Both the position numbers and the translations under genes were made by a program. The notes beneath the pieces were generated by a model. The model saw only the letters and a list, made by a program, of their open reading frames with translations. It did no database searches and was not told the DNA's origin. Shown in pieces: positions 1 to 52,203 of a DNA stretch of 52,203 bases. The DNA lies in assembly GCA_002737365.1 (NCBI GenBank), contig NSIL01000017.1, forward strand, positions 1-52,203, in the 5' to 3' direction. Position 1 is the stretch's first letter. Every line of letters begins with the position of its first letter. This stretch comes from Acidobacterium sp. (GTDB lineage Bacteria; Acidobacteriota; Vicinamibacteria; Vicinamibacterales; UBA2999).

Positions 1-258
1 GGCATCAAGAACGTTGACACGATCATCAACGGTCACACGCCGGCGCAGACGACGTGGGCTGACTTGAAGGAGTTCTCGGACTTCAACAAGGAGCTGGCCG
101 ACTGGATGCGCGCCGGGCTCAAAGCCGGCAAGGCCCCCGAGGCACTGGCCGCCGAGTGGAAGCTGCCCGAGAAATACAAGGGCTACTCGGCCAACGTCAG
201 CGCCATGATGGGCGGCATGGTCGGTCGCATCCAGAACCTGCAGAAAGAGATTCAGTAA
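1..258 (+). CDS. MBL-fold metallo-hydrolase, C-terminal fragment (5' end outside window)
   Basis: The frame is open from base 1 to the TAA at 256-258 and encodes 85 residues. It opens with GIKNVDTIINGHTP, which resembles the late strand-loop of metallo-beta-lactamase-fold hydrolases that carries a metal-binding His in an N/HGH context. A helical tail follows, rich in Lys, Glu and Ala (residues about 20-85). In this fold that His would complete the dinuclear metal site. The rest of the enzyme, including the HxHxDH motif, lies upstream of the window, so substrate and localisation cannot be judged. The gene converges on lipA, leaving only 15 bp between the two stop codons. Family assignment is tentative because only the tail is visible. 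Confidence 0.6.
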   Translation, partial: GIKNVDTIINGHTPAQTTWADLKEFSDFNKELADWMRAGLKAGKAPEALAAEWKLPEKYKGYSANVSAMMGGMVGRIQNLQKEIQ

Positions 259-273
259 CGGAAACAGGCCGCC

Positions 274-1176
274 CTATCGGGTGAGAGCGGCCTCGGCAGC
301 GTCGGCTTGTTCGTGCGCATGATACGAGCTGCGCACGAGCGGGCCGGCCTCGACGTGCGCGAACCCGAAGCCGAGCGCGATCTGCTTGAGCTCGCGGAAC
401 TCGTCCGGCGTGTAATAGCGGGTCATCACCGCGTGGTCGTTCGACGGGCGCAGGTACTGGCCCAGTGTCAGGATCGACACGCCCACCTCGCGCAGGTCCT
501 TGAACACCTGGACGACTTCGTCTTTCTCTTCGCCCAGTCCCATCATCATGCCGGTCTTGGTTGGGATGCCCGGCGCGTATTTGCGCGAGCGGTCGAGCAG
601 TTCCAGCGTGCGCGGGTACTTGCCGCCTGAGCGGACGGCCCGATACAAGCGCGGCACGGTCTCGGTGTTGTGGTTCAGGACGTCGGGCTTGGCGTTCAGC
701 ACGATCTCCAGCGGACCGGCCTCACCCTTGAAGTCAGGGATCAGCACTTCAACGCGGCATTCGGGCAGGCGGCTCTTGATTTCGCGGATGGTCTCCGCGA
801 AGATGCCGGCGCCGCCGTCAGCTTGGTCGTCGCGATCGACCGAGGTGATCACCGCATACTTCAGCGCCATCTTCTCGACCGCTTCGCCGACGCGGCGCGG
901 TTCGTCGATGTCGAGCGTCGCGGGCTTGCCGTGGGCGACCGCGCAGTAGGTGCAAGCGCGCGTGCAGACGTCGCCCAGGATCATGAAGGTGGCCGTGCCG
1001 TGGTGCCAGCACTCGCCGATGTTGGGGCAGTGCGCGTCTTCGCAGACCGTGTTGAGCTTGAGGTCGCGCATGATGCCGCGCAGGCGCAGGTAGTTCTCAG
1101 ACCCCGGGGCGCGGACCTTGAGCCATTCAGGCTTGGGCTCTCTGGGCTTCACGAAATGTAACGGCGCTTCGATCAT
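274..1176 (-). CDS. lipA: Lipoyl synthase
   Basis: Radical SAM enzyme that inserts two sulfurs into octanoyl groups on the E2 subunits of 2-oxoacid dehydrogenases and on glycine-cleavage H protein, forming lipoyl cofactor in the cytoplasm. The 300-residue protein carries both expected iron-sulfur sites: CEDAHCPNIGEC (C45, C50, C56; auxiliary cluster) and CTRACTYC (C71, C75, C78; SAM cluster). The C-terminal RSSY motif (about 282-285) supplies the serine ligand of the auxiliary cluster. Length is normal for the family. The frame stays open far upstream, but homology begins at MIEAPLHF, so the ATG at 1174-1176 is chosen. No lipB is visible nearby. The gene is divergent from the UPF0173-like gene across a 48-bp gap. 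Confidence 0.95.
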   Translation of the reverse strand: MIEAPLHFVKPREPKPEWLKVRAPGSENYLRLRGIMRDLKLNTVCEDAHCPNIGECWHHGTATFMILGDVCTRACTYCAVAHGKPATLDIDEPRRVGEAVEKMALKYAVITSVDRDDQADGGAGIFAETIREIKSRLPECRVEVLIPDFKGEAGPLEIVLNAKPDVLNHNTETVPRLYRAVRSGGKYPRTLELLDRSRKYAPGIPTKTGMMMGLGEEKDEVVQVFKDLREVGVSILTLGQYLRPSNDHAVMTRYYTPDEFRELKQIALGFGFAHVEAGPLVRSSYHAHEQADAAEAALTR

Positions 1177-1212
1177 TGCTGATCCAGTGTAACTGAAAGG
1201 GGTAGGGCAGGT

Positions 1213-1218
1213 TAGAGT
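1213..1218 (+). promoter_or_regulatory. Candidate -10 element of the 1225 operon (leaderless type)
   Basis: TAGAGT sits 6 nt before the ATG at 1225, so transcription would be expected to begin at or next to the start codon. No Shine-Dalgarno sequence precedes this ATG. The same geometry recurs at several other genes in the window, which strengthens an otherwise weak single match. Confidence 0.45.
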
Positions 1219-1224
1219 CTTGGC

Positions 1225-1854
1225 ATGCAGGGCTTGGCCATCACCTGGCTGGGGCACTCCTCGTTCCGCGTGAGGACGCCCGGCGGCAAGGAGATATTGT
1301 TCGACCCTTGGTACACCGGCAATCCGGCGTTCCCCGAAGCCGCGCGACCGACCAAGGCCACGGGCGCGACCGTGGTGGGCATTTGGGAGATCTGCTCCTA
1401 CCTGGGCACGAAGGGTGTCAAGAACCTCGAGCCCATGAACAAGGGCGGCACCATCACGGTGCAGGGCCTGCGCATCACCATGACGGATGCCCGGCACAGC
1501 AGCAGCTTCAACGACCACGGCGTGCACAACCTGGGAGAGGCCGCGGGGTTCGTGGTCAAGCTTGAGAACGGCCAGACCATCTACTACGCCGGCGACACCT
1601 GCCTGTTCGGTGACATGAAGATCATCGCGGAACTCTACCAGCCGGACATCGCGTTCCTGCCGATTGGTGACCGCTTCACGATGGGACCTGACACCGCGGC
1701 CATCGCTGCGAAGTGGCTGGGTGTGAAGCAGGTCGTGCCGATGCATTACGGCACGTTCCCGCTGCTGACCGGCACACCCGAACAACTTGAGCAGCACCTC
1801 TCGGGATCTGGCATTGAAGTGTTGAAGCTGAAGCGGGGCGAGACCGCCGAGTGA
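1225..1854 (+). CDS. UPF0173-type metal-dependent hydrolase lacking its first metal-binding motif
   Basis: The 209-residue MBL-fold protein resembles the UPF0173 (YtkL-like) hydrolases. Family landmarks are present: TWLGHSSF (H11), the FDPW segment (about 26-29), TDARHSSSF (H91), YYAGDTCLFGD (D124) and PMHYGTF (H174). The block that should follow NPAFPEAARPT and hold the HxHGDH dinuclear-metal motif is absent: residue T43 runs directly into KATGATVV, which in relatives lies about 25 residues further on. The deletion is in frame at about 1353/1354. Without that motif the canonical hydrolase site cannot form, so the product is either inactive, altered or an assembly artefact. The next gene starts on a GTG overlapping its stop, implying a translationally coupled operon. 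Confidence 0.8.
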   Translation: MQGLAITWLGHSSFRVRTPGGKEILFDPWYTGNPAFPEAARPTKATGATVVGIWEICSYLGTKGVKNLEPMNKGGTITVQGLRITMTDARHSSSFNDHGVHNLGEAAGFVVKLENGQTIYYAGDTCLFGDMKIIAELYQPDIAFLPIGDRFTMGPDTAAIAAKWLGVKQVVPMHYGTFPLLTGTPEQLEQHLSGSGIEVLKLKRGETAE

Positions 1855-3239
1855 AAGTGCTGGCTTTCGCCCTGGCGCTAGGTGCTGCGGCACCGGCGTC
1901 GGCTGACCAGGCTGCGGTGTGCGCGGGAGTCGTCGAGTGCCGGGCTCACACTGAAACGGCGATTGCCCAGGGCGATCACGAACGCGCCCACGACCTGGCG
2001 TGGCGGACCGTCCAGCAGGGCCCGCGCAACGACCGCGCGCTGATGTTTCTGCTGGGGCGGACGCAGGCACTCAGTAACCGTCCCGACGATGCCCTCGTGA
2101 TGGTCCGGCGCCTCGCGGACATGGGCGCCATCGTTGATGTCAGCGCCGACGAGTTCGCGCGCATGCGCGACTTGCCAGGATGGCCGGCCGTTGAGTCGCT
2201 CCTCGCGGGTGTGGCGACTCCGCCACCAGCGGCAGTTGCTGTTCCAGTCGCCCCCAAAAGAGTCGCTGAGGCTGCAGTGCCGAAAGTACCTGCACCGAAG
2301 GCATCCGCCTCCGCTCGTAGTGAGTCCGGCGAGCTTCGGCGAGACAAGCCCGTGGCACCACCGCCACCCATGTTGCCAGTGGCGGTCGAAGACGCCGGGC
2401 ATTTCACCAGCGGTGACTTTTCGCCCGGCGGTCTGACCTGTGACGCAGTATCGAAGCGATTCGTGTTTGGTGATCGACCCGGCCGCAAATTGATGGTCGT
2501 GGCGGAGGGCAGTGATCACTCAATCGATCTCACGCGCGCCGACGTGGCCGGTTTTCTGGATGTCACCGCGCTTGACATCGACACCACCAACGGCAATCTG
2601 TGGGTCGCCAGCGCCGAAGCCGATGGCCGAGGGGCGACCCTGCATCGGGTGCAGCTCATCTCCGGCCGTCCGATTGCCAGCTTCAATCTGCCCGAGACGC
2701 TGGCTCCAGCCATCCCGGTGGATGTCGCGATGTCGTCGGGTGGGGTGCTGGTGCTCGATGCGTTACAGCACCGCGTGCTGATACTTCGGACCGGCGCATC
2801 ATCGCTGTCGGTGCTCGCCGGTCTCGGCGCCGCCGCGCCTCTCAGCCTGACCGCGAGCCGGCAGGATGGCGTGGCCTATGTCACGCATCGCGATGGACTG
2901 CTGGCGGTTGACCTTAAGACCCGGGCGGTCGGTTCGGTCACGGGTCCCAAGACCGAGCCCCTGAGTGGAATTGAACGGCTGCGGCGGTACGGCGGCGGAT
3001 TGGTCGGATTGCAGACCCTGCCCGATGGCTCGCGCCGGCTCGTTCGCTTGACGCTCGATGCCAGCGGACGGACGGTGACCCGGCTGCGGGTGCTGGATGT
3101 GCCGATTCCAAGCGGCCCGGCCGCCATTCCGTTGGCGGTGTGCGGTAACACACTCGGCTATCTTCTCGGCGCCCCGGCGACTTCGACTCAACTCCCAGGC
3201 ACGGCTTGGACTATTCGGCGCATTCAGCTCAATCCCTGA
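1851..3239 (+). CDS. Secreted protein: TPR-like N-terminus, Pro/Ala linker, predicted beta-propeller
   Basis: The 462-residue protein has a classic signal peptide (about 1-18, ending ASA). Residues about 20-120 are helical with a TPR-like pattern, including a segment on multitasking repeats of 'RTVQQGPRNDRALMFLLG' type. Residues about 125-185 are a Pro/Ala/Lys linker, and the remainder (about 190-460) consists of beta-rich repeats resembling YncE/NHL-type six-bladed propellers ('ALDIDTTNGNLWVAS', 'VDVAMSSGGVLVLDA', 'RQDGVAYVTH'). No catalytic residues are recognisable. The GTG start overlaps the stop of the upstream hydrolase (GTGA), and the TonB-receptor gene begins 6 nt after its stop. That spacing suggests a periplasmic partner of the receptor, possibly binding or sensing its cargo. 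Function is inferred only from fold and context. Confidence 0.7.
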   Translation: MKVLAFALALGAAAPASADQAAVCAGVVECRAHTETAIAQGDHERAHDLAWRTVQQGPRNDRALMFLLGRTQALSNRPDDALVMVRRLADMGAIVDVSADEFARMRDLPGWPAVESLLAGVATPPPAAVAVPVAPKRVAEAAVPKVPAPKASASARSESGELRRDKPVAPPPPMLPVAVEDAGHFTSGDFSPGGLTCDAVSKRFVFGDRPGRKLMVVAEGSDHSIDLTRADVAGFLDVTALDIDTTNGNLWVASAEADGRGATLHRVQLISGRPIASFNLPETLAPAIPVDVAMSSGGVLVLDALQHRVLILRTGASSLSVLAGLGAAAPLSLTASRQDGVAYVTHRDGLLAVDLKTRAVGSVTGPKTEPLSGIERLRRYGGGLVGLQTLPDGSRRLVRLTLDASGRTVTRLRVLDVPIPSGPAAIPLAVCGNTLGYLLGAPATSTQLPGTAWTIRRIQLNP

Positions 3240-3245
3240 GGCCCC

Positions 3246-5711
3246 ATGACCATCGCACACGTGATCCGCCGTCCTCTCGTGTGCGCACTGCTGGCACTGG
3301 GCGTGGCGGCGTCCGCGCAAGCCCAGCAGGCTCCGCCATCGGCACCCCTCGAACCGGCGCGGCCCCTCATCATCGAGACGACGATGCCGGCGTGGGTATT
3401 GATGGACATGCCGTCGAGCGGCAGCCTGTATTCGTTGCTCGAGACTATCCATCCAGAGGTGGTGTCGAACCGCATCGAGGGTGGCGGTATGTATCCCGGC
3501 TCCGCCGCCCATCTCGGCGCCCACGGTAGCACCTGGACGCAGACAATGTTCCGCGTCGGCGACATCAACATCAGCGATCCGGATGGCAGCGGTACGCCGC
3601 TGGCGTTGCCCGGCGTGCTCGAGTGGGACCGCGTTGACGTGAACACCGGCCTGATGGGCGTGGAGACCAACGCGCCCGGCATGGTGCTGAACCTGACGCC
3701 GCGCCGGCCGTCGCGCACCTGGATTCGACAATTCGAGGCGATCGGCGGGCCACCGGAACTGCAGGCGGGCCGCGCCGTGCCGTCGCCGCCGACGATCGCT
3801 CACCTGCAGCGTTATGGCAGTGGTAGCGTCCTGATCAGTGGTCCGCTGCGGGAACGGCTCGGCATGGTCTTCGCCGGCACCTATTCGCGGGCGACGCGGT
3901 TCGATCGCGCCAGTCCAACGGAACTCGACAGCGGGATTGCCTCGGCGTTCGTGCACCTGGTCTACGACCTGTCGCCGCGTGACGAAGTACGGACCGTGTT
4001 CTGGACCCAGCGCACCCTGTCGGCAGTCGAGCATCCGTTGATCTTCACTGAACCGGACGCGCAGGAACGGACGACGGCGATGTCGCTGCAGACGACGTGG
4101 GAGCGGCGTGGCTATGTTGGACAACCGTCGTGGCGCGCGTTTGCGGCGGTGTCGGCGCGCGACCGCGCCCAGGACGGCAGCCGCAAGAGCCTCCTGTCGT
4201 TCGAGCGACTGCATGAACCGCCGGTATGGGAACAGTTCAATCCCGGGCCTGGCCGCAACCGGACGTGGCAAGTCGGTGCGCGCATGAAGCCCGCGGCACT
4301 GACCGCCATGGGTCGCGCGCACGACACGACGATCGGGTTTGACCTGTCGGGCGGCGTCGCCAGTCAGGACACCTGGTTCAACGGCCGCATCGGCGAGCTG
4401 ATCAACGGTATTCCCGCACGCGTCTGGGAGGTCTCGAGTCCGGGCACCAAGTCCGGATGGCAGCAGACCACCATCGCAGCTTACGCCGCTGACCGGGTCA
4501 TGCTGAGCCCGCGAGTGACGGGGACGATCGGACTGCGATTCGAGCACATCGGCGCGTCTGCCGACGGGGCGGCGACCGCCGTCTCGTGGACGGATCTGTT
4601 GCCGCGTGCGGGACTACGGTGGGATCTCACCGCGGACCGGCGGGTGAACTGGTTCATGGACTACGGCCGCTATGGCTACAACATGCGGCTGCGCGATCTC
4701 GCCTACGGCGATCCGTCGGCAGTCACTGCCAACGTCTACCAGTGGAACGCGCCGGCCGGGACCACGCTGCCACAGCCGTCGGCCATCGGCCCGCTAGTCG
4801 CGAGATGGGGGCCAGGCACCGGTGGCGATCCGGCATTCAGCGCGGTGGATCCCGGCCTGAATCGCCCCAACATGAATGAGATCGTGACCGGGTTCGAGTT
4901 CCGCCCGGTCCCGTCGTGGATCACGCGCATTGCCGGCATTGCTCGCCTCGACAAGAGCCTGCTGGCGGTGGCCAACCATGGCGTCCCGTTCGAGGCCTAC
5001 ACGCGAACGCATGTGATCGACCCGGGCGTCGACATCGATGGCGGCAAGACGTGGCAACCGTTGCCAATCTACAACCGGCCCGTCTCGGCGTTCGGCGCCG
5101 ACCAATACCTGCTGACCAACAACCACGAGATTCAGTCCACGTTCACCGGCTTCGACATCACGGTGCAGGTCACCAGGGAGAAGCTGTTTGTGCTCATCGG
5201 CGGCACCGCAGGGCGATCCGGCGGGTGGGCCAGCAACCGCGGCTTTCATTACAACGAGAACGACATCGCCGTGCTGGGCGAGGTGTTTGCGGACCCCAAC
5301 GCCAATACGTTTGCCAAGGCGCGCGTCTTCACTGAACGCGGCTACACGCTGCATGCGAGTGGGGTGTATCACTTTGCCCACGACCTTCGCCTCGGCGTGG
5401 CGGCGCGCTACCAGGACGGTCAGCACTTCGCACGCCTGGTCGTCGCGCCCAACCTGAACCAAGGTGCGGAGCTGGTGCGCGCGTTCGGCAACGGCGAAAC
5501 GCGCTTCACCTTCACGGGCACGGTCGACGCCAGGCTGCAGAAAGGGTTCACGCGGCCGGGATTCAAGGCCGACCTGTTGCTGGACGCCTTCAACCTGCTG
5601 AACCTCGTCTACGAGGTCGAGGAAGTGACGGTGTCGGGGCCAACGTCGCGCCAGACCTCGGCCATCCAGCCGCCGCGCGCGGTCCACCTCGGCGTGCGGT
5701 TCAGCTTCTAG
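3246..5711 (+). CDS. TonB-dependent outer membrane receptor
   Basis: The 821-residue protein has a signal peptide (about 1-27, ending AQAQ). A short plug-like domain follows (about 45-170, with GAHGSTWTQTMFRVGDINI and DRVDVNTGLMGVETNAPG resembling the plug core of Oar/CarboxypepD-type receptors). The rest is a long beta-barrel of alternating strands ending in the aromatic terminal strand RAVHLGVRFSF, as expected for BAM-dependent insertion. No N-terminal carboxypeptidase-like domain is seen. Such receptors import large or scarce ligands across the outer membrane using TonB-ExbBD energy. The ligand cannot be read from the sequence. It is the last gene of a tight three-gene operon with the UPF0173-like hydrolase and the propeller protein. 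Confidence 0.85.
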   Translation: MTIAHVIRRPLVCALLALGVAASAQAQQAPPSAPLEPARPLIIETTMPAWVLMDMPSSGSLYSLLETIHPEVVSNRIEGGGMYPGSAAHLGAHGSTWTQTMFRVGDINISDPDGSGTPLALPGVLEWDRVDVNTGLMGVETNAPGMVLNLTPRRPSRTWIRQFEAIGGPPELQAGRAVPSPPTIAHLQRYGSGSVLISGPLRERLGMVFAGTYSRATRFDRASPTELDSGIASAFVHLVYDLSPRDEVRTVFWTQRTLSAVEHPLIFTEPDAQERTTAMSLQTTWERRGYVGQPSWRAFAAVSARDRAQDGSRKSLLSFERLHEPPVWEQFNPGPGRNRTWQVGARMKPAALTAMGRAHDTTIGFDLSGGVASQDTWFNGRIGELINGIPARVWEVSSPGTKSGWQQTTIAAYAADRVMLSPRVTGTIGLRFEHIGASADGAATAVSWTDLLPRAGLRWDLTADRRVNWFMDYGRYGYNMRLRDLAYGDPSAVTANVYQWNAPAGTTLPQPSAIGPLVARWGPGTGGDPAFSAVDPGLNRPNMNEIVTGFEFRPVPSWITRIAGIARLDKSLLAVANHGVPFEAYTRTHVIDPGVDIDGGKTWQPLPIYNRPVSAFGADQYLLTNNHEIQSTFTGFDITVQVTREKLFVLIGGTAGRSGGWASNRGFHYNENDIAVLGEVFADPNANTFAKARVFTERGYTLHASGVYHFAHDLRLGVAARYQDGQHFARLVVAPNLNQGAELVRAFGNGETRFTFTGTVDARLQKGFTRPGFKADLLLDAFNLLNLVYEVEEVTVSGPTSRQTSAIQPPRAVHLGVRFSF

Positions 5712-5722
5712 CCGCCGGTGCC

Positions 5723-5762
5723 TTCCGAAAGTGATTCCGAAAGTGAAGCAGGTTCACTTTCG
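5723..5762. terminator. Tandem 12-mer plus inverted repeat between convergent genes; likely bidirectional terminator
   Basis: TTCCGAAAGTGA occurs twice in tandem (5723-5734 and 5735-5746). The second copy forms the left arm of a perfect 10-bp inverted repeat, CGAAAGTGAA (5738-5747) and TTCACTTTCG (5753-5762), with the 5-nt loop GCAGG. It lies between the TonB-receptor stop and the TetR gene stop and covers the last codons of the TetR gene. It would fold on both transcripts. There is no long U-tract, so termination is an inference from position. Confidence 0.5.
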
Positions 5763-6335
5763 CAGCAACCCGCCGACCAGGTAGTCGGCGAAGGCGGTGC
5801 CGATCTGGTCGGAGGTCGCTGGACCCTGGGGATCGAACCACTTCGGGATCCAGTTGACGGCGCCCATCATGGCGAACTCGATCAGCTTGGGATCGCCCGC
5901 CTTGAACACACCCTGGTCGATGCCTTGCTGGATGATCGCCCGCACGCCCTGGTCAAACTGATCGCGCTTGGCGATCACCCGCTTGAAGAGCACCGGTGAC
6001 AGCGCCTCGGGATCGAGCGTGAGCGCGGTGCCGTGCAACTCGTCGAGAATCAGGTGGACGAACGCCAGTACCAGCTTGCGGAGTTTCGCTTCGGGGCTCG
6101 ACCCTTCGGCCTGCACGTCGGCCATCAACGCCAGCAGCATGTCCAGCGAGTAGTCGTGGCAGGCGAAGAGAATCTCTTCCTTGTTCGTGAAGTAGTAGTA
6201 GAGGTTGCCCTTGGTCATTTCGAGTGCCGACGCGATTTCGTCGACGCTTGCACCGTGGTACCCGCGCCGGCGGAACGCGGCGGCGGCGCTCTTCAGAATG
6301 TCGGTCCGGCGATCGGTGGCGGCTGACTTGGCCAT
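5754..6335 (-). CDS. TetR/AcrR-family transcriptional regulator
   Basis: The 193-residue protein has an N-terminal TetR helix-turn-helix at about residues 10-55 (ILKSAAAAFRRRGYHGASV, then EIASALEMTKGNLYYYFTNKEE), followed by an all-helical ligand-binding domain. The ATG at 6335 gives the standard TetR start just ahead of the helix-turn-helix. A longer frame begins at 6362 but would run into the operator. It is divergent from the box-pathway-like operon at 6399, and a perfect inverted repeat lies in the shared promoter region, so it probably represses that operon and itself. By analogy with regulators of acyl-CoA catabolism the effector may be an aromatic or fatty acyl-CoA. The effector is an inference. 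Confidence 0.88.
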   Translation of the reverse strand: MAKSAATDRRTDILKSAAAAFRRRGYHGASVDEIASALEMTKGNLYYYFTNKEEILFACHDYSLDMLLALMADVQAEGSSPEAKLRKLVLAFVHLILDELHGTALTLDPEALSPVLFKRVIAKRDQFDQGVRAIIQQGIDQGVFKAGDPKLIEFAMMGAVNWIPKWFDPQGPATSDQIGTAFADYLVGGLLRK

Positions 6336-6362
6336 AGGGCGTGGAGCAAGTATGTCATACAT

Positions 6363-6392
6363 TTGAACGAGTGTTCAAGAACGTAGTAAACT
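6363..6392 (+). promoter_or_regulatory. TetR-type operator overlapping the -35 of the boxC/B-like operon promoter
   Basis: TTGAAC-gagt-GTTCAA (6363-6378) is a perfect 6+6 bp inverted repeat with a 4-bp centre, typical in size for TetR-family operators. The left arm TTGAAC can serve as a -35, with TAAACT (6387-6392) as -10 at 18-bp spacing, ending 6 nt before the GTG at 6399. A repressor bound there would block RNA polymerase directly. The TetR gene start lies 28 bp away on the other side, so autorepression is also likely. Confidence 0.65.
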
Positions 6393-6398
6393 CTCTTG

Positions 6399-7109
6399 GT
6401 GGAACAAACTGCTCCGGCCCCGTCGGTGACTTTCGAAACATCTCCCGACCAGTACAAACACTGGAGGCTGACCGTCGACGGCAACGTCGCGACCCTGACC
6501 ATGGACGTGCGCGAAGACGCCGGCCTGCGGCCCAATGACTACAAGCTGAAGCTTAATTTCTACAACCTCGGCGTCGATATCGAGCTCGCCGACGTCCTGC
6601 AGCGGCTGCGTTTCGAGCACCCGGAAGTCTACTCGGTGGTGTTGACGAGCCTGAAGCCGCGCATCTTCTGCGCCGGCGCCAACATCTTCATGCTCGGCGC
6701 GTCGAGTCACGCGTTCAAGGTGAACTTCTGCAAGTTCACCAACGAAACCCGGCTCGGCATGGAAGACATGAGTGCGCACAGCGGCATCAAGTTCATGGCG
6801 GCCGTCAACGGCATTTGTGCCGGCGGCGGATATGAACTCGCGCTGGGCCCGCCGGGGTTCCAGGACAGTCACCAGGTCTACCTGCGTACGGCGATCAGCG
6901 TCGATGCCGCCGGCTGGGCGCACTTCGACTACGTGCGGTTGCCTGAGTATCGCTGGGGCATCTTCCTCGCCGAGCCGACGCCCGATCGGCGCATTGGCCT
7001 CGGCGACTTCAAGGGCCAGCCGGGGCAGTTCGCCGACTACATTGCCCCGCCGCAGCGTGGCATCAACCGCCAACTGATCGACTTTGAGTACGTTCGGACC
7101 GAACAATGA
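6399..7109 (+). pseudogene. Chimeric remnant of box pathway genes: boxC N-terminus joined in frame to two pieces of boxB
   Basis: Residue numbers count from the TTG at 6396. Residues about 10-150 match the N-terminal crotonase region of BoxC, benzoyl-CoA-dihydrodiol lyase (LRPNDYKLKLN, DIELADVLQRLRFEHPEV, IFCAGANIFMLGASSHA, VNGICAGGGYELAL). At about residue 150 it switches to the early part of BoxB, the benzoyl-CoA 2,3-epoxidase oxygenase (VYLRTAISVDAAGWAHFDYV, EYRWGIFLA, FGD-like GDFKGQ). At about 208 it jumps to the extreme BoxB C-terminus (FADYIAPPQRGIN, DFEYVR). The second crotonase half of BoxC and all di-iron ligands of BoxB are missing, so neither activity is expected. Both junctions keep the frame. 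The GTG at 6399 is preferred over the TTG at 6396 because of the -10 spacing. The next gene overlaps the stop, indicating an operon. Confidence 0.75.
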
Positions 7110-7972
7110 GCGAACGCGCTGTCATGGACGTGACGACGGTGGCGGTTCTCGGCGCCGGCACCATGGGCCACGGCATTGCCCACGCGGCGATGGCCGCCGG
7201 CTACCGAACGGTGCTCTATGACGTGTCGCCGGCGCAGTTGGACAGGGGCCAGGCCGCGATCGACGCGGTGATTCACAAGGGCATCGAACTCGGCAAGGTG
7301 GCAGCCGATGACGCGGCCGCAATGCGCGGACGGCTTCGGCTGGCCACCGTTGTCGCCGAGGCGGTGCGCGAGGCCGACATCGTGATCGAAGCCGCTCCGG
7401 AAAACATCGACTTGAAGCTGTCGTTGTTCCGCGCGGTTGAGGCCGCCGCGCCGGCTCACGCCGTGCTCGCATCGAATACCTCGGCCCTCAGCATCACCGA
7501 GATGTCGGCGGTGCTGGCAAACCCGGGCCGCATGGGCGGCATGCACTTCTTCAATCCCGTTCACCGCATGAAGCTGGTCGAAGTGGTCAAGGCGCTCGAC
7601 ACGACCGCTGAAACCATTGCGGTGATGGAGGCGGTGTCAGCGAAGATGGGGAAGGAGACGGTGCTCGTGAGAGAGTCGCCGGGTTTCATCACCACGCGGA
7701 TCAACGCGCTGATTGGCAACGAAGCGTTCTACATGCTGCAGGACGGCGTGGCCAGCGCCCGTGACATCGACAAAGGGCTGAAACTCGGGTTGAACCACCC
7801 GATGGGTCCGTTTGAGCTCGTCGACCTGGTGGGGTTGGACACCCGCCTCAGCATCCTGCAGTACCTGCACAAGATGCTGGGCGAGAAGTTCCGCCCCTGC
7901 CCCCTGCTCGAGCAGCACGTCCGCGACGGACGGCTGGGCCGCAAGGTCGGCAAGGGCGTCTACGACTACTGA
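7106..7972 (+). CDS. 3-hydroxyacyl-CoA dehydrogenase (3-hydroxybutyryl-CoA dehydrogenase type)
   Basis: The 288-residue NAD-dependent enzyme oxidises (S)-3-hydroxyacyl-CoA to 3-ketoacyl-CoA. The N-terminal Rossmann motif GAGTMG lies at 16-21. SNTSAL (about 123-128) and the catalytic-His segment MHFFNPVHRMKLVEVV (H147, E159) match the family signature. The C-terminal dimerisation domain contains GFITTRI and NHPMGPFELVDLVGLD, and the protein ends with the usual RKVGKGVYDY. Length and motifs indicate an intact single-domain enzyme. It overlaps the boxC/B remnant by ATGA, so it was probably part of an aromatic ring-cleavage and beta-oxidation operon under the TetR regulator. Unlike its neighbour it appears fully functional and may now serve general acyl-CoA metabolism. 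Confidence 0.93.
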   Translation: MSERAVMDVTTVAVLGAGTMGHGIAHAAMAAGYRTVLYDVSPAQLDRGQAAIDAVIHKGIELGKVAADDAAAMRGRLRLATVVAEAVREADIVIEAAPENIDLKLSLFRAVEAAAPAHAVLASNTSALSITEMSAVLANPGRMGGMHFFNPVHRMKLVEVVKALDTTAETIAVMEAVSAKMGKETVLVRESPGFITTRINALIGNEAFYMLQDGVASARDIDKGLKLGLNHPMGPFELVDLVGLDTRLSILQYLHKMLGEKFRPCPLLEQHVRDGRLGRKVGKGVYDY

Positions 7973-8427
7973 ATGACGATCGTGCCTTTCAGGCCGGCGT
8001 TGCCCGGCAGGTTGTGGTCGTGATAGGCGCAGGTCCGCACCGTGTTGAGGTTGGTGGTGGTCCGCGACTGACCGGCGTTCAGGAATCCCACCGAGTTAAT
8101 CTCAGTGCAGGTCGTGTGTTCCGGGTGCGGGTCTGACGCCATGTCGTGCGACCGGCTGTCGTTGTTGACGAACGTCACTCGGCCGCCGCGGGTAATCGTC
8201 ACGCTCGACGGGCTGACCGAGCCGTTGGCGCCGATCGTGATCGTCGCCAAATCTGTCACGGTCGTGGTCGGCGGTACGGTCGTGGTCGGTGGCGTGGTGG
8301 TGGTCGGTGGCATGGTCGTGGTCGGTGTTGGCGTGGTCGGTGCCGAACTGCTGCCGCCGCCACATGCCGCCGCCGTCATGGCCACAATGGTGGCCGCCGC
8401 CAGCCCCTTCAGAATCGTCTGCTTCAT
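7966..8427 (-). CDS. Cupredoxin-domain lipoprotein with Thr/Pro-rich spacer
   Basis: The 153-residue protein starts with a lipoprotein signal (TAAAC, lipid-anchored Cys at about 22). A spacer of TTP/TTTP repeats (about 29-57) follows, then a small beta-sandwich of plastocyanin type. Likely copper ligands are the His in NDSRSHDMASDP and the Cys/His residues in RTCAYHDHNLPG, giving an H...C-x2-H-x-H arrangement. A downstream Met ligand is not obvious, and an extra Cys (HTTCTE) could form a disulfide. It is the third gene of a redox operon, overlapping the stop of the DUF5777 gene by one base (TAATG). Its 3' end overlaps the convergent dehydrogenase gene by 7 bp. A role in periplasmic electron transfer is inferred. 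Confidence 0.8.
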   Translation of the reverse strand: MKQTILKGLAAATIVAMTAAACGGGSSSAPTTPTPTTTMPPTTTTPPTTTVPPTTTVTDLATITIGANGSVSPSSVTITRGGRVTFVNNDSRSHDMASDPHPEHTTCTEINSVGFLNAGQSRTTTNLNTVRTCAYHDHNLPGNAGLKGTIVIQ

Positions 8428-9272
8428 TAGAAGAACTTCCTCGCCAGGTTGAACCCGAGATACCAGTCTTCGTAGGCCGTTCCGCCCCGCGCTACCTGGG
8501 CGAGCGTGGTGCCGTAGCCGTTCGAGAAGTTTAGCTGAAATAGGTGGCCGCCGGCTCGTTGTTCGAACCCAAAACTGATCAGCGTCACGCCGGGTTTGTA
8601 ACCGGCGACCCGCGGGGACGCTTCAAGGAACAGATAGGTGTTCTTGGCGGCGCGCAGCCGCGCGCCAACGCCGGTCGTCACCGTGTAGTCCTCATCTGAG
8701 GGCAGCACGCCGATGTTGACGTTCGACACGACCGAGGGCTCGAAGTACACCGCAAGGCGGTCGTCGTACTCGCGCGACAGGATCAGGGCGGCGCCGGGCG
8801 AGAACTCGTCGGTGAAGTTGCCGGTGCCGTCAATGTTGACGGCCACGCCGAACCCCAGGGGCGCGTGCGGCTTGGCCGTCGCGGAATACTGGGCCGAGAA
8901 CTGGACCGTGCGGTCGGACGTGCGATACACGCCGACCTGGCCGCCGCGGAACAGGCCGTATTTCAGGTCGAGACCGATCTGCGCGCTGCTGTCGAAACCG
9001 AACAGCCGCGCCGCGAGGTCACTGAAGTCGCCATCGCCCAGGGGCTGCAGGAAGCGATGCGTCAGTCGAAAAGCCAGCTTGCCCTTCGGCAGCCGCAGGT
9101 TCGTCGGCATGGTCGCGACGTAGAAGTCGGGCTGTGCGTTATTGGGATCGAGATCCGGATCGTCGGTCGTGACCGGCGCCTGCGCCGCCGCCGGTAAGAC
9201 GAAGCACGCGACGATCAGGGCCGCCAACAGCAAACGGGACAAAGACTTGATCAACGACGATTCGCCTGACAT
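8427..9272 (-). CDS. DUF5777-like outer-membrane beta-barrel protein
   Basis: The 281-residue protein has a signal peptide (about 1-31, ending AAAQA). Short amphipathic strands follow throughout: 'VATMPTNLRLPKGKLAFRLTHRF', 'IGLDLKYGLFRGGQVGVYR', 'AALILSREYDDRLAVYFEPS', 'GARLRAAKNTYLFLEASP'. It ends in an aromatic terminal strand (YLGFNLARKFF). This pattern matches the DUF5777 family of predicted small barrels found beside YceI and cupredoxin genes. No catalytic motif is seen. It begins 3 nt after the stop of the CuA-like gene and overlaps the next gene by one base, so all three are cotranscribed. A structural or pore role in an envelope redox module is an inference. Confidence 0.75.
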   Translation of the reverse strand: MSGESSLIKSLSRLLLAALIVACFVLPAAAQAPVTTDDPDLDPNNAQPDFYVATMPTNLRLPKGKLAFRLTHRFLQPLGDGDFSDLAARLFGFDSSAQIGLDLKYGLFRGGQVGVYRTSDRTVQFSAQYSATAKPHAPLGFGVAVNIDGTGNFTDEFSPGAALILSREYDDRLAVYFEPSVVSNVNIGVLPSDEDYTVTTGVGARLRAAKNTYLFLEASPRVAGYKPGVTLISFGFEQRAGGHLFQLNFSNGYGTTLAQVARGGTAYEDWYLGFNLARKFF

Positions 9273-9275
9273 GAC

Positions 9276-9761
9276 TTACTTCCTGGCCGCCACCACGAGC
9301 AGGCCCCTCATCTCTTCGTGGCCCTTGCCACAGTATTCGGAACAGAGGATCGGGTACTCCCCGGCGGCCGACGCCACGAAATTTATGATGACAGCCTCGC
9401 CGCCTCGAGGCAAAGTCTTTTCAACGCGGAATTTCTTGATGCCGACGCCGTGGACGCCGTCAGCCGATGAGACCAGCAAGCGAATGTGCTCGCCCTCGGT
9501 CACCTCGATGCGGGCCGGCTCGAACGCGAATCGGCTGGCCACCACCTCGATCACGCGAGGTTCGCTCCTGGCATCAGAGGGCCTGTCCTGAGCGAGCCTG
9601 TGAACGGCGGAGCCGTTCGCAGGCGAGTCGAAGAGCGCAGAAGCCGCGGCAGGGTCCGGTTGAAAGCCCGGCATTGCTGCCACTCCCAACAGGAGCGTCG
9701 TCCCCACCGCGGCAACTGCGTCTACAAAAGGGGTCAGGTTCGACGTCAACTGATACGACAT
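9276..9761 (-). CDS. Membrane-anchored CuA-type cupredoxin (cytochrome oxidase subunit II-like)
   Basis: The protein has one hydrophobic N-terminal segment (about 9-30), a linker, and a cupredoxin domain with a full CuA ligand set: an upstream His (DGVHGVGI) and CSEYCGKGHEEM near the C-terminus (Cys, Glu, Cys, His, Met). CuA centres accept electrons from cytochrome c, but no terminal-oxidase catalytic subunit is nearby, so this is probably a stand-alone electron-transfer protein. The ATG at 9761 is preferred over an upstream TTG. A TACACT hexamer lies 5 nt ahead of it. The linker (residues about 45-65) is encoded by an inserted palindromic repeat at 9583-9632 and is unlike anything expected in the family. 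Confidence 0.82.
   Translation of the reverse strand: MSYQLTSNLTPFVDAVAAVGTTLLLGVAAMPGFQPDPAAASALFDSPANGSAVHRLAQDRPSDARSEPRVIEVVASRFAFEPARIEVTEGEHIRLLVSSADGVHGVGIKKFRVEKTLPRGGEAVIINFVASAAGEYPILCSEYCGKGHEEMRGLLVVAARK
9583..9632. repeat. Dispersed palindromic (REP-like) repeat inserted in a coding frame
   Basis: The repeat begins CTGTCCTGAGCGAG and ends GCGAGTCGAAG. It encloses a hairpin of CCTGTGAACGGC (9597-9608) and GCCGTTCGCAGG (9612-9623) with a 3-nt loop and a single G-T wobble. Its sequence resembles the 'TCCTGAGCGAG...GAGTCGAAG' class of short repeats common in many environmental bacterial genomes. Here it is translated on the minus strand as part of the linker of the CuA-like protein without breaking the frame. 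Only one copy is seen in the window. Confidence 0.6.
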
Positions 9762-10191
9762 AAGCAAGTGTAATGCCTGAGTGGCCGCGAGCCCCGGCCT
9801 CGCGCCGCTCGGCGAAAGAGGAACCTAGGACCGCTCGTCACCGTTCGCGCGGCGTAAGGATTTACGACTCGCGTAAGGCGGACGTCAGCCTTCAAGGCGG
9901 TACTTGGCAGGTAGTAGCTGAGGGCGAAGCGGCCCTTCTTGGTGAACGACGCGCCGGCAATCAGCCGTGCGATACGGGCGACGTTGTCGAACTGAGTCCG
10001 CCGCTGCTCGTCGACCAGCGTGGCCGCCGCGGTGAGGTCACGCTGCAGTTCGGCCTCGGTCTCACTGGTCATGCGCGCACTGATCAGGTACCCCGCGGCG
10101 CTAATCGATCACATCGCCAGCCGGGCGCTGGCCAGGAAGATGCGATTGGTGGTCGACCCACGCACGCGCACCCGGAAAGTATAATGCCCGC
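9762..10191 (-). pseudogene. Decayed N-terminus of a membrane sensor (HAMP-type sensor or cyclase) with in-frame stop
   Basis: No intact gene fills this interval. On the minus strand from about 10187, one frame reads FRVRVRGSTTNRIFLASARLAM, then a TGA (10109-10111), then SISAAGYLISARMTSETEAE, LQRDLTAAATLVDEQRRTQF and DNVARIARLIA down to about 9956. That is the usual start of a sensor protein: a cytoplasmic basic tip, one transmembrane helix, then a periplasmic helix. Downstream (about 9955-9840) the frame continues with an unrelated-looking stretch (ASFTKKGRFALSYYLPSTAL), and no HAMP, kinase or cyclase domain follows. The nonsense codon and lost 3' part mark it as a remnant. Family assignment rests on pattern recognition only. 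Confidence 0.5.
10180..10185 (+). promoter_or_regulatory. Consensus -10 TATAAT, 6 nt before a GTG start
   Basis: A perfect TATAAT ends 6 nt before the GTG at 10192, so the predicted transcription start falls at the start codon and the mRNA would be leaderless. No ribosome-binding site fits between them. No convincing -35 is present at 17 bp. Confidence 0.6.
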
Positions 10192-10917
10192 GTGTGGTTC
10201 GTCCTGTTGATCCCGCTAACGGTGGCGGCTTTCGCCGAGACCACGGATCGTCAGACCCGCACGCTGCCCCTGCCCGAGGGCCGCGCCCTGTCGATCGACG
10301 TGACGGTCGGCAGCGTCCGCATCGAAGGCTGGGACCGCGCCGACGCCGAGATCGTGATCGACCGGCGCGTCCCGACCGCGGCGGACCAGGCGCGGTTGCC
10401 GATCGTCATCGACGAGAGTGCGGCACGCATTGCCATTCGCGCGGTGCAATTCGATCACGGTACCGACGCCGCGCTACGCGCCGAAATTGTCGTACGGGTG
10501 CCGCGATCGGCGCTGATTGACATGGTGCGGGTGATGGAAGGCCGAATTGCGGTCACCGGCCTCCGCGGCAGTATCACCGCCGATCTGCAGCGCGGGCCGA
10601 TCGAGGCCAGCGACGTGTCCGGCCGCATTCGGCTGGAGACCAGCATTGGGCCCATCACCGTGAATGGCGCCAGGCTGGTGGCTGGAGGTGTGCTGCGACT
10701 GCGCACGTTCAACGGCGACATCCGGCTCTGCCTCGCCGAGCGGCCCGCCGACGCCCGCATCATGGCCCTCGCATTGAACGGCAACATTGTCTCCACCCTC
10801 CCGTTGACGATGAAGGACACGTGGGGGCCGCGGTGGGGAGAGGCGACGTTCGGCGCGGGCGAGCCGGTGATTTCGCTCGACGTGATCACCGGCACAATTG
10901 AGATTCGCAGCCCGTGA
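10192..10917 (+). CDS. Exported DUF4097-like beta-helix protein
   Basis: The 241-residue protein has a short signal peptide (about 1-15). It then has repeated beta-strand units typical of DUF4097/DUF2807-like putative adhesin domains: 'ALSIDVTVGSVRIEGWDRADAEI', 'IRAVQFDHG', 'VMEGRIAVTGLRGSITADLQ', 'IEASDVSGRIRLETSIGPITVN', 'LRLRTFNGDIRL', 'ALNGNIVSTLPL'. The alternating G-S/D-I pattern predicts a right-handed beta-helix or stacked sheet. No enzymatic residues are evident. It probably sits in the periplasm or at the cell surface. It is convergent with the Ser/Thr kinase gene, 13 bp away, and has no operon partner. The GTG start is supported by the TATAAT just upstream. Confidence 0.7.
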   Translation: MWFVLLIPLTVAAFAETTDRQTRTLPLPEGRALSIDVTVGSVRIEGWDRADAEIVIDRRVPTAADQARLPIVIDESAARIAIRAVQFDHGTDAALRAEIVVRVPRSALIDMVRVMEGRIAVTGLRGSITADLQRGPIEASDVSGRIRLETSIGPITVNGARLVAGGVLRLRTFNGDIRLCLAERPADARIMALALNGNIVSTLPLTMKDTWGPRWGEATFGAGEPVISLDVITGTIEIRSP

Positions 10918-10930
10918 CGGGCAGGCGGGA

Positions 10931-12988
10931 CTAGCGCCGGCTTAGCCGGCGCTGGGCTTCGGCATAGCGCGACGAATCCTGCGGTACTTTCGCGTATGCC
11001 TCTTTTGCCTTGGCCGGTTCGTTCAGGCGCCGTTCGTAGATCTCGCCCAGGCGGAACCACACCTCCATGGGATTGCCGGGAAAGCGCGCGCCCAGGTCTT
11101 CGAGCGTCTGCGCGGCTTCGGCGTGACGGTCTATGGCGCTCAGCGTCGCCGCCAGGCGGTTGCGCGCGGCCATTGACTGAGGCGTCTCCGGGAACTGCTC
11201 GATGATGGTCCGCAAGGTCACCATCACGGCCGGGACGTCGACCTTCAGGACCGGATCGATTTCCTTCAGGTTCTTGCGATCGGTCTCGATCTTCAGCTTG
11301 GTGTTGAGCGCGGCATTCGCCTGGGGCGTGCCCGGAAACTCGCGGACGATCTCGCCCAGTAGCTCGCGCGCCTGGAATTGCGCGCGCGGCTGGCGGACGC
11401 GGCCGAGCATCATCGCCCGTCGCAGCTTGCTGTCGGCGGTGCGGCGGTCGCCGGCATTCCGGCTTTCGAATTCCACCAGTGCCGCCATTGCGTCGTCGGT
11501 CCGGCCGACCTTCTCGTAGAGTTCAGCCGAGAGCAGTGCGGCCTCGGCGCCGGCGCGAGAACCGGGGTAGTCAACCATGATCTGCTTGAGATCGACCAGG
11601 GCTTGGTCGTTCAAGTTGTTGGCGACCTTGGCGCGCGCCACTTCAAGCCGCTGCATCGCTTCGGCATCGCGCGACACCACTGGTGCCGGTGCCGGCGCGA
11701 CGGGCTTCGCCGCCGGCTTGGCGGTGGCCGGTGCGGTGCCGGTGGGCCGGGCCGTCGCGGTGCCATTCACTGGCGCCGTGGGTTTCGCGATGGCCGCTGG
11801 CGCCACTGCGGGCGGCGCGGCAGGCGCGGGTGGTGGCGCCGCTGGATTGGCCGTGTTGACGGCAGGTGACTCAACCAGGGGGGTTGGCGTCACCGCGGCC
11901 TGCTGCGCGAGTTCGGTAACCGTTGATTCGCCACCCCGGTTCGCAACATACGTCCCCACGCCGGCCGCAATGGCCGCAATGATGACGACGCCCACGCCGA
12001 GACCCGCACCGGAACCGACGGCGACCTGGCTTCCCGATGGCAGCACTACGGTGGCGGCATCGGGACTGATGGCGCTGGCTGCTGCCGGTATTACGCCCTG
12101 ACGCGAAGCGGAATCGCGGCGCAGCCGCTTGAGATCGGCGCCAAGGTCGGCGGCGGTCTGGTAACGCAGCGAGCGATCCTTTTCGAGCGCCTTCGACACG
12201 ATGCGATCGAACTCGCCGGGGATCGAGGTGTTGAGGCTGCTGGGCGGCACCGGGTCTCGATTGAGGATGCCGTCAAAGACCACGGCCGTCGTGGATCCGG
12301 GAAAGCTCGGCCTGCCGGTGGCCATTTCGTAGAGCACCACGCCGAACGAAAACAGATCCGTGCGCGGGTCCACTTCGTCGCCACGCGCTTGCTCGGGCGA
12401 CATATAGGCAATGGTGCCGACGGTCGTGCCCGCCATGCTCGTGAAGTGCTCCTCGATGCGGGTCTCATGACTGGCATCGAGGTGGCGCCTCGAGCGGCGG
12501 TATTCAGGCGACAGCTTGGCGAGACCGAAGTCGAGGACCTTGACCGAGCCGCGGCGGGTGATGAAGATGTTCGCCGGCTTCACATCGCGATGCAGAATGC
12601 CCTCGGTGTGCGCGGCATCCAGTGCATCGGCGACTTGCGCGGCGATCTCGAGCATCAGGCGCATGTCGAGCGGCCGCCCCGACAGCTTGCTGTCGAGCGG
12701 TTCACCATCGAGCAACTCCATGGCCAGGTAGAGTTGGCCCTCGTGCTCATCGAAGCCGTAGATGGTGCAGATGTTGGGGTGGTTCAGGGCCGAGGCGGTG
12801 CGTGCTTCGCGCTTGAATCGCTCGATCGCCTCTTGGTTGTCGCTGCTGCCGGCCGGCAGCACCTTGAGCGCGACCTGGCGCCCAAGCTTGAGGTCCTGGG
12901 CGCGGTACACGACGCCCATGCCACCGGCTCCAAGCCGGTCGATGATGCGGTAGTGCCCGAGTGTTTGGCCGATGAGGGTGTCAGACAC
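10931..12988 (-). CDS. Membrane Ser/Thr protein kinase with periplasmic TPR region
   Basis: The 685-residue protein has an N-terminal Hanks-type kinase domain (about 12-275): glycine loop RLGAGGMGVVYRA, VALKVL lysine, catalytic loop HRDVKPANI, DFG (VLDFGLAKL), and APE-like YMSPEQARG with DLFSFGVVLYEM. A hydrophobic, Gly/Ala-rich transmembrane segment lies at about 328-350. A long Ala/Pro/Thr linker and TPR or YbgF-like helical repeats (about 440-685) would lie in the periplasm. Such kinases, abundant in Acidobacteriota, phosphorylate cytoplasmic targets in response to envelope cues. The activation segment contains an Arg/His-rich insert (YRRSRRHLDASHETRIEEH) of unusual charge. The last codons and stop lie in a 21-bp palindrome (10933-10953). 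It is monocistronic. Confidence 0.93.
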   Translation of the reverse strand: MSDTLIGQTLGHYRIIDRLGAGGMGVVYRAQDLKLGRQVALKVLPAGSSDNQEAIERFKREARTASALNHPNICTIYGFDEHEGQLYLAMELLDGEPLDSKLSGRPLDMRLMLEIAAQVADALDAAHTEGILHRDVKPANIFITRRGSVKVLDFGLAKLSPEYRRSRRHLDASHETRIEEHFTSMAGTTVGTIAYMSPEQARGDEVDPRTDLFSFGVVLYEMATGRPSFPGSTTAVVFDGILNRDPVPPSSLNTSIPGEFDRIVSKALEKDRSLRYQTAADLGADLKRLRRDSASRQGVIPAAASAISPDAATVVLPSGSQVAVGSGAGLGVGVVIIAAIAAGVGTYVANRGGESTVTELAQQAAVTPTPLVESPAVNTANPAAPPPAPAAPPAVAPAAIAKPTAPVNGTATARPTGTAPATAKPAAKPVAPAPAPVVSRDAEAMQRLEVARAKVANNLNDQALVDLKQIMVDYPGSRAGAEAALLSAELYEKVGRTDDAMAALVEFESRNAGDRRTADSKLRRAMMLGRVRQPRAQFQARELLGEIVREFPGTPQANAALNTKLKIETDRKNLKEIDPVLKVDVPAVMVTLRTIIEQFPETPQSMAARNRLAATLSAIDRHAEAAQTLEDLGARFPGNPMEVWFRLGEIYERRLNEPAKAKEAYAKVPQDSSRYAEAQRRLSRR
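10933..10953. repeat. Palindrome with CTTAG core at the kinase gene end
   Basis: AGCGCCGGCT and AGCCGGCGCT flank a single T, forming a 10-bp perfect inverted repeat centred on CTTAG. It provides the TAG stop of the kinase gene and lies between two convergent genes. It shares its layout with the palindromes at 21676-21697 and 22797-22818. It probably acts as a bidirectional terminator or is a member of a small palindromic repeat family. Confidence 0.6.
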
Positions 12989-13077
12989 GGTGCGGGTCGT
13001 TCATCGTATGCCTGCAACGCCTTGACAGGGAAGGGGGTGAACGCTACAGTCAAGAATCTGAAACGTCGTTCCGTATA

Positions 13078-13842
13078 GTGGAATTAACTCAGCTTCAACC
13101 GAGCCGACCAGCTAGCGCCCCCACCTCCGTCGACAAGGCGCTCGAGGTGTGCGAGGTGCTGAGCGGTATGCCACGCGGCATGAGTCTCTCCGACCTCGCC
13201 CGCGCACTACGACAGCCGGCTCCCACTGTCCATCGCCTGCTCGGCGTCCTGAAGCGCCGCGGCTACGTCAGGCAAGACGACGAGACGCAGCGCTACGGCC
13301 TGACGCTGAAAATGCTCGACCTCAGCTTCCGCTCGCTCGGACAATCAGAGCTGCGCCTTCATGCCTACCCGATCATGAGGGAATACGTCTTGCGGACGCC
13401 CTATCGCGGGTTCATCGCGATTCCGGCCAGTGGGGAAGTGACCTACGTGTGGAGCACCGGTCCGGACGAAGTGGCCATGCGGACGGTCTACGGCAAAGAG
13501 ATGCCAGGACACTGCGCCATCTACTTCTCGCCGCGTCAGGCGACGCGCCGGTTGAGTTGCTTGCGGCTGGCCACGCCGGGTGAACTCGCGCAGCCGGAGG
13601 CGACCGTCGTGCGCATGGGACCGCCGCCGAGGGAACCCGATGCCCTACAACGGCTGTTTTGTACCTGCGCGCCAGTGCGCGACTACACCGGACACGAAGT
13701 GGCGCGGGTCGGCGTGTTCGGCCACGGCGCTGACGATCGGCCCATTCTGACGGAACACCACCGCGGCGCCTGGGACCTGGCGCGTCGCATCTCGATGCGC
13801 CTTGGTCACGTTCCGGCCAATACCCTCGAGAGCACCGCTTAG
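13078..13842 (+). CDS. IclR-family transcriptional regulator
   Basis: The 254-residue protein has an N-terminal winged helix-turn-helix (about 17-75: SVDKALEVCEVLSG, SLSDLARALRQPAPTVHRLL, LKRRGYVRQDDETQRYGLT), as in IclR regulators. A C-terminal effector domain follows (about 90-245; GKEMPGHCAIYFS and APVRDYTGHEVARVGVFG are the usual IclR signatures). These regulators often control aromatic-acid or acyl-CoA catabolism. The GTG at 13078 is the only start that includes the whole helix-turn-helix. However, a TATAGT (13074-13079) overlaps it, so the exact start is uncertain. It lies upstream of a ferredoxin gene in the same direction, separated by a heptamer tandem repeat. The target is unknown; the box-type locus 6 kb away is one candidate. 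Confidence 0.85.
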   Translation: MELTQLQPSRPASAPTSVDKALEVCEVLSGMPRGMSLSDLARALRQPAPTVHRLLGVLKRRGYVRQDDETQRYGLTLKMLDLSFRSLGQSELRLHAYPIMREYVLRTPYRGFIAIPASGEVTYVWSTGPDEVAMRTVYGKEMPGHCAIYFSPRQATRRLSCLRLATPGELAQPEATVVRMGPPPREPDALQRLFCTCAPVRDYTGHEVARVGVFGHGADDRPILTEHHRGAWDLARRISMRLGHVPANTLESTA

Positions 13843-13843
13843 T

Positions 13844-13871
13844 TTCTAACTTCTAACTTCTAACTTCTAAC
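13844..13871 (+). repeat. Heptamer tandem repeat (TTCTAAC) x4
   Basis: Four perfect head-to-tail copies of TTCTAAC fill the space between the IclR stop and the ferredoxin gene, followed by TTACAAGGA and the ATG 15 bp later. The AAGGA at 13876-13880 is a good Shine-Dalgarno sequence for the ferredoxin. The 7-bp unit cannot be coding. Confidence 0.9.
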
Positions 13872-13886
13872 TTACAAGGATCAGTT

Positions 13887-14147
13887 ATGGCCTACATCAT
13901 CACGGAACCCTGCATCGGCACCAAAGACTCGGCCTGCGTCGACGTCTGCCCGGTCGACTGCATCCACCCGCGCAAGGACGAAGGCGACTTCGAGGCGGCC
14001 ACCCAGCTCTACATTCACCCGGACGAGTGCATTGATTGCGGCGCGTGCGTGCCGGCCTGCCCGGTCGAGGCCATCTTCGCCCTGGATGAAGTGCCGGAAA
14101 AGTGGAAGAACTACATCGACATCAACTCCAAGCACTTCCAGAAATAA
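13887..14147 (+). CDS. Ferredoxin with two iron-sulfur clusters (FdxA type)
   Basis: The 86-residue protein carries an N-terminal cluster motif (C9, CVDVCPVDC with C17, C21, C26) and a second CIDCGACVPACPVEAI motif (about 50-65). This is the pattern of 7Fe/8Fe ferredoxins of the FdxA family, including the acidic helix and KWKNYIDINSKHF tail. The extra Cys and irregular spacing in the first motif suggest a [3Fe-4S]/[4Fe-4S] pair. It transfers low-potential electrons in the cytoplasm; its redox partner is not encoded nearby. An AAGGA ribosome site precedes the ATG by 6 nt. It is an intact, highly expressed type of gene judging by its strong start signals. Confidence 0.93.
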   Translation: MAYIITEPCIGTKDSACVDVCPVDCIHPRKDEGDFEAATQLYIHPDECIDCGACVPACPVEAIFALDEVPEKWKNYIDINSKHFQK

Positions 14148-14173
14148 ACCGGTTGACCGGCCGGCTTCACACC

Positions 14174-14179
14174 TAGAAT
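14174..14179 (+). promoter_or_regulatory. Candidate promoter -10 (TAGAAT) for the TPR/retropepsin gene
   Basis: TAGAAT lies 67 bp before the chosen ATG (14247), with TTGACC (14153-14158) as a possible -35 at a short 15-bp spacing. A GAGAGG ribosome site (14237-14242) precedes the ATG, so this gene would have a leader. Confidence 0.4.
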
Positions 14180-14246
14180 CGAACTATTGACTCTAGGGAC
14201 TGCGCCCCCCGGGTCAGGCTCGATCTTGGACTTGGTGAGAGGTTCT

Positions 14247-15758
14247 ATGCCGATTCGACCTCGCAAGGCGTTGGTGGTGATGGCCGTGCTCGCGGCGCTG
14301 GCTTCGGGTGTCCAGGGGCGTGCGCCTGGGGACGATGCCGCCCTCCAGTTTCAACTGGGGACGCTGCTCTTCGAAGAGACGCGATACCGGGAAGCGCTCG
14401 CGGCGTTCCGCCTGGCGGTCGACGCCGATAGCAAGTCGCTGTCCTTGCAGGCGCGGATGGGCGTGGTGAAGTCGGCCCTGCGGCTGGGTGAGTTCTTCGA
14501 GGCCCAGAAAGAAGCGAAAATCCTCAAGCAGCAGGCGCCAATGAGTGCCGAGGTCCTGACCCTTCACGCTGACGCGCAATGGTCGGCCGGCCTCTTCGAC
14601 GAGGCCCACGAAGAATTCAAGGATGCCCTCGCCCTGGTGCCTGACCTGTCGCGCGGCCACCACGGCCTGGCCCGCGCGCTGGCCTCCCAGAACCGGCTTG
14701 ACGAAGCGCTGAACGAAGCGCAGGTGGCACTCAAGTTGGCTCCCCGCGATGAACAGGCGCATCACACCGTCGGCGCGATCTTCGAGCGCATGCGCCGTTA
14801 CGAGCAAGCCGCGGCGGCGTACGGCAACTACGTCAACCTGCTCCCCAACAAGGATCGCAGCGAGAAGGCGTCGTGGTCGCGGTCGCAGATTCGCTTCCTC
14901 CGTTCGTTCGGTGAACGCGAGCCGATTGCCATGGACGTCGCCGCTGCCGAGAGCCTTCACACCGTCGACTTCCGGATCATCGATGACAAGGTCATCGTCA
15001 AGGCCAAGGTCAACGGCGGACGGCCGCAGGACTTCGTGCTCGATACCGGGTCTGAGCTGACCACCATCTCGCGGCAAACCGCGTCGAACGGCGCCGTGCG
15101 CCCGATTACCTACACGCTCAGTGCCGGCGTCGGCGAAGTTGGCTTGCGCGGCCTGCAGTTGGGCCGCCTCGACACCTTCGAGGTCGGCACCATGAAGTTG
15201 AGCAACGTCCCGGCGCTGATCAAGGCCCCGGCGCTGCGCGGCATACCCAAGCGCGAAACCGAGAGCTTCTCGCCGCTTGGCCTCGGGCTGTCGATGACCA
15301 TCGACTACGCGACGCACAAGCTCACGATGGGCCGCCAGCTGCCCCAGGCGACGGCCGAGTTCACCCTGCCGATGCGTCACCACCGGTTATCGATGGTGCG
15401 CGGCCTGATCAACCAGACGCGGCCAACCTACTTCGTGGTCGACACCGGTGGCGAAGTGATCTCGATTAGCACGGCGACGGCCGAGGAGCTGGACTACGAC
15501 ATGCCACGCAAGATTGCGCTGCGTGTCTACGGCACGTCGGGTTGGGATCGGGACGCGTTCCTGATGCCGGGCGTGAACCTGAAGTTCCAGAACATCCTGT
15601 TCAATAACTTCGCGGTGGTGGTGCTGAACCTGCAGGCGCCGAGCGTGCTGCTGGGCTTCCAGGTGGGCGGCATTGTCGGCCACCGCTTCCTCAGTCCCTA
15701 CCGCGTCTCGCTGGATCTCGATCGCAGCGAGTTACGGATGACCAAAGCGACGAATTAG
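14247..15758 (+). CDS. Exported TPR protein with two retropepsin-like aspartic protease domains
   Basis: The 503-residue protein has a signal peptide or anchor (about 1-25). Tetratricopeptide helices follow (about 30-215: 'ALQFQLGTLLFEETRYREAL', 'EVLTLHADAQWSAGLFDEA', 'RGHHGLARALASQNRLDEAL'). Two half-domains of retropepsin/DUF-type aspartyl proteases follow, each with the motif: FVLDTGSELTTIS (D266) and FVVDTGGEVISIS (D399). In retropepsin-like enzymes two DTG loops combine in one active site, so the two halves may form a single intramolecular protease. A start at 14187 (TTG) is possible, but the ATG with the GAGAGG ribosome site is better. The stop is in the first GGGGCTT heptamer. The role is probably periplasmic processing or binding. 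Confidence 0.82.
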   Translation: MPIRPRKALVVMAVLAALASGVQGRAPGDDAALQFQLGTLLFEETRYREALAAFRLAVDADSKSLSLQARMGVVKSALRLGEFFEAQKEAKILKQQAPMSAEVLTLHADAQWSAGLFDEAHEEFKDALALVPDLSRGHHGLARALASQNRLDEALNEAQVALKLAPRDEQAHHTVGAIFERMRRYEQAAAAYGNYVNLLPNKDRSEKASWSRSQIRFLRSFGEREPIAMDVAAAESLHTVDFRIIDDKVIVKAKVNGGRPQDFVLDTGSELTTISRQTASNGAVRPITYTLSAGVGEVGLRGLQLGRLDTFEVGTMKLSNVPALIKAPALRGIPKRETESFSPLGLGLSMTIDYATHKLTMGRQLPQATAEFTLPMRHHRLSMVRGLINQTRPTYFVVDTGGEVISISTATAEELDYDMPRKIALRVYGTSGWDRDAFLMPGVNLKFQNILFNNFAVVVLNLQAPSVLLGFQVGGIVGHRFLSPYRVSLDLDRSELRMTKATN

Positions 15759-15778
15759 GGGCTTGGGGCTTGGGGCTT
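15758..15778. repeat. Heptamer tandem repeat (GGGGCTT) x3
   Basis: Three perfect copies of GGGGCTT (a fourth is degenerate, GGGCCTC) lie between two convergent genes. The reverse complement of the same unit recurs in tandem at 16285-16302, so the thioesterase gene is flanked by the unit in inverted orientation. Confidence 0.85.
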
Positions 15779-15790
15779 GGGCCTCGGCCG

Positions 15791-16273
15791 CTACTCGGCG
15801 GCCTTTCTCTTCAGCCGTTCCGCGCGACGCACCCGGGCCTGCCGGACGAGCTCTTCATCTTCAGGCGTCTCGACCAGCAGCGGTGGGACCTGCGCCGGCT
15901 TCCCGTTCTTATCGAGCGACACGAACGTCAGGTAGGCCTTGCTGGTCAGCTTCTGCTCGCCCGTCTCGATTGCTTCCGAGAACACCTCGACTTCGACTTC
16001 GAGCGACGTGTTGAACACGCACGTCACGCGCGATTTCAGGAGGATCAAGTCGCCGACCTTGATCGGATGGATGAAGTCGAGCGAATCGACTCCGGCGGTG
16101 AGTGCCAGCATGTTGGTGTGGCGGTGACAGGCAACCGCGCCGGTGATGTCGATCAGATGCATCACCGTGCCGCCGAGAATGAAGCCTAACGGATTGGAGT
16201 CGTTCGGAAGAACGACTTGAACTGTTTCCGCTGTCGAATCCTGCCAACGTTTGGGTTTGTGACTTGGGACCAC
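15791..16273 (-). CDS. Acyl-CoA thioesterase, hotdog fold
   Basis: The 160-residue protein matches the YciA/BACH-like hotdog thioesterases, which hydrolyse acyl-CoA to free acid and CoA in the cytoplasm. Features are NPLGFILGGTVMHLIDITGAVACHRH (long hotdog helix with the active-site Asp), TAGVDSLDFIHPIKVGDLI and SKAYLTFVSLDKNGKP, with a Lys/Arg-rich tail (RRAERLKRKAAE). The frame stays open to 16324, but that extension is encoded by the AAGCCCC heptamers. The GTG at 16273 lies 6 nt after a TACAAT and is preferred. It stands alone, convergent with the TPR/protease gene. Substrate chain length cannot be inferred. Confidence 0.88.
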   Translation of the reverse strand: MVPSHKPKRWQDSTAETVQVVLPNDSNPLGFILGGTVMHLIDITGAVACHRHTNMLALTAGVDSLDFIHPIKVGDLILLKSRVTCVFNTSLEVEVEVFSEAIETGEQKLTSKAYLTFVSLDKNGKPAQVPPLLVETPEDEELVRQARVRRAERLKRKAAE

Positions 16274-16279
16274 ATCTGA

Positions 16280-16285
16280 ATTGTA
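16280..16285 (-). promoter_or_regulatory. Candidate -10 (TACAAT) of the thioesterase gene, leaderless type
   Basis: On the minus strand TACAAT ends 6 nt before the GTG at 16273. There is no Shine-Dalgarno sequence. The heptamer array lies immediately upstream, in the -35 to spacer region. Confidence 0.5.
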
Positions 16286-16302
16286 GCCCCAAGCCCCAAG
16301 CC
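16285..16302. repeat. Heptamer tandem repeat (AGCCCCA) x2.5, inverse of the array at 15758
   Basis: Two full copies and one half copy of AGCCCCA, the reverse complement of the GGGGCTT unit (in shifted phase). It occupies the promoter spacer of the thioesterase gene and adjoins the 3' end of the large surface-protein gene. Confidence 0.75.
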
Positions 16303-16307
16303 TCTTT

Positions 16308-19300
16308 TTACCAATCGTAGCCAATCCACAGCGAGAACTTGACCTTGCGGAAGGCCTCGCTGCCGCCGGACTGCGCGTAGACCACGTCCTCCCAGTCCTT
16401 GTTCATCAGCGTCTTCCATGACCAGTCGAAGTGGAGCGGGAAGCCCAGGGCCATCGACGAGAGGCTGATGCCGTAGGACGCCTTGGCGTCGACGAAGCGC
16501 CGGCCGGTGACGAGCACCGGTGCGCCGTAAATCGGGTTGCCGCTGCGGTCGTAGTTGAGAATCGGCCGCTCGATAGTGGTGTCGTTGCTGAAGATGGTGA
16601 AGGGCGTGTCGCCGAAGTGCGCGCCGCCCAGGCCGGCAAACAGTGTGGCGCGAACTCCGCCGAGGACGCCAATCGGCGTCGCCATGGCTTCGATCAGCGG
16701 GAAGCGCAGTTCCGCGTTGGTGAAGAACGCCTTCTGGCCGACGAACTCCAGGTAGTCATAGCCACGCAACTCGGCGTTGCCGCCGAAGTAGGTGTAGTCG
16801 GGATTGTTGCCCCAGCTGTTGAAACCGCGGCCGCGCAAGGCGAGCAGGCCGGTCGAACCGATGCGCAAGTACTTCCGCAGGTCGGCATCGATGGTCTGCC
16901 GGGACAGTGTGTTGCCAATCTTCGGCGCGACCGAGTAGGCCACGCGCATGGTGCTGCCTGACAGCGGGCCAAACTCGCGGAAGATGGTGGTCTCCTGAAC
17001 GAACGCGGCCCCGATCGGCACCATGTTGCCGTTGTTGAACAGCGATGCGCCGTACTGTTGCTGCTGATATTGGTCGGCCACGGCGCCGACGTTGGGGTCT
17101 TCGTAGCGTTCCTGGTAGCGCGTGAAGCCGCCGAACACCTCGACGCGGCGGTAACGGTTGAATGGATAGATGCCGAACATGGTGCCGCCCTGCATGGTGC
17201 GGGTGGCGGTGGCCAGGTCGCGATCGATCAGGCCGTTGTAGGCCGGATCGTAGAAGATGCCGTCGAGCTGACCGTAGAAAAACTCGGTGGTGTTGTAGGC
17301 CTGCAGCGCCCACTGCAGCCGCTTCTCCATGTTGAGCCACGAGAACTGCATGGTGCGGTACTGCGATACCGACGAGATGAACATGTTGAACTGCTGGTCG
17401 CCGAGCACGTCGGTGAACACGACCTGCGTGCCGCCGAAGACGTCGCCGCCGCTCGTGACGCCCAGGGCCACAGGCGGCCGGCCCTCGAGGAACAGCTTCT
17501 CGAACTTGCCCTTCTTCTTCTTGTTGCCGGCTACCAGTTGGTGGCTGATGGGCGCCTGGAAGTCGACGATCGGGCCGGGTGAGCCGAAGTCGGAGCTGGC
17601 GACCTTGGTGAGTTCGTCCTTGCGATCCAGCACGTGCAGGCCGTACTCACCCTTGAAGTAGGTGACAAAGGCGAGCTTGGTGTTGGGGCCATCGCGCAGC
17701 ACCACCGGGGACAGGTTGCCCGACAGCGCGTCGGTGTACTGCTTCAGCTCGTTGGTCTTCAAGTCGAGCGTCCACAGGTTGTAGATCTGGCCGTTCTTGG
17801 CGACGTCCGGGTCGATGGGCTCGGCCGGGTTGACCGCAGTTGACGAGAACACCAGCGTATTGGCGTCGAGAAACTGTGGCCCTCCCTCGTCGTGGGTGCC
17901 GAAGGTGAGCTGTAGGCCGTTCTTTCCGTCGGCATCCATCCGGAAGATCTTCTCGTTACCGCTGACGCGCACCAGGTACACCAGCGACTTGCCATCGGGT
18001 GCCCAGGTCGGCGCGTAGTTCGAGAAGTTGTCCTTCGTCAGGTTGACGATCTCCTTGGTCTCGAGGTTGACCGTGAAGATCTCGGCCTGGCTGCCCTGCA
18101 TGCCCGAGAAGGCGACCAGCTTGCCATCGGGCGAGAAGTCGGGCGACTCGGGCGCATCGACCGTCTTCAACGCGACCCGCACTTCGATCTTGCGCGAGAC
18201 CACGTTCTGCACGATCAGGGAGCGGTCCTTCTCGGTGCGCACGAAGTAGGCAATGCGATCGCCGGACGGCGACCACGACATCCACGGCACCGAGTTCCAG
18301 CGCCCGCCAGGCGTCGCCAGGTACTCGAAGCCCATGCTCTGGTCGAAGCCGCTCGTCAGGTTGCGGACCACCGAGCCGTCCTTCGCTGAGATCAGCACGA
18401 TGTCGTACTCGCGGTCGCGGCCGTTGCCGGTCATGCCGGCAATCAGGTCACCCGAGGGCGACGGCTCGATCGACAGCACATTGGAGAACTGGCCCTTGCG
18501 CGGATCCGGCGCGAGGTCACGGCCATAGTCGGCCGGCCGCTCCTTGTCACGGAACGGCTTGAAGCGTTCTTTCAGGTAGCGGTCGAACTGCTGGTCCCAC
18601 TCGTCAGGCCCAATCTGGAACGCTTCCTGATACGCATCATCCGTACCGCCGATCACCGAGCGGCGCAGGGCGAACACGTAGGCGCGCACGCCTTCCTTGC
18701 CCCACTTGGATTCCATGAACTCGAAGGCGGCGTGACCCAGGTTGTAGATCAAGCGGGGGTTGCTGAAGCCGCCGTAGTCCTGCATTTCGCTCATCTTCGG
18801 CACGATGTCCGAGACCGCGGCATCGCGGACCGTCATGATGTCGAGCGGACGCCAGTAGCCGGTCATGTAGTCGGACATGCCTTCCATGGTCCACAGCGGC
18901 ATGTTGCGGCGGATGAGACCGGTCGGAATGATGTCGAACTGGAACTGGTGCGTGAGCTCGTGGACGATCAGTCGATAGAGCAGATCGGGCGGTTCGTCGA
19001 TCGGCATCACCATGCGATAGCGGCCGGGTTCGGCGAACGCGCCAACGCCTTCCTGCGCCGCGCCGGGAATCACGTTCTGCTGCCAGAACTCGCTGGCCGT
19101 CGAGAACAGAATGAGTGGCAGCTTCATCGACAGGTCGTGCTTCAGTTCCGAGCTGACATGCTGGTAGGCGCTTTCGGCGTAGCCGGCAATACGCTCAAGG
19201 TGGGGTTCGATTTCCGGGTAGTAGTAGATTTCAAAATGCTCGGTCTGGTAGGTGTGCCACTCGAAAGTGTCATAGCGGATCTGGTTCTTCCCAAAATACG

Positions 19301-19418
19301 GGATGTAGCCGGTCTGCGCCTCCGCCACGGCGGGCGCCACCATGGCGACTGCCAACATCGAACATAAGGCCAGTGACCTGAAGGCTGGCGTCAAGGCGTT
19401 CCGCTGCGGGGTGCGCAT
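16308..19418 (-). CDS. Large outer-membrane protein: peptidase-MA domain, TolB-like propeller, Omp85-like barrel
   Basis: The 1036-residue protein has a signal peptide (about 1-35, ending AEAQ). An N-terminal peptidase MA-like domain contains the gluzincin motif HELTH (in YRLIVHELTHQFQ) and a downstream Glu (WTMEGMSDYMTGY). The middle holds TolB/PD40 WD-like repeats (about 310-620: SPSGDLIAGM, WSPSGDRIAYFV, FSPDGKLVAFSG, WAPDGKSLVYLV). The C-terminal third resembles a bacterial surface-antigen barrel with GGNAELRGYDYLEF, ending in KFSLWIGYDW. This domain set is characteristic of Acidobacteriota. It may be a surface or periplasm-facing protease. The ATG at 19418 follows a GGAGAG ribosome site; the longer frame to 19523 reads through a dispersed repeat. 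Confidence 0.88.
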   Translation of the reverse strand: MRTPQRNALTPAFRSLALCSMLAVAMVAPAVAEAQTGYIPYFGKNQIRYDTFEWHTYQTEHFEIYYYPEIEPHLERIAGYAESAYQHVSSELKHDLSMKLPLILFSTASEFWQQNVIPGAAQEGVGAFAEPGRYRMVMPIDEPPDLLYRLIVHELTHQFQFDIIPTGLIRRNMPLWTMEGMSDYMTGYWRPLDIMTVRDAAVSDIVPKMSEMQDYGGFSNPRLIYNLGHAAFEFMESKWGKEGVRAYVFALRRSVIGGTDDAYQEAFQIGPDEWDQQFDRYLKERFKPFRDKERPADYGRDLAPDPRKGQFSNVLSIEPSPSGDLIAGMTGNGRDREYDIVLISAKDGSVVRNLTSGFDQSMGFEYLATPGGRWNSVPWMSWSPSGDRIAYFVRTEKDRSLIVQNVVSRKIEVRVALKTVDAPESPDFSPDGKLVAFSGMQGSQAEIFTVNLETKEIVNLTKDNFSNYAPTWAPDGKSLVYLVRVSGNEKIFRMDADGKNGLQLTFGTHDEGGPQFLDANTLVFSSTAVNPAEPIDPDVAKNGQIYNLWTLDLKTNELKQYTDALSGNLSPVVLRDGPNTKLAFVTYFKGEYGLHVLDRKDELTKVASSDFGSPGPIVDFQAPISHQLVAGNKKKKGKFEKLFLEGRPPVALGVTSGGDVFGGTQVVFTDVLGDQQFNMFISSVSQYRTMQFSWLNMEKRLQWALQAYNTTEFFYGQLDGIFYDPAYNGLIDRDLATATRTMQGGTMFGIYPFNRYRRVEVFGGFTRYQERYEDPNVGAVADQYQQQQYGASLFNNGNMVPIGAAFVQETTIFREFGPLSGSTMRVAYSVAPKIGNTLSRQTIDADLRKYLRIGSTGLLALRGRGFNSWGNNPDYTYFGGNAELRGYDYLEFVGQKAFFTNAELRFPLIEAMATPIGVLGGVRATLFAGLGGAHFGDTPFTIFSNDTTIERPILNYDRSGNPIYGAPVLVTGRRFVDAKASYGISLSSMALGFPLHFDWSWKTLMNKDWEDVVYAQSGGSEAFRKVKFSLWIGYDW

Positions 19419-19470
19419 AATCTCTCCACTCTGCATCTTACCGATCCTCCGGCAACAGCCGCAATCAACG

Positions 19471-19502
19471 GCTTGCCGCGCCGTAGCCTTGGCGAAGGCG
19501 GG
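19471..19502. repeat. Dispersed repeat encoding the 'FAKATAR' peptide in one frame
   Basis: The segment GCTTGCCGCGCCGTAGCCTT...GGCGAAGGCGGG reads on the minus strand as AFAKATARQA. The same peptide pattern appears in many spurious hypothetical proteins from acidobacterial and related genomes because it comes from a short dispersed repeat. Here it lies in the spacer between the large surface-protein gene and the sigma factor, and it falsely extends the former's frame. Confidence 0.5.
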
Positions 19503-19614
19503 GTTTGGCGGTCCGAAGAGCAAGATTCGAGCCGTCGCCCTTCGTCCTATGCTTGGGACGCGACGCCACCGGGAATATTCGGGCTCACCCGGGGTTAATA
19601 GATTAGAGTCAGCT

Positions 19615-19620
19615 TAGAAT
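19615..19620 (+). promoter_or_regulatory. Candidate -10 (TAGAAT) of the sigma/anti-sigma/TlpA operon
   Basis: TAGAAT ends 4 nt before the ATG at 19625, again without room for a ribosome site. A second hexamer, TAGAGT (19604-19609), lies 15 nt upstream of the start and is an alternative. Confidence 0.45.
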
Positions 19621-19624
19621 CCCC

Positions 19625-20218
19625 ATGTTTTCTGGGCGACGAACCGCAAGTGGACCTGCTGCCAACGAGGATGAGTTCTCGGCGGCGACGCTTGAATTCT
19701 TAGATGCGCTCTACGGGGCCGCGTTGCGACTGACGCGTAACGCCGACCGGGCCCAGGACCTGGTGCAAGACACTTACCTGAAGGCCATCCGGGCCCGCGG
19801 TCGTTTTGCGACGGGCACTAACCTGAAGGCGTGGCTGTATACCATCCTCCATAACACCTGGAGGAACTGCCTGCGCGATAGCGCGCGATCGCGGGTGTCG
19901 TTCGACTCGGCGGTGGTGGAAGAAGCGGCGGAGGGGGCTCGCCTGGCGCCCTCGGGGCAGGTAGACAGCCCGGAGACCCAGCTGATGCAGGCCACACTCG
20001 ATGCCGACCTCCAGCAGGCGCTCGATACGCTGCCGGAGTCGTTTCGTGAAGTGGTCTGGCTGCGGGACGTCGACGAATTGTCGTATCAAGAGATCGCCGC
20101 AGTGCTCGAGGTGCCGATCGGAACGGTGATGTCGCGCCTGTCACGCGGCCGCAAACAACTGTTTGTGCTGTTGACGGCGCAACGAGAACGCCCGCGCGGG
20201 CGTCTAAATGGTGAGTAA
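19625..20218 (+). CDS. ECF-family RNA polymerase sigma factor
   Basis: The 197-residue protein has sigma region 2 (about 20-90: ALYGAALRLTRNADRAQDLV, QDTYLKAIR, FATGTNLKAWLYTILHNTWRN) and region 4 (about 125-180: QQALDTLPESFREVVWLRDV, DELSYQEIAAVLEVPIGTVM, SRLSRGRKQL). There is no region 1.1 or 3, as expected for extracytoplasmic-function sigma factors. The anti-sigma gene starts 3 nt after the stop and a TlpA-like gene follows, so the system may respond to an envelope or thiol-redox signal. Its target promoters are not identifiable from this window; autoregulation is usual for the class. Confidence 0.92.
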   Translation: MFSGRRTASGPAANEDEFSAATLEFLDALYGAALRLTRNADRAQDLVQDTYLKAIRARGRFATGTNLKAWLYTILHNTWRNCLRDSARSRVSFDSAVVEEAAEGARLAPSGQVDSPETQLMQATLDADLQQALDTLPESFREVVWLRDVDELSYQEIAAVLEVPIGTVMSRLSRGRKQLFVLLTAQRERPRGRLNGE

Positions 20219-20221
20219 CGT

Positions 20222-20977
20222 ATGAATTGTAATGATCTCGCGGACAGGCTGACGACGGTCGTCGATGGCGGAGCCACTGAGGAAGATGAGGCCGCCGTCG
20301 CCCAGCACGTCGCCACCTGCGACGACTGCCGGCAGACGCTGCATGCCCAGACTACCGCGCGCACCGTGCTGCGGGCCAGGTCCGCCCAGTTGGCGGTGAC
20401 GGCGCCGCCGGGCCTGCGCACGCGCCTTGTCGCGTCGGCTCGCGCTGAACGTCCCGAGCCGAAGGGTGTGCTCAGTTGGCGCTGGAGCCTGTCAGCCTTC
20501 GCCGCCGCTGCGATGTTGGTGCTCACTCTCGGCGCCGTCCTGCTGCCGGTGGTGACTGAACGTTCGACGGTGGTGCTAGCGGCGCAGCTCGCCCTGGATC
20601 ACCTGAAGTGCTTCGTGATCGACGGCGACGTGTCCGGTTCGCCGATCAGCAAGGCCGAGGCTGAAGCCATCGTTCAGCGCGACCACGGCTGGAGCGCCAA
20701 TGTTCCCGCCTCGACTGACGGCCTGGAGCTGATGGCCGTGCGCTATTGCCTCTACGGCGACGGCCTCGCCGCGCACGTCCTGTATCGTGCTGACGGGCAG
20801 CCCGTTTCTCTGTTCATCATCCCCGGCCTGACCCGGCCAGCTACGGAATTGAGCGTGCTGGGACACGATGAAGTCGTGTGGAGCCACGGCGGTCGCACCT
20901 ACATGCTGGTCTCGGCGGCCGGGACCAAGGCCGGGCTGGCGCGCGTGGCGTGGTATCTGCAGAATGAGGCAAGATAG
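20222..20977 (+). CDS. Anti-sigma factor with zinc-finger N-terminus and one transmembrane helix
   Basis: The 251-residue protein has an N-terminal ZAS-type motif with H and CxxC (AQHVATCDDCRQTL; about 28-41, plus the Cys near the start), which binds the sigma factor and often zinc. A transmembrane helix (about 88-112, FAAAAMLVLTLGAVLLPVV) leads to a periplasmic domain with two Cys (DHLKCFVID, VRYCLYGDGL). Those Cys and the adjacent TlpA-like gene hint at redox control of sigma release. It starts 3 nt after the sigma gene and ends 5 nt before the thioredoxin-like gene. It is the cognate partner of the ECF sigma by position. Confidence 0.87.
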   Translation: MNCNDLADRLTTVVDGGATEEDEAAVAQHVATCDDCRQTLHAQTTARTVLRARSAQLAVTAPPGLRTRLVASARAERPEPKGVLSWRWSLSAFAAAAMLVLTLGAVLLPVVTERSTVVLAAQLALDHLKCFVIDGDVSGSPISKAEAEAIVQRDHGWSANVPASTDGLELMAVRYCLYGDGLAAHVLYRADGQPVSLFIIPGLTRPATELSVLGHDEVVWSHGGRTYMLVSAAGTKAGLARVAWYLQNEAR

Positions 20978-20982
20978 GCCTC

Positions 20983-21660
20983 ATGGAACTGCCCGAGGGC
21001 GCTCCCGAGGCTGCCATCACGACGACGCCCGACACCCCGGCTAGCGGTGGGGCGACGATGCGGCTGGTCGCTATTGGCGCCACCGCGGTGGCGCTGCTCG
21101 GCATCAGCATCCCGTTTGTGTGGCAGACACCGGCCCAGACCGAATCGGCGACGGCGCTGGTGGCCAACGTGTCGCCGGCCGCATCGCACGACACCGCCGC
21201 TGCGTCAGCTGGCCCGAGCGCTGAAACCGCGGCATGTATGGCCAACCCCAAGCCTGCGAACTTCGACTTCGCGCTGAAGAATCTGGAAGGCAAGACCGTG
21301 CCGTTGTCGTCGTACAAGGGCAAGATCGTGCTGCTGAACTTCTGGGCCACGTGGTGCGGGCCGTGCAAGGCGGAGATCCCGATCTTCGTCGAGCTCCAGG
21401 AAAAGTACCAAAAGGATCTGGTGATTGTCGGTTTCTCAGTGGACGACACGGCTGACAAGGCCAAGGCCTTTGCCGACGAATATCAGATCAACTATCCCAT
21501 TCTGCTCGGTGAAGGCCGCGAGGACGTGCAGGACGCGTACGGCCCGATCTGGGGCATTCCGGCGTCGTTTCTGATCAGCAAGGACGGCAAGGTGTGCCGC
21601 AAGCATTTGGGCATTGCGCCGAAGGCCGTGTTCGAAAAAGAAATCGTTGCGTTGATGTAG
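20983..21660 (+). CDS. TlpA/ResA-like membrane-anchored thiol-disulfide oxidoreductase
   Basis: The 225-residue protein has an N-terminal membrane anchor (about 22-45, LVAIGATAVALLGISIPFVW), a short spacer with one extra Cys (ETAACMANP), and a thioredoxin fold. The active site WATWCGPCKAEIP (C125, C128) and the cis-Pro loop WGIPASFLISKDGKV are both present. TlpA/ResA proteins reduce periplasmic disulfides, for instance in cytochrome c haem-binding sites or copper-site assembly. Another Cys (GKVCRKH) is unusual. It is the third gene of the sigma/anti-sigma operon, so it may reset the redox state of the anti-sigma periplasmic cysteines. That role is inferred. Confidence 0.9.
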   Translation: MELPEGAPEAAITTTPDTPASGGATMRLVAIGATAVALLGISIPFVWQTPAQTESATALVANVSPAASHDTAAASAGPSAETAACMANPKPANFDFALKNLEGKTVPLSSYKGKIVLLNFWATWCGPCKAEIPIFVELQEKYQKDLVIVGFSVDDTADKAKAFADEYQINYPILLGEGREDVQDAYGPIWGIPASFLISKDGKVCRKHLGIAPKAVFEKEIVALM

Positions 21661-21675
21661 GCCGCCAGGGCGTGG

Positions 21676-21697
21676 GGACAAAACTTTAGGTTTGTCC
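21676..21697. repeat. Palindrome with CTTTAG core after the tlpA-like gene
   Basis: GGACAAAACT and AGGTTTGTCC flank TT, an inverted repeat of 10 bp with one mismatch, centred on CTTTAG. It lies 16 bp past the stop and upstream of the next promoter, consistent with a terminator. Its centre matches those at 10933 and 22797. Confidence 0.55.
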
Positions 21698-21722
21698 GCG
21701 TCAGTAGTATGATCCGAACATC

Positions 21723-21947
21723 ATGCTGAAAGGTTTCGCGCACGCTCGTCTCGCCTGCGGGTGCCATCTCGGGTTTCGCGAGGGATCGGCCGGCAGCCCG
21801 GTTCTCGTCATGCTCGAAACCAAATCCGTTGGTTGTGTGAACCCGCGGCACGTCTCCGGCCTGCCGTTGTACGACTACCGTGAAGCGCTGCGTCCGTCGA
21901 CGCGCCTCGGCCCTCCGGGCGAAGAAGAGTTCGAAGAAGAGAACTAG
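21723..21947 (+). CDS. Small Cys-containing protein translationally coupled to a desaturase
   Basis: The 74-residue product has an N-terminal CGCHLGFREGSAGSPV block, a central VGCVNPRHVSGLPLYDYREAL block and an acidic tail (GEEEFEEEN). No domain is recognised with certainty. The three Cys and two His could bind metal, or the protein may be a small basic-acidic accessory. Compact, patterned blocks (GFREG, PLYDYREALRPSTR) argue for a real conserved protein. Its TAG overlaps the GTG of the desaturase (TAGTG), which implies translational coupling. TATGAT at 21708-21713 ends 9 nt before the ATG and could be a -10 for both genes. The function is unknown. Confidence 0.6.
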   Translation: MLKGFAHARLACGCHLGFREGSAGSPVLVMLETKSVGCVNPRHVSGLPLYDYREALRPSTRLGPPGEEEFEEEN

Positions 21948-22810
21948 TGGGTTCTGTGTTTGCGATTGCGGTGTTCTGGCTGGTCCAGGTCTCCGCGCTT
22001 CTGGTGTTCCTGGTCCCGTTCACATGGCCCCTGTTCGGGCTGTGGGCCGCCTCGCACTTTCTTCGCGCCCTCGGCCTCACCATCATCTTTCATCGCTACC
22101 TGGCGCATCGCGCGTTTCAGTTGTCGCGCGGCGCGCGCTTCTTCTGGGCCGTGCTCGGCACGGCGGCCATGCAGAAGGGGCCCCTGTGGTGGGCGGGCAA
22201 CCACATCGATCACCACAAGTACGCCGATCGCGAAGGCGATCCCCACAGTCCGGCCTTGAGCGGGTTTTACTACGCGCACATCGGCTGGTTCCTGAACGAC
22301 GCCAAATGGGACGCGCTGCCCGACGCGAACCCGGTGAGGCGCGAGTTTGGCGCCGTGCCCGAGCTGCGATTCCTAGACCGCTACTTCTGGTTGCCGCCGC
22401 TCGTGCTGGCCGTCGGCCTGTATGCCTACGGCGGCCTCGCCTGGCTGGCCTGGGGGTTCTGCCTGCCCACGGTGACGCTGGCTCACGCCACCTTCGCCAT
22501 CAACACGGTGAACCACTTGTGGGGGACGCGCCGCTTCGCGACGATAGACGACTCTCGTAACAACGCGTTCACGGCGCTGTTTGCCGTCGGCGAGGGCTGG
22601 CACAACAACCATCATCGCTACCAGCGCGCAGCGCGTAACGGCTTCTATTGGTGGGAGTACGACCCGACCTACTGGGTCGTCCGCACGATGGCCGTGGTCG
22701 GTCTCGCCTGGGACTTGCAGCCGGTCCCCGAGCGGGTCTACAAGGAAGCCGAGCACGCGGCGATCACTGAAGCCATGGCCCTCCGCTCGTCCGGCGAGCG
22801 ACGGCTTTAG
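21947..22810 (+). CDS. Acyl-CoA/acyl-lipid fatty acid desaturase (delta-9 type)
   Basis: The 287-residue integral membrane di-iron enzyme introduces a cis double bond in fatty acyl chains using O2 and a ferredoxin or cytochrome donor. All three histidine boxes are present: HRYLAH (49-54), HIDHH (86-90) and HNNHH (219-223), with hydrophobic pairs at about 1-45 and 130-175. The ARNGFYWWEYDPTYWVVR stretch is typical of stearoyl-CoA-type desaturases. It starts with GTG overlapping the stop of the 74-aa ORF. The C-terminal codons and stop are in a palindrome (22797-22818). Together with the CFA-synthase-like operon it suggests active membrane-lipid modification. Confidence 0.93.
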   Translation: MGSVFAIAVFWLVQVSALLVFLVPFTWPLFGLWAASHFLRALGLTIIFHRYLAHRAFQLSRGARFFWAVLGTAAMQKGPLWWAGNHIDHHKYADREGDPHSPALSGFYYAHIGWFLNDAKWDALPDANPVRREFGAVPELRFLDRYFWLPPLVLAVGLYAYGGLAWLAWGFCLPTVTLAHATFAINTVNHLWGTRRFATIDDSRNNAFTALFAVGEGWHNNHHRYQRAARNGFYWWEYDPTYWVVRTMAVVGLAWDLQPVPERVYKEAEHAAITEAMALRSSGERRL

Positions 22811-22818
22811 CCGTCGCT
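22797..22818. repeat. Palindrome with CTTTAG core supplying the desaturase stop codon
   Basis: AGCGACGGCT and AGCCGTCGCT flank TT in a perfect 10-bp inverted repeat. The TAG of the desaturase gene is part of the core. It lies between convergent genes and probably works as a bidirectional terminator. It differs from the 10933 palindrome in only one base pair of the stem plus one central T. Confidence 0.65.
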
Positions 22819-22822
22819 GCAC

Positions 22823-24013
22823 TTACAGCTCGCGGAGCGCCGTCGGAATCGGCAGGCGCGCGGCGCGTACCGCCGGGAACAATCCGCCGATCAGTCCCAT
22901 CGCCAGCGCGTAGATCAGACCCATCCCCAGCAACTGCGGTGTCACCTGGAACGCGAACGCCACCTGGCTGAAGGTGGAGAAGTTCATGGTCGAGGTCTGG
23001 TAGCCGTTGAACGCGAAATACGCGGCGACGCCACCGAGCGCGCCACCGATCGCGGCGAGTGCCAGCGATTCGGCCAGCACCGAGACGACCACTGAGGTGG
23101 CATTGAAACCAAGCGCGCGCAGCGTCGCGATTTCTCGCGACCGGGTCGAGACGGCCGTGTACATCGTCAGGATGGCGCCGAACACCGCGCCAATGCCCAT
23201 CAGCGCGGCAATGCCGAAGCCGACGCCCTGGATCAGGCCGCTCAGTGCGCGCGACTGCTGGGCGTAGTAATCCGCCTCGCGCCGCACCTGCACGTTGACC
23301 TGCGGATTGGCGGTCAGCCAGTCGCGGAACGTGTTGAAGCTGTCGCTTGAGTCGAGCTGTGCCAGCAAGGACTGGTAACTGTTGCCGCGGCGGTACGCGC
23401 CCTGCAGCACGCGCGCATCGCACCAGATTTCGGTCTCGCTGACGCCGCCGTCGGTTTCGAACACACCGACCACCTTCCACGTGTCCTGTCCCGACTTGAA
23501 CTCGTTGCCGACCGTGAGGCCCGCGAACTGCCCGCTCGCGCCACGGCCGACGACGATCTCGTTGGTGCCGAATTCCAGCATGCGCCCCTCGACGATCGAG
23601 GCTTCGCTCCGCACCGCCATCACGGTCGGCTGCACGCCCCGCATCGGCACATTCGCCGAGGTGTCGGTCGACTTCTTGTGGATGTCGATGATCACGTAGA
23701 GTTCCGCCGACGCCACCGGCGTCTGGCCGTCGCGCCGCAGCCCGGGCGCCTGCTTGATGACGTCGACCTCGGCGCCTGACAGGCCACTGGTCATCTCGCT
23801 GTCGGCGCCACTGCGCATGACGATCGCGCGCGACGGCGAGCCGGAGCTCTGCATCGCGGCGGTGAAGCCCGAAGCGATCGACAGCACCGACACCAGCACG
23901 ATCACCACGCCGGCAATGCCGATGATCGCAACCCCGGACGAGCCGAGTCGTTGGGGAATGGTGCGGAGGTTAAGGGCGGTGACCGCCAGGGTCTGGCTCA
24001 TCCAGTTGAACAC
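22823..24013 (-). CDS. ABC transporter permease, MacB/FtsX type (second)
   Basis: The 396-residue membrane protein has an N-terminal TM helix (about 25-50, GVAIIGIAGVVIVLVSVLSI), a large periplasmic domain (about 55-265) and three C-terminal helices with the FtsX signature (TRSREIATLRALGFNATSVV; VLAESLALAAIGGALGGVAA). This is the MacB_PCD plus FtsX arrangement of mechanotransmission ABC systems that export substrates or drive periplasmic events without transmembrane passage. It begins 1 nt after the first permease and is the fourth gene of the adaptor-ATPase-permease-permease operon. The two permeases probably form a heterodimer. Confidence 0.92.
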   Translation of the reverse strand: MFNWMSQTLAVTALNLRTIPQRLGSSGVAIIGIAGVVIVLVSVLSIASGFTAAMQSSGSPSRAIVMRSGADSEMTSGLSGAEVDVIKQAPGLRRDGQTPVASAELYVIIDIHKKSTDTSANVPMRGVQPTVMAVRSEASIVEGRMLEFGTNEIVVGRGASGQFAGLTVGNEFKSGQDTWKVVGVFETDGGVSETEIWCDARVLQGAYRRGNSYQSLLAQLDSSDSFNTFRDWLTANPQVNVQVRREADYYAQQSRALSGLIQGVGFGIAALMGIGAVFGAILTMYTAVSTRSREIATLRALGFNATSVVVSVLAESLALAAIGGALGGVAAYFAFNGYQTSTMNFSTFSQVAFAFQVTPQLLGMGLIYALAMGLIGGLFPAVRAARLPIPTALREL

Positions 24014-24014
24014 G

Positions 24015-25163
24015 TCAGGCTCTCCTCAGGGCGTCGGTAATCTTCAGATTCATGGCGTTCATGGCCGGCAGCGCGCCGGCCAGCAGTCCCAGTCCGACGA
24101 TCAGGCTGGCGCCAGCCGCGACGTCGCGGGTCGGGAGCACGAAGATCGGCAGCATGCCGCCGGTGGGGTCGCCTTGCTGCACAAAGGCCCACGCCGTCGC
24201 CAGCCCGAGACCGCCGCCGATCACCGCGATCAGCACGGATTCACTCAGTACCAGCGCAAGGATCGACGCATTGGAGAAGCCCAGCGTCTTGAGCACACCG
24301 ACCTCGCTGGTCCGTTCGCGAACCGACTGCGCCATGGTGTTGGCGGCGACCAGAATCATTGTGAACAACACGGCGATGGTGATGGCGATCATGATGGCGC
24401 CGATGTCGCCGACCTGCTTGGCAAAGCCCTCGACAAACCCCTTCTCAGTGGTGGTCTTGGTTTCGGCGGACGAGTTGGCAAACATGCCGTCGAAGGTCGC
24501 GCCCATCTGCTGCGCCGCGCCCGGGTCGCCGATCTTGACGATGTACCACCCGACCAGTCCCTCGCCCTGAAGGCGGTTCTCGTCGAGGTAGTCATAGTGA
24601 AAGAAGAACTGCGTCTTGTCGATGCCAGACTCGCCATCGTAGAGGCCGGCGATGTTGAATTCCCACACCTGGCCCTGCTTGGGTTGCCAGATGGTGCCGA
24701 CGATGGGGATGCGGTCGCCGACCTTCCAGCCGAAGCGCTTGGCGAGATCGACGCCGACCATGACGCCTTGCCGATCGGCGAGCCACGCCTGCATTTGTTC
24801 CGGCGGCACCTGGTATTCCGGATAGAGCTTCATGAACGGTTCTGGCTCCACTGCGATCTGGGCAAAGAAGTTTGCCGGGTCCTGGTAGACGCCACCAAAC
24901 CACGTGTTGTGCGTGGCCATGGTCACGCCCTCCGTGGTGTTCAGCCGCGCCAGGTACGAGACCGGTAGCGGCATGATCAGGCTGACCTTATGAATCAGCA
25001 CGAGGCGATCGATGCCGGCGATGTCGATGCCAAACGAGAACGCACCGCGAATGGTCATCAGCACGCCGAACAGCAGGAAGGCGATGAACACTGAGAGCAG
25101 TGTGAAGATGGTGCGAACCTTCTTCCGCCACAAGCTGCTCCACAAGAGCGGCAGGAACTTCAT
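24015..25163 (-). CDS. ABC transporter permease, MacB/FtsX type (first)
   Basis: The 382-residue protein has TM1 at about 15-40 (IFTLLSVFIAFLLFGVLMTI), a periplasmic domain (about 45-260), and three C-terminal helices with the FtsX coupling motif (RERTSEVGVLKTLGFSNASI, VLSESVLIAVIGGGLGLA). It is paralogous to the next permease but lacks close identity, consistent with a heterodimeric pore. The start overlaps the ATPase stop (ATGA). The periplasmic domain is the likely contact for the upstream adaptor. Substrate is unknown; homologues export lipoproteins, macrolides or peptides. Confidence 0.92.
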   Translation of the reverse strand: MKFLPLLWSSLWRKKVRTIFTLLSVFIAFLLFGVLMTIRGAFSFGIDIAGIDRLVLIHKVSLIMPLPVSYLARLNTTEGVTMATHNTWFGGVYQDPANFFAQIAVEPEPFMKLYPEYQVPPEQMQAWLADRQGVMVGVDLAKRFGWKVGDRIPIVGTIWQPKQGQVWEFNIAGLYDGESGIDKTQFFFHYDYLDENRLQGEGLVGWYIVKIGDPGAAQQMGATFDGMFANSSAETKTTTEKGFVEGFAKQVGDIGAIMIAITIAVLFTMILVAANTMAQSVRERTSEVGVLKTLGFSNASILALVLSESVLIAVIGGGLGLATAWAFVQQGDPTGGMLPIFVLPTRDVAAGASLIVGLGLLAGALPAMNAMNLKITDALRRA

Positions 25164-25846
25164 GCGTGCACCCCCTCCAGCAGCACGCCCTTCTCGAGGT
25201 GCAGCGTGTGCTTGGCGCGCTCGGCGGCGCGCGGGTCGTGCGTCACCATCACGATGGTCTTGCCGTGATCGCGGTTGAGCGCCTCCAGCAGATCGAGAAT
25301 CTCGTCGCCGGCCTTGCGGTCGAGATCGCCAGTGGGTTCGTCGGCGAGCAGCAGCGTCGGGTCGGTGACAATCGCGCGGGCAATGCCGACGCGCTGTTCC
25401 TGTCCGCCCGAGAGCTGGCGCGGATAGTGCTTGGCGCGGTCGGCGAGGCCGACCACTTTGAGCGCGATCTCGACGCGCTTCTTGCGCTCGGCCTTTGACA
25501 ACTTCGTCAGCAGCAGCGGCAGATCGACATTGCGCTCAGCTGTCAGCACCGGTAGCAGGTTATACAACTGGAACACGAAGCCGATGTTGTTGGCCCGCCA
25601 CTGCGAGAGCATGCCCCCTGACAGCGCCGCGATGTTGGTGCCGCCGACCTCGATCGACCCGGCCGACGGCTGATCGAGGCCGCCCATCAGGTTGAGCAGC
25701 GAGGTCTTCCCCGAGCCCGACGGCCCCATCAACGCCAAGAAGTCGCCCTTGGGAATCTCGAGGTTGACGCCCTTGAGGACGTCGATCCGCTCGCTGCCGC
25801 GGGTGAAGTACTTGTGAACGCCGTTGACCTTGACCAGTGCTTCCAT
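25160..25846 (-). CDS. ABC transporter ATP-binding protein (MacB/LolD type)
   Basis: The 228-residue ATPase has Walker [10 protein letters not shown] (about 41-49), the Q-loop region, signature [15 protein letters not shown], Walker [14 protein letters not shown] and the H-loop [10 protein letters not shown]. The EPTGDLDRK wording is characteristic of the MacB/LolD/FtsE subgroup, which couples to FtsX-type permeases. It overlaps the first permease by ATGA and starts 10 nt after the adaptor stop. It energises the complex at the inner membrane's cytoplasmic face. All catalytic motifs look intact. Confidence 0.96.
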
Positions 25847-25856
25847 GACGGGCTCC

Positions 25857-27077
25857 CTATTTGACGACGATCAACATTCCCTCGGCGAGTTCGGGCGGCG
25901 GCGCAATCACGACGCGGTCGCCACCCTTCAGCCCGGCCGTCACTTCGAGGCGGTCACCGTCGGTGCCGCCGGTCTTGATCGCGCGCCGCTCGACGGTGGT
26001 CTGCTGCACCAGGAACACGTAGCTGGCGTTACCCTCGGTCTTCACCGCGCCCTTGGGCACCAGGGTCATCGCCTGCGCTGCGACCGGCGCGGCCGCGTCG
26101 GCCTCGCGCAGGAAGGTCACCTTCACACCCATGTCGGGCAGGATCCGTCGGTCGAGGGCGTTGAAGCCGATGCGCACCAGCACCGTGGCCTTCTGCCGAT
26201 CGGCCGTCGGCACCACCGCAATCACCTTCGCCGGAATCTGAAAGTCGGGATAGGCGTCGAGGGCGGCCGCGACCGGCTGTCCCGCGCTGACCCGGTTGAT
26301 GTAGCTTTCGTTCACGTCGACTTCGATTTCGAGCGATCGCATGTCGACGATGGTGCTGATGCCGGTGCGGGTGAAGCCGCCGCCGGCCGACACCGGCGAG
26401 ACCATCTCTCCGGGCTGCGCATCTTTCGACAGCGCCACGCCGCTGAACGGCGCACGAATCACCATGTCGTCGATCGCCGTCTGCTGCAGGGCTACCTGGC
26501 TCGCGGCCACGTTGATCTGCTCGCGCACCGAGTTGATGCGCGCCAACAGTGAGTTGACCTCGGCCTGTGCCTGATCGATCGCCGATGGCGTGGTCAGGCC
26601 ATCTTTCATCAGCCGCTCCTGGCGCTGAAGGTTGAGGCGCGCTTCGACCAGCCTGACCTCGATCTCAGGAACGGCCTGCCGGGCCGCCTGCAACTGCGCG
26701 CGTGCCAGGGTGATGCCCGCCTGCAGGGTGGAGTCGTCCAGCCGCGCCAAAACCTGGCCTTCACGAACGGCCATGCCTTCTTCCACGTTCACTTCAATGA
26801 CCTTGCCGGTGACCTTCGACGACACCGTCGCCCGTCGCCGCGCGGTGACGTAACCCGAGGCATTCAGCACCGAGGCCTGCGTGCCGGCCGCGCGTTCGGT
26901 CACCGCCACCACCTCGACTTCGATCGGCCGCTCGCGGGTGAACCAATACCAGGCGCCACCACCGGCGCCGCCCAGGATCAGGAGCATCACCACCCACGTC
27001 ACCGAGCGGCCGCCGCCGGTGCGCAGGGGTTCGCGCTCGATGCGTAACGCCGAGAGGTCGTCGATCGAATCAGTCAC
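25857..27077 (-). CDS. Periplasmic adaptor (HlyD/MacA/RND family) of the ABC exporter
   Basis: The 406-residue protein has a single N-terminal TM helix (about 27-45, TWVVMLLILGGAGGGAWYW). It has a split lipoyl/barrel-sandwich domain (SSKVTGKVIEVNVEEGMAVREGQVLARLDD; later VIRAPFSGVALSKDAQPGEMVSPV), a coiled-coil hairpin between them (about 125-215, LQAARQAVPEIEVRLVEARL...), and a beta-barrel plus membrane-proximal domain. It would dock the ABC permeases to an outer-membrane channel, none of which is encoded here. The GTG at 27077 with a GGGGGAAG ribosome site is preferred to the longer frame. First gene of a four-gene operon. Confidence 0.93.
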   Translation of the reverse strand: MTDSIDDLSALRIEREPLRTGGGRSVTWVVMLLILGGAGGGAWYWFTRERPIEVEVVAVTERAAGTQASVLNASGYVTARRRATVSSKVTGKVIEVNVEEGMAVREGQVLARLDDSTLQAGITLARAQLQAARQAVPEIEVRLVEARLNLQRQERLMKDGLTTPSAIDQAQAEVNSLLARINSVREQINVAASQVALQQTAIDDMVIRAPFSGVALSKDAQPGEMVSPVSAGGGFTRTGISTIVDMRSLEIEVDVNESYINRVSAGQPVAAALDAYPDFQIPAKVIAVVPTADRQKATVLVRIGFNALDRRILPDMGVKVTFLREADAAAPVAAQAMTLVPKGAVKTEGNASYVFLVQQTTVERRAIKTGGTDGDRLEVTAGLKGGDRVVIAPPPELAEGMLIVVK

Positions 27078-27230
27078 GGTGTGGCTTCCCCCAAGAAACC
27101 TGTAATAGTACGCGAACAAAAGGCGAAGAACAATCAATTCTGCGCTGCCGCTCCTCATGAGACGCCGTACAGGGGGACGCAGTTCGACACCAATCCGCGT
27201 CTGGAGGGAACCGGCGGTCGATCGGTCGAA

Positions 27231-27413
27231 TCAGGCCTTTGGAGGGTCGGGCGGGGGGCCGCCCTCCTTCATGCGCCCTTCCTGCTGAAGGGTCCGGCGC
27301 AGCACGAACTCGATCTGCCCGTTGAGGCTGCGCAGATCGTCGTTCGCCCAGCGCTGAAGCGCCTCGAGCAGGGCAGGGTCGACACGAAGGAGAAACGGCT
27401 TCCGTTCAGCCAT
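27231..27413 (-). CDS. Ribbon-helix-helix (Arc-like) DNA-binding protein
   Basis: The 60-residue protein fits an Arc/MetJ-type RHH fold: a short strand (KPFLLRVDP), helix A (LLEALQRWANDD), a turn (LRSLN) and helix B (GQIEFVLRRTLQQEG), with a flexible Pro/Gly/Lys tail. The strand (residues about 4-10) would insert in the major groove as a dimer. Its own upstream region contains a strong -35 and two GATATC sites one helical turn apart, so autoregulation is likely. The spacer is shared with the divergent flavin-oxidoreductase/DUF1365/CFA-synthase operon, which is a probable second target. No toxin partner is adjacent. Confidence 0.78.
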   Translation of the reverse strand: MAERKPFLLRVDPALLEALQRWANDDLRSLNGQIEFVLRRTLQQEGRMKEGGPPPDPPKA

Positions 27414-27493
27414 GTCGATGTCGTTGACCTTAAGAGACCTCCCTGCCCGCCACAGCCCCGTTTGGCAGCATCGGTGGTCATGATGATTTTAAT

Positions 27494-27521
27494 TTGATAT
27501 CATTAAGATATCTCTTGTCAA
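27494..27521 (-). promoter_or_regulatory. Promoter and paired GATATC operator for the ribbon-helix-helix gene
   Basis: On the minus strand TTGACA (27521-27516) and TATCAA (27499-27494) form a -35/-10 pair at 16-bp spacing. Within the spacer and -10 lie two copies of the 6-bp palindrome GATATC (27507-27512 and 27496-27501), 11 bp apart, in T/A-rich flanks. Ribbon-helix-helix dimers typically bind such tandem or palindromic short sites in pairs. This AT-rich patch contrasts with the GC-rich surroundings. Confidence 0.6.
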
Positions 27522-27563
27522 CTGACGGGAATAAACAGCGTCGACTCAGGGGTTTATCGCCGT

Positions 27564-28814
27564 GTGCGAATTGCTGTAGTCGGCGGGGGAGTGTCGGGAC
27601 TGTCCGCCGCCTACGTGCTGTCCCAGGCCCATGACGTCACGCTGTTCGAGAAGGACCACCGGCTGGGCGGACACGCGCACACCCACGACATCACCCTGGC
27701 TGGGCAGTCGTGGCCGGTGGACACCGGGTTCATGGTGTTCAACCCGCGCACCTATCCGAACTTCATCCGCCTGCTGGATCGCCTGGGCATTTCGAGCCGC
27801 GACAGCGACATGTCGTTCAGCGTCCGCTGTCGGCGTTGTCGCGTGGAGTTTTCGAGTGTGGGACTGCGTGGCTGGTTTGCTCAACCCACCAGCCTGGCGC
27901 GCCTCTCGCACTGGCGAACGCTGGCGGATGTGCTGCGCTTCTTCCGCCAGGGCCGGCGCGCGCTTGACAGCGGCAGCGCGGACGGCATGACGCTCGGGCA
28001 GTTCCTGGCCGATGGTGGCTTTGGTGCAGCGCTGATTCGACACTTCGTGCTGCCGATGGGCGGCGCCATCTGGTCGGCGTCGGGTGCTGACATTCGCGCC
28101 TTCCCGGCGGTGTCGTTCCTGCGTTTTCTCGACAACCACGGGCTGCTGCACGCCTCCGGCCAACCCACCTGGCGCACCATCGCCGGCGGCAGCGTGCGGT
28201 ACGTCACGGCGCTGGCCGCTCGCCTTGGCGCCGGCGTCCGCGTGTCCACCCCCGTTCGCGCCATCGTCCGCGACGACACCGGGGTGACCGTCGCCTCGGC
28301 CGCAGGCACCGCCTATCGTTTCGATCGCGTGGTGATTGCCACCCACGCCAACGAGGCGCTGGCCTTGCTGGGCGATGCCAGCCGGGACGAGGTTGAGGCG
28401 CTGTCGCGGTTTCGCTATTCGGTGAACGACACCTGGCTGCATAGCGATGAGCGAGTGCTGCCCGACGCTCGTGCGGCGCGCGCGTCGTGGAATTGTGAAC
28501 TGGCGGATTGCACCGAGGACGCGTCGCCGGTGGCGGTGACCTACGACCTGAATCGATTGCAAGGGCACACCCCGGGCCGCCCCTTGCTGTGCTCGCTCAA
28601 TCCGCTGGCGCCGATTCGTGGCGACGTGATGGCGCGCATGGTCTATAGCCATCCCGTGCTCGACACCGCCGCGTTTTCCGGTCAGGCGGCGATCGCGAGA
28701 CTCAACGGCACGCGGCACACGTTCTACTGTGGCGCTCACTTGCGCAATGGCTTCCACGAGGATGGCGTAATGTCGGCGCTGGCCGTGACCAGGACGTTCG
28801 GCCTTGGCCTCTGA
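27564..28814 (+). CDS. FAD-dependent amine oxidase/desaturase-like protein
   Basis: The 416-residue flavoprotein starts with a dinucleotide-binding motif IAVVGGGVSGLSAAYVL and the FEKDHRLGGHAHTH stretch. Conserved blocks (PVDTGFMVFNPRTYPNFI, YCGAHLRNGFHEDGVMSAL) mark the subfamily of NAD(P)-binding/amine-oxidase proteins that accompany DUF1365 and CFA-synthase-like genes. In Rhodobacter and relatives such clusters make modified (furan or methylated) fatty acids and respond to singlet oxygen. The substrate here would be an acyl chain in phospholipid. It overlaps the DUF1365 gene and is the first gene of a three-gene operon, divergent from the ribbon-helix-helix gene. The role is inferred from context. 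Confidence 0.85.
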   Translation: MRIAVVGGGVSGLSAAYVLSQAHDVTLFEKDHRLGGHAHTHDITLAGQSWPVDTGFMVFNPRTYPNFIRLLDRLGISSRDSDMSFSVRCRRCRVEFSSVGLRGWFAQPTSLARLSHWRTLADVLRFFRQGRRALDSGSADGMTLGQFLADGGFGAALIRHFVLPMGGAIWSASGADIRAFPAVSFLRFLDNHGLLHASGQPTWRTIAGGSVRYVTALAARLGAGVRVSTPVRAIVRDDTGVTVASAAGTAYRFDRVVIATHANEALALLGDASRDEVEALSRFRYSVNDTWLHSDERVLPDARAARASWNCELADCTEDASPVAVTYDLNRLQGHTPGRPLLCSLNPLAPIRGDVMARMVYSHPVLDTAAFSGQAAIARLNGTRHTFYCGAHLRNGFHEDGVMSALAVTRTFGLGL

Positions 28815-29571
28815 CTTGCGCTCGTCACTGCTGGTTGGCCGGGTGATGCACGAACGCCTCTCGCCTCAGCGCCACGGTTTCCGCTATCGCCTCTACATGC
28901 ATCGCCTGTCGCTCGGCGAACTGGCCGAGCTGCCTGGTCGCTTGCGTCTGCTGGGGATCAACCGCTGGCGGCCGTCGGCCTTCTTCGAGCGGGATCACTT
29001 GCCGGGCCGGCCAGGCACGCTGAGAGAGCGAGTCGAGGCAAGGCTGCGCGAGCACGGCGTGACCGGCCAGGTGGGCGCCATCGAGCTTGTGACCAACTGC
29101 CGGGTGTTCGGCTACGTGTTCAATCCGGTGTCGTTCTTCTTCTGCTACGACCAGCACGAGACGCTGGTGGCGGTAGTCGTCGAAGTGAACAACACCTTTG
29201 GCGAGTCGCACACCTACGTGCTCACACCCGATGGTGAGCCGGTGACGGCGAAGAAGGTGTTTCACGTCTCGCCGTTCATGACTCTCGACGGCACCTATCG
29301 CTTTGCCTTCGATGTCTCGCCGGATCACCTGGATGTCCGCATCGATCTGTACCGCCGCGGCGTGCCGGTGTTCGTGTCGCGCTTGTCGCTCGACCGGCGG
29401 CCGCTGACTGATCGCGGGCTGGCCGTGGCGCTGGTTCGCTATCCGCTCGTCACGCTGGCCGTGATCGGCCGAATCCACTGGCAAGCCCTCCGCCTGTGGT
29501 GGAAGGGCGCGACCTATTACCCGAAACCGCCCCTCGATCCCGAGGCGGCCCGCACAGGGAGCTCAGAGTGA
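28804..29571 (+). CDS. DUF1365 family protein
   Basis: The 255-residue protein matches DUF1365, with the landmark RHGFRYRLYMHRLSLGEL-like start (SPQRHGFRYRLYM), NCRVFGYVFNPVSFFFCYD, VVEVNNTFGESHTYVL, and KVFHVSPFMTLDGTYRFAFD. No enzymatic activity is established for the family, which is nearly always found between a flavin amine oxidase and a CFA-synthase-like methyltransferase. It starts on TTG inside the previous gene's end (11-nt overlap) and overlaps the next gene by GTGA. It probably assists or binds the acyl substrate. A hydrophobic stretch near residues about 205-225 could associate with the membrane. Confidence 0.88.
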   Translation: MASDLRSSLLVGRVMHERLSPQRHGFRYRLYMHRLSLGELAELPGRLRLLGINRWRPSAFFERDHLPGRPGTLRERVEARLREHGVTGQVGAIELVTNCRVFGYVFNPVSFFFCYDQHETLVAVVVEVNNTFGESHTYVLTPDGEPVTAKKVFHVSPFMTLDGTYRFAFDVSPDHLDVRIDLYRRGVPVFVSRLSLDRRPLTDRGLAVALVRYPLVTLAVIGRIHWQALRLWWKGATYYPKPPLDPEAARTGSSE

Positions 29572-30827
29572 ATAGCCTGGAATTAACCGCCAACCGAGCC
29601 GAACCATCTGCCGCGGGCGTGGCCGACCGGATGATGGCGCCCGTCGCCCGCCGCCGGCTGTTGGCCTCGTTGGCCGCGTTGCAGGTGGGTCGGCTGACCG
29701 TGCACCTGCCCGATACCTCGATCGTGGAGGCGGGCGACCCCGACTCGGACCTGCACGCGACCATGTGGATCACGCGCGATGCGTTCTTCCGCAAGTTTGC
29801 CCTGGGCGGCGACCTGGGCGCCGGTGAGTCCTACATGGATGGCGACTGGCGCACCGACGATCTGTGCCGCTTCGTCGAGCTGATCCTGCGCAACCAGGCC
29901 TATCTGCCGCTCGATTCGTGGTTGTCGCGCGTACTCAACCTGCCGAGCGACTGGCTGCATGTGCGGCGCCGCAACAGTCGGCGCGGCAGCCGGCGCAATA
30001 TCGGCGCGCACTACGATTTGAGCAACGAGCTGTTCGCCACGTTCCTGGATCCGTCGATGGCCTACTCGAGCGCGGTCTTTCACTCCGGCGACGAATCGCT
30101 CGCCGACGCGCAGCGCCAGAAGTTCGAGCGCTGGTGCGAGGCGCTACGGATTGGGCCCCTGGATCACGTGCTGGAGATCGGATCTGGCTGGGGCGGCTTC
30201 GCCATGCACGCCGCGCGCACGCGCGGCTGCCGCGTCACTGGCATTACGGTGTCGGCCGAGCAGTTGGCGTTGTCACGCCAGCGCGTCGCCACCGCAGGAT
30301 TGGCCGACCGCGTGTCGTTCGAGTTTTGCGACTACCGCGACGTGCGCGGCCAGTACAGCCGCGTCGTCTCGATCGAGATGATCGAGGCGGTCGGTGAGCA
30401 CTATTGGCCCTCCTATTTCAAGAAGATCGACGAGGTACTGGCGCCCGGCGGCCTGGCCGGCATCCAGTCGATCACCATGGTCGACCATCGCTTCGACGAC
30501 TACCGCAAGCACTGCGACTGGATCCAGAAGTACATCTTCCCGGGTGGGTTGCTGCCCTCGATTCGCGAAGTGGCGAGCGTGTGCGCGGCCGGGACACAGC
30601 TGGGCGTGATCGCGCTCGAGGACCGCGCGCTCGACTACGCGCGCACGCTGCTGGCGTGGCGGCGGGAATTCTTCGCCCGGCTCGATCGGGTGCGCGAGCT
30701 GGGCTTCGACGATCGCTTCATCCGGATGTGGGAGTACTACCTGGCCACCTGCGAAGCGGCGTTCCGTACCCGCAACCTCGGGCTGGTCCACTTCGTGCTG
30801 GCGCGGGCGGGCGACGACCTCGTTTAG
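29568..30827 (+). CDS. Cyclopropane-fatty-acyl-phospholipid synthase-like methyltransferase
   Basis: The 419-residue SAM-dependent enzyme has a C-terminal class I methyltransferase domain (about 165-410): VLEIGSGWGGFAMHAA (SAM-binding motif), TGITVSAEQ, and the CFA active-site region (NIGAHYDLSNELFATFLDPSMAYSSAVF). It transfers methylene or methyl to double bonds of phospholipid acyl chains at the membrane. Conserved IEMIEAVGEHYWP and QSITMVDHRFDDYRKHCDWIQKYIFPGG support CFAS. The GTG at 29568 overlaps the DUF1365 stop and has a GGGAG ribosome site. The frame is open further up, but that is inside DUF1365. In this type of operon the product may be a methylated or furan fatty acid rather than a cyclopropane. 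Confidence 0.92.
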   Translation: MNSLELTANRAEPSAAGVADRMMAPVARRRLLASLAALQVGRLTVHLPDTSIVEAGDPDSDLHATMWITRDAFFRKFALGGDLGAGESYMDGDWRTDDLCRFVELILRNQAYLPLDSWLSRVLNLPSDWLHVRRRNSRRGSRRNIGAHYDLSNELFATFLDPSMAYSSAVFHSGDESLADAQRQKFERWCEALRIGPLDHVLEIGSGWGGFAMHAARTRGCRVTGITVSAEQLALSRQRVATAGLADRVSFEFCDYRDVRGQYSRVVSIEMIEAVGEHYWPSYFKKIDEVLAPGGLAGIQSITMVDHRFDDYRKHCDWIQKYIFPGGLLPSIREVASVCAAGTQLGVIALEDRALDYARTLLAWRREFFARLDRVRELGFDDRFIRMWEYYLATCEAAFRTRNLGLVHFVLARAGDDLV

Positions 30828-30829
30828 TG

Positions 30830-31576
30830 TCAGTCGAAGCCGATGCGCAAGTCGGCGACCAGCGGCAGGTGGTCCGAGGCCATCTTCGCCATCCGGTCTT
30901 TCGGCAGCGTGACCTTGAGCACCTCGACCTTGCCCTTGTAGTAAATGTGATCGAGGTGCAGGATGGGGAAGAAGCCGGGGTAGGTGCGCCGCCGGCTCAG
31001 GTGCTTGCTGAGATCGATGCTCTGCAGCCGTTCGGCGAGCACGTCTTTGGCAATGCCGCGCGCCCACTCGTTGAAGTCGCCCAGAATAATCTTGGGCCCG
31101 GTGACCCGCCGGTCGTGCACTAGCGTGGCCAGCCGCGCGGCCTGGTTGCGGCGCTCCAACAGCGACGTGCCCAGGTGCACGTTGTAGAAGTGCAGCGTGT
31201 CGTCCTCAAGCGCGACGTCGACGCGCTGCACGCCGCGGTGCTCGCAGGTCTTCCACGTCAGGTCGTACTGCACGTGATGCCGCACCGGAAACCGCGTCAG
31301 CACGACGTTGCCGAACAGCGCCGTGCGCAAGTGCCGCGTCGGCGCCATCACCCAGCCCATGCCCAGCGCCGCGCCCAGCTCCGCGGCCTGTCCCGCCTTG
31401 AGCGGACTGGCACCAATGACTTCCTGCAGCGCGATGATGTCGGCATCGATGCCGGCCAGTACCCCGGCGATCCGTTCGAGCCGGGTACGTCCGTCGAGGC
31501 CGCGTCCGCGGTGAATGTTGTAGGTGCACACCCGCACCGTCCGCGTCCGGATCGCATCGTCAGCTGCCATTGGCAT
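30830..31576 (-). CDS. Endonuclease/exonuclease/phosphatase (EEP) family protein
   Basis: The 248-residue protein has the EEP fold motifs: VCTYNIHRGRGLDGR, IIALQEVIG (metal-binding Glu), YNVHLGTS, IILGDFNEW (GDFN catalytic block), LHLDHIYY and the terminal SDHLPLVADL (catalytic His). Such Mg-dependent enzymes cleave phosphodiesters in nucleic acids, inositol phosphates or lipids. No signal peptide is visible. The ATG at 31576 or 31570 is possible. It converges on the CFA-synthase-like gene with 2 bp between stops. A DNA-repair or lipid-phosphodiester role is equally compatible with the sequence. Confidence 0.88.
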   Translation of the reverse strand: MPMAADDAIRTRTVRVCTYNIHRGRGLDGRTRLERIAGVLAGIDADIIALQEVIGASPLKAGQAAELGAALGMGWVMAPTRHLRTALFGNVVLTRFPVRHHVQYDLTWKTCEHRGVQRVDVALEDDTLHFYNVHLGTSLLERRNQAARLATLVHDRRVTGPKIILGDFNEWARGIAKDVLAERLQSIDLSKHLSRRRTYPGFFPILHLDHIYYKGKVEVLKVTLPKDRMAKMASDHLPLVADLRIGFD

Positions 31577-31620
31577 TCATCCTACCTTGACCGGATCCCG
31601 GATCCCTGTAAGCTGTTCCC

Positions 31621-31923
31621 ATGGCCAAGCTGGAAAGCGAACGCGAACTCCCGTGCCCGTGCTGCGGAGCTGTGCTGACCGTCGATCTCAACCTTGGCCG
31701 CATCATCAGTCACGAGGCACCGGCCAATCCCGACCGGCCCGAACTCGACAACGCGCATCGCATTCTGGCCGACCAGGCCGCGAAGCGCGACGCGCTCTTT
31801 GCCCAGTCATTCGAGGCCGAGAAGAACAAGGGCGATGTGCTAGCGAAGCGGTTCGAAGAGGCGCTGAAGGAAGCGAACAAAACGCCGGCAACGAAGCCGC
31901 TGCGCGGCTTCGACCTGGATTAG
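31621..31923 (+). CDS. Small zinc-ribbon-like hypothetical protein
   Basis: The 100-residue protein begins with a Cys motif LPCPCCGAVLTVDLNLG that looks like one half of a zinc ribbon. It continues as a charged helix (about 55-90, AKRDALFAQSFEAEKNKGDV, LAKRFEEALKEAN). No second Cys pair is present, so two monomers may share a metal site. The family is not recognised. It is divergent from the EEP gene across a 44-bp gap. A potential membrane ORF on the opposite strand (31840-32028) overlaps its end but is not trusted. Confidence 0.6.
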   Translation: MAKLESERELPCPCCGAVLTVDLNLGRIISHEAPANPDRPELDNAHRILADQAAKRDALFAQSFEAEKNKGDVLAKRFEEALKEANKTPATKPLRGFDLD

Positions 31924-32083
31924 GCGGAACTGAATAATCCGCACGTCAAGCGGCGTGCCACCAAGGACATACCAGGCCGCCGCTAATGCGAGCAGCACCC
32001 CGAGCACGTCTGCCGCGCCCATTTGCAATGCCCTTAATTAATCTCCCGGCAGACGCTGGATCGCGGCCAGCGCGAGGCCAATC

Positions 32084-32587
32084 CTATCCACAGCTCTTGG
32101 GAACCCACTGCCGGACCTCTTGAAAGCGGGTGACGTGAAAATAGCGGACCATGTCGATGCGGAACAGACTGCAGGAGACTGAGCGGACGAACGTGTCGAG
32201 GTGGGGGTGCCGGTCGGTGAGCAAGCGCGACCACCGCTCGAACTCCGGTCCCGTCGCCATTTTGTGCGCGCGGCCGGTCGCCGTCACGGCTTCGACGTCC
32301 ATGAGCTGGCCGGGAAACGCCGAGCGGTTGTCGATGACAAGCGCCACCTGATCGCATGCGGAGAGCAGGCGATACTTCCTGGTGCCCTTCTGCGTCGCGA
32401 AGACTGCTGAATCTAGGTCAGGGGTCATGGCGTAGGCCACTAGCGCACCATAGGGTTGCCCTTGGCCCTGCGTGCACAACACTCCGTAGAGCTGGCCGTC
32501 GAGGAGTCGCTTAATGGCCTTGTCGACATTCGTGTCGGGCCCATGATCCGGGGCGGCCTCACCTGCGATTTCGTCCGCAACGCGCAT
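32084..32587 (-). CDS. Pyridoxamine 5'-phosphate oxidase-like (flavin-binding split barrel) protein
   Basis: The 167-residue protein carries the split-barrel pattern of PPOX/FMN-binding proteins: LLDGQLYGVLCTQGQGQPYG, VAYAMTPDLDSAVFATQKGT, RKYRLLSACDQVALVIDNRS, and VEAVTATGRAHKM. It probably binds FMN or F420/haem; no substrate can be given. The ATG at 32587 lies 7 nt after a consensus TATAAT on the minus strand, which rules out the longer 226-residue frame. Its last codons (FQEVRQWVPKSCG) have a near copy at 41161-41205 ahead of the PEP-synthase-like gene, so the two loci share ancestry. It is divergent from the photolyase-like gene. Confidence 0.82.
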   Translation of the reverse strand: MRVADEIAGEAAPDHGPDTNVDKAIKRLLDGQLYGVLCTQGQGQPYGALVAYAMTPDLDSAVFATQKGTRKYRLLSACDQVALVIDNRSAFPGQLMDVEAVTATGRAHKMATGPEFERWSRLLTDRHPHLDTFVRSVSCSLFRIDMVRYFHVTRFQEVRQWVPKSCG

Positions 32588-32594
32588 GCTTCGG

Positions 32595-32600
32595 ATTATA
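32595..32600 (-). promoter_or_regulatory. Consensus -10 TATAAT of the PPOX-like gene (leaderless type)
   Basis: On the minus strand TATAAT ends 7 nt before the ATG at 32587. A GC-rich run, not a ribosome site, separates them. This fixes the start codon of the flavin-binding protein. Confidence 0.6.
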
Positions 32601-32732
32601 CCGTCTCTCCCCGGGAGTTGGCCTGGCCGCCCCTTGCGCCACCGAGTGCCCTCGCGAATTGGACAGCCGAGAGGCGGATGTTGCCCCCCATTGGCGACCC
32701 TGCCATGATGTTGCTGTGAACTCCAGTAAGGC

Positions 32733-33929
32733 ATGAAGGGCAGCGAAAGCACGGCACTGACCACTGCACCAGCGCGGACAGCAGGCCTGGCGCAGCTCGA
32801 CGCTCTGGTTGAGGTGGTTGGGCAATATTCGACCGCGCGGAACTACGCGGATGGGCAGACGACGAGCCGGCTCTCGCCGTATCTCCGGCGGCGGCTGGTT
32901 CTGGAGGAGGAAGTGCTCGGCTTCGCCCGCACGGTCGGCACGGTCGAGCGAATCGAGAAGTTCGTGCAGGAGGTCGTCTGGCGGACTTACTGGAAGGGAT
33001 GGCTCGAGGCCCGTCCCGGTGTCTGGCACGCGTACCTGGCACGGTTGCGGTCGCTCGATGACACGCTCCCGCAGGCGGACCGCAATCGCCTTGCTTGTGC
33101 AATCGCCGGCACGACCGACTTGCCGTACTTCAATGCGTGGTGTGGGGAACTCACGTCCACGGGCTACCTGCACAATCACGAGCGAATGTGGTTCGCGAGC
33201 GTCTGGGTCTTCACGCTGAAGCTCCCATGGGAGCTCGGCGCCCGTTTTTTTCTCGATCATCTTCTGGACGGCGACCCGGCGTCCAACACCCTGTCGTGGC
33301 GATGGGTAGCCGGTCTTCAGACGCCGGGCAAGCACTACTTGGCCCGCGCCGACAACATCGCCAGGTACACGAGCGGCCGATGGTTGCCGCAGCCGGGTGA
33401 GCTCGACGAGTCGGCCCGGCCGCTACCAGACGATGGTCTCGCTCGAATCGCCGCGGTGAGGCCCGCTCTCGGACCCGATGCCGATGAAGTACGGCCGCGG
33501 GGGGTGATCCTGCACGACGAGGACTGCGGGCCTCTACCCGACGGCTGGGCTCGGGTGTCTGCTGTTCGATATGCGGTCACGAAGCGGCCGCACCATTCCC
33601 CCAGCGAGTTGGTCGCGAGGTGGGTGGTCGGCGCATGTGCCGATGCCGACACCCGCGTTCACACCGTGACCCCCGCCCATCGCCCCGACGAAGTGTCCGA
33701 ATGGTGCCAGGCGAACGGGGCGGTCGAGGTGTGGGCTTACCGGCCGCTGACCGGATTTGTCGCCACGGCGCTGGCTGAGCTCGCCGGTGAACTGGCGCAG
33801 ACCGGGGTGACGCTTCGCTACGCCGACCGCGCTCACGATCTTGTTTTCTTTCCGCTGGCGACCAAGGGGTTCTTCCCCTTTTGGGAGGCGGCAAGAGTCG
33901 CCCTCAAAGCCCTTCACCAATCACCGTAG
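32733..33929 (+). CDS. Photolyase/cryptochrome-like protein, FAD domain first (permuted order)
   Basis: The 398-residue protein starts with the photolyase FAD-binding helical domain: SRLSPYLRRRLVLEEEVLGF, EKFVQEVVWRTYWKGWLE, TGYLHNHERMWFASVWVFTL, and DGDPASNTLSWRWVAGLQTP (about 30-215), the part that binds FAD and the DNA lesion. The antenna-type alpha/beta domain, normally N-terminal, is instead at the C-terminus (about 250-395; VILHDEDCGPLPDGW, AYRPLTGFVATALAELAGEL, FFPLATKGFFPF). Thus the order is inverted relative to classical photolyases. Related permuted proteins exist in some proteobacteria. Repair activity is plausible but untested. The membrane-protein gene follows 5 nt after its stop. 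Confidence 0.85.
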   Translation: MKGSESTALTTAPARTAGLAQLDALVEVVGQYSTARNYADGQTTSRLSPYLRRRLVLEEEVLGFARTVGTVERIEKFVQEVVWRTYWKGWLEARPGVWHAYLARLRSLDDTLPQADRNRLACAIAGTTDLPYFNAWCGELTSTGYLHNHERMWFASVWVFTLKLPWELGARFFLDHLLDGDPASNTLSWRWVAGLQTPGKHYLARADNIARYTSGRWLPQPGELDESARPLPDDGLARIAAVRPALGPDADEVRPRGVILHDEDCGPLPDGWARVSAVRYAVTKRPHHSPSELVARWVVGACADADTRVHTVTPAHRPDEVSEWCQANGAVEVWAYRPLTGFVATALAELAGELAQTGVTLRYADRAHDLVFFPLATKGFFPFWEAARVALKALHQSP

Positions 33930-33934
33930 TTGTC

Positions 33935-35089
33935 ATGTCAACGGCACCACCTATAACGAATGCTCCGTCCGATGACCGCGTCCCTGGATACGGTCGGGCG
34001 CGGCTGTGGGTCGGCATCACGGCCGTTGGTGCAATCGTGACGCTCGCAACCGGCGCACTCGTTTCCGGGTTGCCGGCTGCGGTGGACAAGCTGGTCAGTC
34101 CCGGTCTCGGCTCGACCTTGCTTGCCTTGGCCGCTTATGCGGCATCGCACGCGGCCATTCAGCTGCCCTTCGATCTGTTCGGCGGGTATCTGTTACCTGT
34201 GTGGTACGGCCGGTCCGGCCACGGGCGGCGAACTTTCCTCGGACGACTACTTCGGGGGGTGGTGGTCTATGCCGGCGTCGTGTTTGTGTGCCTGGTCGCA
34301 CTCCTCGCCGGCGGTCGGCTCGGCAATGTCTGGGGAGTGGTCGCCGCAGGGGCGGTTCTGTCATTCCTGCTCCTCTGGAGGCGGATGACCGTGGCAAGGT
34401 CGTTCGCTCGTTTGGGTGTCGAGTCTTCGGCCGATCCACTTTCGGACCTGGTTGTATCGAGCGATGACGAGGGGTTTACCGGCGGAGTGCTTGGCGTCGT
34501 GAGGCCACGGCTGATTGTGATCCCGGCGCGATGGCAATCGTCGTTGACCCCGGCACAGCTCGCCTATGTTCGGCTTCGCCGCCAACTGGCCGGAACCAGC
34601 GGCACTTGGCGGCGCGGCCGGGCACTGGCACTCGCCTTCACACTTCTAGGAATAGGGTTATCGGCTGCCATGGTCGGTCCAGACCGGCTCGGCACCGCCG
34701 GCGGGACGGTCGAACTCAGTCTGTGGTTCACGTTGTGGTCGTTTGTTGGACTGCTCATCTTGCCGACGGTCAGCCGGCGCGGGGTCGCGGAGTTGGACAC
34801 CTACGCACACTCAGCTGGCGTTTCTGAGACATTGGCGAAGGCGACTGCCCGCGCGCTCGACGCCCACCAGGACGACGAGCCTCAGCGGCCGGCGCTGGTC
34901 GAAACGATTTTTCACCCAATCCCCAGCGTTCAGAATCGTGACGAAGCAACGGCTCGCCACATACTCGGCGCGTGGGACGCGGCTCGCACAGCGGTTTACC
35001 TCGGCCTCGCGGGTGGTGGGCTACTCGGGCGGGCAGTGCACTGTAACTGTGGCCGGCCGGCGCTGTGGGCATTTCTCCCCGTGGACTGA
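33935..35089 (+). CDS. Polytopic membrane protein of unknown function downstream of the photolyase-like gene
   Basis: The 384-residue protein has five or more hydrophobic segments (about 25-45, 62-80, 105-130, 138-155, 230-250, 270-290). A middle soluble patch (about 165-220: VVSSDDEGFTGGVLGVVRPR, LIVIPARWQSSLTPAQLAYV, RLRRQLAG) resembles the region of M48-type peptidases around the helix preceding HExxH. The metal motif itself is absent (YVRLRRQ in its place). It ends with GRAVHCNCGRPALWAFLPVD. It is probably a degenerate, non-catalytic relative of membrane M48 proteins, or unrelated. It starts 5 nt after the photolyase-like stop and so is cotranscribed. Confidence 0.65.
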   Translation: MSTAPPITNAPSDDRVPGYGRARLWVGITAVGAIVTLATGALVSGLPAAVDKLVSPGLGSTLLALAAYAASHAAIQLPFDLFGGYLLPVWYGRSGHGRRTFLGRLLRGVVVYAGVVFVCLVALLAGGRLGNVWGVVAAGAVLSFLLLWRRMTVARSFARLGVESSADPLSDLVVSSDDEGFTGGVLGVVRPRLIVIPARWQSSLTPAQLAYVRLRRQLAGTSGTWRRGRALALAFTLLGIGLSAAMVGPDRLGTAGGTVELSLWFTLWSFVGLLILPTVSRRGVAELDTYAHSAGVSETLAKATARALDAHQDDEPQRPALVETIFHPIPSVQNRDEATARHILGAWDAARTAVYLGLAGGGLLGRAVHCNCGRPALWAFLPVD

Positions 35090-35160
35090 CGCGAGTAACC
35101 ACCACACCAAAACCGGCCGGGTTTCCGCCCAGACCACGGCTTTGCTGTGCCGGCACTTGG

Positions 35161-35316
35161 TCAGCCCGCGCGCGCCTTCCCGGCCACCATCCGGCAGCGG
35201 TCGCTGCAGTATTTCACCTCGTCCCACACTCGCTCCCACTTCTTCCGCCAACTGAATGGGCGGCCGCAGGCGGCGCAACACTTCTCGGGCAAGTGCTGCT
35301 TCTTGATGCCCTTCAT
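35161..35316 (-). CDS. DUF2256 small zinc-binding protein
   Basis: A 51-residue protein, below the size usually called. It reads [51 protein letters not shown] and matches DUF2256: CxxCGRPF, WRKKW, W..VKYCS.RCR, with four Cys for one zinc. DUF2256 genes typically occur next to photolyase/cryptochrome genes. The ATG overlaps the stop of the DUF4130 gene (ATGA), so it is cotranscribed with the radical SAM/DUF4130 pair. It converges on the photolyase-membrane protein operon from the other strand. The function is unknown; a nucleic-acid or chaperone-like role is guessed by context. Confidence 0.85.
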
Positions 35317-36182
35317 TCGTTCTTTGACGAGATGTCTGGCGGCGGCGCGTTCAGGTCGCGGAGCGAATCGAGATAGGCGTTCTTCGGTGCGGGCCTGACG
35401 GGGCGGACTTCCGTGCCAAGCATGTGGTCAACGCGTCCTCTGCTCTCGGCAATCAACTCGGCGATGAGCGAGGCTTCTGGCAGGTTCTTCCAATACTTCT
35501 TTGGCATCTCGGATTGCATTGCGCGCACTTTGAGCCGCGCGGGATTGAAGATGCTGCGGTAGTAAGTGCGCCAGAGATCCTCGAGCGTATCGACAGTCGG
35601 TGCCGTGCGCGGGACGCCGGCTGAGAAATGCAGCCTGCTGCCGTCCCAATGCGCGCATTCGTTTGGCGTGAGGATGGACCAATCCATGCTGGCAAATCGC
35701 TTTACAAAAAAACCCGCGGCCAGTCGCACGATGCGGTGCTCGGGCTCGAACCAGGCGACGAATTGCTCGCGGCTCGTGGCCTCATCGGTTCCCACGAGGC
35801 GGAAACGGACAAAGGCATGCATTTTGTGAATGTCGCGACTGATGGTCTTGCTCCACTGTTGAAGCTGGCGCAGGTCGCGGTCCGTGGCCACAGCGAGGAG
35901 ATGCCGTTCGCCACCGTGTGTCAGCCGCCACAGCACGCGGTAGAGCGCACCCCAGCGCTGCGGGTCGCGGTGGGCAGCCACGCGACGGGCGAGGTCCAGA
36001 AATGCCGGCGGCACGGTCGGCACCGCGCCACGCGGGGAGGCATCATCGGTCGACGGGAACAGGACCGGCTCCAGCACCGTGTCCGACCACAGCACGTCAT
36101 CGGGCGGCACTCGCCGCGCGAGCAGTTCGCGGGCACACTCGCGCCAGTTCTCGAAGCACGGCTGGATCACAACCGTCCGCAT
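35313..36182 (-). CDS. DUF4130/TIGR03915-type DNA metabolism protein
   Basis: The 289-residue protein matches the family paired with TIGR03916 radical SAM proteins: early [20 protein letters not shown], central [55 protein letters not shown], and terminal [31 protein letters not shown]. In relatives it may be fused to or beside a UdgX-type uracil-DNA glycosylase, but no UDG domain follows here. The exact reaction is unknown; a DNA-repair or modification role is predicted. It starts 2 nt after the radical SAM gene and overlaps the DUF2256 gene. Base composition is slightly more A/T-rich than flanking genes, which may indicate transfer. Confidence 0.85.
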
Positions 36183-36184
36183 GG

Positions 36185-37470
36185 TTACAACTGGCCCGAG
36201 CGCACCGAGTCAGCGTCGCTGGCGCGCGGTGGCGGCGTGCCGAAGTTCAGTTCTGCCTGGCGCGGTGACGGCAAAAAGCGCGCCCGCAGCGCATCGTCAT
36301 CCAGCCCAAGCCGGATCGGTGTGTGGTCTCCAGCACTGATGAAGGGCAGCACTTTCTTCATCGACACGCGCAGGCGCAGCAAGTCGGCGAGCCGCAGCCG
36401 TGTGTAGCGCCGGGCGCTCAGGATGCGCTCGACATTGCGCACGCCGAGTCCCGGCACGCGGAGCAGAAGTTCTCGCGGGGCCGTGTTGATGTCGGCGGGG
36501 AAAGTGGCGCGGTTACCTAGCGCCCACGCGAGTTTGGGGTCGATCTGCAGGTCGAGGTTCGGCGCACCGGTGGTGGTGATTTCATCCACCTTGAAACCGT
36601 AGAAGCGCAGCAGCCAGTCCGCCTGATAAAGCCGATGCTCGCGCACGAGCGGCGGCGGCTTGATCGGCAACAGTGCCGATGGTTCAGGAATCGGACTGAA
36701 GCCCGAGTAATACACGCGCCGCAGCCGGTAATCGCTGTAAAGAACATCCGCGCGCTGGAGAATGACAGCATCCGTGGAATCGTCTGCGCCCACGAGCATT
36801 TGCGTACTCTGCCCAGTAGCAAACAACGGCGGCTTTGGTGCATTCGGCTTGCGTTTTTCCGCGTGGCACTCCTGGATTTTCCTGCGGATGTGGCCCATCG
36901 CTTCTTGCGTGCGCGCGAGGTTTTTTCCGGTGCGAGTTTGGTGAGACCGTCCTGGGTGGGTAGCTCGATATTGATGCTCATGCGATCCGCAAAACGCCCC
37001 GCCATTTCGATCAGCGCGGGCGCCGCTTCGGGAATCGTCTTGAGGTGGATGTAGCCGCGAAAGTGATGCTCCTCGCGCAGCTTCCGCGCAACTTCGATGA
37101 CCAGCTCCATCGTGTAGTCCGCGCTGCGGATGATCCCGCTGCTAAGAAAAAGTCCCTCGATAAAATTGCGCTTGTAGAAATCGAGCGTGAGCCGCACCAC
37201 CTCGTCAGGCGTGAAACGCGCGCGCTGCACATTACTAGAGCGCCGGTTGATGCAGTAATGGCAGTCGTAAAGACAGATGTTCGTGAGCAACACCTTCAGC
37301 AGCGAAATGCAGCGCCCATCCGGTGCATACGAATGGCAGATGCCCGCGCCGCCCGTGGAGCCCACGCCGGCACTGCCACGGGAATTTTTGCGGGTCGCCC
37401 CGCTGCTCGCGCACGACGCATCATACTTGGCAGCGTCGGCAAGGATTTCGAGTTTACGCTGCAGGTCCAT
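36185..37470 (-). pseudogene. TIGR03916-type radical SAM protein interrupted by a one-base frameshift
   Basis: Two overlapping frames together give the whole putative DNA modification/repair radical SAM protein. The first (37470 to about 36927) contains the SAM cluster motif CLYDCHYC and SINIELPTQDGLTKLAPEK. The second (about 36920 to 36185) continues with MGHIRRKIQECHAEKRKPNA, FSPIPEPSALLPIKP, and a helix-hairpin-helix-like LLLRVPGLGVRNVERILSARR (DNA-binding). The break is at a run of six A (T at 36921-36926 on the plus strand). Seven would restore PEKNLARTQEAMGHIRR. Sequencing error, phase variation, transcript slippage or true inactivation are possible. It is cotranscribed with the DUF4130 and DUF2256 genes. 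All other motifs are intact. Confidence 0.8.
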
Positions 37471-37679
37471 ATCGACACCGTAAGGCTACACTGTTTCGGC
37501 GCAAGTGTCGCGCGCCCCTGCTGCGTGGGCAGCTCGATGTCGAGGCTGATGCGGTCCGCGTAGCGCCCATCCGTCGTCTACAAATGGCAGATGCCCGCGC
37601 CGCCTGAGGTCTGCCGTACGCCGGCCATCGCAAGACTACGGACTTGCAAAAGCAGTGCACGCCGGGGAAACTGCGAGTG
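37471..37679 (-). pseudogene. Degenerate second copy of the radical SAM gene with an internal deletion
   Basis: On the minus strand, between about 37610 and 37500, one frame reads TSGGAGICHL, a TAG stop, then TTDGRYADRISLDIELPTQQ and GRATLAP. The first block corresponds to GGAGICHSY near the start of the adjacent intact gene and the second to GRFADRMSINIELPTQDGLTKLAP, some 125 codons further in. So about 370 bp are missing between them. A 22-bp exact direct repeat (37332-37353 and 37583-37604, starting AATGGCAGATGCC) and a diverged 47-bp match (36957-37003 with 37525-37571) tie the remnant to the full gene. It is not coding. Confidence 0.7.
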
Positions 37680-38903
37680 ATGCCCAATGTGGTGATTGTC
37701 GGAGCGGGGCTGGCCGGCCTGACGTGCGCACGCCGACTGCAGGCGCGGGGGCAGACTTGCCTGATCCTCGATGCGGGAGATGCCGTCGGCGGACGTGTCC
37801 GAACCGATCGTGTCGACGGTTTTCAGCTCGATCGCGGATTCCAGGTGCTGCTCACGGCCTATCCCACAGCCGAGCGCTGGCTCGACTACGACGCGCTGTC
37901 GCTTTGTAGGTTTTCGGCCGGCGCTCGCGTGTGGTGCAAGGGTGCCATGCATGTAGTCAGTGACCCGCTCCGTGAGCCGAGTGACCTGCTGGCGACATTG
38001 ACCGCACCGGTGGGCACGCTGGCCGACAAAATCAGGATCGCGACCCTGCGATCGGCGGCGCGTGGAGGCGCGCTGGACGAGGTCTTTGCACGACCGGAGA
38101 CCACCGCGCTTGAGGCGCTGCAGGCGCACGGCTTCAGCGCCACCATGGTCGAGCGCTTTCTGCGCCCGTGGCTGGGCGGGATCTTCCTCGACGACTCGCT
38201 CAGTGCGTCGAACCGGATGTTAATGTTCGTGCTGCGGATGTTCGCCGAAGGTTATGCGGCAGTCCCGGCGGCGGGCATGCAAGCCATTCCGGAGCAGCTC
38301 GCGGCCGGTCTAGCGCCTGGCACCGTGCGTCTCAACGCGCCCGTGGTGGCCGTTGTTGTCGGCGTCGTCACGCTGCAGAGCGGTGAACGCCTGGCCGCTG
38401 ATCGGGTCGTGGTGGCGACCGACGGCACGGCGGCGGCGCGATTGCTGACCGAGCTGCCACCGACCTCGTGGCGCCACGTCACATGCCTATATTTTGCGGC
38501 GCCGGCCAGTCCGCTCGGCGCCCCGGTGCTGGCGCTCAATGGCTCTTGCGCAGGCCTCGTGAACAACGTGGCCGTGATGAGTGACGTGGCGTCTCACTAC
38601 GCGCCGCCGGGACAGGCGCTGGTTTCAGTGTCGGTGCTGAAGGACGCGCCAGGAGACGACGCGTCGATCGCCGAGCAGGTCCAGGCCGAGTTGGCCGGCT
38701 GGTTCGGAACGCCAGTGCGCGGGTGGCGCTGGCTGCGTTCGTATCGCATTGCTCAAGCGCTGCCCGTGCGGTGGCCGCTCGAGCGGCCGGCCCCGATACC
38801 CGTGCGGCCGGGCATATGGGCGGCCGGCGACTTCCTGACGACGCCGTCTATTGAGGGCGCAATGGAAATCGGAGAACGCGTCGCCGACGCCGTGCTCGCG
38901 TGA
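37680..38903 (+). CDS. FAD-dependent oxidoreductase (amine oxidase/phytoene desaturase-like)
   Basis: The 407-residue flavoprotein has an N-terminal NVVIVGAGLAGLTCARRL dinucleotide motif, the LDAGDAVGGRVRTDRVDGF stretch and LDRGFQVLLTAYPTAERWLD. It ends with the second FAD-contact block GIWAAGDFLTTPSIEGAMEIG. This pattern fits proteins annotated as NAD(P)/FAD-dependent amine oxidases related to protoporphyrinogen or carotenoid desaturases, but the substrate is unclear. It is paralogous to the 27564 flavoprotein only at the FAD motifs. The ATG at 37680 is supported by GGGAAA upstream; a TTG at 37644 is an alternative. It is convergent with the PEP-synthase-like gene. It may contribute to pigment or lipid oxidation in the stress island. 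Confidence 0.82.
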   Translation: MPNVVIVGAGLAGLTCARRLQARGQTCLILDAGDAVGGRVRTDRVDGFQLDRGFQVLLTAYPTAERWLDYDALSLCRFSAGARVWCKGAMHVVSDPLREPSDLLATLTAPVGTLADKIRIATLRSAARGGALDEVFARPETTALEALQAHGFSATMVERFLRPWLGGIFLDDSLSASNRMLMFVLRMFAEGYAAVPAAGMQAIPEQLAAGLAPGTVRLNAPVVAVVVGVVTLQSGERLAADRVVVATDGTAAARLLTELPPTSWRHVTCLYFAAPASPLGAPVLALNGSCAGLVNNVAVMSDVASHYAPPGQALVSVSVLKDAPGDDASIAEQVQAELAGWFGTPVRGWRWLRSYRIAQALPVRWPLERPAPIPVRPGIWAAGDFLTTPSIEGAMEIGERVADAVLA

Positions 38904-38935
38904 GGAATGGCGACGCCCGCTGGCCACTATTGTGG

Positions 38936-41185
38936 TCAGGCCAGTTCCAGGTCGAACTCTGGCGGGCCGACTGTGACGATGCCCAGGTAGCCATCGACCG
39001 TCACTAGATCGCCGTCGCGAAGCTGCTCCACCGCGCGCGCGACCCCGTTGACACAAGGAATTCCCATTTCACGCGCGATGATCGCTCCGTGAATCAGCAT
39101 GCCGCCTCGCCGCTCCACAACGGCGGCAGCCAGTGGCACCAGGTGGGTCATCATCGGCTGAATCGCATCGCACACCAGCACGTTGCCGGACCGAAACCTC
39201 CCGATGTCCTCTCCGGCCGTGATGCAGCAAACCCTGCCGCTCGCCAGGCCCGGCGAGGCCGGCTGACCAATAAGCTGTCGGGGGGTGTCCTGCGAGAGGA
39301 TCTCGACCCTCGCGTCCTCGGGGGTTGCAGTCGGCAGGTCGAGCACGGCCTCTGAATCGGTGAGTGCCGTGGCGAGAGCGGGCACCAAGTCACCGGTGCG
39401 TCGTGGCTCCTGCCCAAGCCGGCCGGCCGCACGCAGCCGGTCGAGTGCCATCGCGACAGCGCGATCCAGCTGACTCTCAAGGCGACTGAGCAGCAGGTTG
39501 TCGTCGTCTCGAAGCTGCCAGCTTACTCTGCCGACCCGCAGCACCTCGGCCGCTTCGTCGCGGCGTGCGGGGCCGATGGCGTCGAATAGACGCTCCTCCA
39601 GTTCCAAACGGACTAGGCCCTGGTCGAGCATTGCGGATCTGTCAGTCGGGGCGGCGAAATCCGCCAGCTCCAACACCGTATGCAGCAACAGATCCGGGCG
39701 ATCTAGCAGGCGCTGGCTTCCGTACATGACGTCCATGAATTCTGCCGCTAGTGCATCAAACGCGTCCAGGAACTCCTGACCGCCCGGAAGCTGGCGCAGT
39801 GGCTCCACCATCTCTGGCCACATCGTCTTGTTGGCATCGGCCTGAGCAACCCGGACGCCCGACACGGCCTTGATCAGCGAGACATTTGCTCGCAGCCTTT
39901 CGGCGAGAGCCGCCATGGCCTGGTTTCGCCGAGAGGCAATCATGTCCACCGACTTCAGCAGACCGACAAACTCGTACGGATCGTTGGGACGCACCGCATC
40001 GGCGTAGTAGCGGCCGAGCTGCCGGACTCCATGAGCCAGAGGGATGAACTCGTCCCAGTAGATATCCTTCCATCGTCGCACCGATTCAGCCCGCGCGAGC
40101 AGTGCCGCGGCAAGTTCGGCATCGGTGCAGGCGGCAAGATCGTGCGCCGCCAGGCGCGTGCCCTCTGATTCGAGTTCGGGAATCAGTTCGCCTGCGACGC
40201 GGTCCGCGAGCGCAGATAGACGACGCAGATTCGGCCGCAGCGTCAGATACCAGCCTCGCTCGTCGCCAGCGGCAGGCCGCGACGTTGTGATGGGTCGGGC
40301 CTGCAGCACCACCATGTCCGGCGAAAGACCGGTCCATTCGACGTCGGGTGGCCATCCAAACAGCGCCTCGATACGGCTGAGCACACCAAGCAGGTGCGTT
40401 AGGTCCTGCGTATTGAGAAGCGGTTCGTCGCCGTCTGGTCCGCGGCGCCCAGGCCGCCACTCGATCAACGCGCCCGAAGTTCGCTCCATGGTCCAGTGAT
40501 CCGGGTCCACCGAACCGTCAACGAGCAGCGCACACGGACCCGGTACGGCCTCGATCATGGCGCGGTCGGCGTCCGGGCTGCGCGGATCGCGGCCAAATGC
40601 GACACCTGAACATTCTGCCAGTTCTACCGCCTGAACAAGGACTGCCATCCGGCTCCGGTGCGGGTCGAGCGAGAGCTCGCGTCGATAAAGGAGAGCTGCA
40701 TCCGACCACAGGGAGGCCCAAACCACTCGCACCGCATCGAGAACCGCGCGATCGCCCTTCACCCCGACGATCGACTCGTGGAGGCCGGCGAAAGAAACCT
40801 GCTGCGAGTCCTCCCCGGGCGCCGACGAGCGAACGGCCACGGCGCCGTCACCGATGTGTTCTGCCAGTGCTTGGCGGATCTGAACGGCGATAGTCTCTGG
40901 GACCTCGGTTTGCATGAAGGCCGATCGAATCCGCAGCGCGGCGTCCCAGAGTTCTTCCCACCGCATGGCTTCGAGCGGCTTTCGGCCCAACTCCATCGCA
41001 ATCTTGTCGCTCAAGCCAGACTTATTGATGAACTGTTCGTAGGCCTTCGTCGTGATGCCAAATCCTCGGGGAACCCTGAAGCCCGCTTGAATGAGCGAGC
41101 CAAGCTTGGCGGCCTTGCCGCCAACCAGCCCGTCTTCCGCACCGGCGGCGCCCAAAGGAACTATGCACGACTCCTGGGAACCCAT
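38936..41185 (-). CDS. PEP/pyruvate-binding, PEP-synthase-like enzyme
   Basis: The 749-residue protein has an N-terminal ATP-grasp-type nucleotide domain (about 15-310; VGGKAAKLGSLIQAGFRVPRG, GAVAVRSSAPGEDSQQVSFAG, QARPITTSR), a helical middle domain (about 320-620), and a C-terminal swivelling phospho-His domain (RRGGMLIHGAIIAREMGIPC, catalytic His). It lacks the PEP-binding TIM barrel of PpsA. The three-domain plan matches the rifampin-phosphotransferase/PEP-utilising family rather than true PEP synthase. Possible substrates are small molecules that receive phosphate from ATP. Its first codons overlap the relic of a PPOX gene tail (41161-41205). It is convergent with the FAD oxidoreductase. 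Confidence 0.85.
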   Translation of the reverse strand: MGSQESCIVPLGAAGAEDGLVGGKAAKLGSLIQAGFRVPRGFGITTKAYEQFINKSGLSDKIAMELGRKPLEAMRWEELWDAALRIRSAFMQTEVPETIAVQIRQALAEHIGDGAVAVRSSAPGEDSQQVSFAGLHESIVGVKGDRAVLDAVRVVWASLWSDAALLYRRELSLDPHRSRMAVLVQAVELAECSGVAFGRDPRSPDADRAMIEAVPGPCALLVDGSVDPDHWTMERTSGALIEWRPGRRGPDGDEPLLNTQDLTHLLGVLSRIEALFGWPPDVEWTGLSPDMVVLQARPITTSRPAAGDERGWYLTLRPNLRRLSALADRVAGELIPELESEGTRLAAHDLAACTDAELAAALLARAESVRRWKDIYWDEFIPLAHGVRQLGRYYADAVRPNDPYEFVGLLKSVDMIASRRNQAMAALAERLRANVSLIKAVSGVRVAQADANKTMWPEMVEPLRQLPGGQEFLDAFDALAAEFMDVMYGSQRLLDRPDLLLHTVLELADFAAPTDRSAMLDQGLVRLELEERLFDAIGPARRDEAAEVLRVGRVSWQLRDDDNLLLSRLESQLDRAVAMALDRLRAAGRLGQEPRRTGDLVPALATALTDSEAVLDLPTATPEDARVEILSQDTPRQLIGQPASPGLASGRVCCITAGEDIGRFRSGNVLVCDAIQPMMTHLVPLAAAVVERRGGMLIHGAIIAREMGIPCVNGVARAVEQLRDGDLVTVDGYLGIVTVGPPEFDLELA

Positions 41186-41231
41186 TGCCGAACCTCTTGA
41201 AACCCGAACTGCTGGTGAAAAACGCCGCAGG
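41161..41231 (-). pseudogene. 3'-terminal remnant of a PPOX-like gene overlapping the PEP-synthase-like start
   Basis: On the minus strand a frame that ends with TAG at 41161-41163 reads FHQQFGFQEVRQWVPRSRA, nearly identical to the C-terminus (FQEVRQWVPKSCG) of the flavin-binding protein at 32084-32587. Upstream, Dps coding begins only 71 bp away, so the rest of the gene is gone. The ATG of the PEP-synthase-like gene lies within this tail in another frame. The overlap implies an ancestral PPOX/PEP-synthase-like gene pair. Confidence 0.6.
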
Positions 41232-41702
41232 TTAGGCCTTCAGGAAGCTCTTCAGCATCCAGGTCGTCTTCTGGTGGAGGGTGATCCGGCCAATCATCAG
41301 GTCCTGGCTCTCCGCGTCACCGGCCTCGCTGGCGAGATCGCGCGCACGCTCGGCATCCGACACCACTTTCCCGCTTGCGGCGATGAGCGCCCGAACGTAA
41401 TCCTCCTGCACCAACGGTGCGGTGAACTCCTTCATCTGCGCGGTCTTGGCCAGCTTCCCGAGGCCGCCGATCGCGTAGGCGTCGATCGCGCGGATGCGTT
41501 CGGCAATGTCATCGATTGCGACAAACAACTCCTCGTATTGCGTCTGGAAGGCGGTGTGCAGCGCAAAGAAGCCCGGCCCCTCCACGTTCCAGTGGGCCAG
41601 ATGGGTGAGCGATAGCAGAGCATAGGAATCGGCGAGCACCTGGTTCAGGCTGTCAGCCAGCCGGGTGTTGGTTGACGGACGGATCACAGTTATTTTCTTC
41701 AT
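41232..41702 (-). CDS. dps: Dps family ferritin-like protein
   Basis: The 156-residue protein forms a dodecameric shell that oxidises and stores iron and shields DNA during oxidative stress and starvation. The Dps signature LTHLAHWNVEGPGFFALHTAF, the second helix (YEELFVAIDDIAERIRAIDA, ferroxidase His/Asp/Glu), and the terminal HQKTTWMLKSFL are present. The C-terminus is short and the N-terminus has only MKKITVI..., so DNA binding via a basic tail is uncertain. The ATG at 41702 (MKK) is preferred over a TTG 15 nt upstream. Location at the edge of the stress island fits an antioxidant role. Confidence 0.92.
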   Translation of the reverse strand: MKKITVIRPSTNTRLADSLNQVLADSYALLSLTHLAHWNVEGPGFFALHTAFQTQYEELFVAIDDIAERIRAIDAYAIGGLGKLAKTAQMKEFTAPLVQEDYVRALIAASGKVVSDAERARDLASEAGDAESQDLMIGRITLHQKTTWMLKSFLKA

Positions 41703-41730
41703 GTTAGTCTTTGGCAATATTGTCGTTCAT

Positions 41731-42186
41731 TTAACCAGCCGTGGCGGCTAGCCCGAGCGCGACCACGCTTCGAGCCGTCCACGCCGCCGTCCGAACCCAG
41801 TTCGTGCGTGTCAGCCGCAGGTGGACCGCCTCATCGAATCCCGCTTCGAGCCGAAGATGTGCTGGCACCTGCCAAAGTCCGGTGCTACACCAAATGACGC
41901 CAACCAGGGCCAGTCCGGTCCAAGCCAGCCAGTCGCCGAAGACCCAGACGACCGCCACGGCGGCGGCTAGCTCGGCCAGCATCGGACCCGTGACGACCCA
42001 GCCAGTCCGCCGGATGTGCTCCCGTTCGTAGTCGGAAAACCCGGGCTGCCCGACGCGCGAGAACAGCGGGTAGTGCACGATCTGCACGAACCAGATCACC
42101 CCGGTCATGTACAGCGTCGCCGCCGTGTGCGCGAACAGGAGCCAGGTGCCCTGATCGGCGACCGTTTGTTCAAACGCCTGCGTCAC
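41731..42186 (-). CDS. Four-TM membrane protein of unknown function
   Basis: The 151-residue protein has four predicted helices: about 12-40 (LLFAHTAATLYMTGVIWFVQIV), 72-90 (GPMLAELAAAVAVVWVFG), 92-110 (LAWTGLALVGVIWCSTGLW) and 130-150 (TAAWTARSVVALGLAATAG). The HYPLF segment after helix 1 and charged loops give a recurring pattern in small DUF-type membrane proteins of Acidobacteriota and Planctomycetota. Function is unknown. The GTG at 42186 lies 7 nt after a TAGTAT hexamer, which again suggests leaderless transcription. The frame continues upstream to 42393, but that extension is Pro/Ser-rich and not protein-like. Confidence 0.75.
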   Translation of the reverse strand: MTQAFEQTVADQGTWLLFAHTAATLYMTGVIWFVQIVHYPLFSRVGQPGFSDYEREHIRRTGWVVTGPMLAELAAAVAVVWVFGDWLAWTGLALVGVIWCSTGLWQVPAHLRLEAGFDEAVHLRLTRTNWVRTAAWTARSVVALGLAATAG

Positions 42187-42193
42187 CTCGCCA

Positions 42194-42199
42194 ATACTA
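42194..42199 (-). promoter_or_regulatory. Candidate -10 (TAGTAT) of the four-TM gene, leaderless type
   Basis: On the minus strand TAGTAT ends 7 nt before the GTG at 42186; no ribosome site is present. Confidence 0.45.
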
Positions 42200-42314
42200 T
42201 CCCGGGCCGAGTGGGCTTGCTGGCCATAGACCCGGTGGGGGCCCGCCGTCGTCCAAAGGCATGGGACAACGCATGGTGGACTCCGCATTGGGTTCGTGTC
42301 GTGGGGGGACTTGG

Positions 42315-42590
42315 ATGAGTCGGACGATGTCGGTCTCAGCGTTGGTCGCTCTGATGGGCGCTTTGTCGATAGCTCAGGTGCCACAGGTTCCACTGTTTGC
42401 GTTCGAGTCGACTGAGGCGGCCGCAGGGTGGCAGGCTGTGAATGACGGCGTCATGGGCGGCGTGTCCGACGGCCGATTCAGGGTGACCGAAGGGCAGACC
42501 CTGGAGTTTTACGGGACGCTCTCGCTGGAGAACAACGGCGGCTTCGCCTCGGATTCTTTCTGTCCGCGCACTTTTTTTATCCCACATTAA
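42315..42590 (+). pseudogene. Truncated CIA30-family protein
   Basis: The 91-residue product has a signal peptide (about 1-22) and the start of a CIA30 (complex I intermediate-associated 30-like) beta-sandwich: WQAVNDGVMGGVSDGRF and SLENNGGFAS are the family's most conserved blocks. After that block the frame runs into a short unrelated tail (DSFCPRTFFIPH) and a stop, so about half the domain is missing. No remainder is recognised before the next gene. A GGGGGGA ribosome site precedes the ATG at 42315. Probably a decayed gene; its role even in intact form is unclear in bacteria. Confidence 0.65.
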
Positions 42591-42683
42591 TTCGTGCTCT
42601 TCGATCGAGAATCAGATGTGAAGTTCCAGGCGGCGATGCGGTGCCCAACATCGGCACCGTGTCGGTTGGATAAGACGTTCTAT

Positions 42684-43343
42684 CTAACTGAACTCCTTGG
42701 GAATTGGTTCCCACTTGCCGCGGCCGCGATAGTAGATCGGCTTCCGATCGTTATTGACCTTGCGATAGGCGCGGTACTTCTTGAGCAGCTGACGATAGCG
42801 ACGCGTCGAGCTCTTCAGCTTCTGGTGCGGCAGATCGACCAACATCTGCTCGACCTTCCACACGCTGTTCTCGGTGAACCGCCAGTCGTAATGTCCCATC
42901 GCCGTCGCGAGATTGGCCACGCCAAATCCCTCCACGCGCCCGGTGTAATCCACGTACGGTTCGATGTAACTGCGCGCCAGCGCGCGTGGCGATCGGAAGA
43001 CGGGCTTGCGGCCGTGCAGTCCGGGATCACGCGAGCGGGCGACCGATCCCCAACGGCCGTTCACCTGGTAAATGAAGATCACGTGGTCGAGCCAGTCTTG
43101 CGATTCAAGACTCATCACGAGCGGCGGAAAACTGTGCTGCTCGAGCACGACTGCCGTAAACAGCGCCGCCTCCATGCAATGAGCCATACGCAGCTTCACG
43201 ACCGGGCGGAAGCTGTGCTGGGTCTCGCCGTCAGTCTCGGTGTTGTAGGGCAGCGCGTTCAGCCACCGCTGCACCTTGGCCGGGGTGTTGAGCTGCGCGA
43301 TCAGGGCGCGTTCAGCGCGCGTGAAGTGCTGTCGTGAGTTCAT
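42684..43343 (-). CDS. Hypothetical protein, transglutaminase-like
   Basis: The roughly 219-residue protein shows a Cys-His-Asp order reminiscent of transglutaminase-like folds: RMAHCMEAALFTAVVL (Cys), WLDHVIFIYQVNGRWGSVAR (His), SRDPGLHGRKP (Asp). A basic C-terminal tail (LKSSTRRYRQLLKKYRAYRK) could bind nucleic acid or membrane. No family name can be given with certainty. The start overlaps the end of the SCO1-like gene by 32 bp in another frame, so they may be cotranscribed. The alternative start at 43349 adds two residues. The catalytic assignment is an inference from spacing only. Confidence 0.6.
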   Translation of the reverse strand: MNSRQHFTRAERALIAQLNTPAKVQRWLNALPYNTETDGETQHSFRPVVKLRMAHCMEAALFTAVVLEQHSFPPLVMSLESQDWLDHVIFIYQVNGRWGSVARSRDPGLHGRKPVFRSPRALARSYIEPYVDYTGRVEGFGVANLATAMGHYDWRFTENSVWKVEQMLVDLPHQKLKSSTRRYRQLLKKYRAYRKVNNDRKPIYYRGRGKWEPIPKEFS

Positions 43344-44193
43344 CGACAAGGGTGGCCGCCGACCAGGCGTTGCTGTCGTGGATGGAGACGACGCGGCCGC
43401 GCGGATCGATCACTGTCGTCCGCAGGTTGTGCGTGATCGTCCCGTCTTTCTCTCGGATGACGTTCACGCCAAAGGTCGCGGCCAGGCGATCGACGATCCC
43501 TTCCGGAGCGGTGGCGAACCGCCACACGGCGGGATCGGCACCGGCCTTCGCAGCGTGCGCCTGCAGCACCGCGGAGCTGTCGGCGGCCGGGTCGAAGCTG
43601 ATCGACAACAGCCGGACCTTGCCCCGCAGCGCGGGGTCGGCAGCGGCCAGCGACTGGATCTCCGCAAACCGGCGATCCATCAGCGGACAGAACTGCGGCA
43701 GCGGACAGCGGGTATAGATAAACGAGACGACGATCGCGGCGCCGCTCCAGTCGGTCAAGGCGATCGTCTTGCCGTCCTGATCGCGCAGCCTCGTGTCCGG
43801 CACCGAATCGCCGGGCTTCAGCAGCTGCACACTGGCCGCGGCGGGGATCTTCGTTGGCGCATCATCGGGAATCGGCGCCGCGCCGGTCTTGACGATCGCC
43901 GAGAGCCACGCCAGGTCAGGATCCACGTGCAACGTGGCGGTGATGAGGTCGCCCGGTACGCGGTCCTTCAACAGCCCCGCATCCTTCACCCGATACGGCA
44001 TCGTCATCGCCGGCATGAAGCCGACAATGTCCTCGTGCCTGACGAGGATCTCGCTGGATTCGACCCTCACCGCCAGGACCTGTCCCTGGAGCTGGTAGCG
44101 ACGTGCCTCCGGCTCGCGGGTGCAGCCGGCGAGACTGGCCACGACGGCCACGGCCGCGAACAGGAGGAGAGCGCCACGATGCATCCTGAACAT
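43312..44193 (-). CDS. SCO1/SenC-type copper protein fused to a CusF-like domain (lipoprotein)
   Basis: The 293-residue protein begins with a lipoprotein signal (ASLAGC). An N-terminal copper-binding domain of CusF type follows (about 35-95, GQVLAVRVESSEILVRHEDI, VGFMPAMTMPYRVKD with Met-rich MPAMTM). The C-terminal thioredoxin-like SCO domain has SFIYTRCPLPQFCPLM (Cys pair spaced C-x5-C rather than the classic C-x3-C) and the His in GTITHNLRTTVIDP. SCO proteins deliver copper to the CuA site of cytochrome oxidase. The CuA-like protein at 9276 could be a client. It is divergent from the alcohol dehydrogenase gene. ATGs at 44193 and 44184 are alternatives. Confidence 0.88.
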   Translation of the reverse strand: MFRMHRGALLLFAAVAVVASLAGCTREPEARRYQLQGQVLAVRVESSEILVRHEDIVGFMPAMTMPYRVKDAGLLKDRVPGDLITATLHVDPDLAWLSAIVKTGAAPIPDDAPTKIPAAASVQLLKPGDSVPDTRLRDQDGKTIALTDWSGAAIVVSFIYTRCPLPQFCPLMDRRFAEIQSLAAADPALRGKVRLLSISFDPAADSSAVLQAHAAKAGADPAVWRFATAPEGIVDRLAATFGVNVIREKDGTITHNLRTTVIDPRGRVVSIHDSNAWSAATLVDELTTALHAR

Positions 44194-44220
44194 CTTAAGT
44201 GATAGTCTGCCGTTCACTTC

Positions 44221-45501
44221 ATGGCTAATGACTTTGCGTTCGAGATGGCGGCCTCGGCCGTGCGCTTCGGCGCCGGCGTCACGCGGGAGGTCGGTGTCGA
44301 CCTCGCGGAAATGGGTCTCACCAACGTGCTGGTGATCACCGATCCGATCCTGCGGGGGCTGGCGCCGGTGCAGACCGTTGTGGAGTCGCTCGAGGCGAGC
44401 CGCATTCCGTTTGTGATCTACGACCGGGTCCGTATCGAACCGAGCGACGAGTCGTTCCTTGACGCCATCGCCTTCGGCCAACAGCATCCGTTCGATGCCA
44501 TCGTCGCCGTCGGCGGCGGTTCCGTCATCGACACGGCCAAGGCCGTCAATCTTTACACCACTTATCCGCCGGCCGAGTTTCTCGATTATGTGAACCCGCC
44601 CATCGGCAAGGGACTGCCGGTGCCGGGTCCCCTGAAGCCGCTGATGGCGATTCCGACCACGGCGGGAACCGGCAGCGAGACGACGGGCGTGAGCATCTTC
44701 GACCTGAGCAAGATGCATGCGAAGACCGGAATTGCCAGCCGGCGCCTCAAACCGACGCTGGGCTATCTCGACCCCGACAACACCCGCACCATGCCGCCAG
44801 AAGTGGCGGCCTCGAGTGGTCTCGACATCCTCAGCCACGCCATCGAGTCGTTCACGGCCATGCCGTTCACCGGGCGTCCGCTGCCGGAGCGCCCGGCGCT
44901 GCGGCCGGCCTACCAGGGCTCGAACCCGATCAGCGACATCTGGTCGCTGCAAGCGTTGCGGATGGTGTCGCAGTTCTTGGTCCGCGCCGTCGACGACCCG
45001 TCAGATGACGAAGCGCGCGCCAACATGCTGCTGGCGGCCTCATATGCCGGCGTGGGTTTCGGCAACGCCGGCGTGCACCTGCCGCACGGCATGTCGTACC
45101 CGGTGTCGGGCCGCGTGAAAGACTATCGCGCCAGCGGCTATGCCGCCGACCATCCGATGGTGCCGCACGGCATCTCGGTGATCCTCAACGCGCCGGCCGT
45201 GTTCCGGTTCACGGCGCCGTCCACGCCTGAGCGGCACCTGCTGGCTGCCGAGGCGCTCGGCGTCGATGTCTCACGCGCGAAGGGCGAGGACGCGGGGCGC
45301 ATTCTCGCCGATCGCATCACCTGGTTCATGCAGCGGCTGAAGACGCCAAACGGCCTTGCCGCGTTGGGCTACTCGTCGTCTGACATTCCGGCGCTGGTGG
45401 AAGGCACGCTGCCGCAGCACCGCGTCACGAAGCTGTCGCCGCGCCCGGCCGGTCCCGAGGAGTTGGCCCAGCTCTTCGAGGACTCGATGATTGCGTGGTG
45501 A
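44221..45501 (+). CDS. Hydroxyacid-oxoacid transhydrogenase-like iron-containing alcohol dehydrogenase
   Basis: The 426-residue protein matches the ADHFE1/HOT branch of iron-dependent alcohol dehydrogenases: NDFAFEMAASAVRFGAGVTREVG at the start, IVAVGGGSVIDTAKAVN (NAD site), IPTTAGTGSETTGVSI, and metal-binding stretches LDILSHAIESFTAMP, HLPHGMSYPVSGRVKDY and ADHPMVPHGISV. HOT transfers hydride from 4-hydroxybutyrate (or another hydroxyacid) to 2-oxoglutarate. The substrate here is inferred. The DUF72 gene begins 1 nt after the stop and the amidase follows, so the three are an operon. A likely metabolic partner, such as succinate-semialdehyde dehydrogenase, is not present. Confidence 0.9.
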   Translation: MANDFAFEMAASAVRFGAGVTREVGVDLAEMGLTNVLVITDPILRGLAPVQTVVESLEASRIPFVIYDRVRIEPSDESFLDAIAFGQQHPFDAIVAVGGGSVIDTAKAVNLYTTYPPAEFLDYVNPPIGKGLPVPGPLKPLMAIPTTAGTGSETTGVSIFDLSKMHAKTGIASRRLKPTLGYLDPDNTRTMPPEVAASSGLDILSHAIESFTAMPFTGRPLPERPALRPAYQGSNPISDIWSLQALRMVSQFLVRAVDDPSDDEARANMLLAASYAGVGFGNAGVHLPHGMSYPVSGRVKDYRASGYAADHPMVPHGISVILNAPAVFRFTAPSTPERHLLAAEALGVDVSRAKGEDAGRILADRITWFMQRLKTPNGLAALGYSSSDIPALVEGTLPQHRVTKLSPRPAGPEELAQLFEDSMIAW

Positions 45502-45502
45502 C

Positions 45503-46216
45503 ATGATCCTGGTCGGCACGAGCGGCTACAACTACCCGGAGTGGAAGGGCAGCTTCTATCCGTCGGACTTGTCGGCGGCGAAGATGTTGCCGTACTACGC
45601 GAGCAAGTTCCGCACGGTCGAGATCAACTACACCTTCTATCGCATGCCGACGTCGAAGATCGTCGCCGGTTGGGCGGCGCAGGTGCCGCCTGGGTTCCGG
45701 TTCACGCTCAAGGCGCCCAAGCGCATCACGCACGACAAGCGGCTGCGCGCGGCCGAGGTGGCCGACGCGCTGCGGACGTTTGTCTCGGTCGCGGGTGAGC
45801 TGGGGCCGCAGTTGGCGGCGCTGCTGTTTCAGTTGCCGCCGAATTTCAAGAAGGACATGGTCCTTCTGAACGAGTTTCTCTCGCTGCTGCCGCCCAAGAC
45901 CACGGCCGCCTTCGAGTTTCGACACGCGTCGTGGCTGGATGACGAGGTGTTCGCGGCGCTCAAGGCGAGGAACATCGCGCTGTGCATTGCTGACAGCGAG
46001 ACGCGGCAAACGCCGACGATCGCCACCGCGGACTACGCCTACCTGCGCCTGCGCGACGAGGGCTACGGTGACTCTGACATCGCGAAGTGGACCGAGACCG
46101 CCAAACAACTGGCTGCCACGTGTGCCGACGTGTTCGTGTATTTCAAGCACGAAGACGAGGGCAAGGGTGCCGAGTTCGCTCAGCAGATGATGGGTAACCT
46201 TGGGATGTCTAAATGA
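45503..46216 (+). CDS. DUF72 family protein
   Basis: The 237-residue protein begins with the family signature ILVGTSGYNYPEWKGSFYP and has FRTVEINYTFYRMPTSKIV, FTLKAPKRITHDKRL, LLFQLPPNFKKDMVLLNEFL, AAFEFRHASWLDDEV and DVFVYFKHEDEGKG, which mark DUF72 TIM-barrel-like proteins. Function is unestablished; a sugar-phosphate or nucleic-acid enzyme is suspected from the fold. It follows the dehydrogenase gene by 1 nt and overlaps the amidase gene by ATGA. The ATG at 45503 is chosen over a TTG at 45491. Confidence 0.9.
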   Translation: MILVGTSGYNYPEWKGSFYPSDLSAAKMLPYYASKFRTVEINYTFYRMPTSKIVAGWAAQVPPGFRFTLKAPKRITHDKRLRAAEVADALRTFVSVAGELGPQLAALLFQLPPNFKKDMVLLNEFLSLLPPKTTAAFEFRHASWLDDEVFAALKARNIALCIADSETRQTPTIATADYAYLRLRDEGYGDSDIAKWTETAKQLAATCADVFVYFKHEDEGKGAEFAQQMMGNLGMSK

Positions 46217-47808
46217 TGAAACGACTGTCTATTGCTGGTGTGGTGGTGTTGCTCAGTGCCTGCGCCTCACCTCCCACCTCCGCGCCTGGATCCTCCAGCG
46301 CTACGGTGGGTAAACCCACTGTCGACGTTGTCGAGTTGAGTGCCACCGATGCCCGCGCGCGGATGGCCTCAGGCGAACTGACCTCAGTGGCACTGGCGCA
46401 GGCTTACCTCGATCGCATTGCGAAGATCGATGATGCCGGGCCAACGCTGGGTGCGGTGATTGAGATCAACCCGCAGGCGGTGGCCGATGCCACCGCACTC
46501 GATGCGGAACGCAAGGCCGGCAAGCTGCGCGGTCCGTTGCATGGCATCCCGGTGCTGCTGAAGGACAACATCGACACGGCCGGTATGGTTAACTCCGCCG
46601 GCTCGCTCGCGATGGCCGATAACCGGCCCGCCAGCGATGCGTTCGTAGTTGCGCGGTTGCGCGCATCGGGAGCAGTCATTCTTGGCAAGACGAACTTGAG
46701 TGAGTGGGCCAACTTTCGCTCGACGCGGTCGTCGTCCGGCTGGAGTTCTCGGGGTGGGCAGACGAAGAATCCCTACGTGCTGGACCGCAACCCCTGCGGG
46801 TCGAGCTCGGGCACTGGTTCGGCGATTGCCGCCAGCCTCGGGGCCGTTGGTGTCGGCACGGAAACCGATGGCAGCATCATTTGCCCGGCATCAGTGAACG
46901 GCCTGGCGGGACTCAAGCCGACCGTGGGCCTGGTGAGTCGCACCGGCATCATCCCGGTCTCGATCTCGCAAGACACGGCGGGGCCGATGGCACGAACGGT
47001 CTCGGACGTCGCGCTGTTGTTGAACGGCATGGCGGCCGTCGATGTCTCGGATTCATCTGGCGCGGCCGCAACGGGGAAAATCTCGGCCGACTACACCACG
47101 TTCCTCAAGGCCGACGCGGTGAAGGGGAGGCGGTTTGGTGTGTTGAGACAGGCGATGGGATATCACCCGGACGTCGATGCCTCGATGACCAAGGCCATCG
47201 AGGCGCTGAAGGCCGGCGGCGCCGAGGTGATCGACATCAAGGTCCCCACCTACAACGCCTGGAACGACCCGGAGTTCAGCGTGCTGTTGTACGAGTTCAA
47301 GGATGGCCTGAACACGTACTTGAAGAAGAGTGGCTCACCGCATGCCTCGCTTGAGGCGCTGATTACCTGGAACAAGGCGAACGCCGCGAAGGCGATGCCG
47401 TTCTTCGGCCAGGAGATCTTCGAGCAGGCTCAGGCCAAGGGGCCGCTCACCGATCCCGCCTACAAGAAGGCGCGTGACGACGCGCGCCGGTTGGCTGGAA
47501 AGGACGGACTACTGGCCGTACTCGCGAAGCACAAGCTCGATGCGGTGATTGCGCCAAGCCTGTCGCCGGCGTGGCCGACTGATCATGTACTGGGCGATCA
47601 CTTTGTGGGCGCCGGCTATGGCATGTCAGCAGTCGCCGGCACACCGAGCCTCACGGTGCCGATCGGCGACAGCCACGGCCTGCCCCTCGGCGTGACGTTC
47701 ATGGGGCCGGCGTACAGCGAGGGCGAGTTAATCGGCTTTGGCTACGCGCTCGAGCAGGCGACCAAGGCACGCCAGGCGCCCACGTATAAGGCGACGCTCG
47801 ATCCGTAG
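46213..47808 (+). CDS. Amidase-signature lipoprotein
   Basis: The 531-residue protein has a lipoprotein signal (VVLLSAC) and an amidase-signature domain. The Ser-cisSer-Lys triad is visible as Lys117 (VLLKDNID), the GSSSGTGSAIAASLGAV region (about 196-210) and Ser221 (TDGSII). Conserved NGLAGLKPTVGLVSRTGIIP and SQDTAGPMARTVSDVALLL follow. Amidases of this group hydrolyse carbon-nitrogen bonds of amides, and exported members may act on peptides or N-acylated compounds. It is probably anchored to a membrane in the periplasm. It overlaps the DUF72 stop. Substrate unknown. Confidence 0.92.
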   Translation: MMKRLSIAGVVVLLSACASPPTSAPGSSSATVGKPTVDVVELSATDARARMASGELTSVALAQAYLDRIAKIDDAGPTLGAVIEINPQAVADATALDAERKAGKLRGPLHGIPVLLKDNIDTAGMVNSAGSLAMADNRPASDAFVVARLRASGAVILGKTNLSEWANFRSTRSSSGWSSRGGQTKNPYVLDRNPCGSSSGTGSAIAASLGAVGVGTETDGSIICPASVNGLAGLKPTVGLVSRTGIIPVSISQDTAGPMARTVSDVALLLNGMAAVDVSDSSGAAATGKISADYTTFLKADAVKGRRFGVLRQAMGYHPDVDASMTKAIEALKAGGAEVIDIKVPTYNAWNDPEFSVLLYEFKDGLNTYLKKSGSPHASLEALITWNKANAAKAMPFFGQEIFEQAQAKGPLTDPAYKKARDDARRLAGKDGLLAVLAKHKLDAVIAPSLSPAWPTDHVLGDHFVGAGYGMSAVAGTPSLTVPIGDSHGLPLGVTFMGPAYSEGELIGFGYALEQATKARQAPTYKATLDP

Positions 47809-47988
47809 CTACTTGGTGACGGTAATCGTGACCTGGCCGTCGCCGGTCAACGCGCCGTCGTCGGCGCGGGCCCGGAGGACGTAGACGCCCGGCTCGCTAA
47901 AGGTGACCTGCACGGCCACCCGGCCATCCGCAGCCATCGCCGGCGGTGCCCAGATCGGCGCCCACATCAACCTCGGCATGAACCGCAT
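47809..47988 (-). CDS. 59-aa C-terminal Ig-like fragment, coupled to the nitrilase gene
   Basis: The ORF begins with an ATG overlapping the nitrilase stop (TGATG) and ends at 47809. It reads like the last strands of a beta-sandwich (DGRVAVQVTFSEPGVYVLRA, RADDGALTGDGQVTITVTK), similar to the C-termini of Ig- or PKD-like proteins (PGxYVLRxxADDG). No signal peptide or N-terminal strands are present, so it is probably a remnant of a longer protein lost upstream. A functional 59-residue product cannot be excluded. Confidence 0.5.
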   Translation of the reverse strand: MRFMPRLMWAPIWAPPAMAADGRVAVQVTFSEPGVYVLRARADDGALTGDGQVTITVTK

Positions 47989-48995
47989 CAGCTCGTGAGC
48001 CGGCGCTTGGCCGCTTCGATGCGTTCCACGTTCCACTCGTACGACATGAGGGCCGGCTGGTCGGTTGGTTGTGGCGGGAACTGGTGACCGGCATAGACGG
48101 GGTAGGCCTCCGTCCGCAGGTGGGCGAGCAGGTGATGCCCCTGCCGCGCGGCACGTTCGTGGCGTAGCGCGGTCACGTCCACGGGCGCCACGACGATGCG
48201 CTCGCCTGGGCCGGGCGAGGCCTCGGCCAGCAGCCGGCCGTCGTAATCGACCACCTGAGACCCGCCGGGCCACGAGTAGGGTGGATAGTGCCGCAGGCTG
48301 GCGCCCTGGTTGGCGCCAACGACGTAGGCGATGTTTTCGATCGCGCGCGCGCGATTGATCACCGTCCACCAGTTCATCGGCTCGGTGGCGCCCCACGGGT
48401 CCATGTAGGCGGACACCCGTAACAGCACCTCCGCGCCATTGGCGGCCAATTGGCGAATGGCCTCGGGAAACAGCCAGTCGTAGCAGATGGCGCAGCCGAT
48501 GCGGCCGATTTCGGTGTCGGCCACCGGAAACAGTGGCTCGTCGTAACCCGGCAGGTCATGCGGACTCGACTGCAGTTCGTACGGAATCCAGGGATTGACC
48601 TTTCGATACCGGTAGAGCAGACCCTCTGGCCCGATCAGGCACGTCGTGTTGAACACCACGCCCGGCCACTTGGGATCGCACTCGATCATCGAGCCGGTCT
48701 GGACATAGATGCCAAGGTCGCGCGCCTTGCGCGCGATCAGGTCGGTGTGCTCGTTGGGGATCGAGACCGCCAGCTTTTCGAGCAGCTCCGCCACCGTGGA
48801 AAAGACCGGAGCCGAGTGCGCGAACTCCGGGAACACGACGAGGCGCACCGGGAGAAACGGCCGGCTGCCAATCACCGCCGAGTCGATCAGGCTGAGCATG
48901 CGGTCGGTACTCGCCCGCATCTGCCGCCGGTCCGCCGGGTTTGGCATGTCGGTCTGGCAGGCGGCGACCGAGTAACGAATGTGGGCAAAGCTCAT
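47988..48995 (-). CDS. Nitrilase-superfamily C-N hydrolase
   Basis: The 335-residue protein has the Glu-Lys-Cys triad of the nitrilase superfamily: E57 (VFPEFAHS), K132 (YRKVNPWIP) and C171 (GCAICYDWLFPE). Other marks are RAIENIAYVVGANQGAS and the VVDYDGRLLAEASPGPGE stretch. Members hydrolyse amides, nitriles or carbamoyl compounds in the cytoplasm. The ATG at 48995 lies one base after the stop of the TPR/VCBS gene, so it is coexpressed. The HHLLAHLRTEAYPVYAGHQFPP tail is typical of the aliphatic amidase or arylformamidase-like branch. Substrate uncertain. Overlaps the 59-aa ORF. Confidence 0.9.
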   Translation of the reverse strand: MSFAHIRYSVAACQTDMPNPADRRQMRASTDRMLSLIDSAVIGSRPFLPVRLVVFPEFAHSAPVFSTVAELLEKLAVSIPNEHTDLIARKARDLGIYVQTGSMIECDPKWPGVVFNTTCLIGPEGLLYRYRKVNPWIPYELQSSPHDLPGYDEPLFPVADTEIGRIGCAICYDWLFPEAIRQLAANGAEVLLRVSAYMDPWGATEPMNWWTVINRARAIENIAYVVGANQGASLRHYPPYSWPGGSQVVDYDGRLLAEASPGPGERIVVAPVDVTALRHERAARQGHHLLAHLRTEAYPVYAGHQFPPQPTDQPALMSYEWNVERIEAAKRRLTS

Positions 48996-48996
48996 C

Positions 48997-51900
48997 TCAG
49001 CGGCCGGCCTCGTAACGGGTATTGAACCGGCGATGCAGCTCATCTCGTTGTGGCGAGGCACGGCCGGGCAGTGGCTCCACGGTCTCGCCATCCTTGGTGT
49101 AAAGGTCCATGTCCTTGCACCAGCCTCGCACTTCGAGGACGATGCGCCGTGTCCAGCCGGGCGGTGGTGGCGGCGGCGCGACGAACTCGAGATGCACTTC
49201 CTCGCCAGGACCAAAGATCGCCACCGCGTCATCGGTCGCGGCCACCAGCGGCTCGATGGCGCCGGTGGCGGTGTACCACCCGCGCGGGTGACGGGTATCG
49301 AGCAGCGGCGCGCGGCGGTCGTAGTCGTAGTGCGGCCGTCGTTGCGAGAGTGTCGTGCGGTGAGGAAACCCGGTGACGTCCAGGCGTGCGGCCGACACCG
49401 GCAGTCGCCGGTGCCGGACCGCCGGCACCGACTCCGGATAGGCGACGGCAAGGCGGTCCCAGTAGATTTCCTGGGTGGTGGAGAGGCGCAGCGCACTGGC
49501 GCCGCGCGGCAACTTCGGCAGCGGCACGCTCATCTGCCGCGGCATGCCGGCGGGGTAGCCGAATTCCGGCAACACCATGTGCCACCGGCCGTCACGATCC
49601 CGCGCTTCGATCGAGGGCGCCCGGTAGGGCGCATTGGCCTGCCACGCCGCGAAGATGGTCTGGGCGTACGGATACTCGATCCACCCGTCGATGACGAGGA
49701 GCGGCGGCGTGCCGCCCGTCTCGAGGGGGCGGTCGAACTCGAGGGTCACCTGCGACTCGGCCGTGCGTCCGATGAAGCGCGGGTCGGCCGTCCCGGTGGG
49801 CGCGGCTACGTCGTCCGCGGTGATGATGGAGCGCGTGACATCCTCCCCCGACCGGGTCGTTGCTCGAGACGGCACGAGATCGCGCGCAAAGAAGCGCGGT
49901 TCGCCGGTCGGCACGGGCCCCGCGATCGATTTGCGCTCGTCGAGTGTCATCTGCCAGCCGGGCGGCAGATCGTAGACGCTGAGCGAGGCCGCGTCGAGAT
50001 ACGTGATCTCTTCCATCGGCTCGCCGAGCTTCAGCTGGTAGCGGCCGTCCTTCGGCACCAGGCTACCGACCGGGAGCAGCACGTGTTCCGTGGGATACGG
50101 CTCGCTGTAGACACCGGGCCGCTCGAGAAATCCGATGCCGCCCACGCCCAGCACGTCGGTCACGAACCCGAAGGTGCGGCCGTTGAACGCGAACAACACG
50201 GGACAGCTCGATAACTGCCGCTGCGTCTCTTCGATGCGGTGCACGGTACCCGCCGCGAGCGACAACTCGGTCTGGAACACGCCGTCGGACCAAGTGACGG
50301 CCAGGAAGTCGGCCTGGGCGGCGCCACCGAGTCCGAGTGCGACTGGCTGGAGGCTTTGCCCGGGGCCCGACTGCCATCGCCACGTGTTGAGCGCGGTCCA
50401 GTGGGAACCAGCGCGCACCGCCGCGCTGGCGCCAATGCCCGAGAGATTCGACCGCAGCTGATCGCTGCGGCTGTCGCGGCCCGTCAACACCAGCGCGAGG
50501 AACGGATGGCGGCCGGGTCCCGGCCCCCAGACGACGGGCGCGCCGTCGGCTGGCAGGCCGATCACCGACGGTCCTCGCGCCGGATCGAGCAGGCCCAGCG
50601 TCCACGTCGCGGTCGCTGGACCCTGCGCGGTGAATTGGGTCGATCCCGATTGCCGTGCCGACGGATCGATCACCGCCCACGACGAGCCACGAGTCACGAT
50701 CAGGTCGAGCGAGCCGTTGCCGTCGATGTCGGCCAGCGCCAGTTGCCGGACCGTGGCGGGGCCGCCGAGCGCGCCGGTGTCGCCGGCCGCCAGCTGTGCG
50801 GGTTGCCACACCTGCTGGCGATCGCGCACCCATCGCTCGATCCCGCGCGGGCCGTCGGTGTAGAGCTCCGTGTCGCCGTCGGCGTCAACGTCGCCCGCGA
50901 GCACCGTTTCGATTGCCGCGTTCGCGAGAACGTCCGTGCCGGGCGCACGGTGGTACTGCCACAGGCGGTCGTTGAGATAGAGGTCGTGGGGCGGTGTTTG
51001 CCGGATGACGATCAGGTCGGCGTCGCGATCGGCATCGAGGTCGGCGATCGCCAGACCTCGCGCGCCGCGATCGTCGTTGGTCAAGCCGGCGGCGGCGGCG
51101 ATGTTCCTGAACGTGCCGTCGCCGTTGTTGCTGAGCAGTCGAATCGAACCGCGGGCGCTCAGTAGCAGTATGTCGAGGTCGCCGTCATGATCGGCGTCGA
51201 ACATCGCACCGTCAACGGCGGGCTCGGGCGCCACCGCGCCCGCCGCGCGCGTCACGTCGCGCCATACCCCGGACGTGACCTGCCGCCATAACTGGCTGCC
51301 GCCCTGCGAGCGGCCAAGAAAGACGTCGACCAGGCCGTTGTTGTCGTAGTCGCCCCACAGGGCGGTCCGCACACCAGCGACTGACGCGAGCGGGTGGCGG
51401 AGCTGCGGCTGGAACGATCCATCCGCGTCGCCGGTCAACAAGGCGTTGGGGGTGGTCCCGCCTCCGGCGCCGGCCGCGAAGACGTCGAGGGTGCCATCGC
51501 CGTTGACGTCCACGACCGTGATTGACGGCGACACTGGTCCACCGGATGGTCCCGATCGCCACGGAAAGGGCTGGGCGACGAGCGGTGCCGCCGCGGCAAA
51601 CGCGGATCCGGCTGGCATGGTTGAAGCGATCGCCGCCCGATCGCGATCGATCGTGATGGCCTCCGCCAGCGGCCCCATGTGCAAGTATTTAAACTCGGCC
51701 ACCACCGCCTGCGGGTTGCGGTCCAGATCCTCGAAGCGCTGGAGCAGGTCGCGCCCCTCGTCGCCGCGTCCGAGCCGCTGCATCGCCTGAAACGCTCCGT
51801 AGTAGGCGCTACGGAGCAGAGGGTCGAGGGCAATGGCCTTGCGGTACCACAAAAGTGTCTGATCGGGCTGGTCGGCTGCCAGGCTGCGCGCCGCGAAGTA

Positions 51901-52203
51901 GGCCGCAAACGCATCCGGCGGATCGGCGTCGGCGACGTCGCGAAAATGAGGGAGCGCCTCCGCGGTCCGGCCATCGTTCAAGAGCAGCAACGCCAGGACG
52001 TAACGGCCACGCCGGTGTCGGGCGTCGATTGCCAGCACGCGTTCGCGCAGCACGCTTTCCGATCGCGCCAAGTCTTCAGATTTCTGCTGATTGAGGAGGG
52101 CAATGGCCAGATTGACCTGCGCATCGAGCGCATCGGGGCGCGCACTGGCCACGGCGCCAAACGCCTTCGCGGCGTCGGCATAGTCGAAGCGTCCCATTAA
52201 CCC
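48997..52203 (-). CDS. TPR plus VCBS/FG-GAP repeat protein (5' end beyond window)
   Basis: The frame is open to the window edge (the codons before the first ATG at 52197 read G-L), so the true start is outside. Residues are counted from that ATG (1066 codons). They hold TPR helices (about 1-170: AKAFGAVASARPDALDAQVN, WYRKAIALDPLLRSAYYGAF), then VCBS/FG-GAP-like calcium repeats (VVDVNGDGTLDVFAAG, DYDNNGLVDVFLG, DADHDGDLDILLL, DLDADRDADLIVI, DVDADGDTELY, DIDGNGSLDLIV), then an ASPIC/UnbV-like region and a C-terminal beta-domain with a Pro run (EFVAPPPPPPGW). This combination is common in Acidobacteriota surface or periplasmic proteins. It is cotranscribed with the nitrilase gene. Confidence 0.88.
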   Translation of the reverse strand, partial: GLMGRFDYADAAKAFGAVASARPDALDAQVNLAIALLNQQKSEDLARSESVLRERVLAIDARHRRGRYVLALLLLNDGRTAEALPHFRDVADADPPDAFAAYFAARSLAADQPDQTLLWYRKAIALDPLLRSAYYGAFQAMQRLGRGDEGRDLLQRFEDLDRNPQAVVAEFKYLHMGPLAEAITIDRDRAAIASTMPAGSAFAAAAPLVAQPFPWRSGPSGGPVSPSITVVDVNGDGTLDVFAAGAGGGTTPNALLTGDADGSFQPQLRHPLASVAGVRTALWGDYDNNGLVDVFLGRSQGGSQLWRQVTSGVWRDVTRAAGAVAPEPAVDGAMFDADHDGDLDILLLSARGSIRLLSNNGDGTFRNIAAAAGLTNDDRGARGLAIADLDADRDADLIVIRQTPPHDLYLNDRLWQYHRAPGTDVLANAAIETVLAGDVDADGDTELYTDGPRGIERWVRDRQQVWQPAQLAAGDTGALGGPATVRQLALADIDGNGSLDLIVTRGSSWAVIDPSARQSGSTQFTAQGPATATWTLGLLDPARGPSVIGLPADGAPVVWGPGPGRHPFLALVLTGRDSRSDQLRSNLSGIGASAAVRAGSHWTALNTWRWQSGPGQSLQPVALGLGGAAQADFLAVTWSDGVFQTELSLAAGTVHRIEETQRQLSSCPVLFAFNGRTFGFVTDVLGVGGIGFLERPGVYSEPYPTEHVLLPVGSLVPKDGRYQLKLGEPMEEITYLDAASLSVYDLPPGWQMTLDERKSIAGPVPTGEPRFFARDLVPSRATTRSGEDVTRSIITADDVAAPTGTADPRFIGRTAESQVTLEFDRPLETGGTPPLLVIDGWIEYPYAQTIFAAWQANAPYRAPSIEARDRDGRWHMVLPEFGYPAGMPRQMSVPLPKLPRGASALRLSTTQEIYWDRLAVAYPESVPAVRHRRLPVSAARLDVTGFPHRTTLSQRRPHYDYDRRAPLLDTRHPRGWYTATGAIEPLVAATDDAVAIFGPGEEVHLEFVAPPPPPPGWTRRIVLEVRGWCKDMDLYTKDGETVEPLPGRASPQRDELHRRFNTRYEAGR

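Follow-up and report, generated by a model that had tools for sequence, protein, structure and literature searches.

The open reading frame at 6399-7109 on the forward strand is probably a decaying pseudogene of a boxC-boxB gene pair which, judged from sequence comparison, would have been shaped by two deletions between short homologies. The window, meaning here the whole stretch of 52,203 nucleotides that was analysed, is an entire contig of a 3.05-Mb draft genome (G000; 54 contigs, 97% complete, 0.69% contamination). The kind of event is already known, namely ordinary gene decay, and the locus clearly captures the ongoing loss of a catabolic gene pair from a single member of an uncultured genus, in which the other eight searched members retain the pair. 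It also carries a caution: a family search can flag a locus as positive for BoxC and BoxB though neither enzyme can be made.

Composition of the chimeric frame

The frame starts with GTG, encodes 236 amino acids and contains no internal stop, and by alignment the GTG at 6399 is the counterpart of the boxC start in the sister genome G006. It begins with BoxC residues 1-149, continues with BoxB from residue 38 to about residue 96, and closes with the 30 C-terminal BoxB residues. The features of the locus are as follows.

5754-6362, reverse strand: TetR-family regulator, divergent (PF00440, PF17932; same gene beside boxC in 8 same-genus relatives, blastn block)
6363-6378, no strand: putative operator, arms TTGAAC and GTTCAA with a 4-nt spacer (by eye; similar sequence 5' of boxC in 5 relatives)
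6384-6392, forward strand: possible -10-like element TAGTAAACT just 5' of the GTG start (by eye; resembles that in 5 relatives)
6399-6845, forward strand: BoxC N-terminal piece with GTG start, chimera residues 1-149 (TIGR03222 positions 1-140; 94% amino acid identity to G006 BoxC; block 5763-6846 92.7% identical to G006 in nucleotides)
6844-6846, forward strand: join 1, TGG common to the boxC and boxB breakpoints, 1356 bp absent relative to G006 (breakpoint alignment with G006 and G004)
6846-7023, forward strand: BoxB early piece, BoxB residues 38 to about 96 (TIGR03225 positions 37-95; 6844-7023 93.9% identical to G006 in nucleotides)
7016-7023, forward strand: join 2, CCAGCCGG, an 8-bp direct repeat at both breakpoints in G006 and G004, 1053 bp absent (breakpoint alignment; rarity count of deletion products)
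7016-7109, forward strand: BoxB C-terminal piece, last 30 residues, and stop (TIGR03225 positions 444-470; 3per 445-471)
7106-7972, forward strand: 3-hydroxyacyl-CoA dehydrogenase, first ATG overlapping the chimera stop (ATGA), likewise in G006 (PF02737, PF00725)

A preliminary description had read the frame as a BoxC-BoxB-BoxB chimera, a reading that hinged on BoxB likeness in residues of about 151-237, and alignment to reference families bears it out for each of the three blocks. TIGR03222 (BoxC, NCBIfam) pairs chimera residues 10-150 with its positions 1-140 of 548 (whole-protein E 2.9e-72). TIGR03225 (BoxB, NCBIfam) matches in two stretches, the best of which pairs residues 149-208 with positions 37-95 (whole-protein E 7.3e-27), and in the genome search the second BoxB piece, at 7017-7097, corresponds to positions 444-470 (E 3.8e-6). 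PDB chains concur, with 2w3p (BoxC) at residues 5-150 and 3per (BoxB) at 39-96 and 445-471. By score the chimera falls short of both families, reaching 244.2 bits against a cut-off of 712.3 for TIGR03222 and 94.3 bits, over two stretches, against 499.1 for TIGR03225. The neighbouring TetR and dehydrogenase genes, described as intact, both match their Pfam domains at full length.

The locus in relatives

When the chimera was used as a query against 59 relatives and its own genome, 28 of the 59 relatives gave matches, 24 with a BoxC N-terminal match and 4 with weak crotonase matches only. All eight same-genus relatives carry a long BoxC (frames of 552-563 aa) and a BoxB (frames of 479-565 aa); in G006 these are 559 and 475 residues long. 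According to blastn of 13 fetched regions, the gene order TetR, boxC, boxB is identical in the eight same-genus relatives and is followed by variable genes, and the chimera occupies exactly the boxC-boxB position next to TetR. As is expected of a deletion pseudogene, its counterparts at this position are intact in 8/8 same-genus relatives. An older, shared chimera was considered and rejected, since the BoxC N-terminal match sits in frames of 447-581 aa in the 24 other genomes, and no fusion of this kind occurs among 93 other loci (80 of them the best 80 of 412; genome duplicates included).

Of those 93 loci, again with 80 being the best 80 of 412, 88 give a BoxC alignment longer than 480 residues, four lose part of BoxC to the end of the locus and one (L103) has a broken BoxC. 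The last, from another Acidobacteria record, has a BoxC at 8001-9442 with a frame change and residues of about 232-291 unmatched. Two irregular BoxB genes were also observed: at L056 (3937-5345) it is split over two overlapping frames, suggesting a frameshift in a draft, and at L119 (9712-10491), in a Rhodocyclales record with a full BoxA elsewhere, the match ends at residue 264, well within the locus. A text search for literature on boxB and benzoyl-CoA in Acidobacteria found none.

Joins and missing segments

The preliminary description had placed the joins at about 6846 and 7017-7022 and had estimated the losses at roughly 1.3 and 1.0 kb, and both estimates hold: the joins lie within a few bases of these places, and the measured deficits relative to G006 are 1356 and 1053 bp. 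Intact relatives already carry both join repeats, of 3 and 8 bp. Among all losses of 300-1999 bp within the G006 boxC-boxB region, at least eight bases are shared at the breakpoints in 139 of 2,444,153 possible deletion products (P 5.7e-5), and at least three in 2.1%. Join 2 thus coincides with a direct repeat of a length that is rare in this region, and join 1, with 3 bp only, is weaker evidence than join 2. Each segment was most likely lost through short-homology recombination or replication slippage. The idea that the missing segments had moved elsewhere was rejected, as searches of the 97% complete draft found none. Both deficits are divisible by 3; the chance of two in-frame losses is 1/9, and no special cause is needed for the kept frame.

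Private changes in the kept pieces

Conservation panels were drawn from the 93 loci (80 being the best 80 of 412) at a coverage of at least 80% and with identical rows removed, giving 80 BoxC and 68 BoxB rows, with G006 included in both panels. S54F and D56N fall on sites invariant in 80/80 BoxC rows and F201L on a site invariant in 68/68 BoxB rows; the chimera states at residues 54, 56, 78, 201, 213 and 226 occur in no row. Changes were also polarised, with 10 outgroups for the chimera pieces and TetR and six for the dehydrogenase. From these counts, in which two residues are common to pieces 2 and 3, 16 changes without branch assignment were omitted (4, 1 and 0 from the chimera pieces in order, 7 from the dehydrogenase and 4 from TetR). 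The G000 and G006 branches measure 0.040 and 0.043, and the pair is joined with a support of 100. On the G000 branch, 7 of the 9 nonsynonymous changes hit sites invariant in the outgroups, versus 0 of 3 on the G006 branch over the same stretches, a contrast of 7 to 0 with a binomial P of 0.016 on small counts; the states of two of the seven, K23R and A34T, are present in 12/80 of the wider rows each. In the control genes, changes at invariant sites on the G000 and G006 branches number 1 and 0 for the dehydrogenase (6 outgroups) and 2 and 3 for TetR (10 outgroups), so that the chimera compares with the controls on the G000 branch as 7/238 codons versus 3/490 (Fisher P 0.017). For total nonsynonymous to synonymous changes, the G000 branch with 9:16 and the G006 branch with 3:17 show no significant difference (Fisher P 0.18), and evidence for relaxed constraint is thus confined to the invariant-site counts. 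At 0.05-0.10 per piece, dN/dS in the pairwise comparison with G006 is low, as would be expected if the deletions are recent. The private changes seem to point to decay and not to a kept hybrid.

Lost chemistry and the rest of the box pathway

The missing part of BoxB contains E120, E150, H153, E240 and H243, each invariant in 67-68 sequences from the 93 loci (80 being the best 80 of 412). The ExxH motifs of the diiron site (E150/H153 and E240/H243), whose residues we take to be the diiron ligands, lie in the missing segment and are absent from the chimera. The kept part of BoxC stops at residue 149, and the crotonase signature is incomplete: of E146 and E168, presumably the catalytic residues, the former is retained and the latter lost. 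The product would have neither BoxB nor BoxC activity. According to a review, BoxB is purified together with BoxC, which relieves the inhibition of BoxB by its product (PMC4498308). The search of the rest of the genome for boxB and boxC proposed in the preliminary description brought up no further copy: in this 97% complete draft, no other BoxB was found at E up to 10 beyond the two chimera pieces, and no other BoxC, the remaining matches being crotonase hits of at most 44.6 bits.

The preliminary description had expected a benzoyl-CoA (box) pathway at the locus. No BoxA exceeds the family cut-off in any of the nine same-genus genomes, G000 included (best 33 bits), or in any of 16 further BoxC-positive relatives, 13 of them also with BoxB (best 63 bits). 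In a control on six genomes behind other BoxC loci, BoxA reached 690 bits in the one titled Rhodocyclales and 666 bits in that titled Comamonadaceae, and the other four, Sorangium cellulosum among them, stayed below the cut-off. With BoxA below the cut-off throughout the genus sample, the box set of the textbooks was probably incomplete here from the outset. The occurrence of BoxC and BoxB with no BoxA reductase over the cut-off extends across G000-G008, G000 as a remnant, and the 16 further relatives. Benzoate-CoA ligase exceeds its cut-off in G001, G002, G003 and G007 and is absent over the cut-off from G000, G004, G005, G006 and G008; completeness is only 85% for G005 and 80% for G006.

Downstream dehydrogenase and upstream region

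On the G000 branch the dehydrogenase has 34 synonymous versus 6 nonsynonymous changes (dN/dS 0.06) and, by these counts, is still under purifying selection; the genome has three strong 3HCDH_N matches, this gene among them, and two weak ones. Because its start overlaps the boxB stop and the gene is still constrained, frame-breaking losses were perhaps weeded out. The frame would have stayed open either by chance or because frame-breaking losses would cut translation of the dehydrogenase. It can be speculated, as an idea rather unlikely to hold, that an open frame is retained here as a leader for translation: ribosomes would have to read through to the ATGA overlap for the dehydrogenase to be produced, selection having passed only in-frame deletions while both enzymes were discarded. 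An in-frame ATG at 7124 coincides with the dehydrogenase start position in G008 and G005 and may be the true start, which would weaken this coupling idea. Together, the joins and the ATGA overlap provide a testable model for frame keeping in decaying operons.

G008 has a gene for an enoyl-CoA hydratase between boxB and the dehydrogenase; G000 and G006 lack it. In G005 (L032, about 850-1003) it is a shortened, frame-broken remnant at the same place, which looks like a similar process nearby. Trimming of the operon tail has apparently occurred more than one time, with the tree placement of G005 supported at only 39.

Upstream of the chimera, comparison was made in the 5 of 11 regions that were readable, the remaining 6 not being located. 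The operator of the preliminary description survives as a putative one, recognised by eye, with operator-like sequence conserved in these five relatives. Consensus scans found no sigma-70 promoter in 6300-7200, and no terminator.

Alternative explanations

The preliminary description had left a choice between a trimmed, still-expressed hybrid and segments lost in assembly. An assembly or consensus error, in which the organism holds intact boxC and boxB genes and two segments were dropped, is compatible with a draft of 54 contigs at 97% completeness and with intact genes at the locus in 8/8 same-genus relatives. Short-read graph assemblers, however, require overlaps that greatly exceed 3 or 8 bp, and if one of these was used, such joins should occur in the reads. 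The joins moreover fall on ancestral direct repeats, and dropped segments alone would leave the private changes at invariant sites in the kept pieces unexplained. A contig-wide habit of dropping segments is absent from 12000-21627, which aligns to G006 as one 9.6-kb block (9,628 versus 9,634 bp) with no net loss; outside that block, matches to G006 are broken, partly through its 410 contigs, and other dropped segments are possible there. An error of this kind is considered improbable; the joins, above all the 8-bp ancestral repeat, and the private changes favour a remnant of real deletions in situ.

A mixed population, part of which has intact genes with the contig representing a deletion variant, would be compatible with a draft genome. 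The private changes suggest that the variant is not brand new and estimated contamination is 0.69%, so this explanation is given a low probability, slightly below that of an assembly error. A hybrid protein kept for its function, such as a small CoA-binding or partner-binding relic under selection, would fit a frame left open after two deletions, the conserved operator-like sequence and the low pairwise dN/dS. The last is also expected from recent deletions, and the loss of the BoxB ExxH motifs and most of BoxC, the private changes at invariant sites and the lack of any such fusion in the other 93 loci (80 being the best 80 of 412, duplicates included) make a functional hybrid very improbable. 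Of the choice posed at the start, real deletions are favoured, the changes point to decay and not to a kept hybrid, and expression is at most putative, the promoter scan having found nothing.

Comparison with known systems

Compared with BoxC (TIGR03222; PDB 2w3p), the chimera keeps the first 149 residues, 94% identical to those of G006, and lacks about 410 of 559, including invariant E168 and the entire second half. From BoxB, the benzoyl-CoA 2,3-epoxidase (TIGR03225; PDB 3per), it keeps a segment from residue 38 to about residue 96 plus the final 30 residues, and lacks the first 37 and about 350 central residues, both ExxH motifs among them. The locus resembles the general class of pseudogenes that arise when short direct repeats recombine and the DNA between them is lost, with which it shares its join repeats, its lost catalytic part and its changes at conserved sites. 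It differs from them in that two deletions are present, both in frame, and a single open frame spans two former genes.
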